Shown here: in pieces, positions 1 through 64,000 of the stretch | Numbering within the stretch: position 1 is the stretch's first letter | How the letters are laid out: each line of letters starts with the position of its first letter | NCBI RefSeq assembly: GCF_002028425.1 | Contig: NZ_CP020042.1 | Span: 2,108,001-2,172,000 of the forward strand | Length of the DNA: 64,000 bases | Direction: 5' to 3' | Origin: Streptomyces katrae | GTDB lineage: Bacteria > Actinomycetota > Actinomycetes > Streptomycetales > Streptomycetaceae | The notes under the pieces: generated by a model | Told to the model about the DNA's origin: nothing | The model's database searches: none | Seen by the model: only the letters and a program-made list of their open reading frames with translations | Translations under genes and position numbers: made by a program

Positions 1-102
1 GAAGGTCTCTTCGCCGGTGGTGAGGTCGAGGGTGACGGCGTAGTGGTGGACGTCGAGGAGCTGGGCTCGGAGCTGCGCTTCGTTGCGCGTCAGTGCGGGC
101 AT
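1..102 (-). CDS. pepN: Aminopeptidase N, N-terminal fragment (runs off window)
   Basis: Only the first 34 codons are present. They begin MPALTRNEAQLRAQLL and continue with a Tyr/Val/Thr-rich beta strand ending in LTTGEETF, the usual opening of actinobacterial M1-family aminopeptidase N, a cytosolic zinc metallopeptidase that trims N-terminal residues from peptides. The catalytic HExxH region lies outside the window. A second ATG three codons upstream (position 111) is in frame, but the start at 102 matches the usual family start. No strong ribosome-binding site is visible. Confidence 0.8.
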   Translation of the reverse strand, partial: MPALTRNEAQLRAQLLDVHHYAVTLDLTTGEETF

Positions 103-190
103 GGGGCCCATGCTGCCGGATGGGGGGCCGGGGTCCTAGAGGGTGTCTGATGGACGGCCGGGGCGGGGGTGTCGCCCGCCCCGGGGGCGG

Positions 191-529
191 TCAGTCCTCG
201 CCGGCGGCGATGGTCTCGTGGTGGCGGATGACCTCGGCGATGATGAAGTTGAGGAGCTTCTCGGCGAAGGCCGGGTCGAGCTTGGCGTTCTCGGCGAGCT
301 GGCGCAGGCGGGCGATCTGGCTGGCCTCGCGGCCGGGGTCGGCGGGGGGCAGGTGGTGGCGGGCCTTGAGGTGGCCGACCTGCTGGGTGCATTTGAAGCG
401 TTCGGCGAGCATGTGGACCACGGCCGCGTCGATGTTGTCGATGCTGTCGCGCAGGCGGGCCAGTTCGGCGGTGACGTTCTCGTCGATCGCGTCGGGGTCG
501 GTGACGCTGTCGCGGTCGGTGGTGTTCAT
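191..529 (-). CDS. Chorismate mutase, AroQ type, monofunctional
   Basis: A 112-residue all-helical protein matching the single-domain AroQ (type II) chorismate mutases of actinomycetes, which convert chorismate to prephenate for Phe/Tyr synthesis in the cytoplasm. The first helix carries the conserved Arg (ARLRDSIDNID) and is followed by LAERFKCTQQVGHLKA, with the Lys/Arg of the active site. The C-terminal helix reads NFIIAEVIRHHETI. There is no fused prephenate dehydratase or dehydrogenase. The start ATG was chosen because homology begins just after it. An upstream extension is possible, since the frame stays open. Confidence 0.88.
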   Translation of the reverse strand: MNTTDRDSVTDPDAIDENVTAELARLRDSIDNIDAAVVHMLAERFKCTQQVGHLKARHHLPPADPGREASQIARLRQLAENAKLDPAFAEKLLNFIIAEVIRHHETIAAGED

Positions 530-606
530 GGTCACCGAGCTTACGTGGCGGGCGGGCGTGTGACCTCTGGCATGTCGCTGGGTGAGACGGGCTGCTCGGC
601 GGGGGT

Positions 607-1755
607 TCACAGGGGCAGCAGGGCGGTGACGAGCCAGCCGCCTTCGGGGGCGGGGCCGGCGGTGAGGCGGCCGCCGAGGGCTTCGGCGCGTTCGGTCATT
701 CCGGCGAGGCCGTAGCCGCCGCCGCGGGCCTTCTCGGAGAGCCGGGCGGGGTGGCCGCCGTCGTCGGCGACGCGTACTTCGAGGCCGGCGGGGACGGTGC
801 GCAGGCCGATGCGGACGGCGGTGGCGCTGGCGGCGTGTTTGGCGATGTTGGTGAGGGCTTCGAGGACGATGCGGTGGGCGGTGGCGGCGACGTCGCCGGG
901 GATGCGGTCCTCCAGGCCCTGTTCGATGTAGAGGACGACGGGCGGGCCGGCGAAGCGGCGGGCGAGGTCGCGGATGTCGGCGAGGCCGGCGACGGGGGCG
1001 GTGGCGGGGGCCGTGGGGGTGCCGTCGTCCTCGCGCAGGACGTGGACGAGGCGGCGCATGGAGCCGAGGGCTTCGTCGCCGGCGGCTTCGATGCGGCCGA
1101 GGACCTCGGCGGCGCGTTCGGCGGTGACGCGGGTGAAGCGGGCGGCGCGGGCCTCGACGACGATGCCGGTGACGTGGTGAGCGACGAGGTCGTGGAGTTC
1201 GCGGGCGAGTTCGAGGCGTTCGGCGGTGCGTACGGCGTGCAGTTCGCGCAGGCGCTGCACGGACTGCAGGCGCAGCAGGAGCGAGTAGGCGGTGACGACG
1301 ACGGTGAGGACGGAGAAGAGGAGGGTGAAGCGGCCGGGGTTGGTGTCGCGTACGGGTACGGCCATGCAGCCGAGGCCGAGGAGGGGGCCGAGGACGGCGG
1401 CGGTGCGGGCGGGGGTGCGCAGCAGGACCTGGGAGAGGAGGACGAGGAGGGCGATGGCCTCGCCCGCGCCCCAGACGATGGTGGGCCGTTCGCCGAGGAC
1501 GAGCAGGAGGGTGACGGTCCAGGTGGTGGCGGCAGCGAACCAGGCGCGGGCGAGGAGGGGCAGGCCGGGCCAGGGGGCGGCGCTGAGGCAGACGAGGATG
1601 CCGGAGACCCAGACGGTGGCGTGCGGGGGGCTGGGCTGGCGGGCCAGGACGATGCCTTCGAAGGTGACGAGGGCCAGGAGGAGTACGCAGAGCAGGAGCC
1701 GGATCCGGACGGCGGCGCGGGGGTGGCGGCGGGCCCAGGAGGCGAGGGGGCTCAC
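607..1755 (-). CDS. Sensor histidine kinase, NarL/DesK-like
   Basis: A 382-residue membrane histidine kinase. Residues 1 to about 165 are mostly hydrophobic and form several transmembrane helices without a large extracellular sensor. A HisKA_3 dimerization segment follows, with the phosphoacceptor His near residue 188 (ARELHDLVAHHVTG). The HATPase domain has the N box (LEALTNIAKHA) and the G box (GYGLAGM). It starts with GTG only six bases after the response regulator stop, so the two are co-transcribed and form a cognate pair. The signal and targets cannot be read from the sequence. Confidence 0.9.
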   Translation of the reverse strand: MSPLASWARRHPRAAVRIRLLLCVLLLALVTFEGIVLARQPSPPHATVWVSGILVCLSAAPWPGLPLLARAWFAAATTWTVTLLLVLGERPTIVWGAGEAIALLVLLSQVLLRTPARTAAVLGPLLGLGCMAVPVRDTNPGRFTLLFSVLTVVVTAYSLLLRLQSVQRLRELHAVRTAERLELARELHDLVAHHVTGIVVEARAARFTRVTAERAAEVLGRIEAAGDEALGSMRRLVHVLREDDGTPTAPATAPVAGLADIRDLARRFAGPPVVLYIEQGLEDRIPGDVAATAHRIVLEALTNIAKHAASATAVRIGLRTVPAGLEVRVADDGGHPARLSEKARGGGYGLAGMTERAEALGGRLTAGPAPEGGWLVTALLPL

Positions 1756-1761
1756 CGGCTT

Positions 1762-2418
1762 TCACGCGGTGGTGGCGGCGAGGCCGCTTTCCCAGGCCCA
1801 GGCGGCGATCTCGACGCGGTTGCGGGCGGTGAGCTTGGCCTGGACGTTGGCCAGGTGGGTTTTGACGGTGGACAGGGAGACGTAGAGCTCGGCGGCGATC
1901 TCGGCGTTGGTGAGTCCGCGGGCGAGGCAGCGCACGACGTCCTGTTCGCGTTCGGTGAGGGGGTCGGAGGGGCGGCGGGCGGCCTGGGGGCCGGCCATGC
2001 GGGGGGCCATCTCGCGCAGCAGGCGGACGGTGATGGCGGGTGAGACGAGGGCGTCTCCGGCGGCCGCGGCGCGGACGGCTTCGACGAGCATGGCGGGGCT
2101 GGCGTCCTTGAGGAGGAAGCCGGAGGCGCCGCCGTGGAGGGCCGCGTGGACGTATTCGTCGAGGTCGAAGGTGGTGACGATGACGATGCGCGGGGTGTCC
2201 TGGCCGGAGAGGCGGCGGGTGACTTCGAGGCCGTCGACGCGGGGCATGCGGATGTCGAGGAGGAGGACGTCGGGGCGGTGGGCGGCGACGGCGTCGAGGG
2301 CCTGCTGTCCGTCGGCGGCGTCGGCGACGACCTCGATGTCGGGCCGGCTTTCGAGGATCATCCGGAAGCCGGTCCTGACCATGTCCTGGTCGTCCGCGAT
2401 GACCACTCTGATCGTCAT
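1762..2418 (-). CDS. LuxR/NarL-family response regulator
   Basis: A 218-residue two-domain regulator. The receiver domain (1 to about 120) has acidic residues IADDQD near the N-terminus, the phosphorylatable Asp near residue 55 (LLLDIRMPRVDG) and the conserved Lys (LLKDAS). The C-terminal LuxR helix-turn-helix reads LTEREQDVVRCLARGLTN, then VSLSTVKTHLANVQAKL. It is the first gene of a two-gene operon with the downstream histidine kinase. DNA targets are unknown. Confidence 0.92.
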   Translation of the reverse strand: MTIRVVIADDQDMVRTGFRMILESRPDIEVVADAADGQQALDAVAAHRPDVLLLDIRMPRVDGLEVTRRLSGQDTPRIVIVTTFDLDEYVHAALHGGASGFLLKDASPAMLVEAVRAAAAGDALVSPAITVRLLREMAPRMAGPQAARRPSDPLTEREQDVVRCLARGLTNAEIAAELYVSLSTVKTHLANVQAKLTARNRVEIAAWAWESGLAATTA

Positions 2419-2558
2419 GCGCTGCCTGCCCCACTGTCGCGCCGTCGCCCGGTCGCCGGTCGCCCGCTGCCGCCGGCGGGCCCGCCCCGGCGGGTACCGG
2501 GGTGTCCCCGTCCATGGGACCCGGGGGTGCGGCGGCCCGCAACCGGACGGCCGGGGGG

Positions 2559-2599
2559 CTCGCCCTTCCGGCCGGTTCGGGTCCGGCCGGAAGGGCGAG
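2559..2599 (-). terminator. 17-bp perfect stem hairpin downstream of the trypsin gene
   Basis: Positions 2559-2575 pair exactly with 2583-2599 around a 7-base loop. The hairpin lies about 105 bases past the trypsin stop codon and before the response regulator gene, where a terminator for the trypsin transcript is expected. No T-run follows, as is usual for Streptomyces hairpin terminators. Confidence 0.7.
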
Positions 2600-2703
2600 G
2601 TGCGCGGGCGGGGGTGCGGGGGCCGGCCGGGGGTCCGGGCCGGCGGTGTGGGTGCGGGGTTGTGGGGGGTGCGGGGCCGCGGAGGGGTGGGGGGTGGCGG
2701 GCC

Positions 2704-3621
<918 letters not shown>

Positions 3622-3759
3622 TCACCCCACGGCCACGAAAAGTTTCCTACCGGCCAGTAGACACGGGTGGGATTCTGGCCAACTCTGGGCACGTACATGC
3701 CAATCCCCCGCAGACACCAATCCCCGGTATATGCCGAGCCGTTCCGAGGAGCGCCCCCC

Positions 3760-4455
3760 ATGCGCAGCACCCGCCGCACCCGCACGTCCCGTACCGCCGC
3801 CGCGACCGTGGCCGCCGCAGCCGCCGTGATGACCCTGCTGCCGGCCGGCGCCGCCGCCGCGGCCCCGGCCGCCGCGCCCGCCACGGCTCCCGCGCCGGTC
3901 ACGGCCCCGGCGACGGTCACGGCCTCCGCGCCGGGCGGCAACGCGGCGATCCTCGGCATCGACTACGCCACCTGGCAGCGCGACGTGGCCGCCGTCATCG
4001 ACACCGCCCGCCCGGCCATCGAGCAGCGGATCGCCGCCGCGCCGGCCGGCGAGAAGCCCGCGATCGTCCTGGACATCGACAACTCCTCCCTGGAGACGGA
4101 CTTCCACTGGTTCTGGACGTTCCCGACCCCGGCGATCGACAAGGTCCGCGCGCTGACGCAGTACGCCAACCAGCGCGGGGTCGCGATCTTCTTCGTCACC
4201 GCCCGCCCGGGCATCGTGTACTCCCTGACCGAGCGCAACCTCAAGACCGTCGGCTACCCGGTGACCGGGCTGTACGTGCGCGATCTGCCGGCCCTGTTCG
4301 AGCAGGTCAGCGCGTACAAGACGGCCAAGCGCGCCGAGATCGAGGCCCGCGGTTACACGATCATCGCCAACATCGGGAACAACGAGAGCGACCTGGTCGG
4401 CGGCCACGCCGAGCGCACCGTCAAGCTCCCGGACTACGGCGGCAAGCTCTCCTGA
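3760..4455 (+). CDS. Secreted HAD-superfamily acid phosphatase
   Basis: A 231-residue protein with an Arg-rich N-terminus followed by an Ala-rich hydrophobic signal sequence and a low-complexity Ala/Pro linker to about residue 60. The HAD core (class IIIB acid phosphatase type) shows motif I IVLDIDNSSLETD, motif II FFVTARP and motif IV IIANIGNNESDL. The DxD Asp pair is the expected nucleophile and acid/base. Start chosen at ATG 3760, preceded by CGAGGA with 9-base spacing. It probably dephosphorylates extracellular organic phosphates; the substrate is unknown. It converges on the DUF4360 gene across a strong terminator. Confidence 0.85.
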   Translation: MRSTRRTRTSRTAAATVAAAAAVMTLLPAGAAAAAPAAAPATAPAPVTAPATVTASAPGGNAAILGIDYATWQRDVAAVIDTARPAIEQRIAAAPAGEKPAIVLDIDNSSLETDFHWFWTFPTPAIDKVRALTQYANQRGVAIFFVTARPGIVYSLTERNLKTVGYPVTGLYVRDLPALFEQVSAYKTAKRAEIEARGYTIIANIGNNESDLVGGHAERTVKLPDYGGKLS

Positions 4456-4556
4456 CGCCCCGGCGCGGACGCGCCCCTGCACGGCCGCCGAATTCGGCGG
4501 GCCGCAAGCGGTTCGCGGACCCGGTGGGACGGGTAGTCATAGCCCATCGCACGAGT

Positions 4557-4593
4557 GCCGGGCCCGGCCCCTCGCCAGGGGGCCGGGCCCGGC
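4557..4593. terminator. Bidirectional GC hairpin between convergent genes
   Basis: A perfect 15-bp stem (GCCGGGCCCGGCCCC and its complement, 4557-4571 with 4579-4593) sits between the phosphatase stop at 4455 and the DUF4360 stop at 4610. Its position suits termination of both convergent transcripts. Confidence 0.8.
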
Positions 4594-4609
4594 GTCCGTT
4601 ACCGGACCG

Positions 4610-5302
4610 CTACCCCTTCTTCTGCGCGGGGCACGTCTGCCAGGCGAGGTGGTAGAGCGTGCTCACGCCGGCGTCGGTGGAGTCCATGGCCATGAAGCTG
4701 GTGGCCGTCTGCGGGTTCGAGGTGCCGGCGTTCACCCGCAGCTCGGTGTTGATGTTGAAGTTGCGCTTCTCCCCGCACGGGGACCAGACGAGGTCCGCGT
4801 ACTCCGTCTTGTCGCTGGTCTGCCAGTTGTCGTTCAGCGGGCCGGTGAAGGAGTGCGTGCGCTGGGTGGTCTGCGGCATCCCCTGGAAGTAGTAGTTCGC
4901 CCGCTCCTGGCCCGTGGCTCCGGGCTGCAGGAACGCGAAGCCCCGGTAGTCCGCCTGGACGATCGCGTAGGTGAACCCGGAGGGCACGTGGACGCGCAGG
5001 TTGAGCTGGCAGTTCTTGCGGAAGGCGGTCGGCGGGGCGCCGGGCCCGACCTGGGCGAGGTAGTCGCTGTAGGTGACGGTGAAGGCCGTGTTGTCGGGGG
5101 CCACGGCCACCTGGGCGGTGCCCTCGCGGCAGCCGGAGCCGTTCACGGTGGCGAGCTCGATCACGATCTTGTCGGGCGGGACGGTGATCGGCGGACGGCC
5201 GCCGCCGGACCCCGGGGCGGCGGCCCCGGCGGGAGCGGACGTCGCGATGAGCGCGACGGCCGCACCGGCGGTGAGCAGGGTGCGGGACAGGGAATGAGAC
5301 AT
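4610..5302 (-). CDS. Secreted DUF4360-family protein, intact copy
   Basis: A 230-residue predicted secreted protein. The signal peptide covers roughly residues 1-29 (LLTAGAAVALIATSAPAGAAA) and is followed by a Gly/Pro-rich stretch. The DUF4360 domain begins at IVIELATVNGSGC. Conserved features include NTAFTVTYSDY, FRKNCQLNLRVHVP, QADYRGFAFL and YYFQG, with four cysteines likely in disulfides. The biochemical role of DUF4360 is not known. ATG at 5302 was chosen because GGAG lies 8 bases upstream; an in-frame GTG at 5311 is too close to it. A second, damaged copy follows upstream in tandem. Confidence 0.85.
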   Translation of the reverse strand: MSHSLSRTLLTAGAAVALIATSAPAGAAAPGSGGGRPPITVPPDKIVIELATVNGSGCREGTAQVAVAPDNTAFTVTYSDYLAQVGPGAPPTAFRKNCQLNLRVHVPSGFTYAIVQADYRGFAFLQPGATGQERANYYFQGMPQTTQRTHSFTGPLNDNWQTSDKTEYADLVWSPCGEKRNFNINTELRVNAGTSNPQTATSFMAMDSTDAGVSTLYHLAWQTCPAQKKG

Positions 5303-5360
5303 CGTTGTCACTCCTGGCTCCTGTTCCTGGTCCTGGGATTTCCTGCGGAAAGGCCCGGCT

Positions 5361-6022
5361 TCAGGCTGCGGGGCACTCCTTCCACTCGAAGTGGTAGACC
5401 GTGCTGACGCTGCCGTCGGTGGAGTCCATGCTCATGAAGCTGAGGTTCTGCGAGCCGGACGTGCCGCCGTAGACCCGCAGTTCGGTGTTGACGTTGAGGT
5501 TGCGCTCCTCGCCGCAGGGGGCCCAGACGAGGTCGGCGTAGTCGGTCTGGTCGCTCGCCTGCCAGTTGTCGGTGAAGGGGCCGTTGAACTGGTGGGTGCT
5601 GCGGGCGGTCTGGGCGCTGCCCTGGAAGTAGTAGTTCGCGCGTTCCTGGCCGTAGGCGCCGCGCTGGAGGTGGGCGAAGCCGCGGTAGTCGGCGCGGGCG
5701 ACGGCGTACGTGAACCCCTGGGGGACGTGGATCCGCAGGGCCAGCTGGCAGTTCTTGCGGAAGTCCGTCCCGCCGGAGCCGGCGCCGGTCTGGGCGAGGT
5801 AGTTGCTGTAGGTGACGGTGAAGGCGGTGTTGTCGGAGGCGGCGGCGACGTCGGCGGTCCCCTGGGGACAGCCGGAGCCGTTGATCCCGGCGACCTCTAC
5901 GGTGACGCGGCCGGGCGGGGGACGGAGGGGGTGGCGGGGCGGGCCTGCGCGGGGGTGGCCAGGGCCGTAAGGGCCGCCAGGGCCGTGACGGCGGCGCCGA
6001 GCGGGAGTCTGCGGAGGGGCAC
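5361..6022 (-). pseudogene. DUF4360-family protein, tandem paralogue broken by a frameshift
   Basis: The signal peptide and the mature domain lie in different frames. GTG at 6022 has GGAG 8 bases upstream and opens VPLRRLPLGAAVTALAALTA, a clean signal peptide, but that frame stops at TAG just after the cleavage region. The DUF4360 domain, starting RVTVEVAGINGSGC and ending EWKECPAA, continues in the other frame. One extra base in the G5/C5 run at 5917-5921 would join them into a protein much like its neighbour. It is therefore either a recent pseudogene or a sequencing indel; the domain itself keeps all conserved cysteines and motifs. Confidence 0.8.
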
Positions 6023-6267
6023 GAGGGGTCTCCGTTCGTGCGGAGGGGGCCCGGATTGGGCATGCACATGCCACCACGCTGGTGCTGGGCGGGGGAGGGT
6101 TCGATACGGCCATCGGGGGGCCGGGGGTGTCCGGTCCGTACCGGCTGGCCGATTCCGGCGACCTGCCGCCCGCCCCTCCGCCGGTCGGCGGCGTCCGCGT
6201 CCGGCGGGGGCCGCCCCCGCCGGACGTCCGGATGTCCGGAACCCGGAGCCGTGGTCCCGCTGCGCGG

Positions 6268-6525
6268 AGCCGTCTCCCGGCCCCGCCCTTCACCCGTTCT
6301 CTGGGGTCTCCGCCCCGGACCCCGCGCCTCACACGCCGGTGGGGCTGGATGCGGGCGCGCCTGCTCCGTCGCCCGCGGCTGGATTTCGCGGAGCGGAATC
6401 GCAGGCCCGCGCCGGGGGCACCTCCCAGCGGCGCACCGGGCGCGCAGCGCCCGGTCTCGGGGTCAGGGGCCGGAACCCCTGGGAACGGCCGAAGGGCGGG
6501 TAGGGGACTTCGCCCCGCACGGCGG
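6268..6525. repeat. Dispersed palindromic intergenic repeat, copy 1
   Basis: This is the bulk of the 521-base gap (6023-6543) between the DUF4360 pseudogene and the SDR gene, and no gene is supported in it. It contains GGGTCTCCGCCCCGGACCCC, then CGCCTCACACGCCGG, GGGGCTGGAT and GGCGGGTAGGGGACTTCGCC. The same modules in the same order occur at 50330-50685, where the element is a full imperfect palindrome. Boundaries are approximate. The remainder, 6023-6267, shows nothing clear beyond a possible promoter for the pseudogene. Confidence 0.6.
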
Positions 6526-6543
6526 GACCCCGGCGCCGCCCGG

Positions 6544-7452
6544 CTACTGGGTGCCGTACACCGGGAGCGGTGGCCGCGCCTGGGTCAGGAGCTTGGCGGC
6601 GGCCTCGCCCGCCTCCGACGGGGTCCAGCGGAACCCCCGGTCCACCGTGGCCCCGGGCCGCCAGCCGTCCATCACGGTGATGCGCCCGCCCTCCGCCTCG
6701 AAGACCCGGCCCGTGACCCCGGCGGACGCCGCCGAGCCCAGCCACACCACCAGCGGTGACACGTTCTCCGGGGCCATCGCGTCGAAACCGCCCTCCGCCG
6801 GGGCGGCCATGGTCTGCGCGAAGGTCTCCTCCGTCATCCGGGTCCGCGCCGCCGGGGCGATGGCGTTGACCTGGATCCCGTACCGGCCCATCTCCGCCGC
6901 CGCCACCAGCGTCAGCCCGAGGATCCCCGCCTTGGCCGCGCTGTAGTTGCCCTGGCCCACGGAGCCCAGCAGCCCCGCCCCCGACGAGGTGTTGACGACC
7001 CGGGCCGCGACCGGCCGCCCGGCCTTCGCCTCGGCCCGCCACCAGGCGGCCGCCGCCCGCAGCGGCAGGAAGTGGCCCTTGAGGTGGACCCGCATCACCG
7101 CGTCCCAGTCGTCCTCCCCGAGGTTGACGAGCATCCGGTCCCGCAGGAACCCGGCGTTGTTGACGAGGGTGTCCAGCCGCCCGAACGCGTCGAGGGCGCA
7201 GGTCACCAGCGAGTCCGCGCCCTCGCCCGTCGCGATGTCCCCGCCGTGCGCCACCGCCTCCCCGCCCAGCTCCCGGATCTCCTCCACCACCCGCGCGGCA
7301 GGGCTCCCGGGCCCGGGGAGCCCGTCGAGTCCGACCCCGAGGTCGTTGACGACGACCCGCGCCCCTTCCGCCGCGAAGGCCAGCGCGTGGGCCCGGCCCA
7401 GCCCCCGGCCGGCGCCCGTCACGATGACCACCCGTCCGTCGGCGATACCCAT
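6544..7452 (-). CDS. SDR-family dehydrogenase, steroid-locus type (Rv3548c-like)
   Basis: A 302-residue classical short-chain dehydrogenase. The NAD(P)-binding motif TGAGRGLGRAHA lies at residues 12-23, NNAG near residue 97 and the catalytic YxxxK as YSAAK. The long insertion and VFEAEGG tail resemble (3R)-hydroxyacyl-CoA dehydrogenase-like SDRs found next to echA20 in mycobacterial steroid clusters. It probably oxidizes a hydroxyacyl-CoA intermediate. A strong GGGAGGAGAG ribosome-binding site precedes ATG 7452. It sits 96 bases downstream of another SDR, both divergent from echA20-ipdABC. The exact substrate is inferred from context. Confidence 0.8.
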   Translation of the reverse strand: MGIADGRVVIVTGAGRGLGRAHALAFAAEGARVVVNDLGVGLDGLPGPGSPAARVVEEIRELGGEAVAHGGDIATGEGADSLVTCALDAFGRLDTLVNNAGFLRDRMLVNLGEDDWDAVMRVHLKGHFLPLRAAAAWWRAEAKAGRPVAARVVNTSSGAGLLGSVGQGNYSAAKAGILGLTLVAAAEMGRYGIQVNAIAPAARTRMTEETFAQTMAAPAEGGFDAMAPENVSPLVVWLGSAASAGVTGRVFEAEGGRITVMDGWRPGATVDRGFRWTPSEAGEAAAKLLTQARPPLPVYGTQ

Positions 7453-7548
7453 GTCAGCTCTCCTCCCTCTCGATCCCCATCCCCGGCCGGCCCGACCACC
7501 GGACCGCCGGAACTCCCGAACGCCGGGCGGTCCCAGACCCGGGGGCCG

Positions 7549-8340
7549 TCAGTCCGCCCGTGCCTCAGGCCCCCCGCCCTCCCCCCGGTTCGCCGTGGCC
7601 GCCGACAGGAACGCCGGGCGTTCCCCGCCCCCGTGGAGCAGCAGGCTCGCCCCGCTCACGTACGCCGCGCGGTCCGAGGCCAGGAAGACCGCCGCCTCCC
7701 CCACGTCCGCCGGTTCCGCCAGACGGCCCAGCGGGACCGTGGCGGCGACCGCCGCGACTCCCGCCGCGTCCCCGTAGTGCAGGTGCGCCAGCTCGGTCCG
7801 GACCATGCCGAGGACCAGCGAGTTGACCCGTACCTCGGGGGCCCACTCCACGGCCATCGAGCGGGCCAGGTTCTCCAGCCCCGCCTTCGCCGCCCCGTAC
7901 GCCGCCGTGCCCGGGGAGGGCCGGGTCCCGCTGACGCTGCCGATCATCACCACCGAGCCCCGGCTCTCCCGCAGCCACGGGTACGCGGCCAGCGAGGCCG
8001 TCAGCGGTGCCACCAGGTTGAGGGCGACCACCCGCGCGTGCCGCTGCGCCCCGCCCTCCCCCAGCAGCCGGTACGGGGTCCCGCCGGCGTTGTTGACCAG
8101 GCAGTCGAGCCGCCCGTACCGCTCCGCGACCCCGTCGGTGAACTCTCCGACCGCGGCCGGGTCGCGCAGGTCCACGGAGGTGAAGGCGGCCTCCCGGCCG
8201 CCCTCCGCCACCGGCCGGTCCGGCGGGCGGCGCGCGCAGACGGCGACCTCCGCGCCCGCCGCGAGGAACGCGCGGGCGATCCCGGCGCCGACGCCCCGGG
8301 TTCCGCCGGTGACGACCACGACCCTCCCCTTGAGCTCCAT
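7549..8340 (-). CDS. SDR-family oxidoreductase (Rv3549c-like)
   Basis: A 263-residue classical SDR. It has the Rossmann motif TGGTRGVGAGIA, NNAGG near residue 85, a catalytic Ser in IGSVSG, and YGAAK. It is the first gene leftward of the divergent operator region; GAGGAAGG lies about 10 bases before ATG 8340. In mycobacteria, two SDR genes occupy this position beside echA20-ipdABC of the KstR2 regulon, and this order is kept here. A role in beta-oxidation-like steps of steroid ring C/D breakdown is inferred; the substrate is not identifiable. Confidence 0.8.
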   Translation of the reverse strand: MELKGRVVVVTGGTRGVGAGIARAFLAAGAEVAVCARRPPDRPVAEGGREAAFTSVDLRDPAAVGEFTDGVAERYGRLDCLVNNAGGTPYRLLGEGGAQRHARVVALNLVAPLTASLAAYPWLRESRGSVVMIGSVSGTRPSPGTAAYGAAKAGLENLARSMAVEWAPEVRVNSLVLGMVRTELAHLHYGDAAGVAAVAATVPLGRLAEPADVGEAAVFLASDRAAYVSGASLLLHGGGERPAFLSAATANRGEGGGPEARAD

Positions 8341-8356
8341 CGGCTGCTACCTTCCT

Positions 8357-8388
8357 CACCTAACAAATGTTTGGTGGAAAGGTAGCTG
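8357..8388. promoter_or_regulatory. Divergent promoter/operator of the steroid locus, copy 1
   Basis: The core CCTAACAAATGTTTGG (8359-8374) is an imperfect palindrome. Its reverse complement matches the site at 17834-17849 at 15 of 16 positions. The leftward -10-like TAGGTG (8357-8362, minus strand) overlaps the core. The rightward -10-like TAGCTG (8383-8388) lies 8 bases before the echA20 ATG, suggesting a leaderless transcript. It is a likely binding site of the TetR protein encoded at 16351-16989. Confidence 0.75.
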
Positions 8389-8396
8389 ATCCGCTC

Positions 8397-9152
8397 ATGG
8401 GTGTCTCCACCTCCAGCCCGGACAAGGGCATCGCACTCGTCACAGTGGACTTCCCGCCCGTCAACGCCCTTCCCGTGCACGGCTGGTACGAGCTCGCCGA
8501 CGCCCTGCGCGCCGCCGGCCGCGACCCCGGGGTCCGCTGCGTGGTCCTGGCTGCCGGGGGCCGGGGCTTCAACGCCGGGGTCGACATCAAGGAGATGCAG
8601 CGCGACGCCGGCCACGCCGCCCTCATCGGCGCCAACCGCGGCTGCTACGAGGCCTTCGCCGCCGTGTACGAGTGCGAGGTGCCGGTGGTGGCGGCCGTGC
8701 ACGGCTTCTGCCTGGGCGGCGGGATCGGCCTCGTCGGCAACGCGGACGCGATCGTGGCCTGCGACGACGCCGTCTTCGGGCTGCCCGAACTGGACCGCGG
8801 GGCCCTGGGCGCCGCCACCCACCTGGCCCGGCTCGTCCCGCAGCACCTGATGCGCGCCCTCTACTACACCTCGCGCACCGCCACCGCCGCCGAACTGCAC
8901 GCGCACGGCTCGGTGTGGAAGGTGGTCCCGCGCGCGGAGCTGTCCGCCGCCGCCCTGGAACTGGCGGCCGAGATCGCGAAGAAGGACGGCACCCTCATCC
9001 GGCTGGCCAAGGCCGCCATCAACGGCATCGACCCGGTCGACGTGCGCCGCAGCTACCGCTTCGAGCAGGGGTTCACCTTCGAGGCCAACCTCAGCGGGGT
9101 CGCCGACCGGGTCCGCGACACCTTCGGGAAGGCACAGGAGGAGACCGTATGA
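8397..9152 (+). CDS. echA20: Enoyl-CoA hydratase-family HIEC-CoA hydrolase, EchA20-like
   Basis: A 251-residue crotonase-fold protein. Features are ALVTVDFPPVNAL at the N-terminus, the oxyanion-hole segment GGRGFNAGVDIKEM and the second motif GFCLGGGIGL. In mycobacteria EchA20 opens steroid ring D of HIEC-CoA in the HIP (methylhexahydroindanedione propionate) pathway, and it always precedes ipdA-ipdB, as here. ATG 8397 is preferred because the only upstream in-frame ATG (8367) lies inside the operator. No clear ribosome-binding site is present and a -10-like TAGCTG sits 8 bases upstream, so the mRNA may be leaderless. It overlaps ipdA by ATGA. Confidence 0.85.
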   Translation: MGVSTSSPDKGIALVTVDFPPVNALPVHGWYELADALRAAGRDPGVRCVVLAAGGRGFNAGVDIKEMQRDAGHAALIGANRGCYEAFAAVYECEVPVVAAVHGFCLGGGIGLVGNADAIVACDDAVFGLPELDRGALGAATHLARLVPQHLMRALYYTSRTATAAELHAHGSVWKVVPRAELSAAALELAAEIAKKDGTLIRLAKAAINGIDPVDVRRSYRFEQGFTFEANLSGVADRVRDTFGKAQEETV

Positions 9153-10000
9153 CGGACAAGACCATGACCCCCGACGAGGTGGTCGGGCGGCTGCGCAGCG
9201 GAATGACCCTCGGGATCGGCGGCTGGGGCTCCCGGCGCAAGCCGATGGCCCTGGTGCGGGCACTGCTCCGATCCGAGATCACCGATCTCACCGTGATCTC
9301 GTACGGCGGCCCCGACGTCGGGCTCCTCGCCGCCGCCGGACGCGTCCGCCGCCTGATCGCCCCCTTCGCCACCCTGGACTCCGTCCCGCTGGAGCCGCAC
9401 TTCCGGGCCGCGCGCGAGAGCGGCTCCCTCGTCCTCACCGAGTACGACGAGGCGATGTTCATGTGGGGCCTGCACGCCGCCGCGAACCGCCTCCCCTTCC
9501 TGCCCGTCCGCGCCGGCCTCGGCTCCGACGTCATGCGGGTCAACCCGGAGCTGCGCACCGTGACCTCCCCCTACGCCGACGGCGAGGAGTTCGTCGCCGT
9601 CCCCGCCCTGCGCATGGACGCGGCCCTCGTCCACCTCAACCGGGCCGACCGCCTCGGCAACGCCCAGTACCTGGGCCCCGACCCGTACTTCGACGACCTC
9701 TTCTGCGAGGCCGCCGACGCCGCGTACGTCTCCTGCGAGCAGCTGGTGGAGAGCGCCGAGCTCGCCAAGTCCGGCCCCCCGCAGTCCCTCCTGGTCAGCC
9801 GGCACTCGGTCACCGGGGTCGTGGAGACCCCGAACGGCGCGCACTTCACCTCCTGCGCGCCCGACTACGACCGCGACGAGGCCTTCCAGAAGCTGTACGC
9901 GACCACCCCCTGGCCCGAGTTCGCGGCCCGCTTCCTCTCCGGGGCGGGCGAGCACGACTACCAGAGCGCCGTCCGGACCTGGCAGGAGGAACAGCGATGA
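9149..10000 (+). CDS. ipdA: COCHEA-CoA hydrolase subunit alpha, IpdA-like
   Basis: A 283-residue class I CoA-transferase-fold protein with the N-terminal GGWGSRRKPMALVRALL loop and the DRLGNAQYLGPDPYFDDL segment typical of IpdA. IpdA and IpdB form a heteromeric enzyme that opens steroid ring C of COCHEA-CoA. Unlike true CoA-transferases the family acts as a hydrolase. It overlaps echA20 and ipdB by four bases on each side, so translation is coupled and the two subunits are made together. A strong AGGAGGAG site precedes the start. Confidence 0.87.
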   Translation: MTDKTMTPDEVVGRLRSGMTLGIGGWGSRRKPMALVRALLRSEITDLTVISYGGPDVGLLAAAGRVRRLIAPFATLDSVPLEPHFRAARESGSLVLTEYDEAMFMWGLHAAANRLPFLPVRAGLGSDVMRVNPELRTVTSPYADGEEFVAVPALRMDAALVHLNRADRLGNAQYLGPDPYFDDLFCEAADAAYVSCEQLVESAELAKSGPPQSLLVSRHSVTGVVETPNGAHFTSCAPDYDRDEAFQKLYATTPWPEFAARFLSGAGEHDYQSAVRTWQEEQR

Positions 10001-10725
10001 CCACGCGCGCCGAGTACTGCGTGATCGCCTGCGCCGAGGCCTGGCGCGGCGACGGGGAGGTACTGGCCAGCCCGATGGGCCTGATCCCCTCCTTCGGGGC
10101 GCGGCTGGCCAAGCGGACCTTCTCCCCCGACCTGCTGCTGACCGACGGCGAGGCGATGCTGGTGGGCCTGGACGGCACGGTGGAGGGCTGGCTCCCGTAC
10201 CGCCGCCACCTGGCGATGGTCACCGGCGGGCGGCGGCACGTGATGATGGGCGCCAGCCAGATCGACCGGTACGGCAACCAGAACATCTCCTGCATCGGCG
10301 ACTGGGAGCGGCCCTCCCGCCAGCTGCTGGGCGTGCGCGGCGCCCCCGTCAACACCCTCAACAATCCGGTGAGCTACTGGGTGCCCCGGCACTCCCCGAG
10401 GGTGTTCGTCGAGCGCGTCGACATGGTCAGCGGGGTGGGGTACGACCGCGCGGAGGCGGCCGGGCCGTCCGCGTCCCGCTTCCACCGGCTGCCGCGCGTG
10501 GTCAGCGACCTCGGGGTGTTCGACTTCGCCGGTCCCGGGCACGCGATGCGGCTGGCCTCCGTGCACCCGGGGGTCACGGTGGAGCAGGTCCGCGCGGCGA
10601 CCGCCTTCGAGCTCGCGATCGGCGAGGAGGTCCCGTTCACCCGTGAGCCCACGGCCGAGGAGCTGCGGCTGATCCGCGAGGTGATCGACCCGAAGGGCCT
10701 GCGCGACCGGGAGGTGCGGGGCTGA
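9997..10725 (+). CDS. ipdB: COCHEA-CoA hydrolase subunit beta, IpdB-like
   Basis: A 242-residue partner of IpdA with the class I CoA-transferase beta-subunit fold. Visible features are ASPMGLIPSFGARLAK, HVMMGASQIDRYGNQN and the VVSDLGVFDF segment near the C-terminus. The ATG lies within the ipdA stop (ATGA), with GGAGGA upstream. Gene order echA20-ipdA-ipdB-ipdC is the conserved mycobacterial/rhodococcal arrangement for breakdown of steroid rings C and D. Confidence 0.87.
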   Translation: MTTRAEYCVIACAEAWRGDGEVLASPMGLIPSFGARLAKRTFSPDLLLTDGEAMLVGLDGTVEGWLPYRRHLAMVTGGRRHVMMGASQIDRYGNQNISCIGDWERPSRQLLGVRGAPVNTLNNPVSYWVPRHSPRVFVERVDMVSGVGYDRAEAAGPSASRFHRLPRVVSDLGVFDFAGPGHAMRLASVHPGVTVEQVRAATAFELAIGEEVPFTREPTAEELRLIREVIDPKGLRDREVRG

Positions 10726-10726
10726 C

Positions 10727-11824
10727 ATGGCGGAACGGGAGTGGCACACGGCGTTCACCAAGCTGGTCGGGGTCCGCTACCCGATCGTGCAGACGGGCAT
10801 GGGCTGGGTGGCCGGCCCGCGGCTGGTGTCGGCGGCGGCGGAGGCGGGGGCGCTGGGCATCCTGGCCTCGGCGACGATGACGACGGAGCAGCTGCGCGCG
10901 GCGGTCCAGGAGGTGCGCTCGCGCACGGACGCCCCGTTCGGGGTGAACCTGCGGGCGGACGCGGGGGACGCGGCCGAGCGGGTCGGGCTGATCATCGACG
11001 AGGGCGTGCGGGTGGCGTCGTTCGCGCTGGCCCCGTCCCGGGAGCTGATCGCCCGGCTGAAGGACGCCGGGGTGGTGGTGATCCCCTCGGTGGGGGCGCG
11101 CCGGCACGCCGAGAAGGTCGCGGCCTGGGGCGCCGACGCGGTGATCGTGCAGGGCGGGGAGGGCGGCGGGCACACCGGGGACGTGGCCACGACGGTGCTG
11201 CTGCCCCAGGTGGTCGACGCCGTGGACATCCCGGTGGTGGCGGCGGGCGGTTTCCGTGACGGGCGGGGGCTGGTGGCGGCGCTGGCGTACGGGGCCGCGG
11301 GCATCGCCATGGGCACCCGGTTCCTGCTGACCTCCGATTCGACGGTGCCGGACGCCGTGAAGGCGGAGTACCTGAAGGCGACCGTCAAGGACGTCACCGT
11401 CACCACGGCGGTGGACGGGCTGCCGCACCGGATGCTGCGGACCGAGCTGGTGGCCTCCCTGGAGCGTGCCGGCCGTGCGCGGGCGCTGGCCCGGGCGGTG
11501 CGGCACGCCGCGGGCTTCCGGAAGCTGTCGGGGCTGTCGTGGTCTCGGATGGTGCGCGACGGCCTGGCGATGAAGCACGGCAAGGACCTGTCCTGGAGCC
11601 AGGTCCTGCTCGCCGCGAACACCCCGATGCTCCTGAAGGCGTCCATGGTCGAGGGCCGTACGGACCTCGGTGTCATGGCATCGGGCCAGGTCGCGGGGGT
11701 GATCGAGGATCTGCCGTCGTGTGCGGAGCTCGTCGACCGCGTCATGGCCGAAGCGCACACCGTGCTGGACCGGCTGCACGCGTCCGGTCCGCACCCGCTC
11801 GGCACCCTGCCACCACCAGGGTGA
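10727..11824 (+). CDS. ipdC: Flavin-dependent oxidoreductase, nitronate monooxygenase-like, IpdC
   Basis: A 365-residue TIM-barrel FMN protein of the 2-nitropropane dioxygenase/enoyl reductase family. It opens TKLVGVRYPIVQTGMGWVAG and has QGGEGGGHTGDV, AAGGFRDGRGL and AAGIAMGTRFLLT, which are phosphate- and flavin-binding signatures. One base separates it from the ipdB stop. Sequence type and position match IpdC of the mycobacterial HIP pathway, whose deletion blocks ring C/D degradation. The exact redox step is less certain than for EchA20 and IpdAB. Confidence 0.82.
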   Translation: MAEREWHTAFTKLVGVRYPIVQTGMGWVAGPRLVSAAAEAGALGILASATMTTEQLRAAVQEVRSRTDAPFGVNLRADAGDAAERVGLIIDEGVRVASFALAPSRELIARLKDAGVVVIPSVGARRHAEKVAAWGADAVIVQGGEGGGHTGDVATTVLLPQVVDAVDIPVVAAGGFRDGRGLVAALAYGAAGIAMGTRFLLTSDSTVPDAVKAEYLKATVKDVTVTTAVDGLPHRMLRTELVASLERAGRARALARAVRHAAGFRKLSGLSWSRMVRDGLAMKHGKDLSWSQVLLAANTPMLLKASMVEGRTDLGVMASGQVAGVIEDLPSCAELVDRVMAEAHTVLDRLHASGPHPLGTLPPPG

Positions 11825-11853
11825 TCCCCTTCTCCGTCACAGGAGTCGCCCGT

Positions 11854-12789
11854 ATGAGACGTGCCCGCATCCGCCTGGCGACCGCGGCGACCGCCGCCGC
11901 GCTCGTCCTCGGAACCCTGCCCGCCGCCGCGTACGCGGCGGCGGCTCCGGCAACCGCGGCCCGTGCATGGCACCACCAGCTCCAGTCGCCGTCCCCGGCG
12001 ATCCGGCAGATCCCGCTCCAGGGAGCCGTCAACCTCCGGGACATCGGCGGTTATTACACGTACGCCGGCGGCCAGGTCCGCCAGGGGCTGGTCTACCGCT
12101 CCGACGCACTGAACAAGCTGACCGCGGCGGACATCACCACCGTCTCCGGTCTCGGCCTCACGAAGGCCGTCGATTTCCGCATCCCGATGGAGCTCCAGTA
12201 CGACGGCGCCGACAGGCTGCCGCCGGGGCTCTCCCCCACGTCCCGCCCGGTCAGCGACCTGGGCCTGTACGCCACCCTGGTCGGCGCAATATCCAGCGGC
12301 GACCCCGTCAAGCAGGAGCAGATGCTGGGCGGCGGGCGGGCCGAGGCCTACATGCGGGACGTCTACCGCACGTTCGTGACGAGCCCCGAGAACCGGGCGC
12401 AGTTCGCGGCGACGCTGCGGGAGATCGCGGACGGCGCCCAGGGCCCGCTGCTCTACCACTGCACCTCGGGCAAGGACCGGACGGGGTGGATGAGCTATGT
12501 CCTGCTGCGCGCGCTGGCCGTGCCGCAGGCGACGGCCGAGAGCGACTACCTGGCCTCGAACACCTTCCGGGCGGCGTACGACGCCCAGGTGCGCGCGGGT
12601 CTGAAGCAGTCGGGCCGGATGCAGAACCCGGACCTGCTGATCCCGCTTCAGGAGGTCCGCCAGGACTACCTGGACGCGGCGACCGCCCGGATGGAGGCCG
12701 ACTACGGCAGCTTCTACGGGTATCTGACGGACGGTCTGGGCCTGGACCTGCGGACGCTGTCGAAGCTCCAGGGCAAGCTGGTCCGGTAA
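11854..12789 (+). CDS. Secreted protein-tyrosine-phosphatase-like phosphatase
   Basis: A 311-residue exported protein. The signal peptide is residues 1-28 (RRARIRLATAATAAALVLG, ending YAAAA). The catalytic domain belongs to the Y_phosphatase3 type found in many actinobacteria: NLRDIGGY early, and the P-loop HCTSGKDRTG (CX5R, Cys and Arg present) near residue 207. AGGAG lies 8 bases before the ATG. It starts only 29 bases after ipdC on the same strand, so it may be transcribed with the steroid genes although it has no known role there. It is not part of the conserved steroid cluster and looks like a local insertion. Confidence 0.85.
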   Translation: MRRARIRLATAATAAALVLGTLPAAAYAAAAPATAARAWHHQLQSPSPAIRQIPLQGAVNLRDIGGYYTYAGGQVRQGLVYRSDALNKLTAADITTVSGLGLTKAVDFRIPMELQYDGADRLPPGLSPTSRPVSDLGLYATLVGAISSGDPVKQEQMLGGGRAEAYMRDVYRTFVTSPENRAQFAATLREIADGAQGPLLYHCTSGKDRTGWMSYVLLRALAVPQATAESDYLASNTFRAAYDAQVRAGLKQSGRMQNPDLLIPLQEVRQDYLDAATARMEADYGSFYGYLTDGLGLDLRTLSKLQGKLVR

Positions 12790-12871
12790 CGCGTGAAGGT
12801 CCCGGCCGGGACGGGCCGGGAGGGCCGGGCACGGCCGGTACCGGGTAACGGCCGGGACGGGCCGGGAACGC

Positions 12872-12909
12872 GCGACGGCGCCGGGCGGTGTTCCGCCCGG
12901 CGCCGTCGC
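12872..12909. terminator. 17-bp hairpin between phosphatase and DEAD-box genes
   Basis: A perfect stem GCGACGGCGCCGGGCGG (12872-12888) pairs with 12893-12909 around the loop TGTT. It lies between convergent stop codons (12789 and 12932) and can end both transcripts. GC-rich near-repeats (GGCCGGGACGGGCCGGG) occur twice just before it. Confidence 0.85.
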
Positions 12910-12931
12910 CGTCGTGTCAGGGGTACGGGCG

Positions 12932-14623
12932 TCAGACCGCCCGGCGCCGGCCCTGCCCGCCGGTGCCGACGCGGCTGCGCGCCGAGGCCGCGGCCGCGCC
13001 GCCGCCACCGGAGGCGGAGCCTGCCGTACCGCGCCGGCCCTGGCCGGCGGAGCCGGAGCCCTGGCCGCCGCCCTGGGCGCGGCGGCTCTGGCCCGACCCG
13101 GAGCCGGCGGGGGCCTGGCCGGAGCCCGCCGCGCCGGAGGCGGCGCGGCGGCCGCGGCCGCCGGAGGCGGGGGCCGCGGAAGCGCCGGAGCGCTGGCCGC
13201 CGCCCGAGCGGCGGCGCGAGGAGCCCGAGCCGGAACCGGAACCGGAGCGCGCCTTGGGCTGCGCGGGCGGCTGGGGGACCTCCAGGACGACGGGGATGCC
13301 GGAGGGCTCGCGGGCGCCGGTCAGCTGGACGAGTTCCGCGTCGGAGGACTTGATCTGGGCCGTGCGCGGGGAGATCCCGGCGTCCGACATCAGGCGGGTC
13401 ATGTCCCGCTTCTGGTCGGGCAGGACCAGGGTGACCACGCTGCCGGACTCGCCGGCGCGGGCGGTGCGGCCGCCGCGGTGCAGGTAGTCCTTGTGGTCGG
13501 TGGGCGGGTCGATGTTGACGACCAGGTCGAGGTCGTCGATGTGGATGCCGCGCGCGGCCACGTTGGTGGCGATCAGCGCGGTGACCTCGCCGCTCTTGAA
13601 CCAGTCCAGGGTGCGGTTGCGCTGCGGCTGGGAGCGGCCGCCGTGCAGGCCGGAGGCGCGCACGCCCTCGGCGAGGAGCTTCTTGACCATGCGGTCGACG
13701 CCGCGCTTGGTGTCGACGAACATGATGACCCGGCCGTCACGAGCGGCTATGCGCGTGGCCACGGCCTTCTTGTCGGTCTCGTCCATGACGTACAGGACGT
13801 GGTGCTCCATGGTGGTGACCGCGCCGGCCGACGGGTCGACGGAGTGGCCGACCGGGTCGGTCAGGAACATCTTGACGAGTTTGTCGACGTTCTTGTCGAG
13901 GGTCGCCGAGAAGAGCATGGTCTGGCCGCCGGGCTCGACCTGCTTGAGCAGGGCGGTGACCTGCGGCATGAAGCCCATGTCGGTCATCTGGTCGGCCTCG
14001 TCGAGGACGGTGATCGAGACCTGCGAGAGGTCGGCGTCACCGCGGTCGATGAGGTCCTTGAGGCGGCCGGGGGTGGCGACGAGCACCTCGGCGCCGCGGC
14101 GCAGCGCGCCGGCCTGCCGGTTGAGGGACATGCCGCCGACGACGGTCGCGAGGCGCAGGTTTACGGCCGTGGCGTACGGGGTCAGGGCGTCGGTGACCTG
14201 CTGGGCGAGCTCGCGGGTCGGGACGAGGACCAGCGCGAGCGGCGCCTTGGGCTGGGCCCGGCGGCCGCTGGTGCGGGCGAGGAGGGCCAGGCCGAAGGCG
14301 AGGGTCTTGCCGGAGCCGGTGCGGCCGCGGCCGAGGAGGTCACGGCCGGCGAGGGAGTTCGGCAGCGTGGCGGCCTGGATGGGGAACGGTTCGGTCACGC
14401 CCTGGGCCGCGAGGGTCTTCAGCAGCGCCTCGGGCATGTCCATGTCCTCGAACGCGGGCACCGGCGGGAGGGCCGGGGTCTTCGGTTCGGGCATGGTGAA
14501 TTCCTGGGGCCGGGCGACAGGAGCGGACTTCTGCCGTCCCGCGCCAGCCTTCGGACGCCCCTGGGCCGCACCTCGACCCCGGGTGGGGCGGCGGCTGGGT
14601 CGTGCGGAGCTGGAGCTGGTCAT
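12932..14623 (-). CDS. DEAD-box ATP-dependent RNA helicase
   Basis: A 563-residue helicase. A basic N-terminal extension (1 to about 45) is followed by the Q-motif region and motif I GRGRTGSGKT, then PTRELAQQ (Ia), TPGRL (Ib), VLDEADQM (II), LFSATL (III), IMFVDT (IV), ATNVAARGIHIDDLDLV (V) and HRGGRTARAG (VI). From about residue 430 the C-terminus is a Gly/Ser/Arg-rich basic tail of degenerate repeats, typical of RNA-binding RGG-like tails. AGGAGGG lies 9 bases before ATG 14623. It lies directly downstream of the cold-shock gene on the same strand, separated by a hairpin, which suggests RNA remodelling in the cold. Confidence 0.93.
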   Translation of the reverse strand: MTSSSSARPSRRPTRGRGAAQGRPKAGAGRQKSAPVARPQEFTMPEPKTPALPPVPAFEDMDMPEALLKTLAAQGVTEPFPIQAATLPNSLAGRDLLGRGRTGSGKTLAFGLALLARTSGRRAQPKAPLALVLVPTRELAQQVTDALTPYATAVNLRLATVVGGMSLNRQAGALRRGAEVLVATPGRLKDLIDRGDADLSQVSITVLDEADQMTDMGFMPQVTALLKQVEPGGQTMLFSATLDKNVDKLVKMFLTDPVGHSVDPSAGAVTTMEHHVLYVMDETDKKAVATRIAARDGRVIMFVDTKRGVDRMVKKLLAEGVRASGLHGGRSQPQRNRTLDWFKSGEVTALIATNVAARGIHIDDLDLVVNIDPPTDHKDYLHRGGRTARAGESGSVVTLVLPDQKRDMTRLMSDAGISPRTAQIKSSDAELVQLTGAREPSGIPVVLEVPQPPAQPKARSGSGSGSGSSRRRSGGGQRSGASAAPASGGRGRRAASGAAGSGQAPAGSGSGQSRRAQGGGQGSGSAGQGRRGTAGSASGGGGAAAASARSRVGTGGQGRRRAV

Positions 14624-14679
14624 GCGAGAAAGCCCTCCTGAAACCGGCAGGTAAAACAAAGGTCGAGACAGCAGACAAG

Positions 14680-14711
14680 CCGGGGTCCGCACCTCGCGGT
14701 GCGGACCCCGG
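14680..14711 (-). terminator. 14-bp hairpin after the cold-shock gene
   Basis: CCGGGGTCCGCACC (14680-14693) pairs perfectly with 14698-14711 around the tetraloop TCGC. It is 14 bases past the cold-shock stop and just upstream of the helicase gene, so it probably ends or attenuates the cold-shock transcript before the helicase. TTTGTTTT follows about 20 bases later on the minus strand. Confidence 0.8.
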
Positions 14712-14724
14712 CATGCTGGGAAAA

Positions 14725-14928
14725 TTAGGCGGGGATGATGTTCTCCGCCTGGGGGCCCTTCTGGCCCTGCGTCACGTCGAAGGACACGCGCTGGCCCTCG
14801 GTGAGCTCACGGAAGCCAGAGGTGGCGATGTTCGAGTAGTGGGCGAAGACGTCCGGGCCGCCGCCGTCCTGCTCGATGAAGCCGAAGCCCTTTTCCGAGT
14901 TGAACCACTTCACGGTGCCAAGTGCCAT
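14725..14928 (-). CDS. Cold-shock protein, CspA family
   Basis: A 67-residue single OB-fold protein, [20 protein letters not shown] at the start, with both RNA-binding motifs (KGFGFI and DVFAHYS) intact. It binds single-stranded RNA/DNA and acts as an RNA chaperone. AGGAGA lies 6 bases before the ATG. The gene is followed by a strong hairpin and then the DEAD-box helicase on the same strand, a functional pairing seen in cold adaptation. Streptomyces carry several CspA-type copies, so the symbol is left open. Confidence 0.95.
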
Positions 14929-15163
14929 TTGAATCTCCTGAATAGGCGGCAAGGGCCCCATCCGGGAGATTCCGGCAAAAACAATAAAAGCGCCCGCGGA
15001 GCATTCCCGTCAGGCGCACATAAAGTTCATGGGTACCACAACTGCAACGCCACCAAGCTAGCACACCTCGACGGGATACCGCTGCTGTCTTCCGTCCCGG
15101 CGGGGTCGCGCGCCTCGGACCCCGCCCGTCCCGGCCCCTTCCCGGCCCTGTCCCGCCCCCGTG
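14929..15163 (-). promoter_or_regulatory. Promoter and leader region of the cold-shock gene
   Basis: A 235-base gene-free stretch between the fadA6 stop and the cold-shock start. Part of it (about 14960-15060) is noticeably less GC-rich than its surroundings, including AAAAACAATAAAAGCG near 14976, which fits a structured, AT-containing 5' leader of the kind common before cspA genes. No precise -10/-35 assignment is made. Confidence 0.4.
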
Positions 15164-16321
15164 TCAGAGGCGTTCGATGATCGTGACGTTGGCCTGGCCG
15201 CCGCCCTCGCACATCGTCTGGAGGCCGTAGCGGCCGCCGGTCCGTTCCAGTTCGTGCAGGAGCGTGGTCATCAGCTTCACGCCGGTCGCCCCCAGCGGGT
15301 GACCCAGGGCTATGGCGCCGCCGTTGACGTTCACCCGGGCGGGGTCGGCGCCCGTCTCCTTCAGCCAGGCCAGCACGACCGGGGCGAAGGCCTCGTTGAT
15401 CTCGACCAGGTCGATGGCGTCGAGGGTCAGGCCGGTCTTCTTCAGCGCGTGGGCGGTGGCCGGGATCGGGGCGGACAGCATCCGGATGGGGTCCTCGCCG
15501 CGCACCGACAGGTGGTGGATGCGGGCACGGGGGGTGAGGCCGTGTTCCGCGACCGCCCGCTCGGAGGCGATCAGCATCGCCGCCGCGCCGTCGGAGACCT
15601 GGGAGGAGACGGCGGCCGTGATGGTGCCGCCCTCGACCACCGGCCTGAGGCCCGCCATCTTCTCCAGGCTGGTGTCGCGGCGCGGCCCCTCGTCCACGGT
15701 CACGTCCCCGTACGGGACGGTCTCACGGTCGAAGCGGCCCTCGTCGATGGCCCGGACGGCCCGCCGGTGGGAGGTCAGGGCGAACTCCTCCATGTCCCGC
15801 CGGGAGATCCCCCACTTCTCGGCGATGAGCTGCGCGCCGTGGAACTGGTTGACGGGGGCGTCCCCGTACCGGGCGCGCCAGCCCTGCGAGCCGGCGTAGG
15901 GGCCCTCGGTGAGGCCCAGGGGTTCGGCCGCCTGGCGGGAGGCGAAGGCGATGGGGATCATCGACATGTTCTGGGTGCCGCCCGCGACGACCAGGTCCTG
16001 GGTGCCGGAGAGAACGCCCTGCGCGGCGAAGTGCACGGCCTGCTGTGAGGAGCCGCACTGCCGGTCGACGGTGACCCCGGGGACCTCCTCGGGCAGCCCG
16101 GCGGCCAGCCAGGCGGTCCGTGCGATGTCCCCCGCCTGCGGGCCCACCGTGTCCAGGCAGCCGAACACCACGTCCTCGACGGCGGCCGGGTCCACGCCGG
16201 ACCGTTCGACCAGCGCCTTGAGGACGTGCGCCCCCAGGTCGGCGGGGTGGACCCCGGACAGTCCGCCGCCGCGCCGGCCCACGGGGGTGCGTACGGCGTC
16301 GACTATGTAGGCCTCGGGCAT
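15164..16321 (-). CDS. fadA6: Acetyl-CoA acetyltransferase (thiolase), FadA6-like
   Basis: A 385-residue thiolase. The nucleophilic Cys is in VDRQCGSSQQAVHFAAQ near residue 90. The C-terminal His and Cys sites are GGAIALGHPLGATG and CEGGGQANVT. It opens MPEAYIVDAVRTPVGRRGGGL. In the HIP pathway FadA6 thiolytically cleaves a late ring C/D-derived CoA thioester. GAGGAG lies 7 bases before the ATG. It is the third gene of a leftward operon (SDR, TetR, fadA6), the same order as ipdF-kstR2-fadA6 in mycobacteria. Confidence 0.85.
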   Translation of the reverse strand: MPEAYIVDAVRTPVGRRGGGLSGVHPADLGAHVLKALVERSGVDPAAVEDVVFGCLDTVGPQAGDIARTAWLAAGLPEEVPGVTVDRQCGSSQQAVHFAAQGVLSGTQDLVVAGGTQNMSMIPIAFASRQAAEPLGLTEGPYAGSQGWRARYGDAPVNQFHGAQLIAEKWGISRRDMEEFALTSHRRAVRAIDEGRFDRETVPYGDVTVDEGPRRDTSLEKMAGLRPVVEGGTITAAVSSQVSDGAAAMLIASERAVAEHGLTPRARIHHLSVRGEDPIRMLSAPIPATAHALKKTGLTLDAIDLVEINEAFAPVVLAWLKETGADPARVNVNGGAIALGHPLGATGVKLMTTLLHELERTGGRYGLQTMCEGGGQANVTIIERL

Positions 16322-16350
16322 CGGGGGCTCCTCTGCTGGCTGCGGGCGTT

Positions 16351-16989
16351 CTAGGGGCGTACGGCGATCCCGTCGAGCACCATCGAGAGGTACTGGCGGG
16401 CGATCTCCTCGGGGCTGTGCTGTCCGCCCGGCCGGTACCAGGACGCCGCGACCCACACCGTGTCGCGCACGAAGCGGTAGGTGAGGCGGATGTCGAGGTC
16501 GGCCCGGAAGACACGGGCGGCGACGCCCCGCTCCAGCGTCCCCAGCCACGCCTTCTCGAACTTCACCTGCGAGTCCGAGAGGTAGTGGAAGCGGGGCTGC
16601 GCGGAGAGGGTGCGGGCCTCCTTCTGGTAGATCGCGACGGCGGCGCGGTGCCGGTCGATCTCCCGGAAGGACTCGGTGACGAGGGCCTCGATGGTCTCCC
16701 GGGGGCCGAGACCGGCGGCGAGGACGGTGTCGTAGCCGTCCCACAGCTCGTTCAGGAAGGCCGAGAGGATCTCGTCGAGCATCGATTCCTTGGAATCGAA
16801 GTGGTAGTAGAGGCTGCCGGCGAGCATCCCGGCGGCGTCGGCGATCTTGCGGACGGTGGTGGCGTTGTAGCCCTGGGCGGCGAAGACCTCGGCGGCGGTG
16901 GCGAGGAGTTCGCGGCGCCGCTCGGGGGAGGGGGTCACCTGCGGCTTCTTCTTCGCACCGGGCTCGGCGGTCGGCTTGTTCGTTGGCAC
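16351..16989 (-). CDS. TetR-family repressor, KstR2-like
   Basis: A 212-residue TetR protein. The helix-turn-helix is RRRELLATAAEVFAAQGYNA, then TVRKIADAAGMLAGSLYYHF, with a ligand domain behind it. In mycobacteria the regulator at this place is KstR2, which senses HIP-CoA and represses the ring C/D genes. It lies between the SDR and the thiolase in one operon controlled by the palindrome at 17834, so it probably also represses itself. The operator found here differs from the published mycobacterial KstR2 consensus. GTG 16989 is the longest start that avoids overlap with the upstream gene; a start nearer the HTH is possible. Confidence 0.78.
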   Translation of the reverse strand: MPTNKPTAEPGAKKKPQVTPSPERRRELLATAAEVFAAQGYNATTVRKIADAAGMLAGSLYYHFDSKESMLDEILSAFLNELWDGYDTVLAAGLGPRETIEALVTESFREIDRHRAAVAIYQKEARTLSAQPRFHYLSDSQVKFEKAWLGTLERGVAARVFRADLDIRLTYRFVRDTVWVAASWYRPGGQHSPEEIARQYLSMVLDGIAVRP

Positions 16990-17009
16990 GGGCCCATTCT
17001 GGTCCGGGT

Positions 17010-17816
17010 CTAGGGGTGCTGGCTGCTGACCGAGACCGTCTCGCCCGTCATGTAGGACGAGTAGCCGCTGGCCAGGAAGACGATGACGTTGGCGACCTCC
17101 CACGGCTCGGCGTACCGGCCGAAGGCCTCGCGGGCGGTGAGTTCGGCCAGCAGTTCCTCGCTGGTGACCTTCACCAGGTGCGGGTGCATGGCCAGGCTCG
17201 GGGCGACCGCGTTGATCCGTACGCCGAACGCTGCGGCCTCCAGTGCCGCGCAGCGGGTCAGGGCCATCACCCCGGCCTTGGCGGCGGCGTAGTGGGCCTG
17301 GCCGGTCTGGGCGCGCCAGCCGATGACGGAGGCGTTGTTGACGATGACGCCGGTGCGCCCGGCGTCCTTCAGGGCGCGCAGGGCGGCGCGGGTGCAACGG
17401 AAGGTGCCGTTCAGGGTGACGTCGAGGACGCGGGTCCACTGCTCGTCGGTCATGTCGACGAGGTCGGCGGTGCCGCCGAGCCCCGCGTTGTTGACCACGA
17501 CGTCGAGACCGCCGTGGAGCCGCCCGGCGTGCGCGAACAGGGCCCGGACCTGGTCCTCCTCCGTGACGTCACAGGGCAGGGAGGCGATCCGGTCCGCGCC
17601 GAACCCGGCGGCGAGGGCGGCCTCGGTCTCCTTGAGGCGACGGGCATGGGCGTCGCTGATCAGGACGCGGGCCCCCTCCTCCAGGAAGCGGCGGGCGGTG
17701 GCGCCGCCGATCCCGGCTCCGGCCGCGGCCGTGATGACGGCGGTGCGGCCGCGCAGCAGACCGTGGGCGGGGACGTAGGCGGGCGCCTCGTTGCGGAACT
17801 CCTCGACGCTGCTCAT
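17010..17816 (-). CDS. SDR-family dehydrogenase, IpdF-like (Rv3559c type)
   Basis: A 268-residue SDR whose nucleotide motif is the atypical AAAGAGIGGATARRFLEEGA. NNAG is near residue 108, the catalytic Ser is in NNASVIG and the YxxxK is YAAAK. The long N-terminal lead (SVEEFRNEAPAYVPAHGLLRG) is characteristic of the Rv3559c/IpdF group, a hydroxyacyl-CoA dehydrogenase in steroid ring C/D catabolism. It is the first gene of the leftward operon. A -10-like TAGGTT lies about 11 bases before the ATG and abuts the operator, implying a very short leader. Confidence 0.78.
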   Translation of the reverse strand: MSSVEEFRNEAPAYVPAHGLLRGRTAVITAAAGAGIGGATARRFLEEGARVLISDAHARRLKETEAALAAGFGADRIASLPCDVTEEDQVRALFAHAGRLHGGLDVVVNNAGLGGTADLVDMTDEQWTRVLDVTLNGTFRCTRAALRALKDAGRTGVIVNNASVIGWRAQTGQAHYAAAKAGVMALTRCAALEAAAFGVRINAVAPSLAMHPHLVKVTSEELLAELTAREAFGRYAEPWEVANVIVFLASGYSSYMTGETVSVSSQHP

Positions 17817-17827
17817 GGCCGTACGTT

Positions 17828-17850
17828 AACCTACCAAACACTTGTTAGGG
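17828..17850. promoter_or_regulatory. Divergent promoter/operator of the steroid locus, copy 2
   Basis: The palindromic core CCAAACACTTGTTAGG (17834-17849) is the reverse complement of the site at 8359-8374 with one difference. A leftward -10-like TAGGTT occupies 17828-17833 on the minus strand. The core sits where RNA polymerase would bind for both the IpdF-like SDR and fadE30. Two near-identical sites only in front of the two divergent steroid blocks support control by one regulator. Confidence 0.78.
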
Positions 17851-17875
17851 AAGGCACGAAGGAGGCGGACGGCTG

Positions 17876-19021
17876 ATGGATCTCGACCACTCCCCCGGGG
17901 TGGCGGCCTTCCGGGCCGAGGCCCGGGCCTGGCTGCACGAGCACGTGCCGGACGTCCCCCTGCCCTCACTGGAGACGCAGGAGGGCTTCGCGGCGCACCG
18001 GGAGTGGGAGGCGCAGCTGCACGCCGCCCGCTGGTCGGCGGTGTCCTGGCCCGAGGAGTACGGGGGCCGGGGCGCGGACATCGAGCGGTGGCTGGTCTTC
18101 GAGGAGGAGTACTGGGCGGCGGGCGCCCCCGGCCGGGTCTCGCAGAACGGCATCAGCCTGCTGGCCCCGACCCTCTTCGACCACGCCACGCCCGGGCAGC
18201 GGGCGCGGGTGCTGCCGTCCATGGCGAGCGGCGAGGTGATCTGGGCGCAGGCCTGGTCGGAGCCCGAGTCGGGGTCTGACCTGGCCTCGCTGAGGTCCCG
18301 GGCGGAGCGCACCGAGGGCGGCTGGCTGCTGTCGGGGCAGAAGACCTGGTCCTCGCGGGCCGCCTTCGCCGACCGGGCCTTCGGCATCTTCCGCAGCGAC
18401 CCGGGGGCCGCGAAACCGCACCAGGGGCTGACCTACTTGATGTTCGACCTGCGCGCCCCGGGCGTGACGGTACGGCCCATCGGCCGCCTCGACGGCAAGC
18501 CGGCCTTCGCCGAGCTCTTCCTGGACCGGGTGTTCGTCCCCGACGAGGACGTGATCGGGGAGCCCGGGCAGGGCTGGCGGATCGCGATGTCGGCGACCGG
18601 CAACGAGCGCGGGCTGACCCTGCGCTCCCCCGGCCGGTTCCTGGCCGCCGCCGGCCGGCTGGCCGCCCTGTGGCGGGAGCAGGGGGACCCCGCGGACACC
18701 GCACTGCGCGACCGGGTCGCGGACGCGGTGGTGGGGGCGCGCGCCTACGAGCTGTTCACCTGGGCCGGGGCCACCCGCTTCGCGGCGGGCGGGGAGATCG
18801 GCGCCGAGTCCAGCCTGAACAAGGTGTTCTGGTCGCAGTACGACATCGCCCTCCACGAGACCGCCCTGGACCTGCTGGGCCCGGACGCGGAGCTGGCGCA
18901 GGGGCCGTGGGCCGAGCCGTGGGTGTTCTCGCTGGCCGGTCCGATCTACGCGGGGACGAACGAGATCCAGCGCGACATCATCGCCGAGCGGCTGCTCGGC
19001 CTTCCGAAGGGCCGCCGCTGA
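17876..19021 (+). CDS. fadE30: Acyl-CoA dehydrogenase, FadE30-like
   Basis: A 381-residue flavoprotein. Motifs are QAWSEPESGSDLASLRSRAE (FAD/substrate loop), WSSRAAFADRAF, and the C-terminal YAGTNEIQRDIIAERLLGLP. In mycobacteria FadE30 is the first dehydrogenase acting on HIP-derived CoA thioesters. GAAGGAGG lies about 10 bases before ATG 17876. It is transcribed away from the IpdF-like SDR/KstR2-like block from the shared operator region and overlaps the next ACAD gene by one base (TGATG). Confidence 0.85.
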   Translation: MDLDHSPGVAAFRAEARAWLHEHVPDVPLPSLETQEGFAAHREWEAQLHAARWSAVSWPEEYGGRGADIERWLVFEEEYWAAGAPGRVSQNGISLLAPTLFDHATPGQRARVLPSMASGEVIWAQAWSEPESGSDLASLRSRAERTEGGWLLSGQKTWSSRAAFADRAFGIFRSDPGAAKPHQGLTYLMFDLRAPGVTVRPIGRLDGKPAFAELFLDRVFVPDEDVIGEPGQGWRIAMSATGNERGLTLRSPGRFLAAAGRLAALWREQGDPADTALRDRVADAVVGARAYELFTWAGATRFAAGGEIGAESSLNKVFWSQYDIALHETALDLLGPDAELAQGPWAEPWVFSLAGPIYAGTNEIQRDIIAERLLGLPKGRR

Positions 19022-20064
19022 TGCGCTTCCTGCCGACCGGGGAACAGTCGGAGTTCGCCCGCACCCTGCGCTCCCTGCTGGGCGCGGCGCAGGTCCCGGC
19101 GACGGTGCGGGCCTGGGCGGCCGGGGACCACGGGCCCGGGCTGGCCCTGTGGTCCCGGCTCGCCGGTACGGGGCTGTGCGCGCTGGCCGCGCCGGAGGCG
19201 TACGAGGGGCTGGGGCCGCTGCCGGTGGAGCTGGCGCTGGGCTTCGTGGAGCTGGGGCGGGCGGGGGTGGCGGGGCCGGCGGTGGAGACGGCCGCGGCGG
19301 TGGTGCTGCTGAGGGAGCTGGCCGGGCACGGGGAGGAGGCTCCGGCGAAACGCTTCCTCCCGGGCCTCCTCACGGGCGACACCCTGGCCACCCTGACCCT
19401 GCCGGGCGGCTCCCCGTACGCCCTGGACGCGGACGCGGCGGGGTATTGCTTCAGGGTGGCGGGGGCGGCTCCGGCGTCGGCGTCGGAGTCGGCGGAGCTG
19501 TGGCTGGCCCCGGGGTGGGAGGAGCGGCTGGGCTCCCTGGATCCCGCGCGCGGGCTCGGGGTTCCGGCGGCGGGCGGGGAGCTGCTGGCGGCCGGTCCGG
19601 CGGTGTCGGCCGCCGCCGACACGGCCGCACGGTGGGCGCGGCTGCTGACGGCGGCCCAGTGCCTGGGCCTCGGCGAGGCACTGCTGGCTCGCACGGTGGA
19701 GTACGTGAAGCAGCGCACCCAGTTCGGGGCGCCGATCGGCAGCTTCCAGGCCGTCAAGCACCGGCTGGCGGACACCCTGCTGGACCTGGAGTTCGCCCGG
19801 CCGCTGCTGTGGGCGGCCGCACTGTCCCTGTCGGACGGGGACGTCGCGGCGGCGAAGCTGACCGCCGGCGAGGCGGCGTACGCGGCCGCTTGCACGGCCC
19901 TCCAGCTGCACGGCGCCGTCGGCTACACCGAGGAGCTGGACCTGTCCCTGTGGCTGCGCAAGGCCCGGCCGCTGCGCGACGCCTGGGGCGGGCCCTCGCA
20001 GTGCCGGGCGGACGTGATCCGCAGCCTGCCTCAGACGACGGCCACGCGCAGGGTGACCACGTAG
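19021..20064 (+). CDS. Acyl-CoA dehydrogenase-like protein, possible FadE partner subunit
   Basis: A 347-residue ACAD-fold protein, shorter and more divergent than its neighbour. FAD-contacting RTQFGAPIGSFQAVKHRLAD is clear, and the C-terminus has LQLHGAVGYTEELDLSLW, but the usual catalytic Glu region is not obvious. Steroid-type ACADs in actinobacteria are often heteromers of an active and a degenerate subunit, so it may be a FadE33- or FadE31-type partner of another subunit. It is translationally coupled to fadE30. The last 34 bases overlap the convergent methyltransferase gene. Confidence 0.75.
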   Translation: MRFLPTGEQSEFARTLRSLLGAAQVPATVRAWAAGDHGPGLALWSRLAGTGLCALAAPEAYEGLGPLPVELALGFVELGRAGVAGPAVETAAAVVLLRELAGHGEEAPAKRFLPGLLTGDTLATLTLPGGSPYALDADAAGYCFRVAGAAPASASESAELWLAPGWEERLGSLDPARGLGVPAAGGELLAAGPAVSAAADTAARWARLLTAAQCLGLGEALLARTVEYVKQRTQFGAPIGSFQAVKHRLADTLLDLEFARPLLWAAALSLSDGDVAAAKLTAGEAAYAAACTALQLHGAVGYTEELDLSLWLRKARPLRDAWGGPSQCRADVIRSLPQTTATRRVTT

Positions 20065-20756
20065 GACTCCTCGACCGTCCCGTCGGGGAAGAGCTCCAGC
20101 AGCCGCTCCCGCTCGGCCCCGGTGAACTCCCGGGTGCCGGGCTCCCCGAGGAGGAGGAAGGCCGAGTGGCTGGAGAGGTTGGCGAGGTGCGCGTCGAGCG
20201 GGATCCGGCGCGACCAGCGGACCTCACGGGTGGTGAGGCCCAGCTCCTCCGGGTCCTCCCGCGGCTGGAGGCCGGCGGGGGCGCCGAAGAGCTTGGCGAT
20301 CCGCTCGTCCTGCTCGGCGATCCAGGGGACGGACAGGTCCAGGTCGTTCCACCAGAGCGCGAGGGCCCCGCCCGGGCGCAGCACGCGGCGCGCCTCGGGG
20401 ACGGAACGGGCCGGGTCGGTCCAGTGCCAGGCCTGGGCGTAGGTCAGGAAGTCGAGGGAGCCGGAGGCCAGGGGGAGGCGGTCGCCGTCACCGCGCACGA
20501 TCGGGATCCCGGGGTGCGCACGGCGGAACTCGGCGGCCATGCCGTCACCGGGCTCCACCGCGAGCACGCGCGCCCCGCGCGCGTGCAGCAGGGCACTGGC
20601 GATCCCGGTCCCGGCGCCCACGTCGGCCACCCGGGCCCCGCGCAGGCCGGCCCCGGCGAGCTCTTCGACGGCGTCGAACAGCGCGTCGGGGTACCCGGGG
20701 CGGGAGGCGTGGTAGAGGGCGGCGGCGGCATCGAAGGACCTGGCACGAGTCGTCAT
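20031..20756 (-). CDS. Class I SAM-dependent methyltransferase
   Basis: A 241-residue protein with the SAM-binding motif ARVADVGAGTGIASALL near residues 42-58, an acidic residue after beta-2 (AVEPGDGMAAEF) and the post-I segment GDGDRLPLASGSLDFLTYAQAWHW. This pattern is common in Methyltransf_11 proteins. The substrate is unknown. The gene converges on and overlaps the ACAD gene by 34 bases. Start chosen at ATG 20756, where homology begins (MTTRARSFDAAAALYHASRPGYP); no convincing ribosome-binding site is visible. Confidence 0.85.
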   Translation of the reverse strand: MTTRARSFDAAAALYHASRPGYPDALFDAVEELAGAGLRGARVADVGAGTGIASALLHARGARVLAVEPGDGMAAEFRRAHPGIPIVRGDGDRLPLASGSLDFLTYAQAWHWTDPARSVPEARRVLRPGGALALWWNDLDLSVPWIAEQDERIAKLFGAPAGLQPREDPEELGLTTREVRWSRRIPLDAHLANLSSHSAFLLLGEPGTREFTGAERERLLELFPDGTVEESYVVTLRVAVV

Positions 20757-20881
20757 CCCGTCATTCTTTCCGCCGACCGCGGCTGCTGACGATCGGATAT
20801 CCGGCGCCGTGGGCCCGGACCCGGCCGCCGGCCTCGCAGCCGCGACGCCGCCGCACGCGGCGGCGCTCGCGGCATGCCCCC

Positions 20882-21238
20882 TCAGCGGAACTCCCGCACC
20901 ACCTCGATCCGGCCCACGATGTGCGCGTTGAACTCCTCCAGCTCCCCGGCCGGCACCCACAGCTCCAGGATCGTCTCGCCGCCCGCCCGCTGGACCGGGT
21001 ACCGCTCCAGGAACGCCGAGTCCACCTCGAAGCGCGTCACGAAGCCCGCGCCGTCGTGCTTGACGTTCCAGTCGCGGGCGATCCGGACCGCGTAGTCCTC
21101 GTTCAGCACCGGATAGAAGATCGGCTGCTCCGGCAGCCGGGGCGGCCAGGCACGCCAGTCGAGGGCGCGGACCAGGTCGAGTTCGACGGGGCCGGTGGGG
21201 CGCCAGAGGGTGGTGGTGGGCTGTGCGGTGCTGGACAT
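20882..21238 (-). CDS. Conserved hypothetical protein of actinomycetes
   Basis: A 118-residue soluble protein with no catalytic motif I can name. Recognisable conserved stretches are TTLWRPTGPVELDLV, WPPRLPEQPIFYPVLNEDYA and ARDWNVKHDGAGFVTRFEV. Proteins of this kind are widespread in Streptomyces and are often labelled ADP-ribosylation/crystallin J1 in databases, a label the sequence does not support. It is a single gene between the methyltransferase and a small membrane protein. Confidence 0.75.
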   Translation of the reverse strand: MSSTAQPTTTLWRPTGPVELDLVRALDWRAWPPRLPEQPIFYPVLNEDYAVRIARDWNVKHDGAGFVTRFEVDSAFLERYPVQRAGGETILELWVPAGELEEFNAHIVGRIEVVREFR

Positions 21239-21280
21239 GCGGGCGACCCTAGGGGGCGTGGGACCGCCCGGCCACCGGAT

Positions 21281-21619
21281 TCAGCGGCGGCCGCGCCGGC
21301 GCGCCGGGCGGCGTCGGCTCCGCAGCGAGAGCCGTAGCAGCGCTGCCGTCTGGACCAGCAACAGCAGCCCGAGCCCGATCGAAACCACGACGCCGTGCCC
21401 CTCCCAGGCCGTGGCCCCGGCCCGGGCCACCCCCACCGCGGTGAGCGCGACGAGGAACCGCGCCCCGAACTCCGCCTCGGTGCCGTGCGGCACGGCCGAG
21501 CCGGCCACGAACACCGCCAGCAGCACGGGTATCCACGGTGTCCCGGGATCGCGCAGCAGCGCGGCGGCCCCGAACTCCACGGCGAGGAGCAGGAAGTTGC
21601 GCAGGAGGAATCCAGGCAT
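21281..21619 (-). CDS. Small integral membrane protein, unknown function
   Basis: A 112-residue protein with about three hydrophobic segments (FLLRNFLLLAVEFGAAALL; WIPVLLAVFVAGSAV; VVVSIGLGLLLLVQTAALL) and a strongly basic C-terminal tail rich in Arg. No family motif recognised. ATG 21619 is used; a longer reading from 21682 would cover the promoter of the tRNA-like gene and is less likely. Confidence 0.6.
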   Translation of the reverse strand: MPGFLLRNFLLLAVEFGAAALLRDPGTPWIPVLLAVFVAGSAVPHGTEAEFGARFLVALTAVGVARAGATAWEGHGVVVSIGLGLLLLVQTAALLRLSLRSRRRPARRRGRR

Positions 21620-21685
21620 GGACACATCATGCCGGGAATAACCCGGTGCGGAGTCGCCCCCGGCCCGATTAAGATCGAACACAAG

Positions 21686-21761
21686 GGCGGGGTCGTAGCA
21701 CAGAGGCAGTGCGCCTACACAGCATGGAGGAGGACGCCGGTTCGAATCCGGCCGCCCCGCC
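21686..21761 (+). tRNA. Atypical tRNA-like gene A
   Basis: A 76-base cloverleaf-like sequence. The acceptor stem is GGCGGGG/CCCCGCC, extended by a T-G pair. The D-arm-like hairpin is GCAC-AGAGGCA-GTGC, and the T-arm is a perfect GCCGG-TTCGAAT-CCGGC. It departs from a standard tRNA: five bases instead of two separate acceptor and D stem, two extra bases lie between T stem and acceptor, the anticodon stem CCTAC/GGAGG has an A-G mismatch, position 33 is C, and the nominal anticodon is AGC. A -10-like TAAGAT (21670-21675) lies 10 bases upstream. It shares most of its sequence with gene B at 22362. Whether it is charged is unknown. Confidence 0.55.
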
Positions 21762-21823
21762 CCCCTGACTCTCCCGCCGGGAGCCGCAGGCCGCGAGCCC
21801 TGGCCGCGGGCTGCGGGCCGCGA

Positions 21824-22264
21824 TCAGCCGACCGCCCGCTTCACCAGCTCGGCTATCCGCTCCTCCACCTCGGCCGTCACCTCGGTCAGTGCGAAGCCGG
21901 CCGCCCACATCGGGCCTTCGTCCAGCCGCGCCGCGTCGCTGAAGCCGAGGGTCGCGTAGCGCGCCTTGAACTTCTCCGCGCTCTGGAGGAAGCAGAGGAC
22001 CTTCCCGTCCAGCGCGTACGCGGGCATCCCGTACCAGAGCTTGGGCGCGAGGGCCGGGGCGCTCGCCGTGACGACCGCGTGGACCCGCTCGGCGATGATC
22101 CGGTCCGCGTCCTGCATCTCGGCGATCTTCGCCAGGACGTCCCTGACCGCCGCCGCCTCCTTGTCCGCGCGCGAGCCGCGGCGCGCGGCCGTCTTCAGTT
22201 CCTGCGCGTGGTCCTTCATCGCGGCCCGTTCCTCGGCCGAGAACCCCTCGTGCGTGCTGCTCAT
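21824..22264 (-). CDS. DUF1801-family (YdhG-like) protein
   Basis: A 146-residue soluble protein. The N-terminal half is charged and helical (SAEERAAMKDHAQELKTAAR). The C-terminal half carries APALAPKLWYGMPAYALDGKV and the KFKARYATLGF segment typical of DUF1801 proteins, whose fold resembles iron-chaperone/frataxin-like domains; function is not established. GGGGGAGA lies 7 bases before ATG 22264. It sits between the two tRNA-like genes on the opposite strand. Confidence 0.8.
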   Translation of the reverse strand: MSSTHEGFSAEERAAMKDHAQELKTAARRGSRADKEAAAVRDVLAKIAEMQDADRIIAERVHAVVTASAPALAPKLWYGMPAYALDGKVLCFLQSAEKFKARYATLGFSDAARLDEGPMWAAGFALTEVTAEVEERIAELVKRAVG

Positions 22265-22361
22265 GACAGATCTCCCCCGTAGACGATCTGGATGTGCCGA
22301 CCTGAGAACGACCATAGCCCCGCCCACTGACAACGGCCCGGCGCCTAGGATGACCGGCAAG

Positions 22362-22438
22362 GACGGGGCCGTAGCACAGAGGTCGTTGCGCTTCCTTGCT
22401 CAGGAGGAGGACGCCGGTTCGAATCCGGCCGCCCCGTC
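22362..22438 (+). tRNA. Atypical tRNA-like gene B
   Basis: A 77-base relative of gene A. The acceptor stem GACGGGGC/GCCCCGTC covaries with A at position 2 (G-C there, A-T here) and position 8. The T-arm is identical. The anticodon stem CTTCC/GGAGG closes a proper 7-base loop TTGCTCA with U33 and nominal anticodon GCU, but there is no long variable arm as a tRNA-Ser would need, and position 37 is C. A -10-like TAGGAT (22346-22351) lies 10 bases upstream, the same spacing as in A. No CCA is encoded. The 3' half is overlapped antisense by the esterase gene. Confidence 0.55.
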
Positions 22439-23359
22439 CCCCGAGCCCCGCCTCCCCGTGGCCGCCACCCACGCCGCCGCCCCTGCCCGGGCCGCAGCCG
22501 CGGCCGGCAGCGGCAGGCCGAGGAAGCCGTGGAAGACCCCCGGGTGGAGCCGGACCTCGCAGTCCACCCCTGCCTCCCCCAGCCGGCGCGCGTAGGCGAG
22601 CCCCTCGTCCCGCAGCAGGTCGCAGTCGGCGAGGACGATCAGCGTGCGCGGCAGCACGGACAGGTCCGGCGCCCGCAGCGGCGAGACGTGCGGGTGGGCG
22701 GGGTCGCCGCCGTACTGGTCCCAGTACCAGGCCATGTGCGCGGCGGTGTGGAAGTACCCGCGCCCGTACACCGACACCGACTCGGAGCCCATCGAGGCGT
22801 CCAGCGGCGGGTACACCAGCAGCTGCCCCGCGACCAGCTCCGGCGCCCGCAGCGCGGTGACGGCCGCCAGGTTGCCCCCGCTGGAGTCCCCGGCCACCAC
22901 CACCCGCCCCGGGTCGCAGCCCAGCCGGTCCGCCCCGGCCCGCGCCCACAGCAGCACCGCCAGCGCGTCGTCGGCCGCCGCCGGCCAGGGGTGCTCCGGG
23001 GCCAGCCGGTAGCCGGCCGAGACCACCACCGCCCCCGAGGCCGCGGCCAGCTCACGGCACAGGGCGTCGTGCGTGTCGATCCCGCACATCACCCAGCCGC
23101 CGCCGTGCAGGTACACCACGAGCACCCGCCCGCGCTCCCCCGGCGCCGGGTCGTACACCCGCACCGGCACCCCGCAGGCCTCGGTGTCCCGCACGGAGGC
23201 CACCTCCGGCCCCCGCGCACCCGGCCGCTCCGTCCCGGCCGCCACCGCCGCCCGCAGGGCCGCCACGTCCCCGGGCCCCGGGAAGGCCGCCGCCATGGCC
23301 CCGCACAGCCGCCGCGCGTCCGGCGCCAGCGGGTCCCCCTTCACCCGGCCCCCGCTCAT
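22400..23359 (-). CDS. Alpha/beta hydrolase, hormone-sensitive-lipase-type esterase
   Basis: A 319-residue esterase. It has the oxyanion-hole motif YLHGGGWVM, the nucleophile elbow GDSSGGN near residue 153 and the catalytic His in LHPGVFHGF. It prefers short acyl esters by family analogy. ATG 23359 overlaps the stop of the upstream SDR (ATGA), so the two form an operon. The last 13 codons and stop (GAAGFEPASSS) are antisense to tRNA-like gene B, an unusual C-terminus that probably reflects a stop codon lost into the RNA gene. Confidence 0.85.
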   Translation of the reverse strand: MSGGRVKGDPLAPDARRLCGAMAAAFPGPGDVAALRAAVAAGTERPGARGPEVASVRDTEACGVPVRVYDPAPGERGRVLVVYLHGGGWVMCGIDTHDALCRELAAASGAVVVSAGYRLAPEHPWPAAADDALAVLLWARAGADRLGCDPGRVVVAGDSSGGNLAAVTALRAPELVAGQLLVYPPLDASMGSESVSVYGRGYFHTAAHMAWYWDQYGGDPAHPHVSPLRAPDLSVLPRTLIVLADCDLLRDEGLAYARRLGEAGVDCEVRLHPGVFHGFLGLPLPAAAAARAGAAAWVAATGRRGSGDGAAGFEPASSS

Positions 23360-24084
23360 CGCGCCGTCATCCCCCCGTCGACCACGAACTCCGCGCCCGT
23401 GACGTACGAGGAGGCCTCCGAGCACAGGAACAGCACCAGCTCCCCCACCTCCCCCGCGCGCCCCATCCGCCCCAGCGGCACGTGCGACCAGTCCCGCCCC
23501 TCGACCGCTCCGGCCACCATGGGCGTGTCGATGGCGCCCGGGTGCACCGAGTTGACCCGGATCCCGTCACCGGCCAGGTCCAGCGCCGCCGAGCGGGTCA
23601 GTCCGCGCAGGCCGAACTTCGTGGACCCGTACGCCGCGTGACCCGGGATGCCGACCAGTCCGGCGGTGGAGGAGACGTTGACGATCGAGCCGCCGCCGCC
23701 CGCCCGCAGCACCGGGGCCACCGCCTGGATCCCGAGGAACGGCCCCAGCAGGTTGACCCGCAGCAACTCCTCGAAGCCCTCCGCGCTCTGCTCCTCGACG
23801 TGCGCGGTGCGCCACAGCGCGGCGTTGTTGACCAGCGCCGATACCGTCCCGAAGGCGGCCACCGCCTCCCGGACCACCCCCGCCCAGCTGCCGGCGTCGG
23901 CCACGTCGTGGCGTACGAACAGCCCCCGCTCGCCCAGTTCCGCCGCGACCGCCCGGCCCTCCTCCTCCCGCACGTCCGTCACGACGACCCGCGCCCCGGC
24001 CCGTGCGCACAGCCTGGCCTCCTCGGCGCCCTGACCGCGCCCGGCACCGGTGACGACGACGACCTTCCCGTCCAGCGAGATCAC
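23356..24084 (-). CDS. SDR-family oxidoreductase, hydroxysteroid-dehydrogenase-like
   Basis: A 242-residue classical SDR with TGAGRGQGAEEARLCARAGA, NNAA near residue 87, catalytic Ser in NVSSTAG, YGSTK and the C-terminal SSYVTGAEFVVDGG. The overall pattern resembles the 3-alpha,20-beta-hydroxysteroid dehydrogenase of Streptomyces exfoliatus, but substrate identity is inferred. GTG 24084 has GGAGG 5 bases upstream. It is co-transcribed with an esterase and divergent from a PadR regulator, suggesting an inducible ester/alcohol detoxification or catabolic pair. Confidence 0.82.
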   Translation of the reverse strand: MISLDGKVVVVTGAGRGQGAEEARLCARAGARVVVTDVREEEGRAVAAELGERGLFVRHDVADAGSWAGVVREAVAAFGTVSALVNNAALWRTAHVEEQSAEGFEELLRVNLLGPFLGIQAVAPVLRAGGGGSIVNVSSTAGLVGIPGHAAYGSTKFGLRGLTRSAALDLAGDGIRVNSVHPGAIDTPMVAGAVEGRDWSHVPLGRMGRAGEVGELVLFLCSEASSYVTGAEFVVDGGMTAR

Positions 24085-24177
24085 GTTTCCTCCCTACCGA
24101 CAGCAGGAGTTGACATCGACACGGGCAACGGCGCACGCCGACGCACCCCACCCACCCCCGCCCACCCATATACCTAA

Positions 24178-24191
24178 TAGAAATACTTCTA
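24178..24191. promoter_or_regulatory. Inverted repeat in the SDR/PadR divergent region
   Basis: TAGAA-ATAC-TTCTA is a perfect 5-bp inverted repeat in an AT-rich patch between the divergent SDR (start 24084) and PadR (start 24249) genes. PadR-family proteins usually bind such palindromes at their own divergent promoters, so it is a candidate operator. Confidence 0.5.
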
Positions 24192-24248
24192 GCAGTCACA
24201 CCCATCGGAGGGAAGGCCGTCACAGAATCCGGTCGTAGACTGCGCTGC

Positions 24249-24872
24249 GTGGCAGACGAGACGGCAGTGGAGACTCCCGGCGGGGCGGCCCGGCGCACGC
24301 TCCCCGCGACCAGCTGGGCAGTGCTCGGACTGCTCTCCTTCGGCGAGGAACTCTCCGGTTACGACCTGAAGAAATGGTCGGACTGGTCGCTGCGCTTCTT
24401 CTACTGGAGCCCTTCCTTCAGCCAGATCTACAGCGAGCTCAAGCGCCTGGAGAAGGCCGGTTACGCCTCCTCCCGGATGGTCGCCCAGGACACCGGCACC
24501 CGCGACAAGCGGGTGTACCGGATCACCGACGCCGGGATGGACGCCGTACGGCGGTGGGCGCGCGAGACGCCGGTCGACCCGCCGGTGCTCAAGCACGGAC
24601 CGATGCTGCGGCTGTGGCTGGGTCACCTGCTGGAGCCGCAGCAGATGCGTGAACTCCTCCTCCAGCAGCAGGAGTTCGCCGAGGGGATGCGGCGCGGCGC
24701 GGAGGCGGACGTCGCGGCGGCCCAGGAGGAGGAGGCCTGGGCCTACCCCACCCTCACCCTCAGGTGGGCCGAGCGGTACTACGCCTCCGAGCGCGACCTC
24801 GCGGCGGCCATGCTGGAGGACATCGAGGCCCTGAACGCGCGCCCGCGCCCGCGCCCGGACAGCGCTCCGTGA
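24249..24872 (+). CDS. PadR-family transcriptional regulator
   Basis: A 207-residue regulator. The N-terminal winged helix reads WAVLGLLSFGEELSGYDLKKW, then YSELKRLEKAGYAS and a beta-wing ending KRVYRITDAGMDAV. A long C-terminal helical region (LLLQQQEFAEGMRRGAEADV) serves dimerization, as in the Vir_act_alpha_C type. It starts with GTG; no ribosome-binding site is seen, and a -10-like TAGACT lies 7 bases upstream, so the transcript may be leaderless. Divergent from the SDR/esterase pair it probably represses, and overlapped by the vWA gene (GTGA). Confidence 0.85.
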   Translation: MADETAVETPGGAARRTLPATSWAVLGLLSFGEELSGYDLKKWSDWSLRFFYWSPSFSQIYSELKRLEKAGYASSRMVAQDTGTRDKRVYRITDAGMDAVRRWARETPVDPPVLKHGPMLRLWLGHLLEPQQMRELLLQQQEFAEGMRRGAEADVAAAQEEEAWAYPTLTLRWAERYYASERDLAAAMLEDIEALNARPRPRPDSAP

Positions 24873-25612
24873 CGGGCGGCGGCGGCAGCGGCAGCGCCAT
24901 CAGCCTGCGGAAGGTGGAGGAGGCCGCCCCGGCCCTGGCGGGCGCGTACAAGAGCGCCGGGGTCTCGCTGCGCAAGCACGGCCTGGAGGGCGGCCGGGCC
25001 GCCGTCTACCTGGTCCTGGACTACTCCGGCTCCATGCGCCCGTACTACGCCGACGGCACGGTGCAGGCCTTCGCGGACCGCGTCCTGGGCCTCTCCGCAC
25101 ACCTCGACTCCGACGGCCGCGTACCGGTCGTCTTCTTCTCCACCGACGTCGACGCGGTCGAGGAGGTGCCCCTCGCCGGCCACGGGGGCCGGGTCACGGA
25201 GATCGCCGCCGGCCTCGGCCACATGGGCAAGACCGCGTACCACCTGGCGATGGACGCGGTGATCGACCACTACCTGGACTCGGGCTCCACCGACCCCGCC
25301 CTGGTCGTCTTCCAGACCGACGGCGGCCCGGTCAACAAGCTCGCGGCGGAGAAGTACCTCTGCAAGGCGGCCCGGCTCCCCCTCTTCTGGCAGTTCGTCG
25401 GCTTCGGCAACACGCGCAGCAGCCAGTTCGACTTCCTGCGCCGCCTGGACGAACTCCCGGTGCCGCAGAAGCGGGTGGTCGACAACGCGGGCTACTTCCA
25501 CGCGGGGTCCGACCCACGTGCCGTACCGGACGCCGAACTGTACGACCGGCTCGTGGCCGAGTTCCCGGCCTGGCTGGCGGCGGCACGCCGGGCGGGCATC
25601 GTGCGCGCCTGA
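24869..25612 (+). CDS. vWA-domain protein, TerF-like
   Basis: A 247-residue cytosolic protein. After a Gly-rich start it carries ISLRKVEEAAPALAGAYKSA and KHGLEGGRAAVYLVLDYSGSM. The DxSGS segment is an intact MIDAS metal site, followed by VFFSTDVD and VVFQTDGGPVN. Such stand-alone vWA domains occur in tellurium-resistance-type (Ter) stress systems and bind partner proteins via Mg2+. The start GTG overlaps the padR stop. No other ter genes are in the window, so its partners are unknown. Confidence 0.8.
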   Translation: MTGGGGSGSAISLRKVEEAAPALAGAYKSAGVSLRKHGLEGGRAAVYLVLDYSGSMRPYYADGTVQAFADRVLGLSAHLDSDGRVPVVFFSTDVDAVEEVPLAGHGGRVTEIAAGLGHMGKTAYHLAMDAVIDHYLDSGSTDPALVVFQTDGGPVNKLAAEKYLCKAARLPLFWQFVGFGNTRSSQFDFLRRLDELPVPQKRVVDNAGYFHAGSDPRAVPDAELYDRLVAEFPAWLAAARRAGIVRA

Positions 25613-25648
25613 CCGGCCGCCGGCGGCGGGGCGCGCTTTGATGGACAT

Positions 25649-26158
25649 ATGACGACGAACAACTGGGCAGCGTTCGAGAAGGCGGAACCGGAGTTCGCGG
25701 AGGCGGTACGGGCCCGCTTCGCACAGTTCCCGCACCACGTCCTGGCCACCCTGCGCAAGGACGGCTCCCCCCGCCTGACCGGGCTCACCGTGGAGTTCCG
25801 CGGGGGCGAGCTGTGGCTGGGCATGATGGCGGGCTCGATGAAGGCCCGCGACCTCCAGCACGACCCCCGCTTCGCCCTGCACACCAACCCGGGCCCGGAC
25901 GACACGATGCCCGACGGGGATGTAAGGATCTCGGGCCGGGCGGTGGAAATCGTGGACCCGCCCGAACTCCACCGCTACGCGGAGGAGAAGGACACCCCGC
26001 ACCCCTTCCACCTCTTCCACGCCGACCTGACCGAGGTGGTCCACACGACGGTCGACGGCGAGGAACTGGTGGTCCGGACCTGGACCCCCGCCCGAGGCCT
26101 CCACACCCTCCGCCGCGGCAACGACGACGAACCGGCCCGGGAAGTCCCGGCGCAGTGA
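25649..26158 (+). CDS. Pyridoxamine 5'-phosphate oxidase-family (FMN/F420-binding split barrel) protein
   Basis: A 169-residue split-beta-barrel protein. Diagnostic segments are FPHHVLATLRKDGSPRLTGLTV, LWLGMMAGSMKARDLQHDPRFALHTN and DVRISGRAVEI, the pattern of PPOX-class proteins using FMN or F420. The reaction is unknown; many reduce unsaturated or oxidized small molecules. The ATG at 25649 has no clear ribosome-binding site. It is a monocistronic-looking gene on the same strand as the vWA gene. Confidence 0.82.
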   Translation: MTTNNWAAFEKAEPEFAEAVRARFAQFPHHVLATLRKDGSPRLTGLTVEFRGGELWLGMMAGSMKARDLQHDPRFALHTNPGPDDTMPDGDVRISGRAVEIVDPPELHRYAEEKDTPHPFHLFHADLTEVVHTTVDGEELVVRTWTPARGLHTLRRGNDDEPAREVPAQ

Positions 26159-26181
26159 CCTCCGACCGGGCGGTACAACCC

Positions 26182-26193
26182 GTTTGCTAGGGT
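26182..26193 (+). promoter_or_regulatory. Probable promoter of the toxin/immunity island
   Basis: An extended -10-like element (TTTGC then TAGGGT at 26188-26193) lies about 45 bases before the first WXG-type gene at 26237, downstream of an unrelated stop at 26158. No good -35 hexamer is visible. Confidence 0.45.
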
Positions 26194-26236
26194 CGAACAA
26201 ATGACCATGTGACGGGACTCTCGGGGGAGGGAGACC

Positions 26237-26677
26237 GTGAACACTCCACCGGATGCGGCGAGTTCCATGGGTGCGGCCAGTGGCGCGACAGATCTTGAGG
26301 TTGACGGAGGCAAGCTCAAGACGCTTGCCGAGGACCTCGACAAGATGCAGGAAGTGCTGCGGGAGCACCTCCTTCGTATGGACGAGATCGTGGACGGCAT
26401 CGAGGCCCGCTGGCACGGGCCCGCATCGGAGGCCTACCGGGCCAAGCACCGGGCCGCCGCCGAGGATGCCGTCCGTATCCGGCAGGCGATGCAGCTCCTG
26501 GCCAAGGCGATCCGGCTGAGCAAGGACGGGTTCTCGGCACAGGAACTGGAGATCCTGGAGGACTTCCGGCGGCTCCAGTCCCATGCGGACATCCAGGCCG
26601 AGGTGGATGCGCTGTCGACACCCGGCACCACGCCGGAACTGCCGCAGGAGCCGCGCAGCCGCGTCGCCGACCTGTAG
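26237..26677 (+). CDS. WXG100-like helical protein with C-terminal extension
   Basis: A 146-residue, almost wholly alpha-helical protein. A helix from about residue 20 (LEVDGGKLKTLAEDLDKMQ) is followed by the turn ARWHGPASEAYRA, a W-x-G motif, and a second helix, as in ESX/WXG100 secretion partners. A further helix and a Pro-rich tail extend it beyond the usual 100 residues. GTG 26237 has GGGGGAGG upstream. It is the first gene of the toxin cluster, so it is likely a secretion partner or chaperone of the toxin. Confidence 0.7.
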   Translation: MNTPPDAASSMGAASGATDLEVDGGKLKTLAEDLDKMQEVLREHLLRMDEIVDGIEARWHGPASEAYRAKHRAAAEDAVRIRQAMQLLAKAIRLSKDGFSAQELEILEDFRRLQSHADIQAEVDALSTPGTTPELPQEPRSRVADL

Positions 26678-26704
26678 ATCGGGCAAGAAGTACGAGGGGG
26701 ATTC

Positions 26705-27010
26705 ATGTCGTCCAGCGGCGACCACATATCGGTGGACTTCGCCACTCTCCAGAGTGCGGCCGGGGACCTCGAAGAGATCCTCAAAACGCTCAACGAGCAG
26801 CTCGACCTGCTCTACCAGCGTGTCGAGAAGGCCGTTCTCGGATGGGAGGGCGAGGCCCGCCAGACCTTCGTGGACCAACTCGACAAGTGGGACCGGTCCG
26901 CCCAGGACCTCCAGGCCACCCAGGCCTGGCTGCACGAGACCGTGGTGCACGGCCACCTCACCTACGCTTCCGCGCACCGGGCCGTGCTACGTGGTTGGGG
27001 GGCCGCCTGA
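26705..27010 (+). CDS. WXG100-family (ESAT-6-like) protein
   Basis: A 101-residue helical hairpin protein: a first helix around SAAGDLEEILKTLNEQLDLL, the turn VLGWEGEARQTF (W-x-G), and a second helix. Length and architecture fit WXG100 proteins, which are exported by type VII secretion, often as partners of larger toxins. Its stop overlaps the start of the toxin gene by one base (TGATG), tying the two together. No type VII secretion core genes occur in this window, so the exporter must be elsewhere. Confidence 0.8.
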   Translation: MSSSGDHISVDFATLQSAAGDLEEILKTLNEQLDLLYQRVEKAVLGWEGEARQTFVDQLDKWDRSAQDLQATQAWLHETVVHGHLTYASAHRAVLRGWGAA

Positions 27011-28719
27011 TGGGAGCGCCTCCCTCCCCGGCGGCGAACGGTGGCTTCGACGTCCAGCCGCTACACGTCCATCATGCGGCCGACCAGGTGAAGGAGGCCC
27101 AGTTCGCCCATGCCGACCGGGCGTTCGCCCTGGTCGACGTGCTGAACAAGTACAACCAGTCCGCCGGGACCGGCCGCGGTGCAGATGCGTTCGCGGACGC
27201 CTACATGGAGGTGGCGGCCAAGTTCCTCGAAGCCTGGGGACGCAGCGTGGTCAGTGCCGGCGGGGCGTCCGTCGGCCTGAACCACACCGCCAACCAGTAC
27301 GTGCTGGCCGAATGGGACGCAGGGGGCCGCAAGGGAGCACAGCCGGCCCTGCGGCCGGAGCTGGTGGTCATCAACAAGCCCCCGCGCTACGGGCCTGTCA
27401 ACCCCATCAAGTGGACGGGCACCGGCGAGGACGTCGACTCCTGGTGGATCTCCGGCGTCATCGGCGAGTTCCCCGACTTCCTCGCGGACGTCATACGACC
27501 CGCCATCGAACACGGCCTCCGCCTCGGCAAGGTCCACGAGATCACCCCGGGCATCAAGGAGGACGAGGTCCGGGACATGGCCAAGGCGTGGCGGAAGATC
27601 GGAGCCGAGGCCGTGAAGGCCTCGGACGACTTCAACGCCGCCATCGCCGGGATCACCGACCCGAAGGACAAGGGCGAGTGGCAGGCTGCCATGCGGGCCT
27701 TCGGCCAGACCATCTGGGGCACCACGGCCTGGGGCCGCCAGCTGGACGCCCAGGGCAACCGGACGCAGACCGGAGGCCGGGAATGGCGGACCACCAAGGA
27801 CCTCCCGCCCTCCGGCCGGCGTCCCATCGTCGATGTGCTGAAGAAGACGGCGGACGAGATCGCGCCTCTTCTGGAGCATCTCTGCGACGTCGGCGATCGG
27901 ACCACCAAGTTCACCACCCAAGCTGCCGTCAACGCAGCGAAGGCCACGGCCTCCGACCTCTCCGACCTGAGCGTGACGAACCTGACCAAGATGGCCGTCG
28001 GCGGAATCGTCGGCCGTATCGTCCTCTCCTTCCGGTCCCACATGGACAAGTCGGGGTGTGACGCGGTCGTCGAGACCTACCACAAGGAGTTCACTGAGGC
28101 AGCGGGCAAGCTGAAGGCCCTCCTCCCGGAACTCGAGATCGCGATCACGAGCGCACCGACCTACCAGGCGGAAATGGCCCGCGCCCAGGGGTTCGGCGCC
28201 CGCTCGCTCAACGAGTTCAAGAAGGAACACAGCTGGCAGATCGGCGACGAGAGCCCCTTCCCGTACGTGTACTCCCTTGACCTGGCGACGAACGAGGGGC
28301 TGGGCGGCGCCCACACCATCGACAAGCACGTCGGCAAGACCGACGAGCAGTTGTTGCAGCGGATTACGGACGAGCAGCGCGCGAACGGAAAGTACAACGT
28401 CCTAGCCGCCTCGTCCTTCGCAAACCTGGACACGGCCCAGAAGTACACTCAGTACAACATTCGCCAGAACACTACTGAAATCCAGAAATGGCTGAAGAAT
28501 CCGCCGCCCGCGGAGAAGACCTTCACCGTCCAAGTGTCATCGGTCCCGGACGGACCGCTCTCCGGTTCCGCCGTGACGGGACGGACGGTGCGGGTGGAAA
28601 ACGACAGGGTATTGCCCGCCCAGGACATCTACGGCGTGATCACTAAGCTCGCATACGACCCCAACCTAAAACCGCCATTCGTCGTGTACACATCGACGCC
28701 GGACAAGGTGAACAAATGA
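27010..28719 (+). CDS. Polymorphic toxin with C-terminal bacterial RNase A-like domain
   Basis: A 569-residue protein. The N-terminal region (about 15-110) is helical and ESX-like. A long linker/helical middle has no recognised enzyme. The C-terminal 135 residues (from 435) match the CdiA-type RNase A-like toxin domain: HTIDKHVGKT with the first catalytic His, ASSFANLDTAQKYTQYNI, and the final VVYTST strand. It is predicted to cleave RNA in target cells after export with the preceding WXG100 proteins. The domain's DNA is visibly less GC-rich than its surroundings, suggesting an exchanged toxin tip. It overlaps the immunity gene by ATGA. The RNase activity is inferred. Confidence 0.78.
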   Translation: MGAPPSPAANGGFDVQPLHVHHAADQVKEAQFAHADRAFALVDVLNKYNQSAGTGRGADAFADAYMEVAAKFLEAWGRSVVSAGGASVGLNHTANQYVLAEWDAGGRKGAQPALRPELVVINKPPRYGPVNPIKWTGTGEDVDSWWISGVIGEFPDFLADVIRPAIEHGLRLGKVHEITPGIKEDEVRDMAKAWRKIGAEAVKASDDFNAAIAGITDPKDKGEWQAAMRAFGQTIWGTTAWGRQLDAQGNRTQTGGREWRTTKDLPPSGRRPIVDVLKKTADEIAPLLEHLCDVGDRTTKFTTQAAVNAAKATASDLSDLSVTNLTKMAVGGIVGRIVLSFRSHMDKSGCDAVVETYHKEFTEAAGKLKALLPELEIAITSAPTYQAEMARAQGFGARSLNEFKKEHSWQIGDESPFPYVYSLDLATNEGLGGAHTIDKHVGKTDEQLLQRITDEQRANGKYNVLAASSFANLDTAQKYTQYNIRQNTTEIQKWLKNPPPAEKTFTVQVSSVPDGPLSGSAVTGRTVRVENDRVLPAQDIYGVITKLAYDPNLKPPFVVYTSTPDKVNK

Positions 28720-29294
28720 TGGAACCCCTGACCTCGGCGACCTGGACGGAGGCACTCAAGCTGTACCAGTGGGTCTGCACATTCGCCAGAGTCGCTCCCC
28801 GTAAGCACGAGGAATGGTGGCTCGACGTGGGAGCAATCATGCGCCTCGAGGCCCGGGACCCGCGGGGCTGGGAATCCATCGACCCCTACGAGGGCGAGGA
28901 CGAACGCCGGGAAGACCCGCTGTTCCCATGGCTGGAGACACCCCGCACGTCTGCGGACGTCGAGCGATACCGGGCGCAGGTGAAGGAACTACCCCGGTCA
29001 TCAGTGAAGTCGCTGCTCATCCTGCTCGGAGCCTCGCCCCACACAAATCTCTACCTGTCACCCGACTGGAAGGACCGCCTGCCTGAGATGGAGCGCAGGG
29101 CCGGTGTGCTCATGTCACGCTTCCCGGTGGGCACCCACTTCTACACCAACCTCGGCTGGCGGGGCGACACTCCCGATTTCAACAGGCAGTCCTCCCGACT
29201 GCAGAACCCCTTCAGCTGTTACGACTGGGACGCCGGACTCATCGCCGTGAACGACGACGAAGTCGCCGTGTTCTGGAACTTCCAGTCTCTCTGA
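28716..29294 (+). CDS. Putative immunity protein, copy 1
   Basis: A 192-residue acidic soluble protein with no recognised family. It has many Trp/Asp/Glu (EEWWLDVGAIMRLEARD; GWESIDPYEGEDERRED) and ends FSCYDWDAGLIAVNDDEVAV. Its start overlaps the toxin stop, the classic place for the cognate immunity gene. A paralogue about 70% identical follows 16 bases later. It is assumed to bind and block the RNase A-like domain in the cytoplasm. Confidence 0.7.
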   Translation: MMEPLTSATWTEALKLYQWVCTFARVAPRKHEEWWLDVGAIMRLEARDPRGWESIDPYEGEDERREDPLFPWLETPRTSADVERYRAQVKELPRSSVKSLLILLGASPHTNLYLSPDWKDRLPEMERRAGVLMSRFPVGTHFYTNLGWRGDTPDFNRQSSRLQNPFSCYDWDAGLIAVNDDEVAVFWNFQSL

Positions 29295-29310
29295 ACCGGA
29301 GTGAACGACG

Positions 29311-29889
29311 ATGACCGACCTCACCTCGGAGACCTGGTCCGATGGGCTCAAGCTGTATCGATGGCTCTGCACGTTTGTAGGAGTGGCTCCCCGCGAGCAC
29401 CAGGATTGGTGGCTCGACGTGGGCGCAATCATGCGCCTCGAGGCCCAGGACCCGCGGGGCTGGGAATCCATCGACCCTTACGAGGGCGAGGACGAGCGCC
29501 GGGAGGATCCGCTCTTCCCATGGCTGGACACTCCCTCCACCCCCGCAGATGCGAGGCGCTGCCGCGAACGGGTGGAAGAACTCCCCCGATCCTCGGTGCG
29601 GTCGCTGATCGTCTTGCTTGGAGCCGGAACGAGCCGCTTGGACCTCTCCAAGTCATTGGGCTGGGAGGAACACAGGCCGGAAAGGGAACGGCGGGCGGAT
29701 CTCATCCTGTCGCGCTTTCCTGACGGCACCCGCTTCTACACCAACCTCGGTTGGACGAGTGACCATCCTGATTTCTACGAACAGCCCTTCCGGACCCACG
29801 CCCCCTTCAGCCGGTACGACTGGGACGCCGGGCTGATCGCCGTCAACGACGACGAAGTCGCCGTGCTCTGGAACTTCCTGTCCCTCTGA
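29311..29889 (+). CDS. Putative immunity protein, tandem copy 2
   Basis: The same length (192 residues) as copy 1 and aligned end to end. The block LDVGAIMRLEAQDPRGWESI through DPLFPWLDTP is almost unchanged, also at DNA level (28807-28935 versus 29398-29526). The middle (residues about 85-130) has diverged. GGAG lies 9 bases before ATG 29311. Tandem duplication of an immunity gene can guard against variant toxins of neighbours; binding specificity cannot be read from sequence. Confidence 0.7.
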   Translation: MTDLTSETWSDGLKLYRWLCTFVGVAPREHQDWWLDVGAIMRLEAQDPRGWESIDPYEGEDERREDPLFPWLDTPSTPADARRCRERVEELPRSSVRSLIVLLGAGTSRLDLSKSLGWEEHRPERERRADLILSRFPDGTRFYTNLGWTSDHPDFYEQPFRTHAPFSRYDWDAGLIAVNDDEVAVLWNFLSL

Positions 29890-29915
29890 CCCGACCCGCC
29901 GAACCCGGAAGCCGC

Positions 29916-30215
29916 ATGCTCACCAGATCCGCCACATACCCCGACCGAGAAACCGCCCAGTGGGCCACCCAGCAGGTCGTCAACCGCAACGAGCAGACCA
30001 TCCACCGTTGGCTCGCCCAGGGCACCCGCCCCCGCCTGGCCATCGAAGCCGCCTGGCCGTCGCGCGAGGATCCCGTCGGCCGGGTTCTGCTCCAGGGCAT
30101 GGCGCTCGCCGGGCGCGGAGCCGTGGACGTGCGGGCCGCGCGGGTGGTGCTGCGGCGGGAGCCCGCGAGCCCGCTCGGCTTCGTCGTGCACGGCACCTTC
30201 CCGATCTACCTGTAG
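29916..30215 (+). CDS. Orphan RNase A-like toxin tip, N-terminally truncated
   Basis: A 99-residue protein that aligns with the C-terminal part of the preceding toxin: SATYPDRETAQWATQQVVNRNE against ASSFANLDTAQKYTQYNI, then a WL motif and a terminal PLGFVVHGTFP strand. It belongs to the same bacterial RNase A-like group but lacks the HxxxxHVG segment with the first catalytic His and any export domain. It is probably a displaced toxin cassette kept as a recombination donor or a remnant. It is followed by its own CdiI-type immunity gene 12 bases later. Confidence 0.7.
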   Translation: MLTRSATYPDRETAQWATQQVVNRNEQTIHRWLAQGTRPRLAIEAAWPSREDPVGRVLLQGMALAGRGAVDVRAARVVLRREPASPLGFVVHGTFPIYL

Positions 30216-30227
30216 AGGCACAGGCCC

Positions 30228-30902
30228 ATGTCCATGAAACCCCTGGAGTTCGACCGGCGCTACGGCGAGCTCGACCAGGTGATCGGCGCCTACGCCGGCC
30301 TCGCCGCCGACGACACCCCCGACCGGCCCGGTCGCGCCCTCACCGCCTACCTGCGCCACACCTGGCACACCCGCCCCTGGGCTCTGTCGGTCGCCGAGCA
30401 GCAGCTCCGCACCTACGCCGAGAACCCGCCCGGCCGGCTGCGGCACCGCCTCGGCGAGTTCTACCCGGTCCCCGACATTGGCCTGCCCGAAGCCGAGATC
30501 CAGCAGTGGCTGCTCCTGCTCGCCGACCACATTAAGCGGAGCATCGAGGAAGGCCGGGTCCCACCGCCGGTGGCCCTCCCCGAGACGCACTGGGAATGGC
30601 ACGCCCGCTACCCCGAACTCGGCCAGTTCCTGGGCGGCTGGTTCTCCCAGGACATGCCCGACGAGTTCGACGACCACGACGCCGCCGTCCGCGACTACGC
30701 CGACTCGGCCGACCCGACCCTCGTGGCCCGCCTCGTCGGAGAGGTGCGCGAGCTCCTCGCCTTGGGCCTGGAGGAGGTCGACTACGCCGTGGGCGTGGCC
30801 GAGCTGGGTATGGAGGTCGACCCTCCGGCCCCCTACGCACCGAGCGGCTGGCTGGCCGTAGTCGCCGAACGACTGGCCGGGCCCCGCGCCGAATACGCGT
30901 AG
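30228..30902 (+). CDS. CdiI-type contact-dependent inhibition immunity protein
   Basis: A 224-residue protein. The diagnostic stretch YPELGQFLGGWFSQDMPDEF, followed by DDHDAAVRDYAD, is the signature of CdiI_2-type immunity proteins of contact-dependent growth inhibition. The N-terminal half (LEFDRRYGELDQVIGAYAGL) is helical. The gene lies directly behind the orphan RNase A-like tip, the expected cassette order toxin-immunity. ATG 30228 has AGAGG 9 bases upstream; a second ATG two codons on is also possible. Confidence 0.75.
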   Translation: MSMKPLEFDRRYGELDQVIGAYAGLAADDTPDRPGRALTAYLRHTWHTRPWALSVAEQQLRTYAENPPGRLRHRLGEFYPVPDIGLPEAEIQQWLLLLADHIKRSIEEGRVPPPVALPETHWEWHARYPELGQFLGGWFSQDMPDEFDDHDAAVRDYADSADPTLVARLVGEVRELLALGLEEVDYAVGVAELGMEVDPPAPYAPSGWLAVVAERLAGPRAEYA

Positions 30903-31079
30903 GAGGAGAGCTTCCTGGGCGGCAAGCCGGCAGGCTGGCAGGGCCAGACGGGCGTCACGGCCCGTCCGGCCTCGGGCACCCTCACCGTCCGCTCCACACC
31001 GGCCCCTTGGCCCGCCGGGCGCACTGTCAGTGCCGCCCCCTAGCGTGGAGGAGACCGAACACACACCACCGGGGGATCC

Positions 31080-31511
31080 ATGAACCACACGTTCCAGGGA
31101 CGACGACGCACCGCGCTCACGCTCGCGGCCACAACGGCGTTCCTCACCCTGGCCGGCGGCGCCGCCCAGGCGGCGGAGACGGGCGAGCTGCTTCCCTACC
31201 CGGGGCCCGACGGCGTGATCTGGGTTCCCGAACAGACCGGCTCCAGCGGGTTCGTCTCTGGCGGGCTGTCCCCGTACCTGGATACCTACACCACCTTCGC
31301 CTGCGAGGGCGGCGGCAGCATGGTGGTCTCCTTCACCCTCGACGAATACCCGGACCGCAACCCGGCCCCCTTCACCCTGACCTGCCCCGAGGACACCCCG
31401 GCCCAGGTCACGATCCCCCTGGGCCCGGGCCTCCACGGCGGCTTCGGCGCCGTGGTCACCACCTCGGCCCCCACCCTCCGCTGGGCCGCCACGGTCGTCC
31501 AGCCGGAGTAG
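31080..31511 (+). CDS. Small secreted protein, unknown function
   Basis: A 143-residue predicted exported protein with a signal peptide of about 32 residues (RRRTALTLAATTAFLTLAGG, cleavage near AAQAA-ET). The mature part is beta-rich and acidic, with two cysteines (FACEGG and LTCPED) that could form one disulfide. No family recognised. GGGGGA precedes the ATG. A -10-like TAGCGT lies near 31041. A strong hairpin follows the stop. Confidence 0.65.
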   Translation: MNHTFQGRRRTALTLAATTAFLTLAGGAAQAAETGELLPYPGPDGVIWVPEQTGSSGFVSGGLSPYLDTYTTFACEGGGSMVVSFTLDEYPDRNPAPFTLTCPEDTPAQVTIPLGPGLHGGFGAVVTTSAPTLRWAATVVQPE

Positions 31512-31524
31512 CCCCACCCAACGC

Positions 31525-31568
31525 CACGGCGCCCGTCATCCCTGGTCGGCGGCATGACGGGCGCCGTG
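31525..31568. terminator. 15-bp hairpin, copy 1 of a repeated terminator
   Basis: CACGGCGCCCGTCAT (31525-31539) pairs perfectly with 31554-31568. It stands between a plus-strand stop (31511) and a minus-strand stop (31536), which it overlaps. The same hairpin with the same flanks recurs at 33443-33486. Confidence 0.85.
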
Positions 31569-31958
31569 TCGGATCGGGGAGCACTTGAAGCGGACCCACA
31601 CGGTCTTTCCCACCAGCTGGTCGGTGACGCCCAGCTCGTCGGCGAGTTCGGAGACCAGCCAGAGCCCCCGGCCCGACGAGGCTTCCACTCCGGGCCGCCC
31701 CACCGCCGGCACCCCCGGGCCGCTGTCCCGGACCTCGACCCGGACCACGCCGTCTTCCCACAGCAAGCGCACACAGAACTCGCGCCCGTACGGGACCCCG
31801 TGGAGCACGGCGTTCGCCGCAAGCTCGGATGCGCAGAACCGGATGTCATCACCCCTGTCCGAGATACCCCATTGCCCGAGCGTGTCGCCCGCGAACTGCC
31901 GCGCCGCGCGCACCGAGCTGCGGGTTCGAGGGAATCGCTGCTGCCGACAAAGAGTCAT
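31536..31958 (-). CDS. ATP-binding protein, anti-sigma-factor serine kinase-like (HATPase_c_2)
   Basis: A 140-residue GHKL-fold domain. It shows the N box (CASELAANAVLHGVPYG), DSGPGVP and the G box SGRGLWLVSELADELGV. Such stand-alone domains are numerous in Streptomyces and act as anti-sigma factors or switch kinases. ATG 31958 is used; upstream in-frame starts are possible, and no strong ribosome-binding site is seen. Its last codons and stop lie inside the left arm of the hairpin at 31525-31568. It is divergent from a GntR-type regulator pair. Confidence 0.75.
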   Translation of the reverse strand: MTLCRQQRFPRTRSSVRAARQFAGDTLGQWGISDRGDDIRFCASELAANAVLHGVPYGREFCVRLLWEDGVVRVEVRDSGPGVPAVGRPGVEASSGRGLWLVSELADELGVTDQLVGKTVWVRFKCSPIRHGARHAADQG

Positions 31959-32060
31959 GCCGCCCACCGTCCTGACGCTGAGTTCCAACACCGTCACCGA
32001 CCGTACCGCTATTCGCGAAAACCAGCAAGGTAATGGAGACTGAGGTAGGCGGTGGGCTTC

Positions 32061-32096
32061 GCATACCGTGGGAATGCCAACAAGGAGTTGGCATAC
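32061..32096 (+). promoter_or_regulatory. Operator-like palindrome before the GntR pair
   Basis: ATGCCAAC (32074-32081) and GTTGGCAT (32087-32094) form a perfect 8-bp inverted repeat with spacer AAGGA. The hexamer GCATAC occurs both at 32061-32066 and at 32091-32096. It lies 14-34 bases before the UTRA-only gene and is a likely autoregulatory site for the GntR protein. Confidence 0.6.
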
Positions 32097-32107
32097 GGGA
32101 GGGCGGC

Positions 32108-32650
32108 ATGAGCGGCAGCGGGTGGACCAGTACGTCGATGCCATACCTGACACCACGTGCAACCGGAGCACCGGACGCGTGGACGGAAGAGGCGAGGGCT
32201 GCCGGACGTCACGGCGGGCAGCGGATCGTGCGAGCCGGGGAGACGCCCGCGAGCGCCGAAGTGGCGGAGCTGCTCGGCGTGGACGAGGGCGCGACGGTCG
32301 TGGTCCGGCGCCGGATCATCGAACTCGGCGGCCAGCCGTGCGAGTTGACCGACACCTTCTACCCGGCGCACATCGCGTCCGGCACGCCTCTCGCCGGTAC
32401 CGCCAAGATCCGCGGTGGAGCGGTCACCCTCCTCGCCTCGCTCGGGCACGTCGGGACGAGGGTCGTGGAGACCGTCAGCGCGCGGATGCCCTCCGACGAG
32501 GAGCGCGAGCAGCTGGGCCTGGGCCGCGAGGAGCCCGTCCTGTGCATCAACCGCGTCACGTACGACGCGGGCGACGCCGCTCTCCAGGCCGACCTGATGC
32601 TCATGCCGGCGACCCGCCAGCAGCTGCGCTACGAGACCAGGATCGGATGA
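32108..32650 (+). CDS. UTRA-domain protein lacking a DNA-binding domain
   Basis: A 180-residue protein that is almost entirely a UTRA ligand-binding domain: a short lead (PYLTPRATGAPDAWTEEARA), then GQRIVRAGETPASAEVAELLGV, VVVRRRIIELGGQPCELTDTFY and LRYETRI. No winged-helix segment precedes it. The next gene, overlapped by ATGA, is a full GntR-UTRA protein with a similar effector domain, so this one may form heterodimers or act as an effector-sensing partner. GGGAGGG lies 5 bases before ATG 32108. Confidence 0.78.
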   Translation: MSGSGWTSTSMPYLTPRATGAPDAWTEEARAAGRHGGQRIVRAGETPASAEVAELLGVDEGATVVVRRRIIELGGQPCELTDTFYPAHIASGTPLAGTAKIRGGAVTLLASLGHVGTRVVETVSARMPSDEEREQLGLGREEPVLCINRVTYDAGDAALQADLMLMPATRQQLRYETRIG

Positions 32651-33429
32651 CCTTGCCCACCCCGGAAGACACCGCACCCGACCCCCGGCCGCTGCACGCC
32701 CGCATCGCCGCCGACCTGCGCGACGCCATCATGAACGGCGAACTCGCGCCCGGCTCGAAAGTGCCCTCGACGGCGCGGCTGAAGGAACGCTTCGACGCCT
32801 CGAACGCCACCATCCAGAAGGCCTTGCAGATCCTCAAGGCCGAAGGGCTCGTGGTCGGCCGGGCGGGAGCCGCCGTGACCGTCCGCGAGAACCGGCAGCG
32901 GACCGTCCGTCCGGCGTCCTCACTCACACCGGCGACGGCAGGCGCGGCGTACCCGTGGCTGGCCCAGGTCGCCGGACCGGCTCGCGCCGAGGCCCGTAGC
33001 GAGCTGGTCGGCGTTGGCGAGGCCGACGTCCACGGTGACGTCGCCGCCGCCCTCGGCCAGGAGAACGGATCGCCGGCATTGCTGCGGCACCAGCTCATCA
33101 CCGTCGACGGCGAGCCCGCGGAACTCGTCAGCTCCTACTACCCGCTCGACATCGCCCGCGGCACCGCACTCGCCGAATCCCGCAGGATCCGGGGCGGGAG
33201 TCCGACCCTGCTCAAGGAGCTTGGCTTTCCACCGCGCACGAGCGTGGACCGTGTCTCCGCACGTATCCCCACCCAGGCTGAACACGCGGCACTGCGCCTG
33301 CCGGGCGATCTACCGGTGCTCCGCACACTGAGGACCGTCTACAGCAATGACCACCGGCCGATCGAGGTCACCGTCATGGTGAAGGCCGGGCACCTGTACG
33401 AGCTGCAGTACGAGTTCACACCCGAGTAG
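32647..33429 (+). CDS. GntR-family regulator (HutC/UTRA type)
   Basis: A 260-residue regulator. The N-terminal winged helix reads LHARIAADLRDAIMNGELAPGS, then KVPSTARLKERFDASNATIQ and KALQILKAEGLVV. The UTRA domain occupies about 105-258 (RHQLITVDGEPAELVSSYY; LYELQYEF). It is translationally coupled to the UTRA-only gene upstream and ends at the second copy of the repeated hairpin. The effector is unknown. The palindrome at 32074-32094 is its probable operator. Confidence 0.85.
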   Translation: MTLPTPEDTAPDPRPLHARIAADLRDAIMNGELAPGSKVPSTARLKERFDASNATIQKALQILKAEGLVVGRAGAAVTVRENRQRTVRPASSLTPATAGAAYPWLAQVAGPARAEARSELVGVGEADVHGDVAAALGQENGSPALLRHQLITVDGEPAELVSSYYPLDIARGTALAESRRIRGGSPTLLKELGFPPRTSVDRVSARIPTQAEHAALRLPGDLPVLRTLRTVYSNDHRPIEVTVMVKAGHLYELQYEFTPE

Positions 33430-33442
33430 CCCCGCCGAACGC

Positions 33443-33486
33443 CACGGCGCCCGTCATCCCTGGTCGGGGACATGACGGGCGCCGTG
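33443..33486. terminator. 15-bp hairpin, copy 2 of a repeated terminator
   Basis: The stem arms (33443-33457 with 33472-33486) are identical to those of the hairpin at 31525-31568. The flanking GAGTAGCCCC and CCTGGTCGG sequences are also shared, so about 60 bases are duplicated. It follows the GntR stop at 33429. Between it and the gltD stop at 33654 nothing else is recognised. Confidence 0.85.
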
Positions 33487-33653
33487 TCGAGTGCCGTACT
33501 CCGTTGTACGGACCGTATGAGGGGTCCCGCCCCACGAGAGGGGCGGGGGTGACGCGTGGCGCCGCCCGGGGCGCCGACGGCCGGAGGCCGGCGCAGCCGG
33601 GGGAAGCCCGGGAGGCCGCCTGCGGCCGAGCGGTGCGAGCCCGGCGGGGAGAA

Positions 33654-35106
33654 TCAGATCATCAGCGAGCGGTCCGTCGGCTTGACGGGGTACGGGAGGG
33701 CGCTCGTGCCCGTCAGGTAGCGGTCCACGCCGCGTGCGGCCGAGCGGCCCTCCGCGATGGCCCACACGATCAGGGACTGGCCGCGGCCCGCGTCGCCGGC
33801 GACGAAGACGCCGTCGGCGTCGGTGGCGTACGAGGCGTCGCGGGCGATGTTGCCCCGCTCGTCCAGGCTGACGCCGAACTGCTCGACCAGGCCGTTGGAC
33901 TGGTCGGTGCCCGTGAAGCCCATCGCCAGGGTGACCAGCTGCGCGGGGAGGACGCGCTCGGTGCCGGGCTTCTGGACGAGCTTGCCGTCCTCGAAGGCGA
34001 CCTCGACCAGGTGCAGGGCCTGGACGTTGCCGTCCTCGTCGCCCTCGAAGTGGGTGGTGGAGACGGAGTAGATCCGCTCGCCGCCCTCCTCGTGGGCCGA
34101 GGTGACCTTGTACAGCATCGGGAAGGTCGGCCACGGCATGGCCGCCGGGCGGTCCTCCGACGGGCGGGGCATGATCTCCAGCTGGGTGACCGACAGGGCG
34201 CCCTGGCGGTGGGCGGTGCCGACGCAGTCCGCGCCGGTGTCGCCGCCGCCGATGACGACCACGTGCTTGCCCTCGGCCGTGATGGGGGGCGCCACGAAGT
34301 CGCCCTCCTGGACCTTGTTCGCGAGCGGCAGGTACTCCATCGCGAAGTGGATGCCCTTGAGCTCGCGGCCCGGGACCGGGAGGTCGCGGGAGACCGTGGC
34401 GCCGGCGGCCACGACCACCGCGTCGAAGCGCTTGCGCAGGTCGGTGGCGGTGATGTCGCGGCCGACCTCGATGCCGGTGCGGAACTTGGTGCCCTCCGCG
34501 CGCATCTGCTCGATGCGGCGGTTGATGTGCACCTTCTCCATCTTGAACTCGGGGATGCCGTAGCGCAGCAGGCCGCCGATGCGGTCGGCGCGCTCGTACA
34601 CGACCACGGTGTGGCCGGCCCGGGTCAGCTGCTGGGCGGCGGCCAGGCCGGCCGGGCCGGAGCCGATGACGGCCACGGTCTTGCCGGAGAGGCGCTCGGG
34701 GGCCTGCGGGGTGACGTCGCCGTTGTCCCAGGCCTGGTCGATGATCGAGACTTCGACGTTCTTGATCGTGACGGCCGGCTGGTTGATGCCGAGCACGCAC
34801 GCCGACTCGCAGGGAGCCGGGCACAGGCGGCCGGTGAACTCCGGGAAGTTGTTCGTGGCGTGCAGGCGCTCGGCGGCGGCGGACCAGTCCTCGCGGTAGG
34901 CGTAGTCGTTCCACTCGGGGATCAGGTTCCCGAGCGGGCAGCCGTTGTGGCAGAACGGGATGCCGCAGTCCATGCAGCGGCCGGCCTGCTTGCTGATGAT
35001 CGGGAGCAGCGAGCCCGGGACGTAGACCTCGTTCCAGTCCTTGACGCGCTCGGCGACGGGACGGGTGCAGGCGGTCTCGCGGGGGGTGGTGAGGAAGCCC
35101 TTCGGG

Positions 35107-35114
<8 letters not shown>
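33654..35114 (-). CDS. gltD: Glutamate synthase (NADPH) small subunit
   Basis: A 486-residue flavoprotein. N-terminal 4Fe-4S cysteines are [16 protein letters not shown] and [14 protein letters not shown]. The FAD motif is [20 protein letters not shown] near residue 150. The NADPH motif is [17 protein letters not shown], and the C-terminal FAD site is [18 protein letters not shown]. It passes electrons from NADPH to the GltB large subunit for glutamate formation from glutamine and 2-oxoglutarate. Its ATG overlaps the gltB stop by eight bases, coupling the subunits. Confidence 0.97.
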
Positions 35115-39702
<4,588 letters not shown>

Positions 39703-40046
39703 CGGCTCTCCCGTCGTCGTCGTGGCAAATGTGCTGGCCGAGGGACGACGTTGGCCCTCTGCGAAAGTTCGTGCAGGCTACATGATGGCCTTGATCCCGA
39801 GAAGCGGATATCACATTCCAGCATGCGGACACTGCACGAGGCAGAAAGAAGGGACCTTCGGTGGGCTGCGGAGGGTGGAACGAGCTGGGGAGCTTTCCGC
39901 GTATACGGCTCGGGATGAAGGCCCCGGCGCGAAACGGGCATCTTTGCCCGACGCCCTGGTCTGATGCCCGGCGGCAACGGAAGTGAAACCACCGGATCGG
40001 AGACTACTTATGTTGCGTCCTGCATAGTGTCTCACTCCCGGGGCGT
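39703..40046. promoter_or_regulatory. Gene-free region upstream of gltB with an imperfect palindrome
   Basis: A 344-base stretch between gltB and the VIT gene. It is less GC-rich than average and holds the gltB promoter, though no -10/-35 pair could be fixed. At 40000-40033 an imperfect palindrome is seen: GAGACTACTTATG, spacer TTGCGTCCTG, then CATAGTGTCTC. It could be a regulator site or a terminator-like stem for the VIT transcript, which ends just beyond it at 40047. No convincing GlnR box was found. Confidence 0.45.
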
Positions 40047-40778
40047 TCAGCCTATGGCGCCGCCGATCCAGGTTCCCAGGACGTACGTCACACCGGCCGC
40101 GGCACCACCCAGGACAAGCTGGCGCATACCGCTGTACCACCAGGACCGGGCCGTGACCCGCGCCACCACCGCGCCGCAGGCGAAGAGCCCGGCGAGCGCC
40201 AGCAGCACGGCCGGCCACAGGGCGGTCGCCCCGAGCAGGTAGGGCAGTACGGGCAGCAGCGCGCCCAGCGCGAAGGAGCCGAAGGACGATACGGCCGCCA
40301 CCAGCGGTGAGGGCAGGTCGTCGGGGTCGATGCCGAGCTCCTCGCGGGCGTGGATCTCCAGCGCCTGCTCCGGATCGCGGGACAGCTGCATCGCGACCTC
40401 GCGGGCGAGGGCGGGCTCGACCCCGCGCGAGACGTAGAGCTCGGCGAGCTCCTCCATCTCGTCGACCGGGTGCTTGCGCAGCTGCTGGCGCTCCACGTCG
40501 AGCTCGGCGAGGACCAGCTCGCGCTGCGAGGCGACGGAGGTGTACTCGCCGGCCGCCATCGAGAAGGCGCCGGCGGCGAGACCGGCGAGGCCGGTGATGA
40601 CGATGGTCGCCGGGGCCACCGCGCCGCCCGCCACGCCGGTCATCAGCGCGAGGTTGGAGACGAGCCCGTCCATGGCGCCGAAGACGGCCGGGCGCAGCCA
40701 ACCGCCGTTGACGTCGCGGTGGGTGTGGTTGTCGCGGTGGGCGGTGTGCAGCGGCGCTTCGGTGTCGATGATGGACAT
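40047..40778 (-). CDS. VIT1/CCC1-family iron/manganese transporter
   Basis: A 243-residue membrane protein. The first helix carries LRPAVFGAMDGLVSNLALMTGV and the second GLAAGAFSMAAGEYTSVASQRE, both VIT hallmarks with metal-binding Asp, Glu and Met. A cytosolic Glu-rich helical loop follows (DEMEELAELYVSRGVEPALA). Three further helices lie near the C-terminus (LGALLPVLPYLLG onward). It likely exports Fe2+/Mn2+ from the cytoplasm. GGGGAGA lies 9 bases before the ATG. It stands alone. Confidence 0.88.
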   Translation of the reverse strand: MSIIDTEAPLHTAHRDNHTHRDVNGGWLRPAVFGAMDGLVSNLALMTGVAGGAVAPATIVITGLAGLAAGAFSMAAGEYTSVASQRELVLAELDVERQQLRKHPVDEMEELAELYVSRGVEPALAREVAMQLSRDPEQALEIHAREELGIDPDDLPSPLVAAVSSFGSFALGALLPVLPYLLGATALWPAVLLALAGLFACGAVVARVTARSWWYSGMRQLVLGGAAAGVTYVLGTWIGGAIG

Positions 40779-41049
40779 GCGGCGTATCTCCCCTTTTCAC
40801 ATGACTTGGGTACGCGCAAGCGACGCGCAGCCGTGCCCTCCCCGGGCACTCCCCTGAACACCTCGAAACTACGCACGATTTGCGGCCGCCGCCAGCAAGG
40901 AAGGCCGTACTTACCTGGGCTTTCGCGGGTCGGCGACCGGGTGACGGGGGTGTTCGGGGGGCGTTTCGCGGCGAGCGACAAACCACATGGCATGGCACAA
41001 ATCCCCCAGGGGCTCATGATGGGTCCCCATCACGTGGGAGAGGCGCGCC

Positions 41050-42030
41050 ATGGAGCTGGTCGCATGCAATCCGCAGGTCCTCCTCGAACGGGCCCGGGGC
41101 GCGCTGCTGGGCCTCGCGGTGGGTGACGCGCTGGGCGCCCCCGCGGAGAACATGAAGCCGTCGCAGATCCGCGCGCGGTGGGGCCGTATCGAGGGGTTCG
41201 TGTCGGAGGACCCGGCGGGCACGGACGACACCGAGTACGCCATCTTCTCCGGCCTGCTGCTGGCGCGCCACGGTTCGGCGCTGACCGTCGCGCACGTGGA
41301 ACGGGCCTGGCACCACTGGATCGCCGACCTGGACGAGGGGCCGTTCCGCGGGGCCGGCTTCTCGGAGCGGGGCACGCTGGAGAACCTGCGCCGGGGCCTG
41401 GCCGCGCCCATCTCGGCGCAGCACCGGCACGCGTGGTCGGACGGGCTGGCGATGCGGGCGGCCCCGTTCGGGGTGTTCGCGGCGGGGCGCCCGGCGGAGG
41501 CGGCCCGCCTGGTCGCGATCGACGGCTCGGTCAGCCACGACGGGGAGGGCATCTACGGCGGCCAGGCCGTCGCCGCCGGAGTCGCGGCGGCGATGGCCGG
41601 GGGCTCCCCCGCGTCGGTCGTCTCGGCGGCCCTGTCGGTCATCCCGCCGGATTCCTGGACGGCCCGCTCCCTGCGGCGCGCGGTCACCGCCGCTCCGGGC
41701 GGGGAGCGGGCGGTGCGCTCGGCGGTGGTCATCGGCGGGTATCCGTGGACGGACCTGGCCCCGGAGGCGGTGGGCCTGGCCTTCGGGGCGTTCGCCGCCT
41801 GTGCGGGGGACTTCCCGTCCTCGGTCCTCACCGCGGTGAACATGGGCCGCGACGCCGACACCACGGCGGCGGTGGCGGGGGCCCTCTCGGGCGCCCTGTC
41901 GGGCGCCGCGGCCATCCCCGCCGCCTGGTCCTCGGCGATCGGCCCGGTCCGCGGCAGCTGCCTGCCGTCGATGCGCGGCTACCACGTCCTGGACATCGCG
42001 GACCTCCTCACCCCGGAGCCCACACGATGA
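41050..42030 (+). CDS. ADP-ribosylglycohydrolase-family protein, ARH-1
   Basis: A 326-residue member of the ARH/DraG fold, first of four in a row. The N-terminal helix reads RARGALLGLAVGDALGAPAE. The first metal site is AGTDDTEYAIF and the second NMGRDADTTAAVAGAL, so both Mg2+-binding clusters are intact and the protein should be catalytically competent. The family removes ADP-ribose from proteins or hydrolyses N-glycosidic bonds of related nucleosides. GGGAGAGG lies about 10 bases before the ATG. It begins a seven-gene operon with four-base overlaps at most junctions. Confidence 0.88.
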   Translation: MELVACNPQVLLERARGALLGLAVGDALGAPAENMKPSQIRARWGRIEGFVSEDPAGTDDTEYAIFSGLLLARHGSALTVAHVERAWHHWIADLDEGPFRGAGFSERGTLENLRRGLAAPISAQHRHAWSDGLAMRAAPFGVFAAGRPAEAARLVAIDGSVSHDGEGIYGGQAVAAGVAAAMAGGSPASVVSAALSVIPPDSWTARSLRRAVTAAPGGERAVRSAVVIGGYPWTDLAPEAVGLAFGAFAACAGDFPSSVLTAVNMGRDADTTAAVAGALSGALSGAAAIPAAWSSAIGPVRGSCLPSMRGYHVLDIADLLTPEPTR

Positions 42031-43835
42031 CCCCACCGGCCGACCCCACCCCGCCGGCCCCCACCCCGGGCCCCGGCAGCACACCCCCGCGCCTGCGCCC
42101 CGCGCCCCTCACCACCACCGCGGCGGGGGTGGGCAGAGGGGCGGGCGTCGGAGGGGGCAGCCGGCCGGGGGCTGTCCTGGCGCCGGGACACGAGGCCACA
42201 GCCGCGGCCGCCGGGCCCGTGGCTCCGTCCCCCGGCGGGGGCGCCGCGGCGGGGGCCGCCCGGCGTGTCCTGGCACCGGGACACCGGGCCGGGGAGCCGG
42301 GCCCCGCCCCGCGCGGCGCCGGGGCCGGGGACGCGCCCGCGGCTGCCGTGGACACCCCGACCGGTGACCGGGCGGGCAGCGGCGGAGTGGGGGAAGGTTT
42401 CGCCGCCCCGGCCGGGGTGGCGGACGGGGCACTGCCCGGCCCCGCAGCGGTGCCGGGACCGGCCCGCACGAACGGGACCCAGGCCGGATCCCGAGAGCTT
42501 GCCCGCACGGACCACACGCAGGCCGCACCACCGGAGACGGCCCACGCGGCCCTCACCCCCGCCGCGCCGCCGGAGGCGGCCCACGCGACCCTCGCCCCGG
42601 CCGCGCCGCCGGGGGCGGCCCACGCGGCCCTTGCCCCCGCCGGGCCGCCCAGGCCCGAGTGCGGCCGCCGTGGGCCGGTCCCGTTGCCGGAGGCGGGGGG
42701 CGGCGGCCGGGGTGGGCTGCGCCGGATCGAGGGGCTGCTGCTCGGGCTCGCCGCCGGGGACGCGGCCGGGTGGCCCGCCGCGCGGCACCGGGCCAGCCGG
42801 ATGCCCGAGTGGACCCGCCGGCTCACCCGCGAGCTCGACACCTTCGCCGAGCAGAACGCCACCACCACCCTCCCCGTCCCCATCGCCCTCAACCAGCCCC
42901 CCGAACCACTGCGCCTGGGCCCCTCCGACGACGCCGAGTGGGCCGCCTTCGCCGCCGAGTCCGTGCTCACCGCCGCCGGCGCGCTGCTCAGCGACCTCTC
43001 CCGGTCCCGCCGTATGCGCGCCGCCCTCGACCTGGCCTGGAACGCCCTGGCCAGCGAGGTGGCCGCGGCGGCGGAACGGGCCCCCGAGGTCGAGTCCGCG
43101 GTGCTGCCGATGCGCGCACGGATCTCCGTACGGGCCGGCCTCGGCAACCTCGCCGCCGGGCTGCGCCCGCCCGCCACCGGCCACGACAACCCGCACTACT
43201 TCGACGACGCCGCCTGCGTCCGCGCCTGCGTGCTCGCCGTCGTCCACCCCGGCGACCCCCACGCCGCCGCCGAACTCGCCGAGTTCGACGCCCGCTACAC
43301 CCAGGACGGGGACGGCGTCCACGGCGCCCGCGCCATGGCCGCCGCCGTCGCCGTCGCCCTCGCCGGGGCGGACACCCGCGCCGCCGTCGACGCCGCCCTG
43401 GAACAGCTGCCCGCCGCCACCGAGATCGGCCGCAACGCCCGGCACGCCGTCAAGCTCGCCCGTACCGACGGCGAGGGCGCCTTCGCCCTCGTCCCGCTCC
43501 TGGAACACCAGATCGTGGACCACGTCTACAGCTACGGCATCGCCGCCGCCGAGACCGTCCCCGTCGCCCTGGCCCTGGCCACCGCGGCCCGCGGCCGGGT
43601 CGCCGAAGCCGTACCGGCCGCCGCCTGCCTCTCCCGGGTCGCCGACTCCGCCCCCGCCCTCGCCGGCGCCCTCACCGGCGCCCTCGGCGGCGGCGACTGC
43701 CTGCCCGCCGCCTGGCGCGAGGCCTGCCGCGTCCTGTCCGGCTGCGCGCTGCCCCGCCTGGCCGGAACCGACCTGGTCGAGCTCGCCGCGCTCCTCGCCC
43801 GTACGGAACTCACCGCACCGACACACAAGGGATGA
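42027..43835 (+). CDS. ADP-ribosylglycohydrolase-family protein, ARH-2, with disordered N-terminus
   Basis: A 602-residue protein. Residues 1 to about 225 are Pro/Ala/Gly-rich low complexity and include degenerate repeats of the type AAPPEAAHATLAP. The ARH domain follows from LRRIEGLLLGLAAGDAAGWP. The first metal motif is SDDAEWAAFAAE instead of TDDT, and the C-terminal DxD is reduced to SRVADSAPALAGALTG, losing its first Asp. It may therefore be weakly active or a structural partner of the other ARH proteins. Its ATG overlaps the ARH-1 stop, supporting the long reading, although an internal start cannot be excluded. Confidence 0.78.
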   Translation: MTPPADPTPPAPTPGPGSTPPRLRPAPLTTTAAGVGRGAGVGGGSRPGAVLAPGHEATAAAAGPVAPSPGGGAAAGAARRVLAPGHRAGEPGPAPRGAGAGDAPAAAVDTPTGDRAGSGGVGEGFAAPAGVADGALPGPAAVPGPARTNGTQAGSRELARTDHTQAAPPETAHAALTPAAPPEAAHATLAPAAPPGAAHAALAPAGPPRPECGRRGPVPLPEAGGGGRGGLRRIEGLLLGLAAGDAAGWPAARHRASRMPEWTRRLTRELDTFAEQNATTTLPVPIALNQPPEPLRLGPSDDAEWAAFAAESVLTAAGALLSDLSRSRRMRAALDLAWNALASEVAAAAERAPEVESAVLPMRARISVRAGLGNLAAGLRPPATGHDNPHYFDDAACVRACVLAVVHPGDPHAAAELAEFDARYTQDGDGVHGARAMAAAVAVALAGADTRAAVDAALEQLPAATEIGRNARHAVKLARTDGEGAFALVPLLEHQIVDHVYSYGIAAAETVPVALALATAARGRVAEAVPAAACLSRVADSAPALAGALTGALGGGDCLPAAWREACRVLSGCALPRLAGTDLVELAALLARTELTAPTHKG

Positions 43836-43842
43836 TTCGAAC

Positions 43843-44988
43843 ATGACGTTCACGCTGGAGGACCGGATCACCGGCTCCCTCGTCGGCGCCGCCGTCGGCG
43901 ACGCCCTCGGCGGCCCGGTGGAGGGCTGGTCCCCCGAGCAGATCGCCGAACGGCACGGCGGCCGCGTGCACGGCGTCGTGGGCCCCTGGTACGAGGACTG
44001 GCGCACCGCCCGCCCCATCGCGCCGTACCACAAGGGCGACGGGCACGTCACCGACGACACCCTCATGACGCACGCGCTGGTACGGGTCTACGCGACCGTA
44101 CGGGACCACCTGGACGCGTACGCGATCGCCGAGCACCTCGTCCCCGACCTGATGTCCGTACCGCGCTGGATCCCCGAGCTGGAGGCCGAAGCCCTGCCGT
44201 TGCAGCGGGTGTTCCTCGCGGAGAAGTGGATCGTGACGCGGCTGCACTACGCGCACGCCGACCCCCGCGAGGCCGGCACCGGCAACATCGTCAACTGCGG
44301 TGCGGCGATGTACATGGCGCCGGTCGGACTGGTCAACGCGGGCAACCCGCAGGGCGCTTACGCCGAGGCGCTGGACATCGCGGGCGCCCACCAGTCCTCG
44401 TACGGACGGGAGGCGGCCGGGGTCTTCGCGGCGGCCGTGGCGGCGGCGTGCCTGCCGGGGGCGACGGCCGCGTCGGTGGTGGAGACCGCGCTGGACCTGG
44501 CCAAGGACGGCACGCGGGCCGCCATCGCGGCGGTACGGGAAGCGGCCCTGCGCCACCGGGACTTCGAGTCCGCGCTCGGGCCGCTGCGGGAGGCGGTGGC
44601 CCCGTACGACTCGGTCGGCCCGGACTACCGCGCACCCTCGCTCGGCGCCCGGCGGCCGTCGCGGCTGCACTCCGTCGAGGAGCTGCCGATCGCCCTCGGC
44701 ATGCTGCTGGTCGCGGACGGCGGGTACGAGACGGCCGTGCTCGGGGCCGTCAACTACGGGCGGGACTGCGACTCCACGGCCGGCATGGCGGGGGCGATCG
44801 CGGGGGCGCTGGGCGGGGCGGGGGCGGTCCCGGAAGGCTGGGCCAAGCGGGTCGCCGAGGCCAGCCGCCTGGACCTGCACGCCCCCGCGACGGTCCTGGC
44901 CGCCGTGGCCCGCGAGGTCTTCACCCGCGACCGCGACCGCCGCCGCGCCCACGAGACGGCGTTCACGGCCCTGGCGTCCCCCCGATGA
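43843..44988 (+). CDS. ADP-ribosylglycohydrolase-family protein, ARH-3
   Basis: A 381-residue ARH-fold enzyme. The N-terminus is EDRITGSLVGAAVGDALGGPVEG. Both metal motifs are intact: DGHVTDDTLMTHALVR and VNYGRDCDSTAGMAGAIAGAL. This subtype, with GNIVNCGAAMYMAPVGLVNA in the middle, is the one often found near ribokinase-like kinases in nucleoside-type catabolic clusters. An AAGGGA site precedes the ATG. It is the only operon junction with a short gap (7 bases) rather than an overlap. Confidence 0.87.
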   Translation: MTFTLEDRITGSLVGAAVGDALGGPVEGWSPEQIAERHGGRVHGVVGPWYEDWRTARPIAPYHKGDGHVTDDTLMTHALVRVYATVRDHLDAYAIAEHLVPDLMSVPRWIPELEAEALPLQRVFLAEKWIVTRLHYAHADPREAGTGNIVNCGAAMYMAPVGLVNAGNPQGAYAEALDIAGAHQSSYGREAAGVFAAAVAAACLPGATAASVVETALDLAKDGTRAAIAAVREAALRHRDFESALGPLREAVAPYDSVGPDYRAPSLGARRPSRLHSVEELPIALGMLLVADGGYETAVLGAVNYGRDCDSTAGMAGAIAGALGGAGAVPEGWAKRVAEASRLDLHAPATVLAAVAREVFTRDRDRRRAHETAFTALASPR

Positions 44989-47033
44989 CCGGGCGCCCCG
45001 CCAGACGTCCGGCCCCGCCGGCCGGTGCCACCCGCGCGCAGCCGGACGCCCCCCGGTGGGCCGCGGCCCGGCGCACCCCGGCGGGGACCGGCGTGCGCAC
45101 CGAAGGCCCCGCGGCGGCACCCGGGGCGGAACTCGTACGGCTGACCTGGGCGCAGCCCGAGGACCTGGTCGGGCACGAGCTGCGGCAGGCCGCCGAGGAC
45201 GGCCGGGACGCCGGGCCGCTCCTGCGGGCCTGGCTGGCGGCGGGCGGCCACCCGGCCCCCGCCCGGGCCGGGGCCTCCCCCACCCCGGCCGGGCCGCAAC
45301 TGCGCGCCCTCGCCACCCGCCTCCTGGACGAACTCGCGGCCCTCCCGGTCCCGTCGGCCGCCGACGAGCCCACGTCCTGGCCCGCCATCCGCGCAACCTG
45401 GCCCCCCGCCACGGGCGACCGAAACGCGTCCGCACCCGCCGCCGCGCCCCACCGCTCGGCAGGCACAGAATCCCGACACCCCACCGCAGGCACGCACCCT
45501 CAACCGGCCGCCGCAGCGATGCCAGGACCCGCCCCGGCCCCCGGCCCGCACCCCCGGCCAGAGGCCATGCCGACCGGGTCGGAGACCCCGGCAGAGCCAG
45601 GGCGCGGGCACGCCCCGGACCGGGGCCCCAGCCCACGCACCCGGCCCCAACCCGCACCGGCCGGTCAGACCGCCGCACCGGCGGAGCCGACCCCGCCGAC
45701 CAGCGCGGCCGACACCACGGGGCCCGGGCGACCCGCCCTGCCGCACACGACCCGCCCCGACACGGACCCGGAACGGCCCGCCCGGCCAGAGGCCGTGCCG
45801 GTCGGGGCGGAGACCCCGGCAGGGCCGGGCGGCCACGCCCCGGAGCGGGGTCCCGGCCCGTGCGCCCGGACCGGCGCCGGGCCGGGCGGCCAGGCCGCGG
45901 CGACCGCCTGTTTTCGTACCCGGCCGCGGGGCGCGGCCGCGGCGGAGCCCGGCGAGGGGGCCGGGGCCGTCGATCCGCTCCTGTGTGCCCGGCTGGAGGC
46001 CGCCTGGCTGGGGCGGGCCGTCGGGTGCGTCCTGGGGAAGCCCGTCGAGAAGCTGCCGCTCGACGGGATCCGGGCTCTGGCCCGGGCCGCCGGGAACTGG
46101 CCGCTCGACGACTGGTTCACCGCCCGCGGCGTCCCCGCGGAGCTCCTGGCCGCCTACCCGTGGAACCGCCGCTCCGCCGCCACCTCCCTCGCCGAGAACA
46201 TCGACGGCACGCCCGAGGACGACGACCTGAACCACCCCCTCCTCGGCCTGCTCCTCCTCCAGCGGCACGGCAGGCGCTTCACCACCGCCGACCTCGGCCG
46301 CCTCTGGCTCGACGAGCTCCCCGCCGGCCGGGCCTTCACCGCCGAACGGATCGCGTACCGCAACCTGCTCCTCGGCCTGGAGCCCCCGCTCACCGCGACC
46401 CACCACAACCCCTTCCGCGAGTGGATCGGCGCCCTGATCCGCGCCGACGTCCACGGCTGGACCAACCCCGGCGACCCGGCCGCCGCCGCCGAGCAGGCCT
46501 GGCGGGACGCCGTCCTCAGCCACACCTCCACCGGCGTCCACGCCGCCCTCTTCGCCGCCGCCACCCTCGCGGAGGCGGCCTCCGGCCGGGCCGACGTGCA
46601 CGGCGCCCTGCGGGCCGGACTGGCCGTCGTACCGCCCCGCTCCCGCCTCGCGGAAGCCGTCCGCTTCGGGATCCGCACCGCCCGCGCGGAGGCCGGCTTC
46701 GAGCGGGTCGTGGACCTGCTGCACGCCCGTTACGGCGGCTACCACTGGGTGCACGCCCTGCCCAACACCGCCCTGATCGCCGCTGCCCTCACCCACGCCG
46801 ACGGGGACTTCACCCGTTCCGTGTGCGGCGCGGTGTCCGGCGGCTGGGACACCGACTCCAACGGGGCCACCGCCGGCTCCGTCGCCGGGCTGCTGGCCGG
46901 CTCCGCCGACCGGATCCCCGAGCGGTGGACCGCGCCGCTGGGGAACCGCCTCTCCACCACCGTCGCCGGTTTCGACGGCGTCGGCTTCGACACCCTCGCC
47001 CGTCTCACCGCCCAGGAGGCAGCCCGACCATGA
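44985..47033 (+). CDS. ADP-ribosylglycohydrolase-family protein, ARH-4, with long N-terminal extension
   Basis: A 682-residue protein. The first 325 or so residues are Pro/Ala/Arg/Thr-rich, with a short ordered-looking block near 45-85 (ELVRLTWAQPEDLVGHELRQ). The ARH domain starts at LLCARLEAAWLGRAVGCVLG. Its first metal motif is the variant GTPEDDDLNHPLL, and the second SGGWDTDSNGATAGSVAGLL keeps DxDS. Homologues of this ARH subtype occur with ribokinase genes. The start overlaps the ARH-3 stop (ATGA), and the ribokinase ATG overlaps its own stop. Confidence 0.82.
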   Translation: MTGRPARRPAPPAGATRAQPDAPRWAAARRTPAGTGVRTEGPAAAPGAELVRLTWAQPEDLVGHELRQAAEDGRDAGPLLRAWLAAGGHPAPARAGASPTPAGPQLRALATRLLDELAALPVPSAADEPTSWPAIRATWPPATGDRNASAPAAAPHRSAGTESRHPTAGTHPQPAAAAMPGPAPAPGPHPRPEAMPTGSETPAEPGRGHAPDRGPSPRTRPQPAPAGQTAAPAEPTPPTSAADTTGPGRPALPHTTRPDTDPERPARPEAVPVGAETPAGPGGHAPERGPGPCARTGAGPGGQAAATACFRTRPRGAAAAEPGEGAGAVDPLLCARLEAAWLGRAVGCVLGKPVEKLPLDGIRALARAAGNWPLDDWFTARGVPAELLAAYPWNRRSAATSLAENIDGTPEDDDLNHPLLGLLLLQRHGRRFTTADLGRLWLDELPAGRAFTAERIAYRNLLLGLEPPLTATHHNPFREWIGALIRADVHGWTNPGDPAAAAEQAWRDAVLSHTSTGVHAALFAAATLAEAASGRADVHGALRAGLAVVPPRSRLAEAVRFGIRTARAEAGFERVVDLLHARYGGYHWVHALPNTALIAAALTHADGDFTRSVCGAVSGGWDTDSNGATAGSVAGLLAGSADRIPERWTAPLGNRLSTTVAGFDGVGFDTLARLTAQEAARP

Positions 47034-47971
47034 CGGCCATCGCCGTGCTCGGCAGTACCAACATGGACCTCGTCGCCTACGTCCCCAAGGCCCCGCACCC
47101 CGGGGAGACCGTCACCGGACGGGAGTTCCGCACCGTTCCCGGCGGCAAGGGGGCCAACCAGGCGGTGGCCGCCGCCCGCCTCGGCGGGCAGGTGGTGATG
47201 ATCGGCGCCGTCGGCGCGGACGAGTTCGGCGTCCAGCTGCGGGCGGCCCTCGCCGGGGCGGGGGTGGAGACCGCCGCCCTGCGCACCGTCGAGGGGGCCA
47301 GCGGCACCGCCCACATCACCGTGGACGACGAGGGGGCGAACAGCATCATCGTGATCCCCGGCGCCAACGGCCGCGTCACCGGCCTGGAGCCGGGCGACGA
47401 CTCCCGCATCGGCGCCGCCGACTGCCTGCTGCTCCAGCTCGAACTCCCCCTGGAGGCCGTCCTCGCCGGCGCCCGCGCCGCCCGCGCCCACGGGGTGCGC
47501 ACGGTCCTCACCCCGGCCCCGGTGCGGCCCCTGCCGCCCGAACTCCTCGCCGCCACCGACCTGCTGGTCCCCAACGAGCACGAGGCCGCCGCCCTGACCG
47601 GGCTGACCGACCCGCACCGGGCCGCGGAGGTGCTGCTGCGGGAGGTACCGGAGGTGGTGATCACCCTGGGGGCGGCGGGCTGCCTCCACGCGGCCCGGGG
47701 GCGTGAGCCGCTGACCGTGCCGGCGCCCCGGGTGCGGGCCGTGGACACCACCGCCGCCGGTGACACCTTCGTGGGGGCGCTCGCGGTGGCCCTCGGGGAG
47801 GGCCGGCCGGTGCCGGAGGCGCTGCGCTGGGCCTCGGTGGCGGCGTCCCTCTCGGTGCAGCGGCCGGGGGCGCAGTCCTCGATGCCGACGCGCACGGAGA
47901 CGGATGCCGCCGCCGCCCTGGCCGGGCCCCCGGGGGCGGAGCCCGGCCTCCCCCCGGGGGACCCCTCATGA
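47030..47971 (+). CDS. Ribokinase-like PfkB-family sugar kinase
   Basis: A 313-residue kinase. It opens IAVLGSTNMDLVAYVPKAPH and has the PfkB signature 1 GGKGANQAVAAARLGG. Signature 2, DTTAAGDTFVGALAVAL, carries the catalytic Asp and anion hole. It should phosphorylate ribose or a related furanose released by the ARH-type hydrolases encoded immediately upstream. ATG overlaps the ARH-4 stop. The closest well-known parallel is the E. coli yegU-yegV pair (ARH-family hydrolase plus PfkB kinase). Confidence 0.88.
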   Translation: MTAIAVLGSTNMDLVAYVPKAPHPGETVTGREFRTVPGGKGANQAVAAARLGGQVVMIGAVGADEFGVQLRAALAGAGVETAALRTVEGASGTAHITVDDEGANSIIVIPGANGRVTGLEPGDDSRIGAADCLLLQLELPLEAVLAGARAARAHGVRTVLTPAPVRPLPPELLAATDLLVPNEHEAAALTGLTDPHRAAEVLLREVPEVVITLGAAGCLHAARGREPLTVPAPRVRAVDTTAAGDTFVGALAVALGEGRPVPEALRWASVAASLSVQRPGAQSSMPTRTETDAAAALAGPPGAEPGLPPGDPS

Positions 47972-49233
47972 CCCCGGCCGGCCCGGACCCGGACCCGGAT
48001 CCCGGCCCGGCCCCCGCCCCCGGACCGGCCCCCGCCCCCGGCCCGGGTTCCGGACCCCTCGCCGGGCTGCGGGTGCTGGACCTGGCCACCCTGTTCGCCG
48101 GGCCCCTCGCCGCCACCCTGCTCGGGGACTTCGGGGCCGAGGTGGTAAAGGTCGAGCACCCCGGGCGGCCCGACCCCTCGCGCGGGCACGGCCCCGCCAA
48201 GGACGGGATCGGGCTGTGGTGGAAGCTGCTCGGGCGGAACAAGCGGACGATCACCCTCGACCTGTCCACCCCCGGCGGCCGGGACACCCTGCTGCGGCTG
48301 GCCGCCACCGCCGACGTCGTGGTCGAGAACTTCCGCCCGGGCACCCTGGAGAGGTGGGGCCTGGGCTGGCCCGAGCTGTCGGCCGCCAACCCCCGCCTCG
48401 TCCTGGCCCGGGTCACGGCCTTCGGCCAGCAGGGCCCGTACGCCCGCCGGCCCGGCTTCGGCACCCTCGCCGAGGCCATGAGCGGCTTCGCCGCGATCAC
48501 CGGCGAGCCGGACGGCCCGCCGACCCTGCCACCGTTCGGCCTCGCCGACTCCATCGCCGCCCTGACCTGCGCGTACGCCGTGATGACCGCGCTCGCCGGC
48601 CGGGAGCGGACCGGACACGGCCAGGTGGTGGACCTGGCGATCATCGAGCCGATCCTGACCGTGCTGGGCCCGCATCCGCTCTGGTACGACCAGCTCGGCT
48701 ACGTCCAGCCCCGCACCGGCAACCGTTCCGCGAACAACGCCCCCCGCAACACCTACCGCAGTGCGGACGGCCGCTGGCTGGCGGTGTCCGCGTCGGCGCA
48801 GTCCGTTGCCGGGCGGGTGGTCCGCCTGGTCGGGCGGCCCGAGCTGGCCGACGAGCCCTGGTTCGCCACCGGCGCCGGCCGGGCCGCGCACACGCACGTC
48901 CTCGACGAGGCGGTCGGCGGCTGGATCGGCCGCCACAAGGCGGAGGAGGTGGTCACGGCCTTCGAGGAGGCAGAGGCGGCCGTCGCCCTGGTCTACGACG
49001 TACGGGACGTGCTCGCCGACCCGCAGTTCGCGGCCCTCGGCACGGTCACCGAGGTCGAGGACCCCGAACTCGGCCTGCTGCGGATGCAGAACGTCCTCTT
49101 CCGGTTGTCGGAGACCCCCGGCGGGATCCGCTGGGCGGGCCGCCCGCACGGCGCGGACACCGAAGCCGTCCTGACCGAACTCGGCCTGACCCGGGCCGAG
49201 ATCACCGCTCTGCGCACGGAGGGTGCGTTGTGA
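47968..49233 (+). CDS. Class III (CaiB/BaiF) CoA-transferase
   Basis: A 421-residue enzyme after a Pro-rich lead of about 28 residues. Features are VLDLATLFAGPLAATLLGDF, EVVKVEHPG, KRTITLDL and the probable nucleophilic Asp in FGLADSIAAL near residue 194, then HGQVVDLAIIEP. It moves CoA between carboxylic acids. In this operon it probably activates a dicarboxylic or hydroxy acid for the lyase encoded next. The identity of donor and acceptor cannot be read. The gene overlaps both neighbours. Confidence 0.85.
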   Translation: MTPAGPDPDPDPGPAPAPGPAPAPGPGSGPLAGLRVLDLATLFAGPLAATLLGDFGAEVVKVEHPGRPDPSRGHGPAKDGIGLWWKLLGRNKRTITLDLSTPGGRDTLLRLAATADVVVENFRPGTLERWGLGWPELSAANPRLVLARVTAFGQQGPYARRPGFGTLAEAMSGFAAITGEPDGPPTLPPFGLADSIAALTCAYAVMTALAGRERTGHGQVVDLAIIEPILTVLGPHPLWYDQLGYVQPRTGNRSANNAPRNTYRSADGRWLAVSASAQSVAGRVVRLVGRPELADEPWFATGAGRAAHTHVLDEAVGGWIGRHKAEEVVTAFEEAEAAVALVYDVRDVLADPQFAALGTVTEVEDPELGLLRMQNVLFRLSETPGGIRWAGRPHGADTEAVLTELGLTRAEITALRTEGAL

Positions 49234-50039
49234 TCCTGACCTGGCTTTACGCACCCGGGGACCGCCCGGCGGTGGTGGAGAAGGCCCTGCGCTGCGGGGC
49301 GGACGCCGTGATCGTGGACCTGGAGGACTCGGTGTCGGCCTCCCGTAAGGAGTACGCCCGCGCCGCCACCGCCGAGCTCCTCGCCGAACGCCCGCCGGTG
49401 CCGGTACACGTCCGGGTGAACGCCCTGGGTTCCCCCTGGGCCGGGGCCGACCTCACGGCACTGGCCCGCCTGCGCGGGCTGGCGGGGCTGCGGCTGCCGA
49501 AGGTCGACGCCCCGGAGCAGATCGTCCGCGTCGCGGACCGGACGGGCGGGGTGCCGCTGTACGCGCTGCTGGAGTCCGCGCTGGGGGTGGAGCGGGCGTA
49601 CGACATCGCCCGCGCGCACCCTTCCCTGCAGGGGCTGACCCTGGGCGAGGCGGACCTCTGCGCGGACCTCGGGGTGTGTGCGGAGGGCGGGCTCGACTGG
49701 CCGCGCTCCAGGGTGGTCGTGGCCGCCCGGGCCGCCGGGCTGGCGCCGCCGGCGCAGTCGGTGTTCCCGGACATCCGGGACCTGGAGGCACTGGCCGCGT
49801 CCTGCGCGCGGGGGCGTTCGCTGGGGTTCCTGGGGCGGGCGGCGATCCACCCCCGGCAGCTGCCGGTGATCGAGCGGGCGTTCCTTCCGCGGCCGGAGGA
49901 GGTCACCGCGGCGCAGGAGGTCGTCACGGCGGCCCGGGCCGCGCCCGGTGCCCTGGCCCTCCCGGACGGCCGCTTCATCGACCCCGCGGTCGTGGCGGCC
50001 GCCCACCGCACCCTCTCCCTGTCCCAGCGCCCCCGCTGA
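49230..50039 (+). CDS. HpcH/HpaI aldolase/citrate lyase-family protein (CitE-like)
   Basis: A 269-residue TIM-barrel lyase. It opens TWLYAPGDRPAVVEKALRCG, followed by VIVDLEDSVSASRK, and has the metal-site segments LLESALGVERAYDIA and GLTLGEADLCADLG, with Glu and Asp Mg2+ ligands. Such proteins cleave malyl-, citramalyl- or related hydroxyacyl-CoA. Together with the CoA-transferase it resembles an activation-then-cleavage route. GTG overlaps the preceding stop. The last 74 bases are repeated downstream (50157-50230) without a stop codon. Confidence 0.86.
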   Translation: MILTWLYAPGDRPAVVEKALRCGADAVIVDLEDSVSASRKEYARAATAELLAERPPVPVHVRVNALGSPWAGADLTALARLRGLAGLRLPKVDAPEQIVRVADRTGGVPLYALLESALGVERAYDIARAHPSLQGLTLGEADLCADLGVCAEGGLDWPRSRVVVAARAAGLAPPAQSVFPDIRDLEALAASCARGRSLGFLGRAAIHPRQLPVIERAFLPRPEEVTAAQEVVTAARAAPGALALPDGRFIDPAVVAAAHRTLSLSQRPR

Positions 50040-50287
50040 CCCCCCACCCGGCCCGGCCTGGCCCCCTTGCCCGGCACCGCCCGCCCCACATGTCCCGGGC
50101 CCGACCTGGCACGCCTCCTGCCCGGCCCGGGCGGCCCCGGGGCCCTCGCGCTCCCCGACGGCCGCTTCATCGACCCCGCGGTCGTGGCGGCCGCCCACCG
50201 CACCCTCTCCCTGTCCCAGCGCCCCCGCTGCCCCCCCCCCCCCCCCCCCCGGCCCGGCCTGGCCCCCTTGCCCGGCACGGCCCGCCC
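49965..50287. repeat. Tandem duplication of the citE-like 3' end with a 20-C tract
   Basis: Bases 49965-50038 recur exactly at 50157-50230 (74 of 74), and 50050-50077 recur at 50251-50278. The copies are 192 and then 201 bases apart. Where copy 1 has the stop TGA and a short C-rich linker of 11 bases, copy 2 has 20 consecutive C (50231-50250). This occupies the first half of the 719-base gap before lgt; no gene is supported here. Confidence 0.85.
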
Positions 50288-50329
50288 CCGCAGGGCCCCG
50301 ATCGGCGCGGGCCGACCGCGGCCCTGCGG

Positions 50330-50685
50330 GGCTGGTCTCCTACCCGCCCTTCCACCGTTCCCAGGAGCGCCGCCCCTGACCTCCAGCTACCGCTGGGAGG
50401 CGCCGGCGGGGCTGGAGCGTCCCTGGGCTCCGCCCCGGACCCCGTGCCGGGCGCTGCGCGCCCAGGGCGTTCAAGCGCCGCGCGGGCTGGAATTTCGCTG
50501 CGCGAAATCCGGCCGCGGTAAGGCCGCAGCCGACGGACCGGCCGCGCCGAATCCAGCCCCGCCGGCGTTTGAGGCGCTGGGGGAGGGTCTGGGGGCGGAG
50601 CCCCCAGGGAGCGGGCGAAGTGGGGGTCCCCCCGGACGGAGTCTGGGGGAGGGTAGGGGACCTCCGCCCCGCACAGCGGCACCCC
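50330..50685. repeat. Dispersed palindromic intergenic repeat, copy 2
   Basis: A large imperfect palindrome: CTCCTACCCGCCCTTCC near 50337 mirrors GGAGGGTAGGGGACC near 50647. GGGCTCCGCCCCGGACCCC near 50408 mirrors GGGTCTGGGGGCGGAGCCCC near 50585. The same modules appear in the same order at 6268-6525. A central ATTTCGCTGCGCGAAAT palindrome lies at about 50490. No coding is supported. Confidence 0.65.
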
Positions 50686-50713
50686 GCACCCCGCAACTGC
50701 CACCCGGCACGCC

Positions 50714-50748
50714 GAAGGGGGCGCCGCACCCGGTGCGGCGCCCCCTTC
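50714..50748 (-). terminator. 17-bp hairpin after lgt
   Basis: GAAGGGGGCGCCGCACC (50714-50730) is fully complementary to 50732-50748, so the real loop is formed by opening the top pairs. It lies 11 bases past the lgt stop codon. Confidence 0.85.
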
Positions 50749-50758
50749 GGGCGGGTCG

Positions 50759-51946
50759 TCAGCTCTTGTCGGACTCCGGGCCCGCGTCCGCGCCGGCCTT
50801 GGTCAGCCCGACCGGCTTCGCGTCGGCCTTGTCGTCTCCCGGTCCCGCAGCGGCACCGGCGGCGCCCTCCGGCGTCGCCGCCTCAGCCCCGGCGGCGGCG
50901 TCGGACTTCGCAACCTCAGCCCCCGCGAGGGCACCCGGCTTCGCAGCCCCAGCCCCGGCGGCGGCCTCCGGCTTCGCGTCCCCGGCTCCGGCCTCCGCGC
51001 CCGCGGCCCCGGCGGCGGCCTCCGGCTTCGCGTCTTCCGCCCCGGCAGCGGCCGGCTTCGCCTCGGCGGCATCGGCGGCCCCGGCCTGCGCAGCAGCCGG
51101 CGTTTCGTCCCCGGAACCCCCGGCGCCCCCGGCAGGTTCCGGCTCCACGACCGTCTCCCGCCCCGGCCGCAGCTTCGCGGAGAGGACGAAGTAGACGACC
51201 GCGAGGACGAAGACCACGATGGCCGTCCACACGTTCAGACGGAGGCCCAGGATGTGGTGCGCCTCGTCGACCCGCATGTACTCGATCCAGACCCGCCCCG
51301 AGCAGTACGCCGCCACGTACAGGGCGAAGGCCCGCCCGTGCCCGAGCTTGAAACGGCGGTCGGCCCAGATGACCAGGGCGGCGACGCCCAGGCACCACAG
51401 GGACTCGTACAGGAAGGTCGGGTGGTAGAGGCCGGCGACCCGGTTCGGGCCCTCGCTGATCTTCAGCGCCCACGGCAGATCGGTAGGGCGCCCGTACAGC
51501 TCCTGGTTGAACCAGTTGCCCCAGCGGCCGAAGGCCTGGGCGACGGCGATGCCGGGGGCCAGGGCGTCGGCCCAGGCGGGCAGCGGGATGCCGCGCAGCC
51601 GGCAGCCGATCCAGGCTCCCACCGCGCCGAGCGCGATCGCGCCCCAGATACCGAGGCCGCCCTCCCAGATCTTGAAGGCGTCGACCCAGTCCCGGCCTTC
51701 GCCGAAGTAGAGCTGGTAGTCGGTGATCACGTGGTAGAGGCGACCGCCGACCAGGCCGAACGGCACCGCCCACACGGCGATGTCCGCGACCGTGCCCGGC
51801 TTTCCGCCGCGCGCGATCCACCGCTTGTTGCCGAGCCAGACGGCGACGAAGACGCCGATGATGATGCAGAACGCGTAGCCGCGGAGCGGGATCGGTCCGA
51901 GATGGATCACGCCGGTCGACGGACTGGGGATGTAAGCAAGGGTCAT
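50759..51946 (-). CDS. lgt: Prolipoprotein diacylglyceryl transferase with Ala-rich tail
   Basis: A 395-residue membrane enzyme that transfers diacylglycerol from phosphatidylglycerol to the lipobox Cys of prelipoproteins. The first 260 residues hold seven hydrophobic segments. Signature elements are GGRLYHVITDYQLYF, WEGGLGIWGAI and GRWGNWFNQELYGRPTDLPW. The last 130 residues are a charged Ala/Pro/Lys/Glu repeat tail (AKPEAAAGA-type units) absent from short homologues. ATG 51946 gives the canonical N-terminus MTLAYIPSPSTGVIHLGPIP; the longer open frame upstream is not used. A hairpin follows the stop. Confidence 0.96.
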   Translation of the reverse strand: MTLAYIPSPSTGVIHLGPIPLRGYAFCIIIGVFVAVWLGNKRWIARGGKPGTVADIAVWAVPFGLVGGRLYHVITDYQLYFGEGRDWVDAFKIWEGGLGIWGAIALGAVGAWIGCRLRGIPLPAWADALAPGIAVAQAFGRWGNWFNQELYGRPTDLPWALKISEGPNRVAGLYHPTFLYESLWCLGVAALVIWADRRFKLGHGRAFALYVAAYCSGRVWIEYMRVDEAHHILGLRLNVWTAIVVFVLAVVYFVLSAKLRPGRETVVEPEPAGGAGGSGDETPAAAQAGAADAAEAKPAAAGAEDAKPEAAAGAAGAEAGAGDAKPEAAAGAGAAKPGALAGAEVAKSDAAAGAEAATPEGAAGAAAGPGDDKADAKPVGLTKAGADAGPESDKS

Positions 51947-52035
51947 GGCAAGGCTGACGCTACCCTGCCGGGCGGTGGCCACCGCAACCCGCCCGGCAAG
52001 CTGAAACCAAAACCACACACGGCCGTCGCCGCGCC

Positions 52036-53025
52036 TCAGTCCTCCGTAGTCTCCTTGGACACCGTCTTCGAGCCGGGCGAAGAGACCGAAGCACCCGAAG
52101 AGCCCGAAGAGCCCGATGTACCCGAAGAGCCCGACGAGCGCGTGGTGCCCGACTTCGCCGTCGAGCCGGACTTCCCGGAGGAGGAGGCCGAAGGGGACGC
52201 CGACGCCGAGGCGGAAGCCGACGGCTTCGGGGTCACGCCGGCGTTGGCCTCGACCTTTTCCTTCAGCTTCTGCGGGGTCAGCGGGTTGGCCTGGTCTCCG
52301 AAGATGTCCTTGCCGTCGAGCAGGACGGTCGGCGTCCCCTTGAACTTTCCGGCGCGGAAGGCCTCGTGCGACTTGGCGACCCAGCTGTTGTGGGTGCCGT
52401 TCTCCACGCAGGAGCGGAAGGCGGGGGTGTCGAGTCCACCGACTTTCCCGGACAGTTCCAGAAGCTTGGCGTTCTTGCTGTAGGCGTCGTCCGTCTCCTG
52501 CGGCTGGTTCACGAAGAGCACGTCGTGGTACGCGCCGAACTTGCCGGCGTCCTGCGCGCAGGCCGCCGCATTCGCCGCGTTCAGCGAGCCGGTGCCGCGC
52601 ATGTTGCCGTCGATGAGGGTCACCAGGTGGTACTCGATCTTGAGCAGCCCCCTGTTCTCCAGGTCGTGGAGGGTGTCCCGGTAGTTGTCCTCGAAGGCCT
52701 TGCAGGCGGGGCAGCGGAAGTCCTCCCAGACCGTGAGGGTGGACTTGGCGCCGTCCTTGCCGGTCTGGATGGCGAGCGCGTCCTTGCCGGTGGCGCCCGA
52801 GGGGGCCGCGACGGGTCCCTTGGCGGTCTTGTCGCCCTTGCCGGTGTTGGCCGCGATCACGCCGACGACAGCGGCCAGGCCGAGGACGCCGACCACCGCC
52901 CCGCCGACCACGAGGGCGCGCCTGCGCTTGTCCTTCTTCTTCTGCTGCTCGCGCTCCGCCTGGAGTCGCTCCCGGGCCGATCGTTTCGTCACATCGCGGT
53001 TCGCACCGTCGTTCTTCTCGCTCAC
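52036..53025 (-). CDS. Membrane-anchored DsbA-like thiol-disulfide oxidoreductase
   Basis: A 329-residue protein with a Lys/Arg-rich cytosolic start (residues about 12-40) and a single transmembrane helix (ALVVGGAVVGVLGLAAVVGV). The extracellular thioredoxin-fold domain has the redox motif DFRCPACKAFE near residue 112 and the cis-Pro loop KGTPTVLLDGK. The C-terminal 65 residues are Ser/Gly/Thr/Lys-rich and disordered. It likely forms or shuffles disulfides in exported proteins. GTG 53025 is chosen where homology starts. It sits between the trp terminator and lgt and may share a transcript with lgt. Confidence 0.87.
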   Translation of the reverse strand: MSEKNDGANRDVTKRSARERLQAEREQQKKKDKRRRALVVGGAVVGVLGLAAVVGVIAANTGKGDKTAKGPVAAPSGATGKDALAIQTGKDGAKSTLTVWEDFRCPACKAFEDNYRDTLHDLENRGLLKIEYHLVTLIDGNMRGTGSLNAANAAACAQDAGKFGAYHDVLFVNQPQETDDAYSKNAKLLELSGKVGGLDTPAFRSCVENGTHNSWVAKSHEAFRAGKFKGTPTVLLDGKDIFGDQANPLTPQKLKEKVEANAGVTPKPSASASASASPSASSSGKSGSTAKSGTTRSSGSSGTSGSSGSSGASVSSPGSKTVSKETTED

Positions 53026-53040
53026 GTTCCGCCAAACGAA

Positions 53041-53068
53041 GCAGGGAGGCACTCGCGTGCCTCCCTGC
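53041..53068 (-). terminator. Rho-independent terminator of the trp genes
   Basis: A perfect 12-bp stem GCAGGGAGGCAC/GTGCCTCCCTGC with loop GCGA, followed on the minus strand by TTCGTTT. It lies between the trpA stop and the DsbA-like gene. Confidence 0.88.
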
Positions 53069-53120
53069 TCCCGATTCCACCCGATCGGGCTACAGAACCC
53101 CGGTAAGGGCCCGCCCGGCG

Positions 53121-53932
53121 TCAGGACCTGCGTACGCCTTCCGCCAGGTCGCCCGCCAGCGCCCGCACGGCCTCCAGGCCCGCGGGCAGGTCCGGGGCGT
53201 CCAGCAGCAGCTTGACGAAGGCCGAGCCGACGATCACACCGTCGGCGAAGCCCGCGACCTGCTTGGCCTGCGCGGCGTTGGAGACGCCCAGGCCGACGCA
53301 GACCGGCAGCTCGGTCGTGGCGCGGGTGCGGCGGACCAGTTCCTGGGCCTCCTGGCCGACCGACTCGCGGGTGCCGGTGACCCCCATGAGGGAGGCGGCG
53401 TAGACGAAGCCGGAGCCGGCCGCGGTGATGGTGGCCAGGCGCTCGTCCTTGCTGCTGGGGGCCACGACGAAGACGGTCGCCAGACCGTGCTTGGCCGCGT
53501 GCTCGCGCCACAGGGCGGACTCCTGGACCGGCAGGTCGGGCAGGATGCAGCCCGCGCCGCCCGCCGCGGCCAGCTCGGCGGTGAACCGCTCGACGCCGTA
53601 GCGGTCGATGGGGTTCCAGTACGTCATGACCAGGATCGGGACCCCGGTGGCCTCGTAGGCCTCGCGCACGGTGCGCATCACGTCGGCGATCTTGACGCCG
53701 CCGCGCAGGGCGATGTCGTCGGCGGTCTGGATGACGGCGCCGTCCAGGACCGGGTCGCTGTGCGGCAGGCCGATCTCGACCACGTCGGCTCCGCCGGCGA
53801 TGACGGCCTTGACGGCCTCGATGCCGCCGTCCACGGTCGGGAACCCGGCCGGGAGGTAGGCGACGAGGGCGGCGCGGTCCTCGGACTTGGCCTTGGCGAG
53901 GGTCGAGGCCAGCAGTTCCAGGTTTCCGGTGC

Positions 53933-53936
<4 letters not shown>
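53121..53936 (-). CDS. trpA: Tryptophan synthase alpha subunit
   Basis: A 271-residue TIM barrel. The catalytic Glu is in [15 protein letters not shown] near residue 52 and the Asp in LPDLPVQES. The phosphate-binding region is [25 protein letters not shown]. It cleaves indole-3-glycerol phosphate to indole and glyceraldehyde 3-phosphate, channeling indole to TrpB. GTG 53936 overlaps the trpB stop (GTGA), ensuring equal synthesis. It is the last trp gene before a terminator. Confidence 0.97.
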
Positions 53937-55186
<1,250 letters not shown>

Positions 55187-55399
55187 GCCACTACTCCTAC
55201 GTGGTGCGGTATGCGGTGCCGACGGGTGGCTGGGATGCACCGTATTGCGCCGTCGGTCCGTCGCCCGCGCACCCCGCTGGAGGGGGTGGGGGTACGGACG
55301 GAGCGGTCCTCGCCGGGAGCCGTCGGGCGGCTCGGGCGCGGGACCGTACGCGGCCTGCCGCGCCCGGTGCCTGGGGCTACCGGGCGGGCGGGACCGTCG

Positions 55400-55609
55400 T
55401 CACGACGCGGCTCCGCCGCGCCATCGCATGCCGTTGACCTGACCGGGCTCGGAGCCGATCACGTAGCGCACCCGCCGCCCGTGGACGCGCCGGGCCGGGG
55501 CGCGGCAGCCGCGGGGGCGGCAGCCGCGCGCCAGGGGCGCGTGCGCCGTCGGCACGCCGGCCGGGCCGTGGCCCGGGCGGGTGCGGACGGAGGGGCGGGA
55601 GGGGGCCAT
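55400..55609 (-). CDS. trpM: TrpM, small tryptophan-cluster protein
   Basis: A 69-residue Arg-rich protein. Its core LARGCRPRGCRAPARRVHGR, followed by RVRYVIGSEPGQVNGMRWR, matches the small conserved protein (TrpM, also called TrpX) encoded between trpC and trpB in Streptomyces. It has been linked to control of tryptophan precursor supply and development in S. coelicolor; its biochemical action is unknown. It starts 8 bases after the trpC stop. Easily missed because of its size and the absence of a known domain. Confidence 0.82.
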   Translation of the reverse strand: MAPSRPSVRTRPGHGPAGVPTAHAPLARGCRPRGCRAPARRVHGRRVRYVIGSEPGQVNGMRWRGGAAS

Positions 55610-55617
55610 GGGAGGGG

Positions 55618-56427
55618 TCAGCTCCGCCCGTGGCGCAGGGCGGGGTGGGCGCCGGCGGCGACGAGGTCGGCCACGGCCGCCTTCGGGTCGCGTCCGGTGA
55701 CCAGGGACTCGCCGACGAGGACGGCGTCGGCGCCCTCGTTGGCGTAGGCGATCAGGTCGTGGGGTCCGCGGACCCCGGATTCGGCGACCTTCACGATGTG
55801 GGGCGGGATCTCTCCGACGACGCGCTCGAAGGTGGAGCGGTCGACCTTGAGGTCCTTGAGGTTGCGTGCGTTGACGCCGATGATCTTGGCACCGGCGGCG
55901 ACGGCCCGCTCGATCTCCTCCTCGTCGTGGACCTCCACGAGCGGGGTGAGGCCGATGGACTCGGCCCGCTCGATGAGGGAGACGAGGGCTTCCTGGTCCA
56001 GCGCCGCCACGATCAGCAGCACGAGGTCGGCGCCGTAGGCGCGGGCCTCCCACAGCTGGTACGCCGTGACGATGAAGTCCTTGCGCAGGATCGGGACGTC
56101 GACGCGGGCGCGGACGGCCTCCAGGTCGGCCAGCGAGCCGCCGAAACGGCGCTGCTCGGTGAGGACGGAGATGACCGCCGCACCGCCCGCCTCGTAGTCG
56201 GCGGCGAGCCCGGCCGGGTCTGCGATCGCGGCCAGCGCGCCCTTGGAGGGGCTGGAGCGCTTGACCTCGCAGATCACCTTGACGCCGTCGCCGCGCAGGG
56301 CTGCGACGCCGTCCTTGGCCTGGGGCGCCTTGGCGGCACGCTCCTTGAGCTCGTCGAGGCTCACGCGGGCCTGCCGTTCGGCAAGGTCTTCGCGGACCCC
56401 TTCGATGATCTCGTCGAGCACACTCAC
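55618..56427 (-). CDS. trpC: Indole-3-glycerol phosphate synthase
   Basis: A 269-residue TIM barrel. Signature [16 protein letters not shown] near residue 50, then [41 protein letters not shown] and [14 protein letters not shown]. It converts CdRP to indole-3-glycerol phosphate in tryptophan synthesis. Unlike the E. coli enzyme it has no fused TrpF; that activity comes from PriA at 62658. GTG 56427 has GGAAGGGGG 8 bases upstream. First gene of the trpC-M-B-A run. Confidence 0.97.
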
Positions 56428-56609
56428 GCGAGCGGCCCCCTTCCGGGTCGATGACGTTCGGCCGCCTTGCGGACACGTACCACTGCAAGGTCAGCAATCA
56501 AATGGTATCCGCAGGTCGCCACGGCCTCCGCACGGAGTTCGCGGCGTCCCAGGGTCTGGACACTCGGAATATGGGGTTCCTCCAGTCCCTCCCCGGGCCC
56601 CGCAAGGGC

Positions 56610-57101
56610 TCAGGGGGCCAAAGCGGAACCGATCGGTAGGTTCCGGACGATCGTGAAAGCCAGCGCCAGCGTCCCCACCACCCACCACCAGACGGGCCCC
56701 AGGACGATCCGGGGCACGGGACCGCCGCGGAAGGCCCGTACCAGCCACAGCGCCGTGAACCCCGCGAAGACGAGGTAGCCGGCGACGGCCAGGGCGTTGT
56801 CCCCGAGGGCCGTGACCAGGTCCCCCCGGGCGAAGGCGTGCGCGCTGCGCAGCCCGCCGCAGCCGGGGCACAGGACGCCGGTCAGCCGGAACAGCGGGCA
56901 GACCGGGTAGTGGCCGGGCTGGTTGGGGTCCACGGCGCCCACGTACGCGAAGGCGGCCACGGCCCCGGCCAGGGTGAGCACCGGAGCGGCCGACCGCCGC
57001 GCCCGGGACGCCCCCGCGGGGGCCGGAACCGGCTGCGGGCCCTGCCGGGCCGGGCCGGGGGGAGTGCAGGAGGCGTCCACCCGCTGATTCTCTCCGCTCA
57101 T
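56610..57101 (-). CDS. DUF2752 membrane protein
   Basis: A 163-residue membrane protein with a Pro-rich cytosolic start (1 to about 38) and three to four hydrophobic segments. The DUF2752 core is YPVCPLFRLTGVLCPGCGGLRSAHAFARGD; its Cys-rich CPGCG loop is the family hallmark. Function unknown, but the gene is constantly found inside streptomycete trp clusters. The 182 bases between it and trpC hold the GGTACGTGTCC/GGATACCA region, possibly the trpC promoter. Confidence 0.85.
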   Translation of the reverse strand: MSGENQRVDASCTPPGPARQGPQPVPAPAGASRARRSAAPVLTLAGAVAAFAYVGAVDPNQPGHYPVCPLFRLTGVLCPGCGGLRSAHAFARGDLVTALGDNALAVAGYLVFAGFTALWLVRAFRGGPVPRIVLGPVWWWVVGTLALAFTIVRNLPIGSALAP

Positions 57102-57154
57102 GACGGAAGGCGCAGCCCGGCCGGGCCACGCCTTCCGTACGCCAGGGACTCGGC

Positions 57155-57406
57155 TCAGGCCTTCGCGGCGAGCTGCTTGGCGGCGATGACCTCGGCGAGG
57201 TCCTCGTGAGCCGGCTTCGGCATGCCCATGCCCGCGGCCTTCATCGCGAGGCCGACGACACCGCCGAGGGCGACGACGCCGATGCCCGCCCAGAACCCGA
57301 CCGGGTTCGCGATCACCATGAAGGCGCCGGCGACGCAGAAACCGATGAAGGAAATGACGACACCGGTCCAGGCGGCCGGGGTGTGTCCGTGGCTCGTGCC
57401 CGCCAT
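57155..57406 (-). CDS. HGxxPAAW-motif small membrane protein
   Basis: An 83-residue protein named for its N-terminal motif HGHTPAAW. Two hydrophobic helices follow (VVISFIGFCVAGAFMVIANP; WAGIGVVALGGVVGLAMKAAG) and a charged C-terminal tail ends KQLAAKA. It is conserved in Streptomyces beside trp genes, function unknown. GAGGAGC lies 6 bases before ATG 57406. It is separated by 53 bases from the DUF2752 gene and by 132 bases from the TIGR02234-type gene. Confidence 0.85.
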   Translation of the reverse strand: MAGTSHGHTPAAWTGVVISFIGFCVAGAFMVIANPVGFWAGIGVVALGGVVGLAMKAAGMGMPKPAHEDLAEVIAAKQLAAKA

Positions 57407-57538
57407 GAGTTGCTCCTCGTTGATCTGTCGGGCGTGACGTCTCGCACGCTCGATGTCATTGTCCCGCACGTGGCGTGCGGATTCCCCAGCGGGTGGCCCG
57501 TTCCAGGGGGTGCCGTGCGCGCCCGGCGCGGCCGGGCC

Positions 57539-58174
57539 TCAGCCGGTGGGGTCCTCGCCCCGGTCCAGAGCCTTCCACAGGTCCTCCGGCCGGTCCGGGT
57601 CCACCGCCGCGGGCGTACGCCGCCGGGGGCTGCCGTCGCGCTCGTAGCGGCCTCCCATCGCGGGCCAGTTGCGGCCGAAGCGCAGCGCCAGCAGCCCGGC
57701 GAGCAGGATCAGGGCCGCGCCCGCGGCCGTGATGTAGGGCCAGGCCGTATGGCTGAGCTCCACCACCCGTGCGGCGGTGTCGGCGGTCGCGACGGCGGCC
57801 CGCTCGTCCAGCGCCCGGCGGTCGTCGGCGGCGGCCACGGCCGACAGCGCGGCGCCCAGGCCGCTCAGCGCGAGCAGCGCCGAGACCAGCAGCCGCCCCC
57901 GGCCCCGTACGGCGAACACCGCGACCAGGGCCGCGAGGCCGACGATGGCCAGGGCCGCCGGGAGGCCGGTGACGGCCCGCCCGTCGGCGGTCAGCGGGAG
58001 CGAACCGCCCCCGACGGCGGCGCTGCCCCGGGCCCAGACGCGGCCGGAGGCGAGCAGGACGACGGTGGCGCCGAGCGCGCCGAGCAGCAGGGCGACGGCC
58101 ACCGTGCGGCGGCCCGATCCGCTCTCGGGGGCGTCGGCGTTCGGGGACAGGGGTACGGCACTCACGTACCCCAC
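57539..58174 (-). CDS. Trp-region conserved membrane protein (TIGR02234 type)
   Basis: A 211-residue protein with four predicted transmembrane helices: VAVALLLGALGATVVLLASG, LAIVGLAALVAVFAV, LLVSALLALSGLGAALSAV, and ITAAGAALILLAGLLAL. The extracytoplasmic loop between helices 1 and 2 and the C-terminal DLWKALDRGEDPT tail are typical of the family named for its place in actinobacterial trp operons. Role unknown. GTG 58174 and GTG 58165 are both plausible starts; it begins 15 bases after trpE. Confidence 0.83.
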   Translation of the reverse strand: MGYVSAVPLSPNADAPESGSGRRTVAVALLLGALGATVVLLASGRVWARGSAAVGGGSLPLTADGRAVTGLPAALAIVGLAALVAVFAVRGRGRLLVSALLALSGLGAALSAVAAADDRRALDERAAVATADTAARVVELSHTAWPYITAAGAALILLAGLLALRFGRNWPAMGGRYERDGSPRRRTPAAVDPDRPEDLWKALDRGEDPTG

Positions 58175-58188
58175 TATCCCCTACGCCC

Positions 58189-59679
58189 TCAGCCGCGGTG
58201 GAGGCGGTTCGCCGCTCCGACGGCGCGGAGCACCGCGGCGGCCTTGTTGCGGCACTCCCGGTCCTCCAGCTCGGGCACCGAGTCGGCGACCACACCGGCT
58301 CCGGCCTGGACGTACGCCGTCCCGTCGCGCAGCAGCGCCGTACGGATGGCGATGGCCGTGTCGGAGTCCCCGGCGAAGTCGAGGTAGCCGACGCAGCCGC
58401 CGTACAGGCCGCGGCGGGTGGGCTCCAGCTCCTCGATGATCTGCATGGCGCGCGGCTTGGGCGCGCCGGAGAGGGTGCCGGCGGGGAAGCAGGCGGTGAG
58501 CACGTCGAAGGCGGTCTTCCCCTCGGCGACCCGCCCGGTGACGGTGGAGACGATGTGCATGACGTGCGAGTACCGCTCGATCGACATGAAGTCGACGACC
58601 TCCACCGAGCCGGGCTCGCAGACCCGGCCGAGGTCGTTGCGGCCGAGGTCGACGAGCATCAGGTGCTCGGCGCGCTCCTTGGGGTCGGCCAGCAGCTCCT
58701 CGGCGAGGTCGTTGTCCTCCTGCGGGGTGGCGCCGCGGTGCCGGGTGCCGGCGATGGGGTGGACCATGGCCCGCCCGTCCTCGACCTTCACCAGGGCCTC
58801 GGGGCTGGAGCCGACGACGTCGAAGCCGTTCTCGAAGCGGAAGAGGTACATGTACGGGGACGGGTTGGTGGCCCGCAGGACCCGGTAGACGTCCAGCGCG
58901 GAGGCCCGGCAGGGGGTCTCGAACCGCTGCGAGGGCACCACCTGGAAGGCCTCGCCGGCCCGGATGCGCTCCTTCACGTCCTCGACGGCGGCCTGGTAGT
59001 CCTCGCCGCCCCACAGGGCCTCGAAGGGCGGCAGCTCGGACTCGGGCAGCGCGGTGGGCGCGTAGGGGGCGGGACGGGCGAGGTCGGCCTCCATGGCGTC
59101 GAGCCGGGCCACGGCGTCCGCGTAGGCCTCGTCCACGCCGGTGTCGAGGTCGTTGTGGTTGATGGCGTTGGCGATGAGCTGGACCGTGCCGTCCCAGTGG
59201 TCGAGGACCGCCAGGTCGGAGGTGAGCAGCATGGTGAGCTCGGGGAGCCCCAGGTCGTCCTCGGTGTGGTCGCCGATGCGCTCCAGGCGGCGGACGATGT
59301 CGTAGCCCAGGTAGCCGACCATGCCGCCGGTGAACGGGGGCATGCCGCCCGCCAGGTCACGCGGAGTGTGGAGGACCTGGACGGTGGCGCGCAGGGCCTC
59401 CAGGGGGTCGCCGCCCGTGGGGACGCCGACGGGCGGGGTGCCGATCCAGTGGGCGTGCCCGTCCTTGACGGTGAGGGTGGAGTCGCTGCGCACGCCGACG
59501 AAGGAGTAGCGGGACCAGGAGCGGCCGTTCTCGGCGGACTCCAGCAGGAAGGTGCCGGGGCGTTCGGCGGCCAGCTTGCGGTAGAGCCCGACCGGGGTGT
59601 CCCCGTCGGCGAGCAGCCGGCGGCTGACGGGGATGACACGGCGGTCGGCCGCGAGCTTGCGGAAGGTCTCGAGATCCAT
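58189..59679 (-). CDS. trpE: Anthranilate synthase component I
   Basis: A 496-residue chorismate-using enzyme. The feedback site lies in the [16 protein letters not shown] region (Ser of LLES binds tryptophan). Active-site segments are [58 protein letters not shown] and [13 protein letters not shown]. It converts chorismate plus ammonia to anthranilate; the glutaminase TrpG is not in the window. ATG 59679 lies 19 bases after hisI, so hisI and trpE are probably co-transcribed and no room is left for a classical trp attenuator directly before trpE. Confidence 0.96.
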
Positions 59680-59698
59680 GGGGTGGGACCCTAACTGG

Positions 59699-60055
59699 CT
59701 AGTCGGCGTCGCTGAGCAGGACATCGGCGTCGAAACAGGTGCGCGCGCCGGTGTGGCAGGCGGCCCCGACCTGGTCGACCTTGACGAGCACGGTGTCGGC
59801 GTCGCAGTCGAGGGCGACGGACTTCACGTGCTGGTAGTGGCCGGAGGTGTCGCCCTTGACCCAGTACTCCTGGCGGCTGCGGGACCAGTAGGTGCAGCGG
59901 CCGGTGGTGAGGGTGCGGTGCAGGGCCTCGTCGTCCATCCAGCCGAGCATGAGCACCTCTCCGGTGTCGTACTGCTGGGCGATGGCCGGGACCAGGCCGT
60001 CGGCGGAGCGCTTGAGGCGGGCTGCGACGGCGGGGTCGAGGGGGGACGTACTCAT
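59699..60055 (-). CDS. hisI: Phosphoribosyl-AMP cyclohydrolase
   Basis: A 118-residue monofunctional HisI without the HisE domain. It shows [20 protein letters not shown], the [18 protein letters not shown] loop, and the metal-binding cysteines [13 protein letters not shown] and [12 protein letters not shown]. It catalyses the third step of histidine synthesis. ATG 60055 fits the family start; an in-frame ATG three codons upstream is possible. Divergent from the TIGR03085-type gene. Confidence 0.95.
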
Positions 60056-60147
60056 GGGGCCCATTGTGCCGCGCCGCGGTGACCGTCATTGATCTCCGTC
60101 CGCCTGATGGGCAGCCGCGGAGCGGCTGCGGCCGTAGGCTGGCCGGT

Positions 60148-60780
60148 ATGTCTACCCATGCGAAGCGCGAACGCCTGCTGCTGGCCGACCTGTTGGAGGC
60201 CGCCGGGCCGCAGGCCCCGACCCTGTGCGAAGGCTGGACCTGCCGGGACCTGGCCGCGCACGTGGTGGTCCGCGAGCGGCGTCCGGACGCGGCGGGCGGC
60301 CTGCTGCTGAAGGTCCTCAAGGAGCGGCTCGACCGGGCGATGGCCGAGTACGCGGCGAAGCCGTACGAGGAGCTGATCCAGCTGATCCGCACCGGGCCGC
60401 CGAAGCTGTCGGTGTACGCGCTGAAGCAGGTGGACGAGGCGGCGAACGCGGTGGAGTTCTTCGTGCACGCGGAGGACGTGCGACGGGCGCAGCCGGACTG
60501 GTCGCCGCGGGCGCTGGACCCGGTGTTCTCGGACGCGCTGTGGTCCCGGCTGGAGAAGCTGGCCCGGCTGACGGGCCGCCGCTCGCCGGTGGGCCTGGTG
60601 CTGCGGCGCCCGGACGGGCGTACGGCGGTGGCGCACAAGGGGGTGCCGGTGGTGACGGTGACGGGCGAGCCGGGTGAGCTCACGCTGTTCTGCTTCGGCC
60701 GCCAGGCCGCAGCCGCGGTGGATCTGGAGGGCGAGAAGGAGGCCGTCTCCCGCCTGACGGTGGCCCAGCTGGGCATCTGA
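60148..60780 (+). CDS. TIGR03085-type maleylpyruvate-isomerase/DinB-like protein
   Basis: A 210-residue helical protein. The N-terminal mycothiol-dependent-isomerase-like bundle reads ERLLLADLLEAAGPQAPTLC, then EGWTCRDLAAHVVVRERRPD, where His and Glu can bind metal, followed by VDEAANAVEFFVHAEDVRRA. Substrate unknown. ATG 60148 has no ribosome-binding site; a -10-like TAGGCT at 60135-60140 lies 7 bases upstream, so the mRNA is probably leaderless. Confidence 0.82.
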   Translation: MSTHAKRERLLLADLLEAAGPQAPTLCEGWTCRDLAAHVVVRERRPDAAGGLLLKVLKERLDRAMAEYAAKPYEELIQLIRTGPPKLSVYALKQVDEAANAVEFFVHAEDVRRAQPDWSPRALDPVFSDALWSRLEKLARLTGRRSPVGLVLRRPDGRTAVAHKGVPVVTVTGEPGELTLFCFGRQAAAAVDLEGEKEAVSRLTVAQLGI

Positions 60781-60783
60781 CCA

Positions 60784-60903
60784 CGGCCCCGGGGGCGTCC
60801 GGCGGCGGCCCCGGGGGCGTCCGGTCGCGGCCCCGGGGGCAGCCGGCCCCGGCCCCGGGGCAACCGGCCCGGCCCCGCCGCCGCGCGGGGCGCGGCGGCG
60901 GGG
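60784..60903. terminator. GC tandem repeats and 13-bp hairpin
   Basis: Four degenerate copies of a roughly 22-base unit (CGGCCCCGGGGGCGTCCGG type) occupy about 60784-60868, right after the TIGR03085-type stop. They lead into a hairpin, CCCCGCCGCCGCG (60873-60885) pairing with 60891-60903 around CGGGG. The hairpin suits termination of the upstream gene; the repeats themselves have no known role. Confidence 0.65.
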
Positions 60904-61033
60904 TACCGCCGGGCCGGTGAAATCGGGCATGGCGGCGCCGGGCGAAAGGTTTCCGCACCCCTCCCCGTCCCTACGCTCCGTCACGGATGCCGACCGGTTC
61001 GGTGTCGTCACCGTGGAAGGAATGGAACCCCCC

Positions 61034-61453
61034 ATGCGTCTTCGCACCACCGCCGCCGCCCTCGCCGGAGCCCTCGCGCTGGTCCTCCCCGCCGGAGCCC
61101 AGGCGTTCGCCGACGACGGCAAGGCCCTCAACTACGTGTACGTCGACCAGAGCCACACCGAGCAGAACGGCCAGGTCAAGGACATGGGCTCGGACAAATG
61201 CCATGCCCTGCCCTCCGCCGCGTCGGAAGTCGTCGAAGCGGTGAACGAAAGCGACTCGGTGGCCCTGGTCTTCGAGGAGCCGGACTGCGGCGGCGCGCCG
61301 GTCGCCACCCTCCAGCCGGGTGAGAAGGCCGGCGATTTCCACGCCGCCTCGGTCGTCTTCCAGCAGGCCCGCAAGCAGGACCAGCAGCAGGCCGGCCAGC
61401 AGCAGAAGCCGGAGCAGCAGGACGACTACGACTCGGTCGACGACTTCCGCTAG
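61034..61453 (+). CDS. Small secreted acidic protein with Gln-rich tail
   Basis: A 139-residue protein with a clear signal peptide (RLRTTAAALAGALALVLPAG, cleavage near AQA-FA). The mature domain contains two cysteines (DKCHALP and EPDCGGAP) and is acidic. The tail from about residue 112 is Gln-rich (KQDQQQAGQQQKPEQQ), ending DDYDSVDDFR. No family recognised. ATG 61034 is preferred over ATG 61022, which abuts the GGAAGG site. Confidence 0.7.
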   Translation: MRLRTTAAALAGALALVLPAGAQAFADDGKALNYVYVDQSHTEQNGQVKDMGSDKCHALPSAASEVVEAVNESDSVALVFEEPDCGGAPVATLQPGEKAGDFHAASVVFQQARKQDQQQAGQQQKPEQQDDYDSVDDFR

Positions 61454-61460
61454 ACAGCCC

Positions 61461-61497
61461 GACGGGGGCACCCGGGCCCTGCCCGGGTGCCCCCGTC
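61461..61497. terminator. 17-bp bidirectional terminator
   Basis: GACGGGGGCACCCGGGC (61461-61477) pairs perfectly with 61481-61497, loop CCT. It lies between the convergent stops of the secreted protein gene (61453) and hisF (61517). Confidence 0.9.
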
Positions 61498-61516
61498 CGC
61501 GCGTGCGTGCCCGCGG

Positions 61517-62272
61517 TCAGCGGACGGGGTGGCCCGCCTCGCGCAGGGTCGCCTTGACCTCGGAGATCCGCAGGTCGCCGAAGTGGAACACCGACGCCGC
61601 GAGCACCGCGTCGGCGCCCGCCGCGATGGCGGGCGGGAAGTGCTCCAGCTTCCCGGCGCCGCCGGAGGCGATCACCGGGACGGTGACGTGCTCGCGGACG
61701 GCGGCGATCATCTCGGTGTCGTAGCCGTCCTTGGTGCCGTCGGCGTCCATCGAGTTCAGCAGGATCTCCCCCGCGCCCAGCTCGGCCGCGCGGTGCGCCC
61801 ACTCGACGGCGTCGATGCCGGTGCCCCGGCGGCCGCCGTGGGTGGTGACCTCGAAGGAGCCGGACGCGGTGCGGCGGGCGTCGACCGACAGCACCAGCAC
61901 CTGGCGGCCGAAGCGTTCGGCGATCTCCTGGATCAGCTCGGGCCGGGCGATGGCGGCCGTGTTCACGCCCACCTTGTCCGCGCCGGCCCGCAGCAGCTTG
62001 TCCACGTCGTCGGCGGTGCGCACGCCGCCGCCTACCGTGAGCGGGATGAAGACCTGCTCCGCGGTGCGCCGCACCACGTCGTAGGTGGTCTCGCGGTTGC
62101 CGGAGGAGGCGGTGATGTCGAGGAAGGTCAGCTCGTCGGCGCCCTCGGCGTCGTAGAGCTTGGCCATCTCCACCGGGTCTCCGGCATCACGCAGGTTCTG
62201 GAAGTTGACGCCCTTGACGACGCGGCCGTTGTCCACGTCCAGGCAGGGGATCACGCGTACGGCGAGGCTCAT
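61517..62272 (-). CDS. hisF: Imidazole glycerol phosphate synthase cyclase subunit
   Basis: A 251-residue TIM barrel. The catalytic Asp is in [15 protein letters not shown] near residue 12 and the second in [13 protein letters not shown]. Phosphate sites are VGGGVR and IASGGAG. With HisH it makes imidazole glycerol phosphate and AICAR from PRFAR. ATG 62272 overlaps the stop of the RidA-family gene by four bases. It is the last gene of the visible his run. Confidence 0.97.
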
Positions 62273-62661
62273 CCCTCGACCTCCTTGAAGGCCTCGACCT
62301 CCACCTCGACGACCATGCCCGGGTCGACGAAGCCATTGACGATGATCATGGAGGAGGCGGGGCGGACGGCGTCGAAGAGGGTCTTGTGGGCGCGGCCCAC
62401 CTCGTCGACGTCACGGGCGTGGGTGAGGTACATCCGGGTGCGGACCACGTGCTCGGGGCCCATCCCGGCCTCGGCGAGCGCCTTGAAGGCGGCCTCGAAG
62501 GCCTTGACCGTCTGGTCGTACGGGCCGCCCGCGTCGGCGGCCGTGCAGCCGGAGACCAGGACCAGGCCGTTGGGGAGGGCCACGGCACGGGAGTAGCCGA
62601 TCACGTCCTCGTAGGGGCCGCCGGAGGAGATCCGGCGCACGCCGGAGTCGGAGGAGCTCAT
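62269..62661 (-). CDS. Rid-family (RidA/YjgF-like) protein
   Basis: A 130-residue small-domain protein. It opens [20 protein letters not shown] and has [20 protein letters not shown], then [20 protein letters not shown] and VVEVEVEAF. The position of the Arg that RidA uses to hydrolyse reactive enamines reads [12 protein letters not shown] here, so that Arg appears to be replaced by Ser. It is therefore probably not a classical 2-iminopropanoate deaminase. Overlaps hisF and priA by four bases each, so it is fully embedded in the his operon. Confidence 0.83.
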
Positions 62662-63389
62662 GCGCGGACCGCCTCCAGGGCCTCTTCCAGGGTGAAGGCC
62701 TTGGCGTACAGGGCCTTGCCGACGATGGCGCCCTCGACGCCCAGCGGGACGAGCCCGGACAGGGCCCGCAGGTCCTCCAGGGAGGAGACGCCGCCGGAGG
62801 CGACGACGGGCCGGTCGGTGGCCGCGCAGACGTTCCTCAGCAGCTCCAGGTTGGGGCCGCTGAGGGTGCCGTCCTTGCCGATGTCGGTGACGACGTAGCG
62901 GGCGCAGCCCTCGGAGTCCAGGCGGGCGAGGGTCTCGTAGAGGTCGCCGCCCTCACTGGTCCAGCCGCGGCCCTTGAGGGTGGTGCCGCGCACGTCCAGG
63001 CCGATGGCGATCCGGTCGCCGTGCTCGGCGATGGCCTTGGCGGCCCACTCGGGGGTCTCCAGGGCGGCGGTGCCGAGGTTGACGCGGGTGCAGCCGGTGG
63101 CGAGGGCCGCGGCGAGCGTGGCGTCGTCGCGGATGCCGCCGGACAGCTCGACCTTGATGTCCATGGCACGGGTGATCTCGGCGACCAGGGCGCGGTTGTC
63201 ACCGGTGCCGAAGGCGGCGTCGAGGTCGACCAGGTGCAGCCATTCGGCGCCGGAGGCCTGCCAGGCGAGGGCCGCCTCCAGCGGGGAGCCGTAGGAGGTC
63301 TCGCTGCCGGAGACGCCGTGCACGAGGCGTACGGCCTGGCCGTCGCGGACGTCGACCGCGGGGAGGAGTTCGAGCGTGGGTGCGGTCAT
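62658..63389 (-). CDS. priA: Bifunctional HisA/TrpF isomerase, PriA
   Basis: A 243-residue TIM barrel. The N-terminal catalytic Asp is in [18 protein letters not shown], with [25 protein letters not shown] and the second Asp in [15 protein letters not shown]. Actinobacteria lack a separate trpF, and PriA catalyses the Amadori rearrangements of both ProFAR (histidine) and PRA (tryptophan). No trpF is seen in the trp cluster here, consistent with that. ATG shares one base with the hisH stop. Confidence 0.94.
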
Positions 63390-64000
63390 CACAGGGTCTC
63401 GATCCAGTTGGTGAGGAGCTGGGCGCCGGCGTCGCCGGACTTCTCGGGGTGGAACTGGGTGGCCCACAGGGCCCCGTTCTCCACCGCCGCGACGAAGCGC
63501 TCGCCGTGCGTGGCCCAGGTGACCTTGGGGCCCTTGATCCTGGGGTTGGTGACCTCCAGGGACCAGTCGTGGGCCGCGTAGGAGTGCACGAAATAGAAGC
63601 GGGCGCCGGCGTCCAGGCCGGCGAAGGCCTGGCTGTCGGCGGGTGCCTCGACGGTGTTCCAGCCCATGTGGGGGACGACGGGGGCCTTCAGCGGGCCGAC
63701 CGTGCCGGGCCACTCGTCCAGGCCCTCGGTCTCGACCCCGTGCTCGATGCCGCGCTCGAAGAGGATCTGCATGCCGACGCAGATGCCCATGACGGGGCGG
63801 CCGCCCGAGAGCCGGCGGCCGATGATCCAGTCGCCGCGGGCGTCCTTGAGGCCCTGCATGCAGGCGGAGAAGGCGCCCACGCCTGGCACGAGGAGGCCGT
63901 CGGCGTCCATGGCCTTGTCGTAGTCGCGGGTGATCTCGACGTCCGCGCCGACGCGCGCGAGGGCGCGCTCGGCGGAGCGGACGTTGCCGAAGCCGTAGTC
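63389..64000 (-). CDS. hisH: Imidazole glycerol phosphate synthase glutaminase subunit (N-terminus beyond window)
   Basis: At least 203 residues of a class I glutamine amidotransferase; the reading frame continues off the window edge, and only a few N-terminal residues are missing (it enters at [18 protein letters not shown]). The oxyanion loop is PGVGAF, the catalytic Cys is in [11 protein letters not shown], and the His and Glu in FHPEKSG. It supplies ammonia to HisF. Coupled to priA by a one-base overlap. Confidence 0.96.

Follow-up and report, generated by a model that had tools for sequence, protein, structure and literature searches.

Four ARH-fold proteins, a ribokinase, a CoA-transferase and a lyase in Streptomyces katrae: possible inner half of a sugar-conjugate breakdown pathway

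LacI-controlled loci with a CUT1-type importer are a known general kind of glycoside-utilisation locus, and the itaconate/citramalate branch comprises a CoA-transferase with RipC/Ccl, CLYBL and Rv2498c-type lyases. For yegTUV(W) of E. coli, the relevant section of PMC10819704 gives the gene functions as unknown and reports that the GntR repressor senses ADP-glucose. S. haemolyticus and S. epidermidis carry an ARH protein, a permease and a ribokinase, as stated in an excerpt of PMC3637587. For S. coelicolor, the pertinent part of PMC9411070 lists eight DraG/ARH homologues, four of which bear the consecutive tags SCO2028-SCO2031; in the sections of PMC5036795 that name it, SCO2028 is mentioned solely where a primer and a plasmid are described. 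A literature search, with most subscription journals and all preprints outside its coverage, listed no publication recognisable as describing an ARH protein with a CoA-transferase and a CitE-like lyase.

The window analysed is a 64,000-nucleotide stretch of Streptomyces katrae (GCF_002028425.1, NZ_CP020042.1, 2,108,001-2,172,000, forward strand). A plus-strand row of seven genes occupies 41050-50039, joined, as the first-pass annotation had described, by five 4-base overlaps and one 7-base gap (junctions in order: -4, +7, -4, -4, -4, -4 bases), and all seven proteins score above Pfam cut-offs (PF03747 four times, then PF00294, PF02515 and PF03328). The flanks are VIT/gltB on one side and lgt/trpA on the other, with no LacI regulator or importer beside the enzymes. 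The features are as follows.

40890..40945, strand not assigned: stretch conserved between VIT and ARH1, GCCAGCAAG in 84/93 upstream regions
41050..42030, plus strand: ARH1 (PF03747 202.7 bits; motifs GTDDTEYA and GRDADTTA, both Asp motifs intact)
42027..43835, plus strand: ARH2 (PF03747 120 bits; low-complexity N-terminal region, then a degenerate ARH domain)
43843..44988, plus strand: ARH3 (PF03747 177.1 bits; Hyphomicrobiales plasmid loci have a counterpart that is about 41-44% identical)
44985..47033, plus strand: ARH4 (a small, conserved helical region at the N terminus, joined by a long linker to the ARH domain)
47030..47971, plus strand: RBK, ribokinase (TIGR02152 above cut-off; PDB ribokinases are the best structure matches)
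47968..49233, plus strand: COAT, class III CoA-transferase (PF02515 404.2 bits; Asp of the FGLAD motif kept)
49230..50039, plus strand: CITE, CitE-like C-C lyase with a GTG start (PF03328 118.9 bits)

The likeness to yegTUV(W) lies in an ARH-family protein and a sugar kinase with a transporter under a repressor, but that operon, as described in the same section of PMC10819704, has three genes only, with one ARH protein, a predicted nucleoside symporter and a GntR repressor. The staphylococcal trio SERP2216-2218 likewise combines ARH, ribokinase and permease, but it has one ARH protein and a permease of the cytosine/purine/uracil/thiamine/allantoin type, and the excerpt of PMC3637587 does not list an acid branch.

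All four ARH proteins score above the PF03747 cut-off (120-202.7 bits against 26.2), and the earlier view that they are distinct families holds: each has its own Nonomuraea counterpart at 54-69% identity (best piece), compared with 30.5-34.5% for the cross-family matches listed. Long low-complexity regions are present in ARH2 and ARH4, whose ARH domains by Pfam span residues 236-561 of 602 and 339-647 of 682, respectively. The Asp motifs, which we take to be metal-site residues, keep four of four Asp in ARH1 (126-127 copies, one copy excepted), ARH3 (141) and ARH4 (136). In ARH2 the first motif is intact in 134/135 copies, but the first Asp of the second is replaced by V, L, T, N or K in every copy read (105/105 and 29/29, together 134/134), so that ARH2 lacks one metal-site aspartate and does not keep both Asp motifs expected of an ARH/DraG superfamily member. 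ARH1 and ARH2 are missing together from 4/141 loci, one of which (L060) is cut at a contig end. ARH2 is probably a non-catalytic partner of ARH1, to judge by these motifs and the joint absence; of the four hydrolases originally proposed, the four folds stand, and three hydrolases with a degenerate partner are the probable complement.

The kinase is a ribokinase, as had been proposed (TIGR02152, 316.3 bits against a cut-off of 299.65), although it falls below the cut-off of model NF008353 (276.5 against 341); its next-best match in its own genome is at 36%, with a stop inside. COAT belongs with the class III CoA-transferases, and the FGLAD-motif Asp, presumably the catalytic residue, is present in 131/131 copies read; no NCBIfam equivalog cut-off of a named subfamily is reached, the best being the succinate-glutarate type (230.3 against 750). 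CITE matches the acyl-CoA lyase beta chain, citrate lyase and malyl-CoA lyase in the PDB. The pairing of a class III CoA-transferase with a CitE-like lyase recalls the itaconate/citramalate branch, but the row has no hydratase and CITE lies below the NCBIfam cut-offs for RipC (146.2 against 375) and citE/citrate lyase beta (136.1 against 443.4). Two further COAT-CITE pairs occur in the same genome, one of them adjoining MmgE/PrpD, in a paralogue region where codon-G+C gene calling was incomplete and was supplemented with open-frame lists.

Conservation was assessed in 141 loci collected around ARH3, in locus sets that overlap. The complete seven-gene order is present in 91/141 and a further 27 lack the kinase only. 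Among 121 Streptomyces genomes, ARH3 is found in 88, a COAT orthologue in 89 and both in 84, and in 81 of these 84 the two genes lie within 6 kb of each other (Fisher p 3e-18; G000-G120 only, G507 left out; COAT matches below about 74% identity counted as paralogues, except the partial high-identity G082 and G114). Loci were fetched for 27 of the 88 ARH3-positive Streptomyces genomes (7 among the closest, and 20 taken in order of handle) and, from a second set of 62 genomes, for all 33 outside the genus, omitting G382 (a fragment) and weak second matches of G267, G287 and G244. From the genome-collection scan the best 80 of 582 relatives were retained, which kept distant phyla out of that survey. 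The row thus behaves as one co-inherited unit, as first proposed, and COAT and CITE are part of it, COAT lying near ARH3 in Streptomyces and both recurring in the Ensifer and Sinorhizobium rows described below; a check set beforehand, for separate conservation of the ARH genes and the three downstream genes, found them conserved together. A second such check, for a transcriptional break between ARH4 and the kinase, found that a 4-base overlap is possible at 72/73 Streptomyces-set junctions and 25/27 others, which would favour continuous transcription. Terminator-like or sigma-70-like promoter sites were not found in 40700-50800, a weak test in so G+C-rich a genome. The 93 upstream regions in which the conserved stretch was counted are those of 92 Streptomyces-set loci and the window; its predicted folding stability is not unusual (z -0.7 and -1.2), and Rfam at gathering thresholds gave no match in window positions 34000-56000 or in 7 related loci. 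Genes recurring after CITE (methyltransferase, carboxypeptidase) and upstream (thioredoxin) were set aside on inspection as plain neighbours.

Outside the main Streptomyces form, the row sits in a larger locus with a LacI regulator, two sugar-type permeases, a binding protein, ARH proteins, ribokinase, COAT and CITE, and often a TIM-barrel glycosidase-like protein; the TIM-barrel/FGE protein precedes COAT in 18 loci, and its nearest folds are GH13 and alpha-galactosidase structures. LacI is directly upstream of the permease gene PERM1 on the same strand in 37/37 permease-bearing loci, and these 37 loci, with regulator and importer beside the enzymes, share the layout of LacI-controlled CUT1 glycoside-utilisation loci; the differences are that the hydrolases have the ARH fold and that the window form has neither regulator nor importer. 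No ATPase gene was seen beside the actinomycete importer-bearing loci. A palindrome search for a shared operator in the 37 LacI-PERM1 gaps gave one common only to the close relatives L040, L042 and L043. COAT and CITE were not found beside three Nonomuraea loci (L008, L046, L047), each with at least 7 kb of further sequence.

Ensifer and Sinorhizobium plasmids carry a matching row, in which COAT and CITE accompany the ARH pair and a ribokinase was not found. Twelve Hyphomicrobiales plasmid loci (L009-L012, L206-L213) were fetched from 20 records matched. All have LacI, two permeases, a binding protein and UgpC; the ARH3 counterpart is 40.7-43.8% identical in 11 of them and in two pieces in the twelfth (L213). 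COAT follows UgpC in 7/12, with CITE found by search in five of the seven and annotated in a sixth; COAT was not found in the other 5/12, nor an ARH4-like gene in L012. A Sphingopyxis plasmid has in a row a TonB receptor, a ribokinase, a TIM/FGE protein, a GH127-like protein and a CoA-transferase, with no ARH annotated in the 19 kb covered. The order on a Deinococcus plasmid is LacI, permeases, binding protein, an unknown gene, ARH, ribokinase, ARH; other plasmid loci have ARH genes without such companions.

The pairing of ARH and ribokinase does recur with transporters in unrelated bacteria, in line with the yegU-yegV parallel of the first-pass annotation: in M. arabiense, Deinococcus and A. 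tumefaciens HAMBI 105 an importer accompanies ARH and ribokinase, and neither a CoA-transferase nor a lyase is annotated in the vicinity. Such loci, like the staphylococcal set of ARH, permease and ribokinase alone (as given in part of PMC3637587), are consistent with a nucleoside-type salvage, as might be supposed for yegTUV, in which an ARH would free ribose from a modified N-riboside, ribokinase would trap it and COAT and CITE would serve an unrelated acid. This is unlikely for the present row, as COAT and CITE (131 each of 141 loci) are held more often than ribokinase (100), the two acid enzymes go with the ARH pair in the Ensifer and Sinorhizobium loci without a found ribokinase, and the importer is a sugar-type one. 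The kinase was right in identity and dispensable in the pathway, being absent from 27 otherwise complete loci; it is missing from 41/141 in all, some of these cut by contig ends, and, among loci with a permease and CITE, from L055, L056, L058, L059 and L089.

An ADP-ribosyl adduct, one of the substrates first suggested, is not supported: the LacI regulator and sugar-type importer of the relatives point to a glycoside that is imported. That the ARH proteins remove ADP-ribosyl groups from protein, nucleic acid or small molecules, as is assumed for SCO2028-SCO2031 of S. coelicolor, with the ribokinase and acid enzymes as accidental neighbours, is very unlikely: their fold and metal motifs do resemble those of the ADP-ribosylhydrolases ARH3 and DraG, but the order with CoA-transferase and lyase is maintained in two phyla, and relatives have the sugar importer and LacI. 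The window's proteins also differ from DraG, ARH1 and ARH3 in their surroundings, which in relatives are those of sugar import and acid degradation, and all four miss the NCBIfam cut-offs for DraG and Tri1 by far (best TIGR02662, 73.6 against 337.05; NF041672, 45.8 against 490). We take SCO2028-SCO2031 of S. coelicolor to be orthologues of the window's operon. Their listing as uncharacterised DraG/ARH homologues in parts of PMC9411070 (SCO2028-2031) and PMC5087735 (SCO2028-2030) is in keeping with ADP-ribosylation reversal, but, on the assumed orthology, the inactivity of SCO2028 and SCO2030 on U-alpha-ADPr, the sole substrate tried in the experiment given in PMC13036486, is not.

It is moderately probable that the row supplies the cytoplasmic steps in the catabolism of an imported glycoside, and is not a means of ADP-ribosylation control. 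Counting against this are the loci in which the kinase, COAT and CITE, or an ARH4-like gene were not found, the plasmid ARH genes in other company, and the want of a close relative of the Nonomuraea binding protein in the window genome. In the fuller and probably ancestral form, a LacI repressor would control a CUT1-type ABC importer of a small glycoside. The ARH proteins would be glycosidases rather than ADP-ribosyl-protein hydrolases: ARH3 and ARH4 as the core pair, and ARH1 with its non-catalytic partner ARH2, would cleave glycosidic linkages, which the chemistry of the family makes most likely to be 1,2-cis (alpha) ribofuranosyl ones. Ribokinase would then produce ribose 5-phosphate, and the freed acid would receive CoA from COAT and be split by CITE to an oxo-acid and acetyl-CoA or a similar product. 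As substrate, the best guess is a hydroxy-acid ribofuranoside with a 1,2-cis bond, whose breakdown would yield an oxo-acid and acetyl-CoA besides ribose 5-phosphate. Candidates considered were HMG, citramalate, malate, arsenosugars, alpha-ribazole and apiose compounds, none of them favoured by any result.

The main Streptomyces form lies between gltB and lgt, with regulator and importer not beside the row, and may therefore act on an internal substrate or on one taken up in some other way. PERM1 occurs in 0/99 gltB/lgt-type loci, the TIM/FGE gene in none of those having gltB, and the Nonomuraea binding protein finds no close relative in the window genome (26% at best). On the ARH3 tree one change separates the importer-bearing rows (support 85/89), and the tree yields neither the direction of that change nor strong support for importer loss. 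These observations would suit re-use of the Streptomyces row for a cell-made compound (a damage product or the cell's own conjugate) once repressor and importer had been lost, which is possible but somewhat doubtful: uptake could go through a different importer, the enzymes retain their motifs, and five Streptomycetaceae loci retain the importer. Under the catabolic reading, the form fixed between gltB and lgt would have lost repressor and importer and kept the enzymes.

More tentatively, these may be the ARH-fold glycosidases of a widespread undescribed pathway of Actinomycetota and Alphaproteobacteria for a common environmental hydroxy-acid furanoside, with ARH1 and ARH2 forming an active/inactive heteromer, and half of what has been counted in Streptomyces as surplus ADP-ribosyl hydrolases may be this pathway, there detached from the importer and serving an internal substrate. 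The row offers a pathway that can be assayed, ending in acyl-CoA cleavage, and a likely pair of dead and active subunits; the regulator and binding protein of the relatives (the latter at 8645-9955 of Nonomuraea L008, for example) are handles for finding the ligand, and the Streptomyces form is a likely case of an uptake operon losing its importer within one family. If SCO2028-SCO2031 are the window's operon, catabolic glycosidases, by context, are being treated as ADP-ribosylation erasers. The seven genes resemble the inner half of a pathway, so far undescribed, for breaking down a sugar conjugate, with the importer and regulator found in relatives, which suggests that ARH enzymes usually filed under ADP-ribosylation work here as ordinary sugar-cutting enzymes.

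Seven genes, as the first-pass annotation had claimed, are indeed present in the window on the plus strand, encoding four proteins of ADP-ribosylhydrolase fold (ARH1 to ARH4), a ribokinase, a class III CoA-transferase (COAT) and a CitE-like lyase (CITE). The tight junctions described there are also found, with a 4-base overlap at five and a 7-base gap at one, and the family assignments hold, PF03747 (four times), PF00294, PF02515 and PF03328 each being matched above its Pfam cut-off. The operon is divergent on its left from a gene called VIT and from gltB, and convergent on its right with lgt and trpA, names that we assign from the look of the proteins. The features are as follows:

40890-40945, intergenic between VIT and ARH1: conserved stretch
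41050-50039, plus strand: seven-gene operon
49930-50241: end of the lyase gene, duplicated just 3' of the gene

The kinase exceeds the cut-off of the ribokinase equivalog TIGR02152 (316.3 bits versus 299.65), and no equivalog cut-off of the NCBIfam models is reached by the CoA-transferase or the lyase. Four of the seven PF03747 matches in the window's genome lie within the operon. The duplicated lyase-gene end has 93.3% identity over 120 bases and is followed by a long C run; a genome search gave its second copy as a 34-residue match at 91%. Between VIT and ARH1, CGCCAGCAAGGAAGGC and GACCGGGTGA are kept in many loci of the Streptomyces set, with GCCAGCAAG in 84 and GACCGGGTG in 54 of 93 upstream regions from that set plus the window; the exact 16-base form occurs once in the window's genome.

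ARH3 is present in 88 of 121 Streptomyces genomes. The CoA-transferase was searched in 122, and over the common 121 the joint count of orthologues is 84 with both, 4 with ARH3 alone, 5 with the transferase alone and 28 with neither. Where both occur they are at most 6 kb apart in 81 of 84 genomes, on separate contigs of broken assemblies in two (G085, G099) and truly apart in one (G012). At the site in G012 (locus L076) only ARH2-ARH3 were found; the contig ends about 0.2 Mb away, and the CoA-transferase is 4.8 Mb off. Across the class, ARH3 occurs in 62 of 394 genomes, of which 33 belong to other genera than Streptomyces. Gene order was compared in 141 loci, namely 60 from these genomes (all 33 non-Streptomyces, 27 Streptomyces), the best 80 of 582 relatives in a genome collection (titles all Streptomyces except [Kitasatospora] papulosa and Actinacidiphila) and that of Nonomuraea; because species recur between the sets, their counts cannot be treated as independent. 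Co-occurrence of the seven families in order, the check proposed at first pass, was found in 91 of the 141 (69 from the Streptomyces set and 22 others). Only the ribokinase is missing in 27, all of the Streptomyces set, and other patterns make up 23, many ended by a contig edge. A 4-base overlap is possible at 72 of 73 ARH4-ribokinase and 99 of 102 COAT-CITE junctions of the Streptomyces set. The operon is real and conserved, and there is more to it than the first-pass annotation saw.

ARH3 matched 22 records in a plasmid collection, 20 of them Hyphomicrobiales, of which 12 loci were retrieved. The annotation of Ensifer sp. PDNC004 and Sinorhizobium sp. B11 reads LacI, permease, permease, binding protein, ARH, ARH, UgpC, CoA transferase, CoA ester lyase. 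By local search, LacI, permeases, binding protein and UgpC are in all 12 loci, COAT in seven (best piece 43-51%) and CITE in five, a sixth (L213) having an annotated aldolase/citrate lyase. COAT was not found by this search in the other five; of these, two carry a ribokinase (L011, L211) and one a fragment of such a gene (L009). Thus in some cases the two ARH genes and the acid branch (COAT plus CITE) stay linked from one phylum to another, with the ribokinase as an optional extra. An ARH4-like gene was not found in L012 by local search; in L009, L010 and L011 the ARH4-like proteins are about 690-700 residues long, and their C-terminal 400 residues match no Pfam family.

Partial forms occur elsewhere: LacI, an ARH4-like gene (43%), importer and ribokinase in M. 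arabiense; LacI, permeases, binding protein, an unknown, ARH, ribokinase and ARH in Deinococcus aetherius; and ribokinase, a TIM-barrel/FGE-like fusion (TIM/FGE protein), a GH127-like gene and CoA-transferase in Sphingopyxis sp. FD7. There are counter-cases: Enterobacter (L205) and Agrobacterium (L204) have ARH with part of the transporter only, the Halalkalicoccus ARH adjoins different acid genes, the Spirosoma TIM/FGE protein lies amid different sugar genes with no ARH annotated, and the acid branch was not found in the loci of Nonomuraea, L046 and L047. The TIM/FGE protein is of a glycosidase-like family whose barrel has no Pfam model; the fusion at 5078-7078 of locus L057 has 2022 relatives at E <= 0.001 among 7994 scored, named, where sources name them, after the FGE part only.

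The lyase motif Glu is kept in 130 of 131 copies, as is the Asp of the other motif. Two more COAT-CITE pairs are present in the window's genome (COAT 62-65%, CITE 44-49%); they lie about 5 kb apart (locus L193, 3472-15163), and one is followed by a gene of the MmgE/PrpD family. This family is known for methylcitrate and aconitate-type acids, and the neighbor fits a di- or tricarboxylic hydroxy-acid, without naming which.

From gene order, SCO2028-SCO2031 are probably the S. coelicolor counterpart of the operon. The nearest described units are yegTUV (PMC10819704) and a staphylococcal trio (PMC3637587); in the former, the yegTUV gene functions are given as unknown and the repressor is reported to sense ADP-glucose. 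SCO2028-SCO2031 are among eight (PMC9411070), and SCO2028-SCO2030 among seven (PMC5087735), uncharacterized S. coelicolor DraG/ARH homologs, and SCO2028 and SCO2030 had no activity on U-alpha-ADPr (PMC13036486). A literature search outside preprints and most subscription journals found no paper describing the pathway; the operon is a probable catabolic locus for which no description was found, built of known families.

Most likely, the locus works as a stepwise glycoside pathway. A small glycoside would relieve LacI and be taken up by the importer-bearing relatives, its glycoside bonds would be hydrolyzed by ARH3/ARH4 and ARH1(-ARH2), ribose would be trapped by the ribokinase, and the freed acid would be loaded with CoA by COAT and then split by CITE. 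The chemistry of the ARH family, the ribokinase and, weakly, the GH127-type enzyme at the ARH position in Sphingopyxis lead us to guess that the bond cut is 1,2-cis ribofuranosyl. Neither regulator nor importer lies beside the operon in the window, and the Nonomuraea binding protein has no close counterpart in the window's genome (best 26%); thus the substrate of this form may be internal or may enter otherwise. Importer, ARH3, COAT and CITE are retained in L056 and L059, from genomes of 1.8 and 1.3 Mb, which suggests that the substrate is common and worthwhile.
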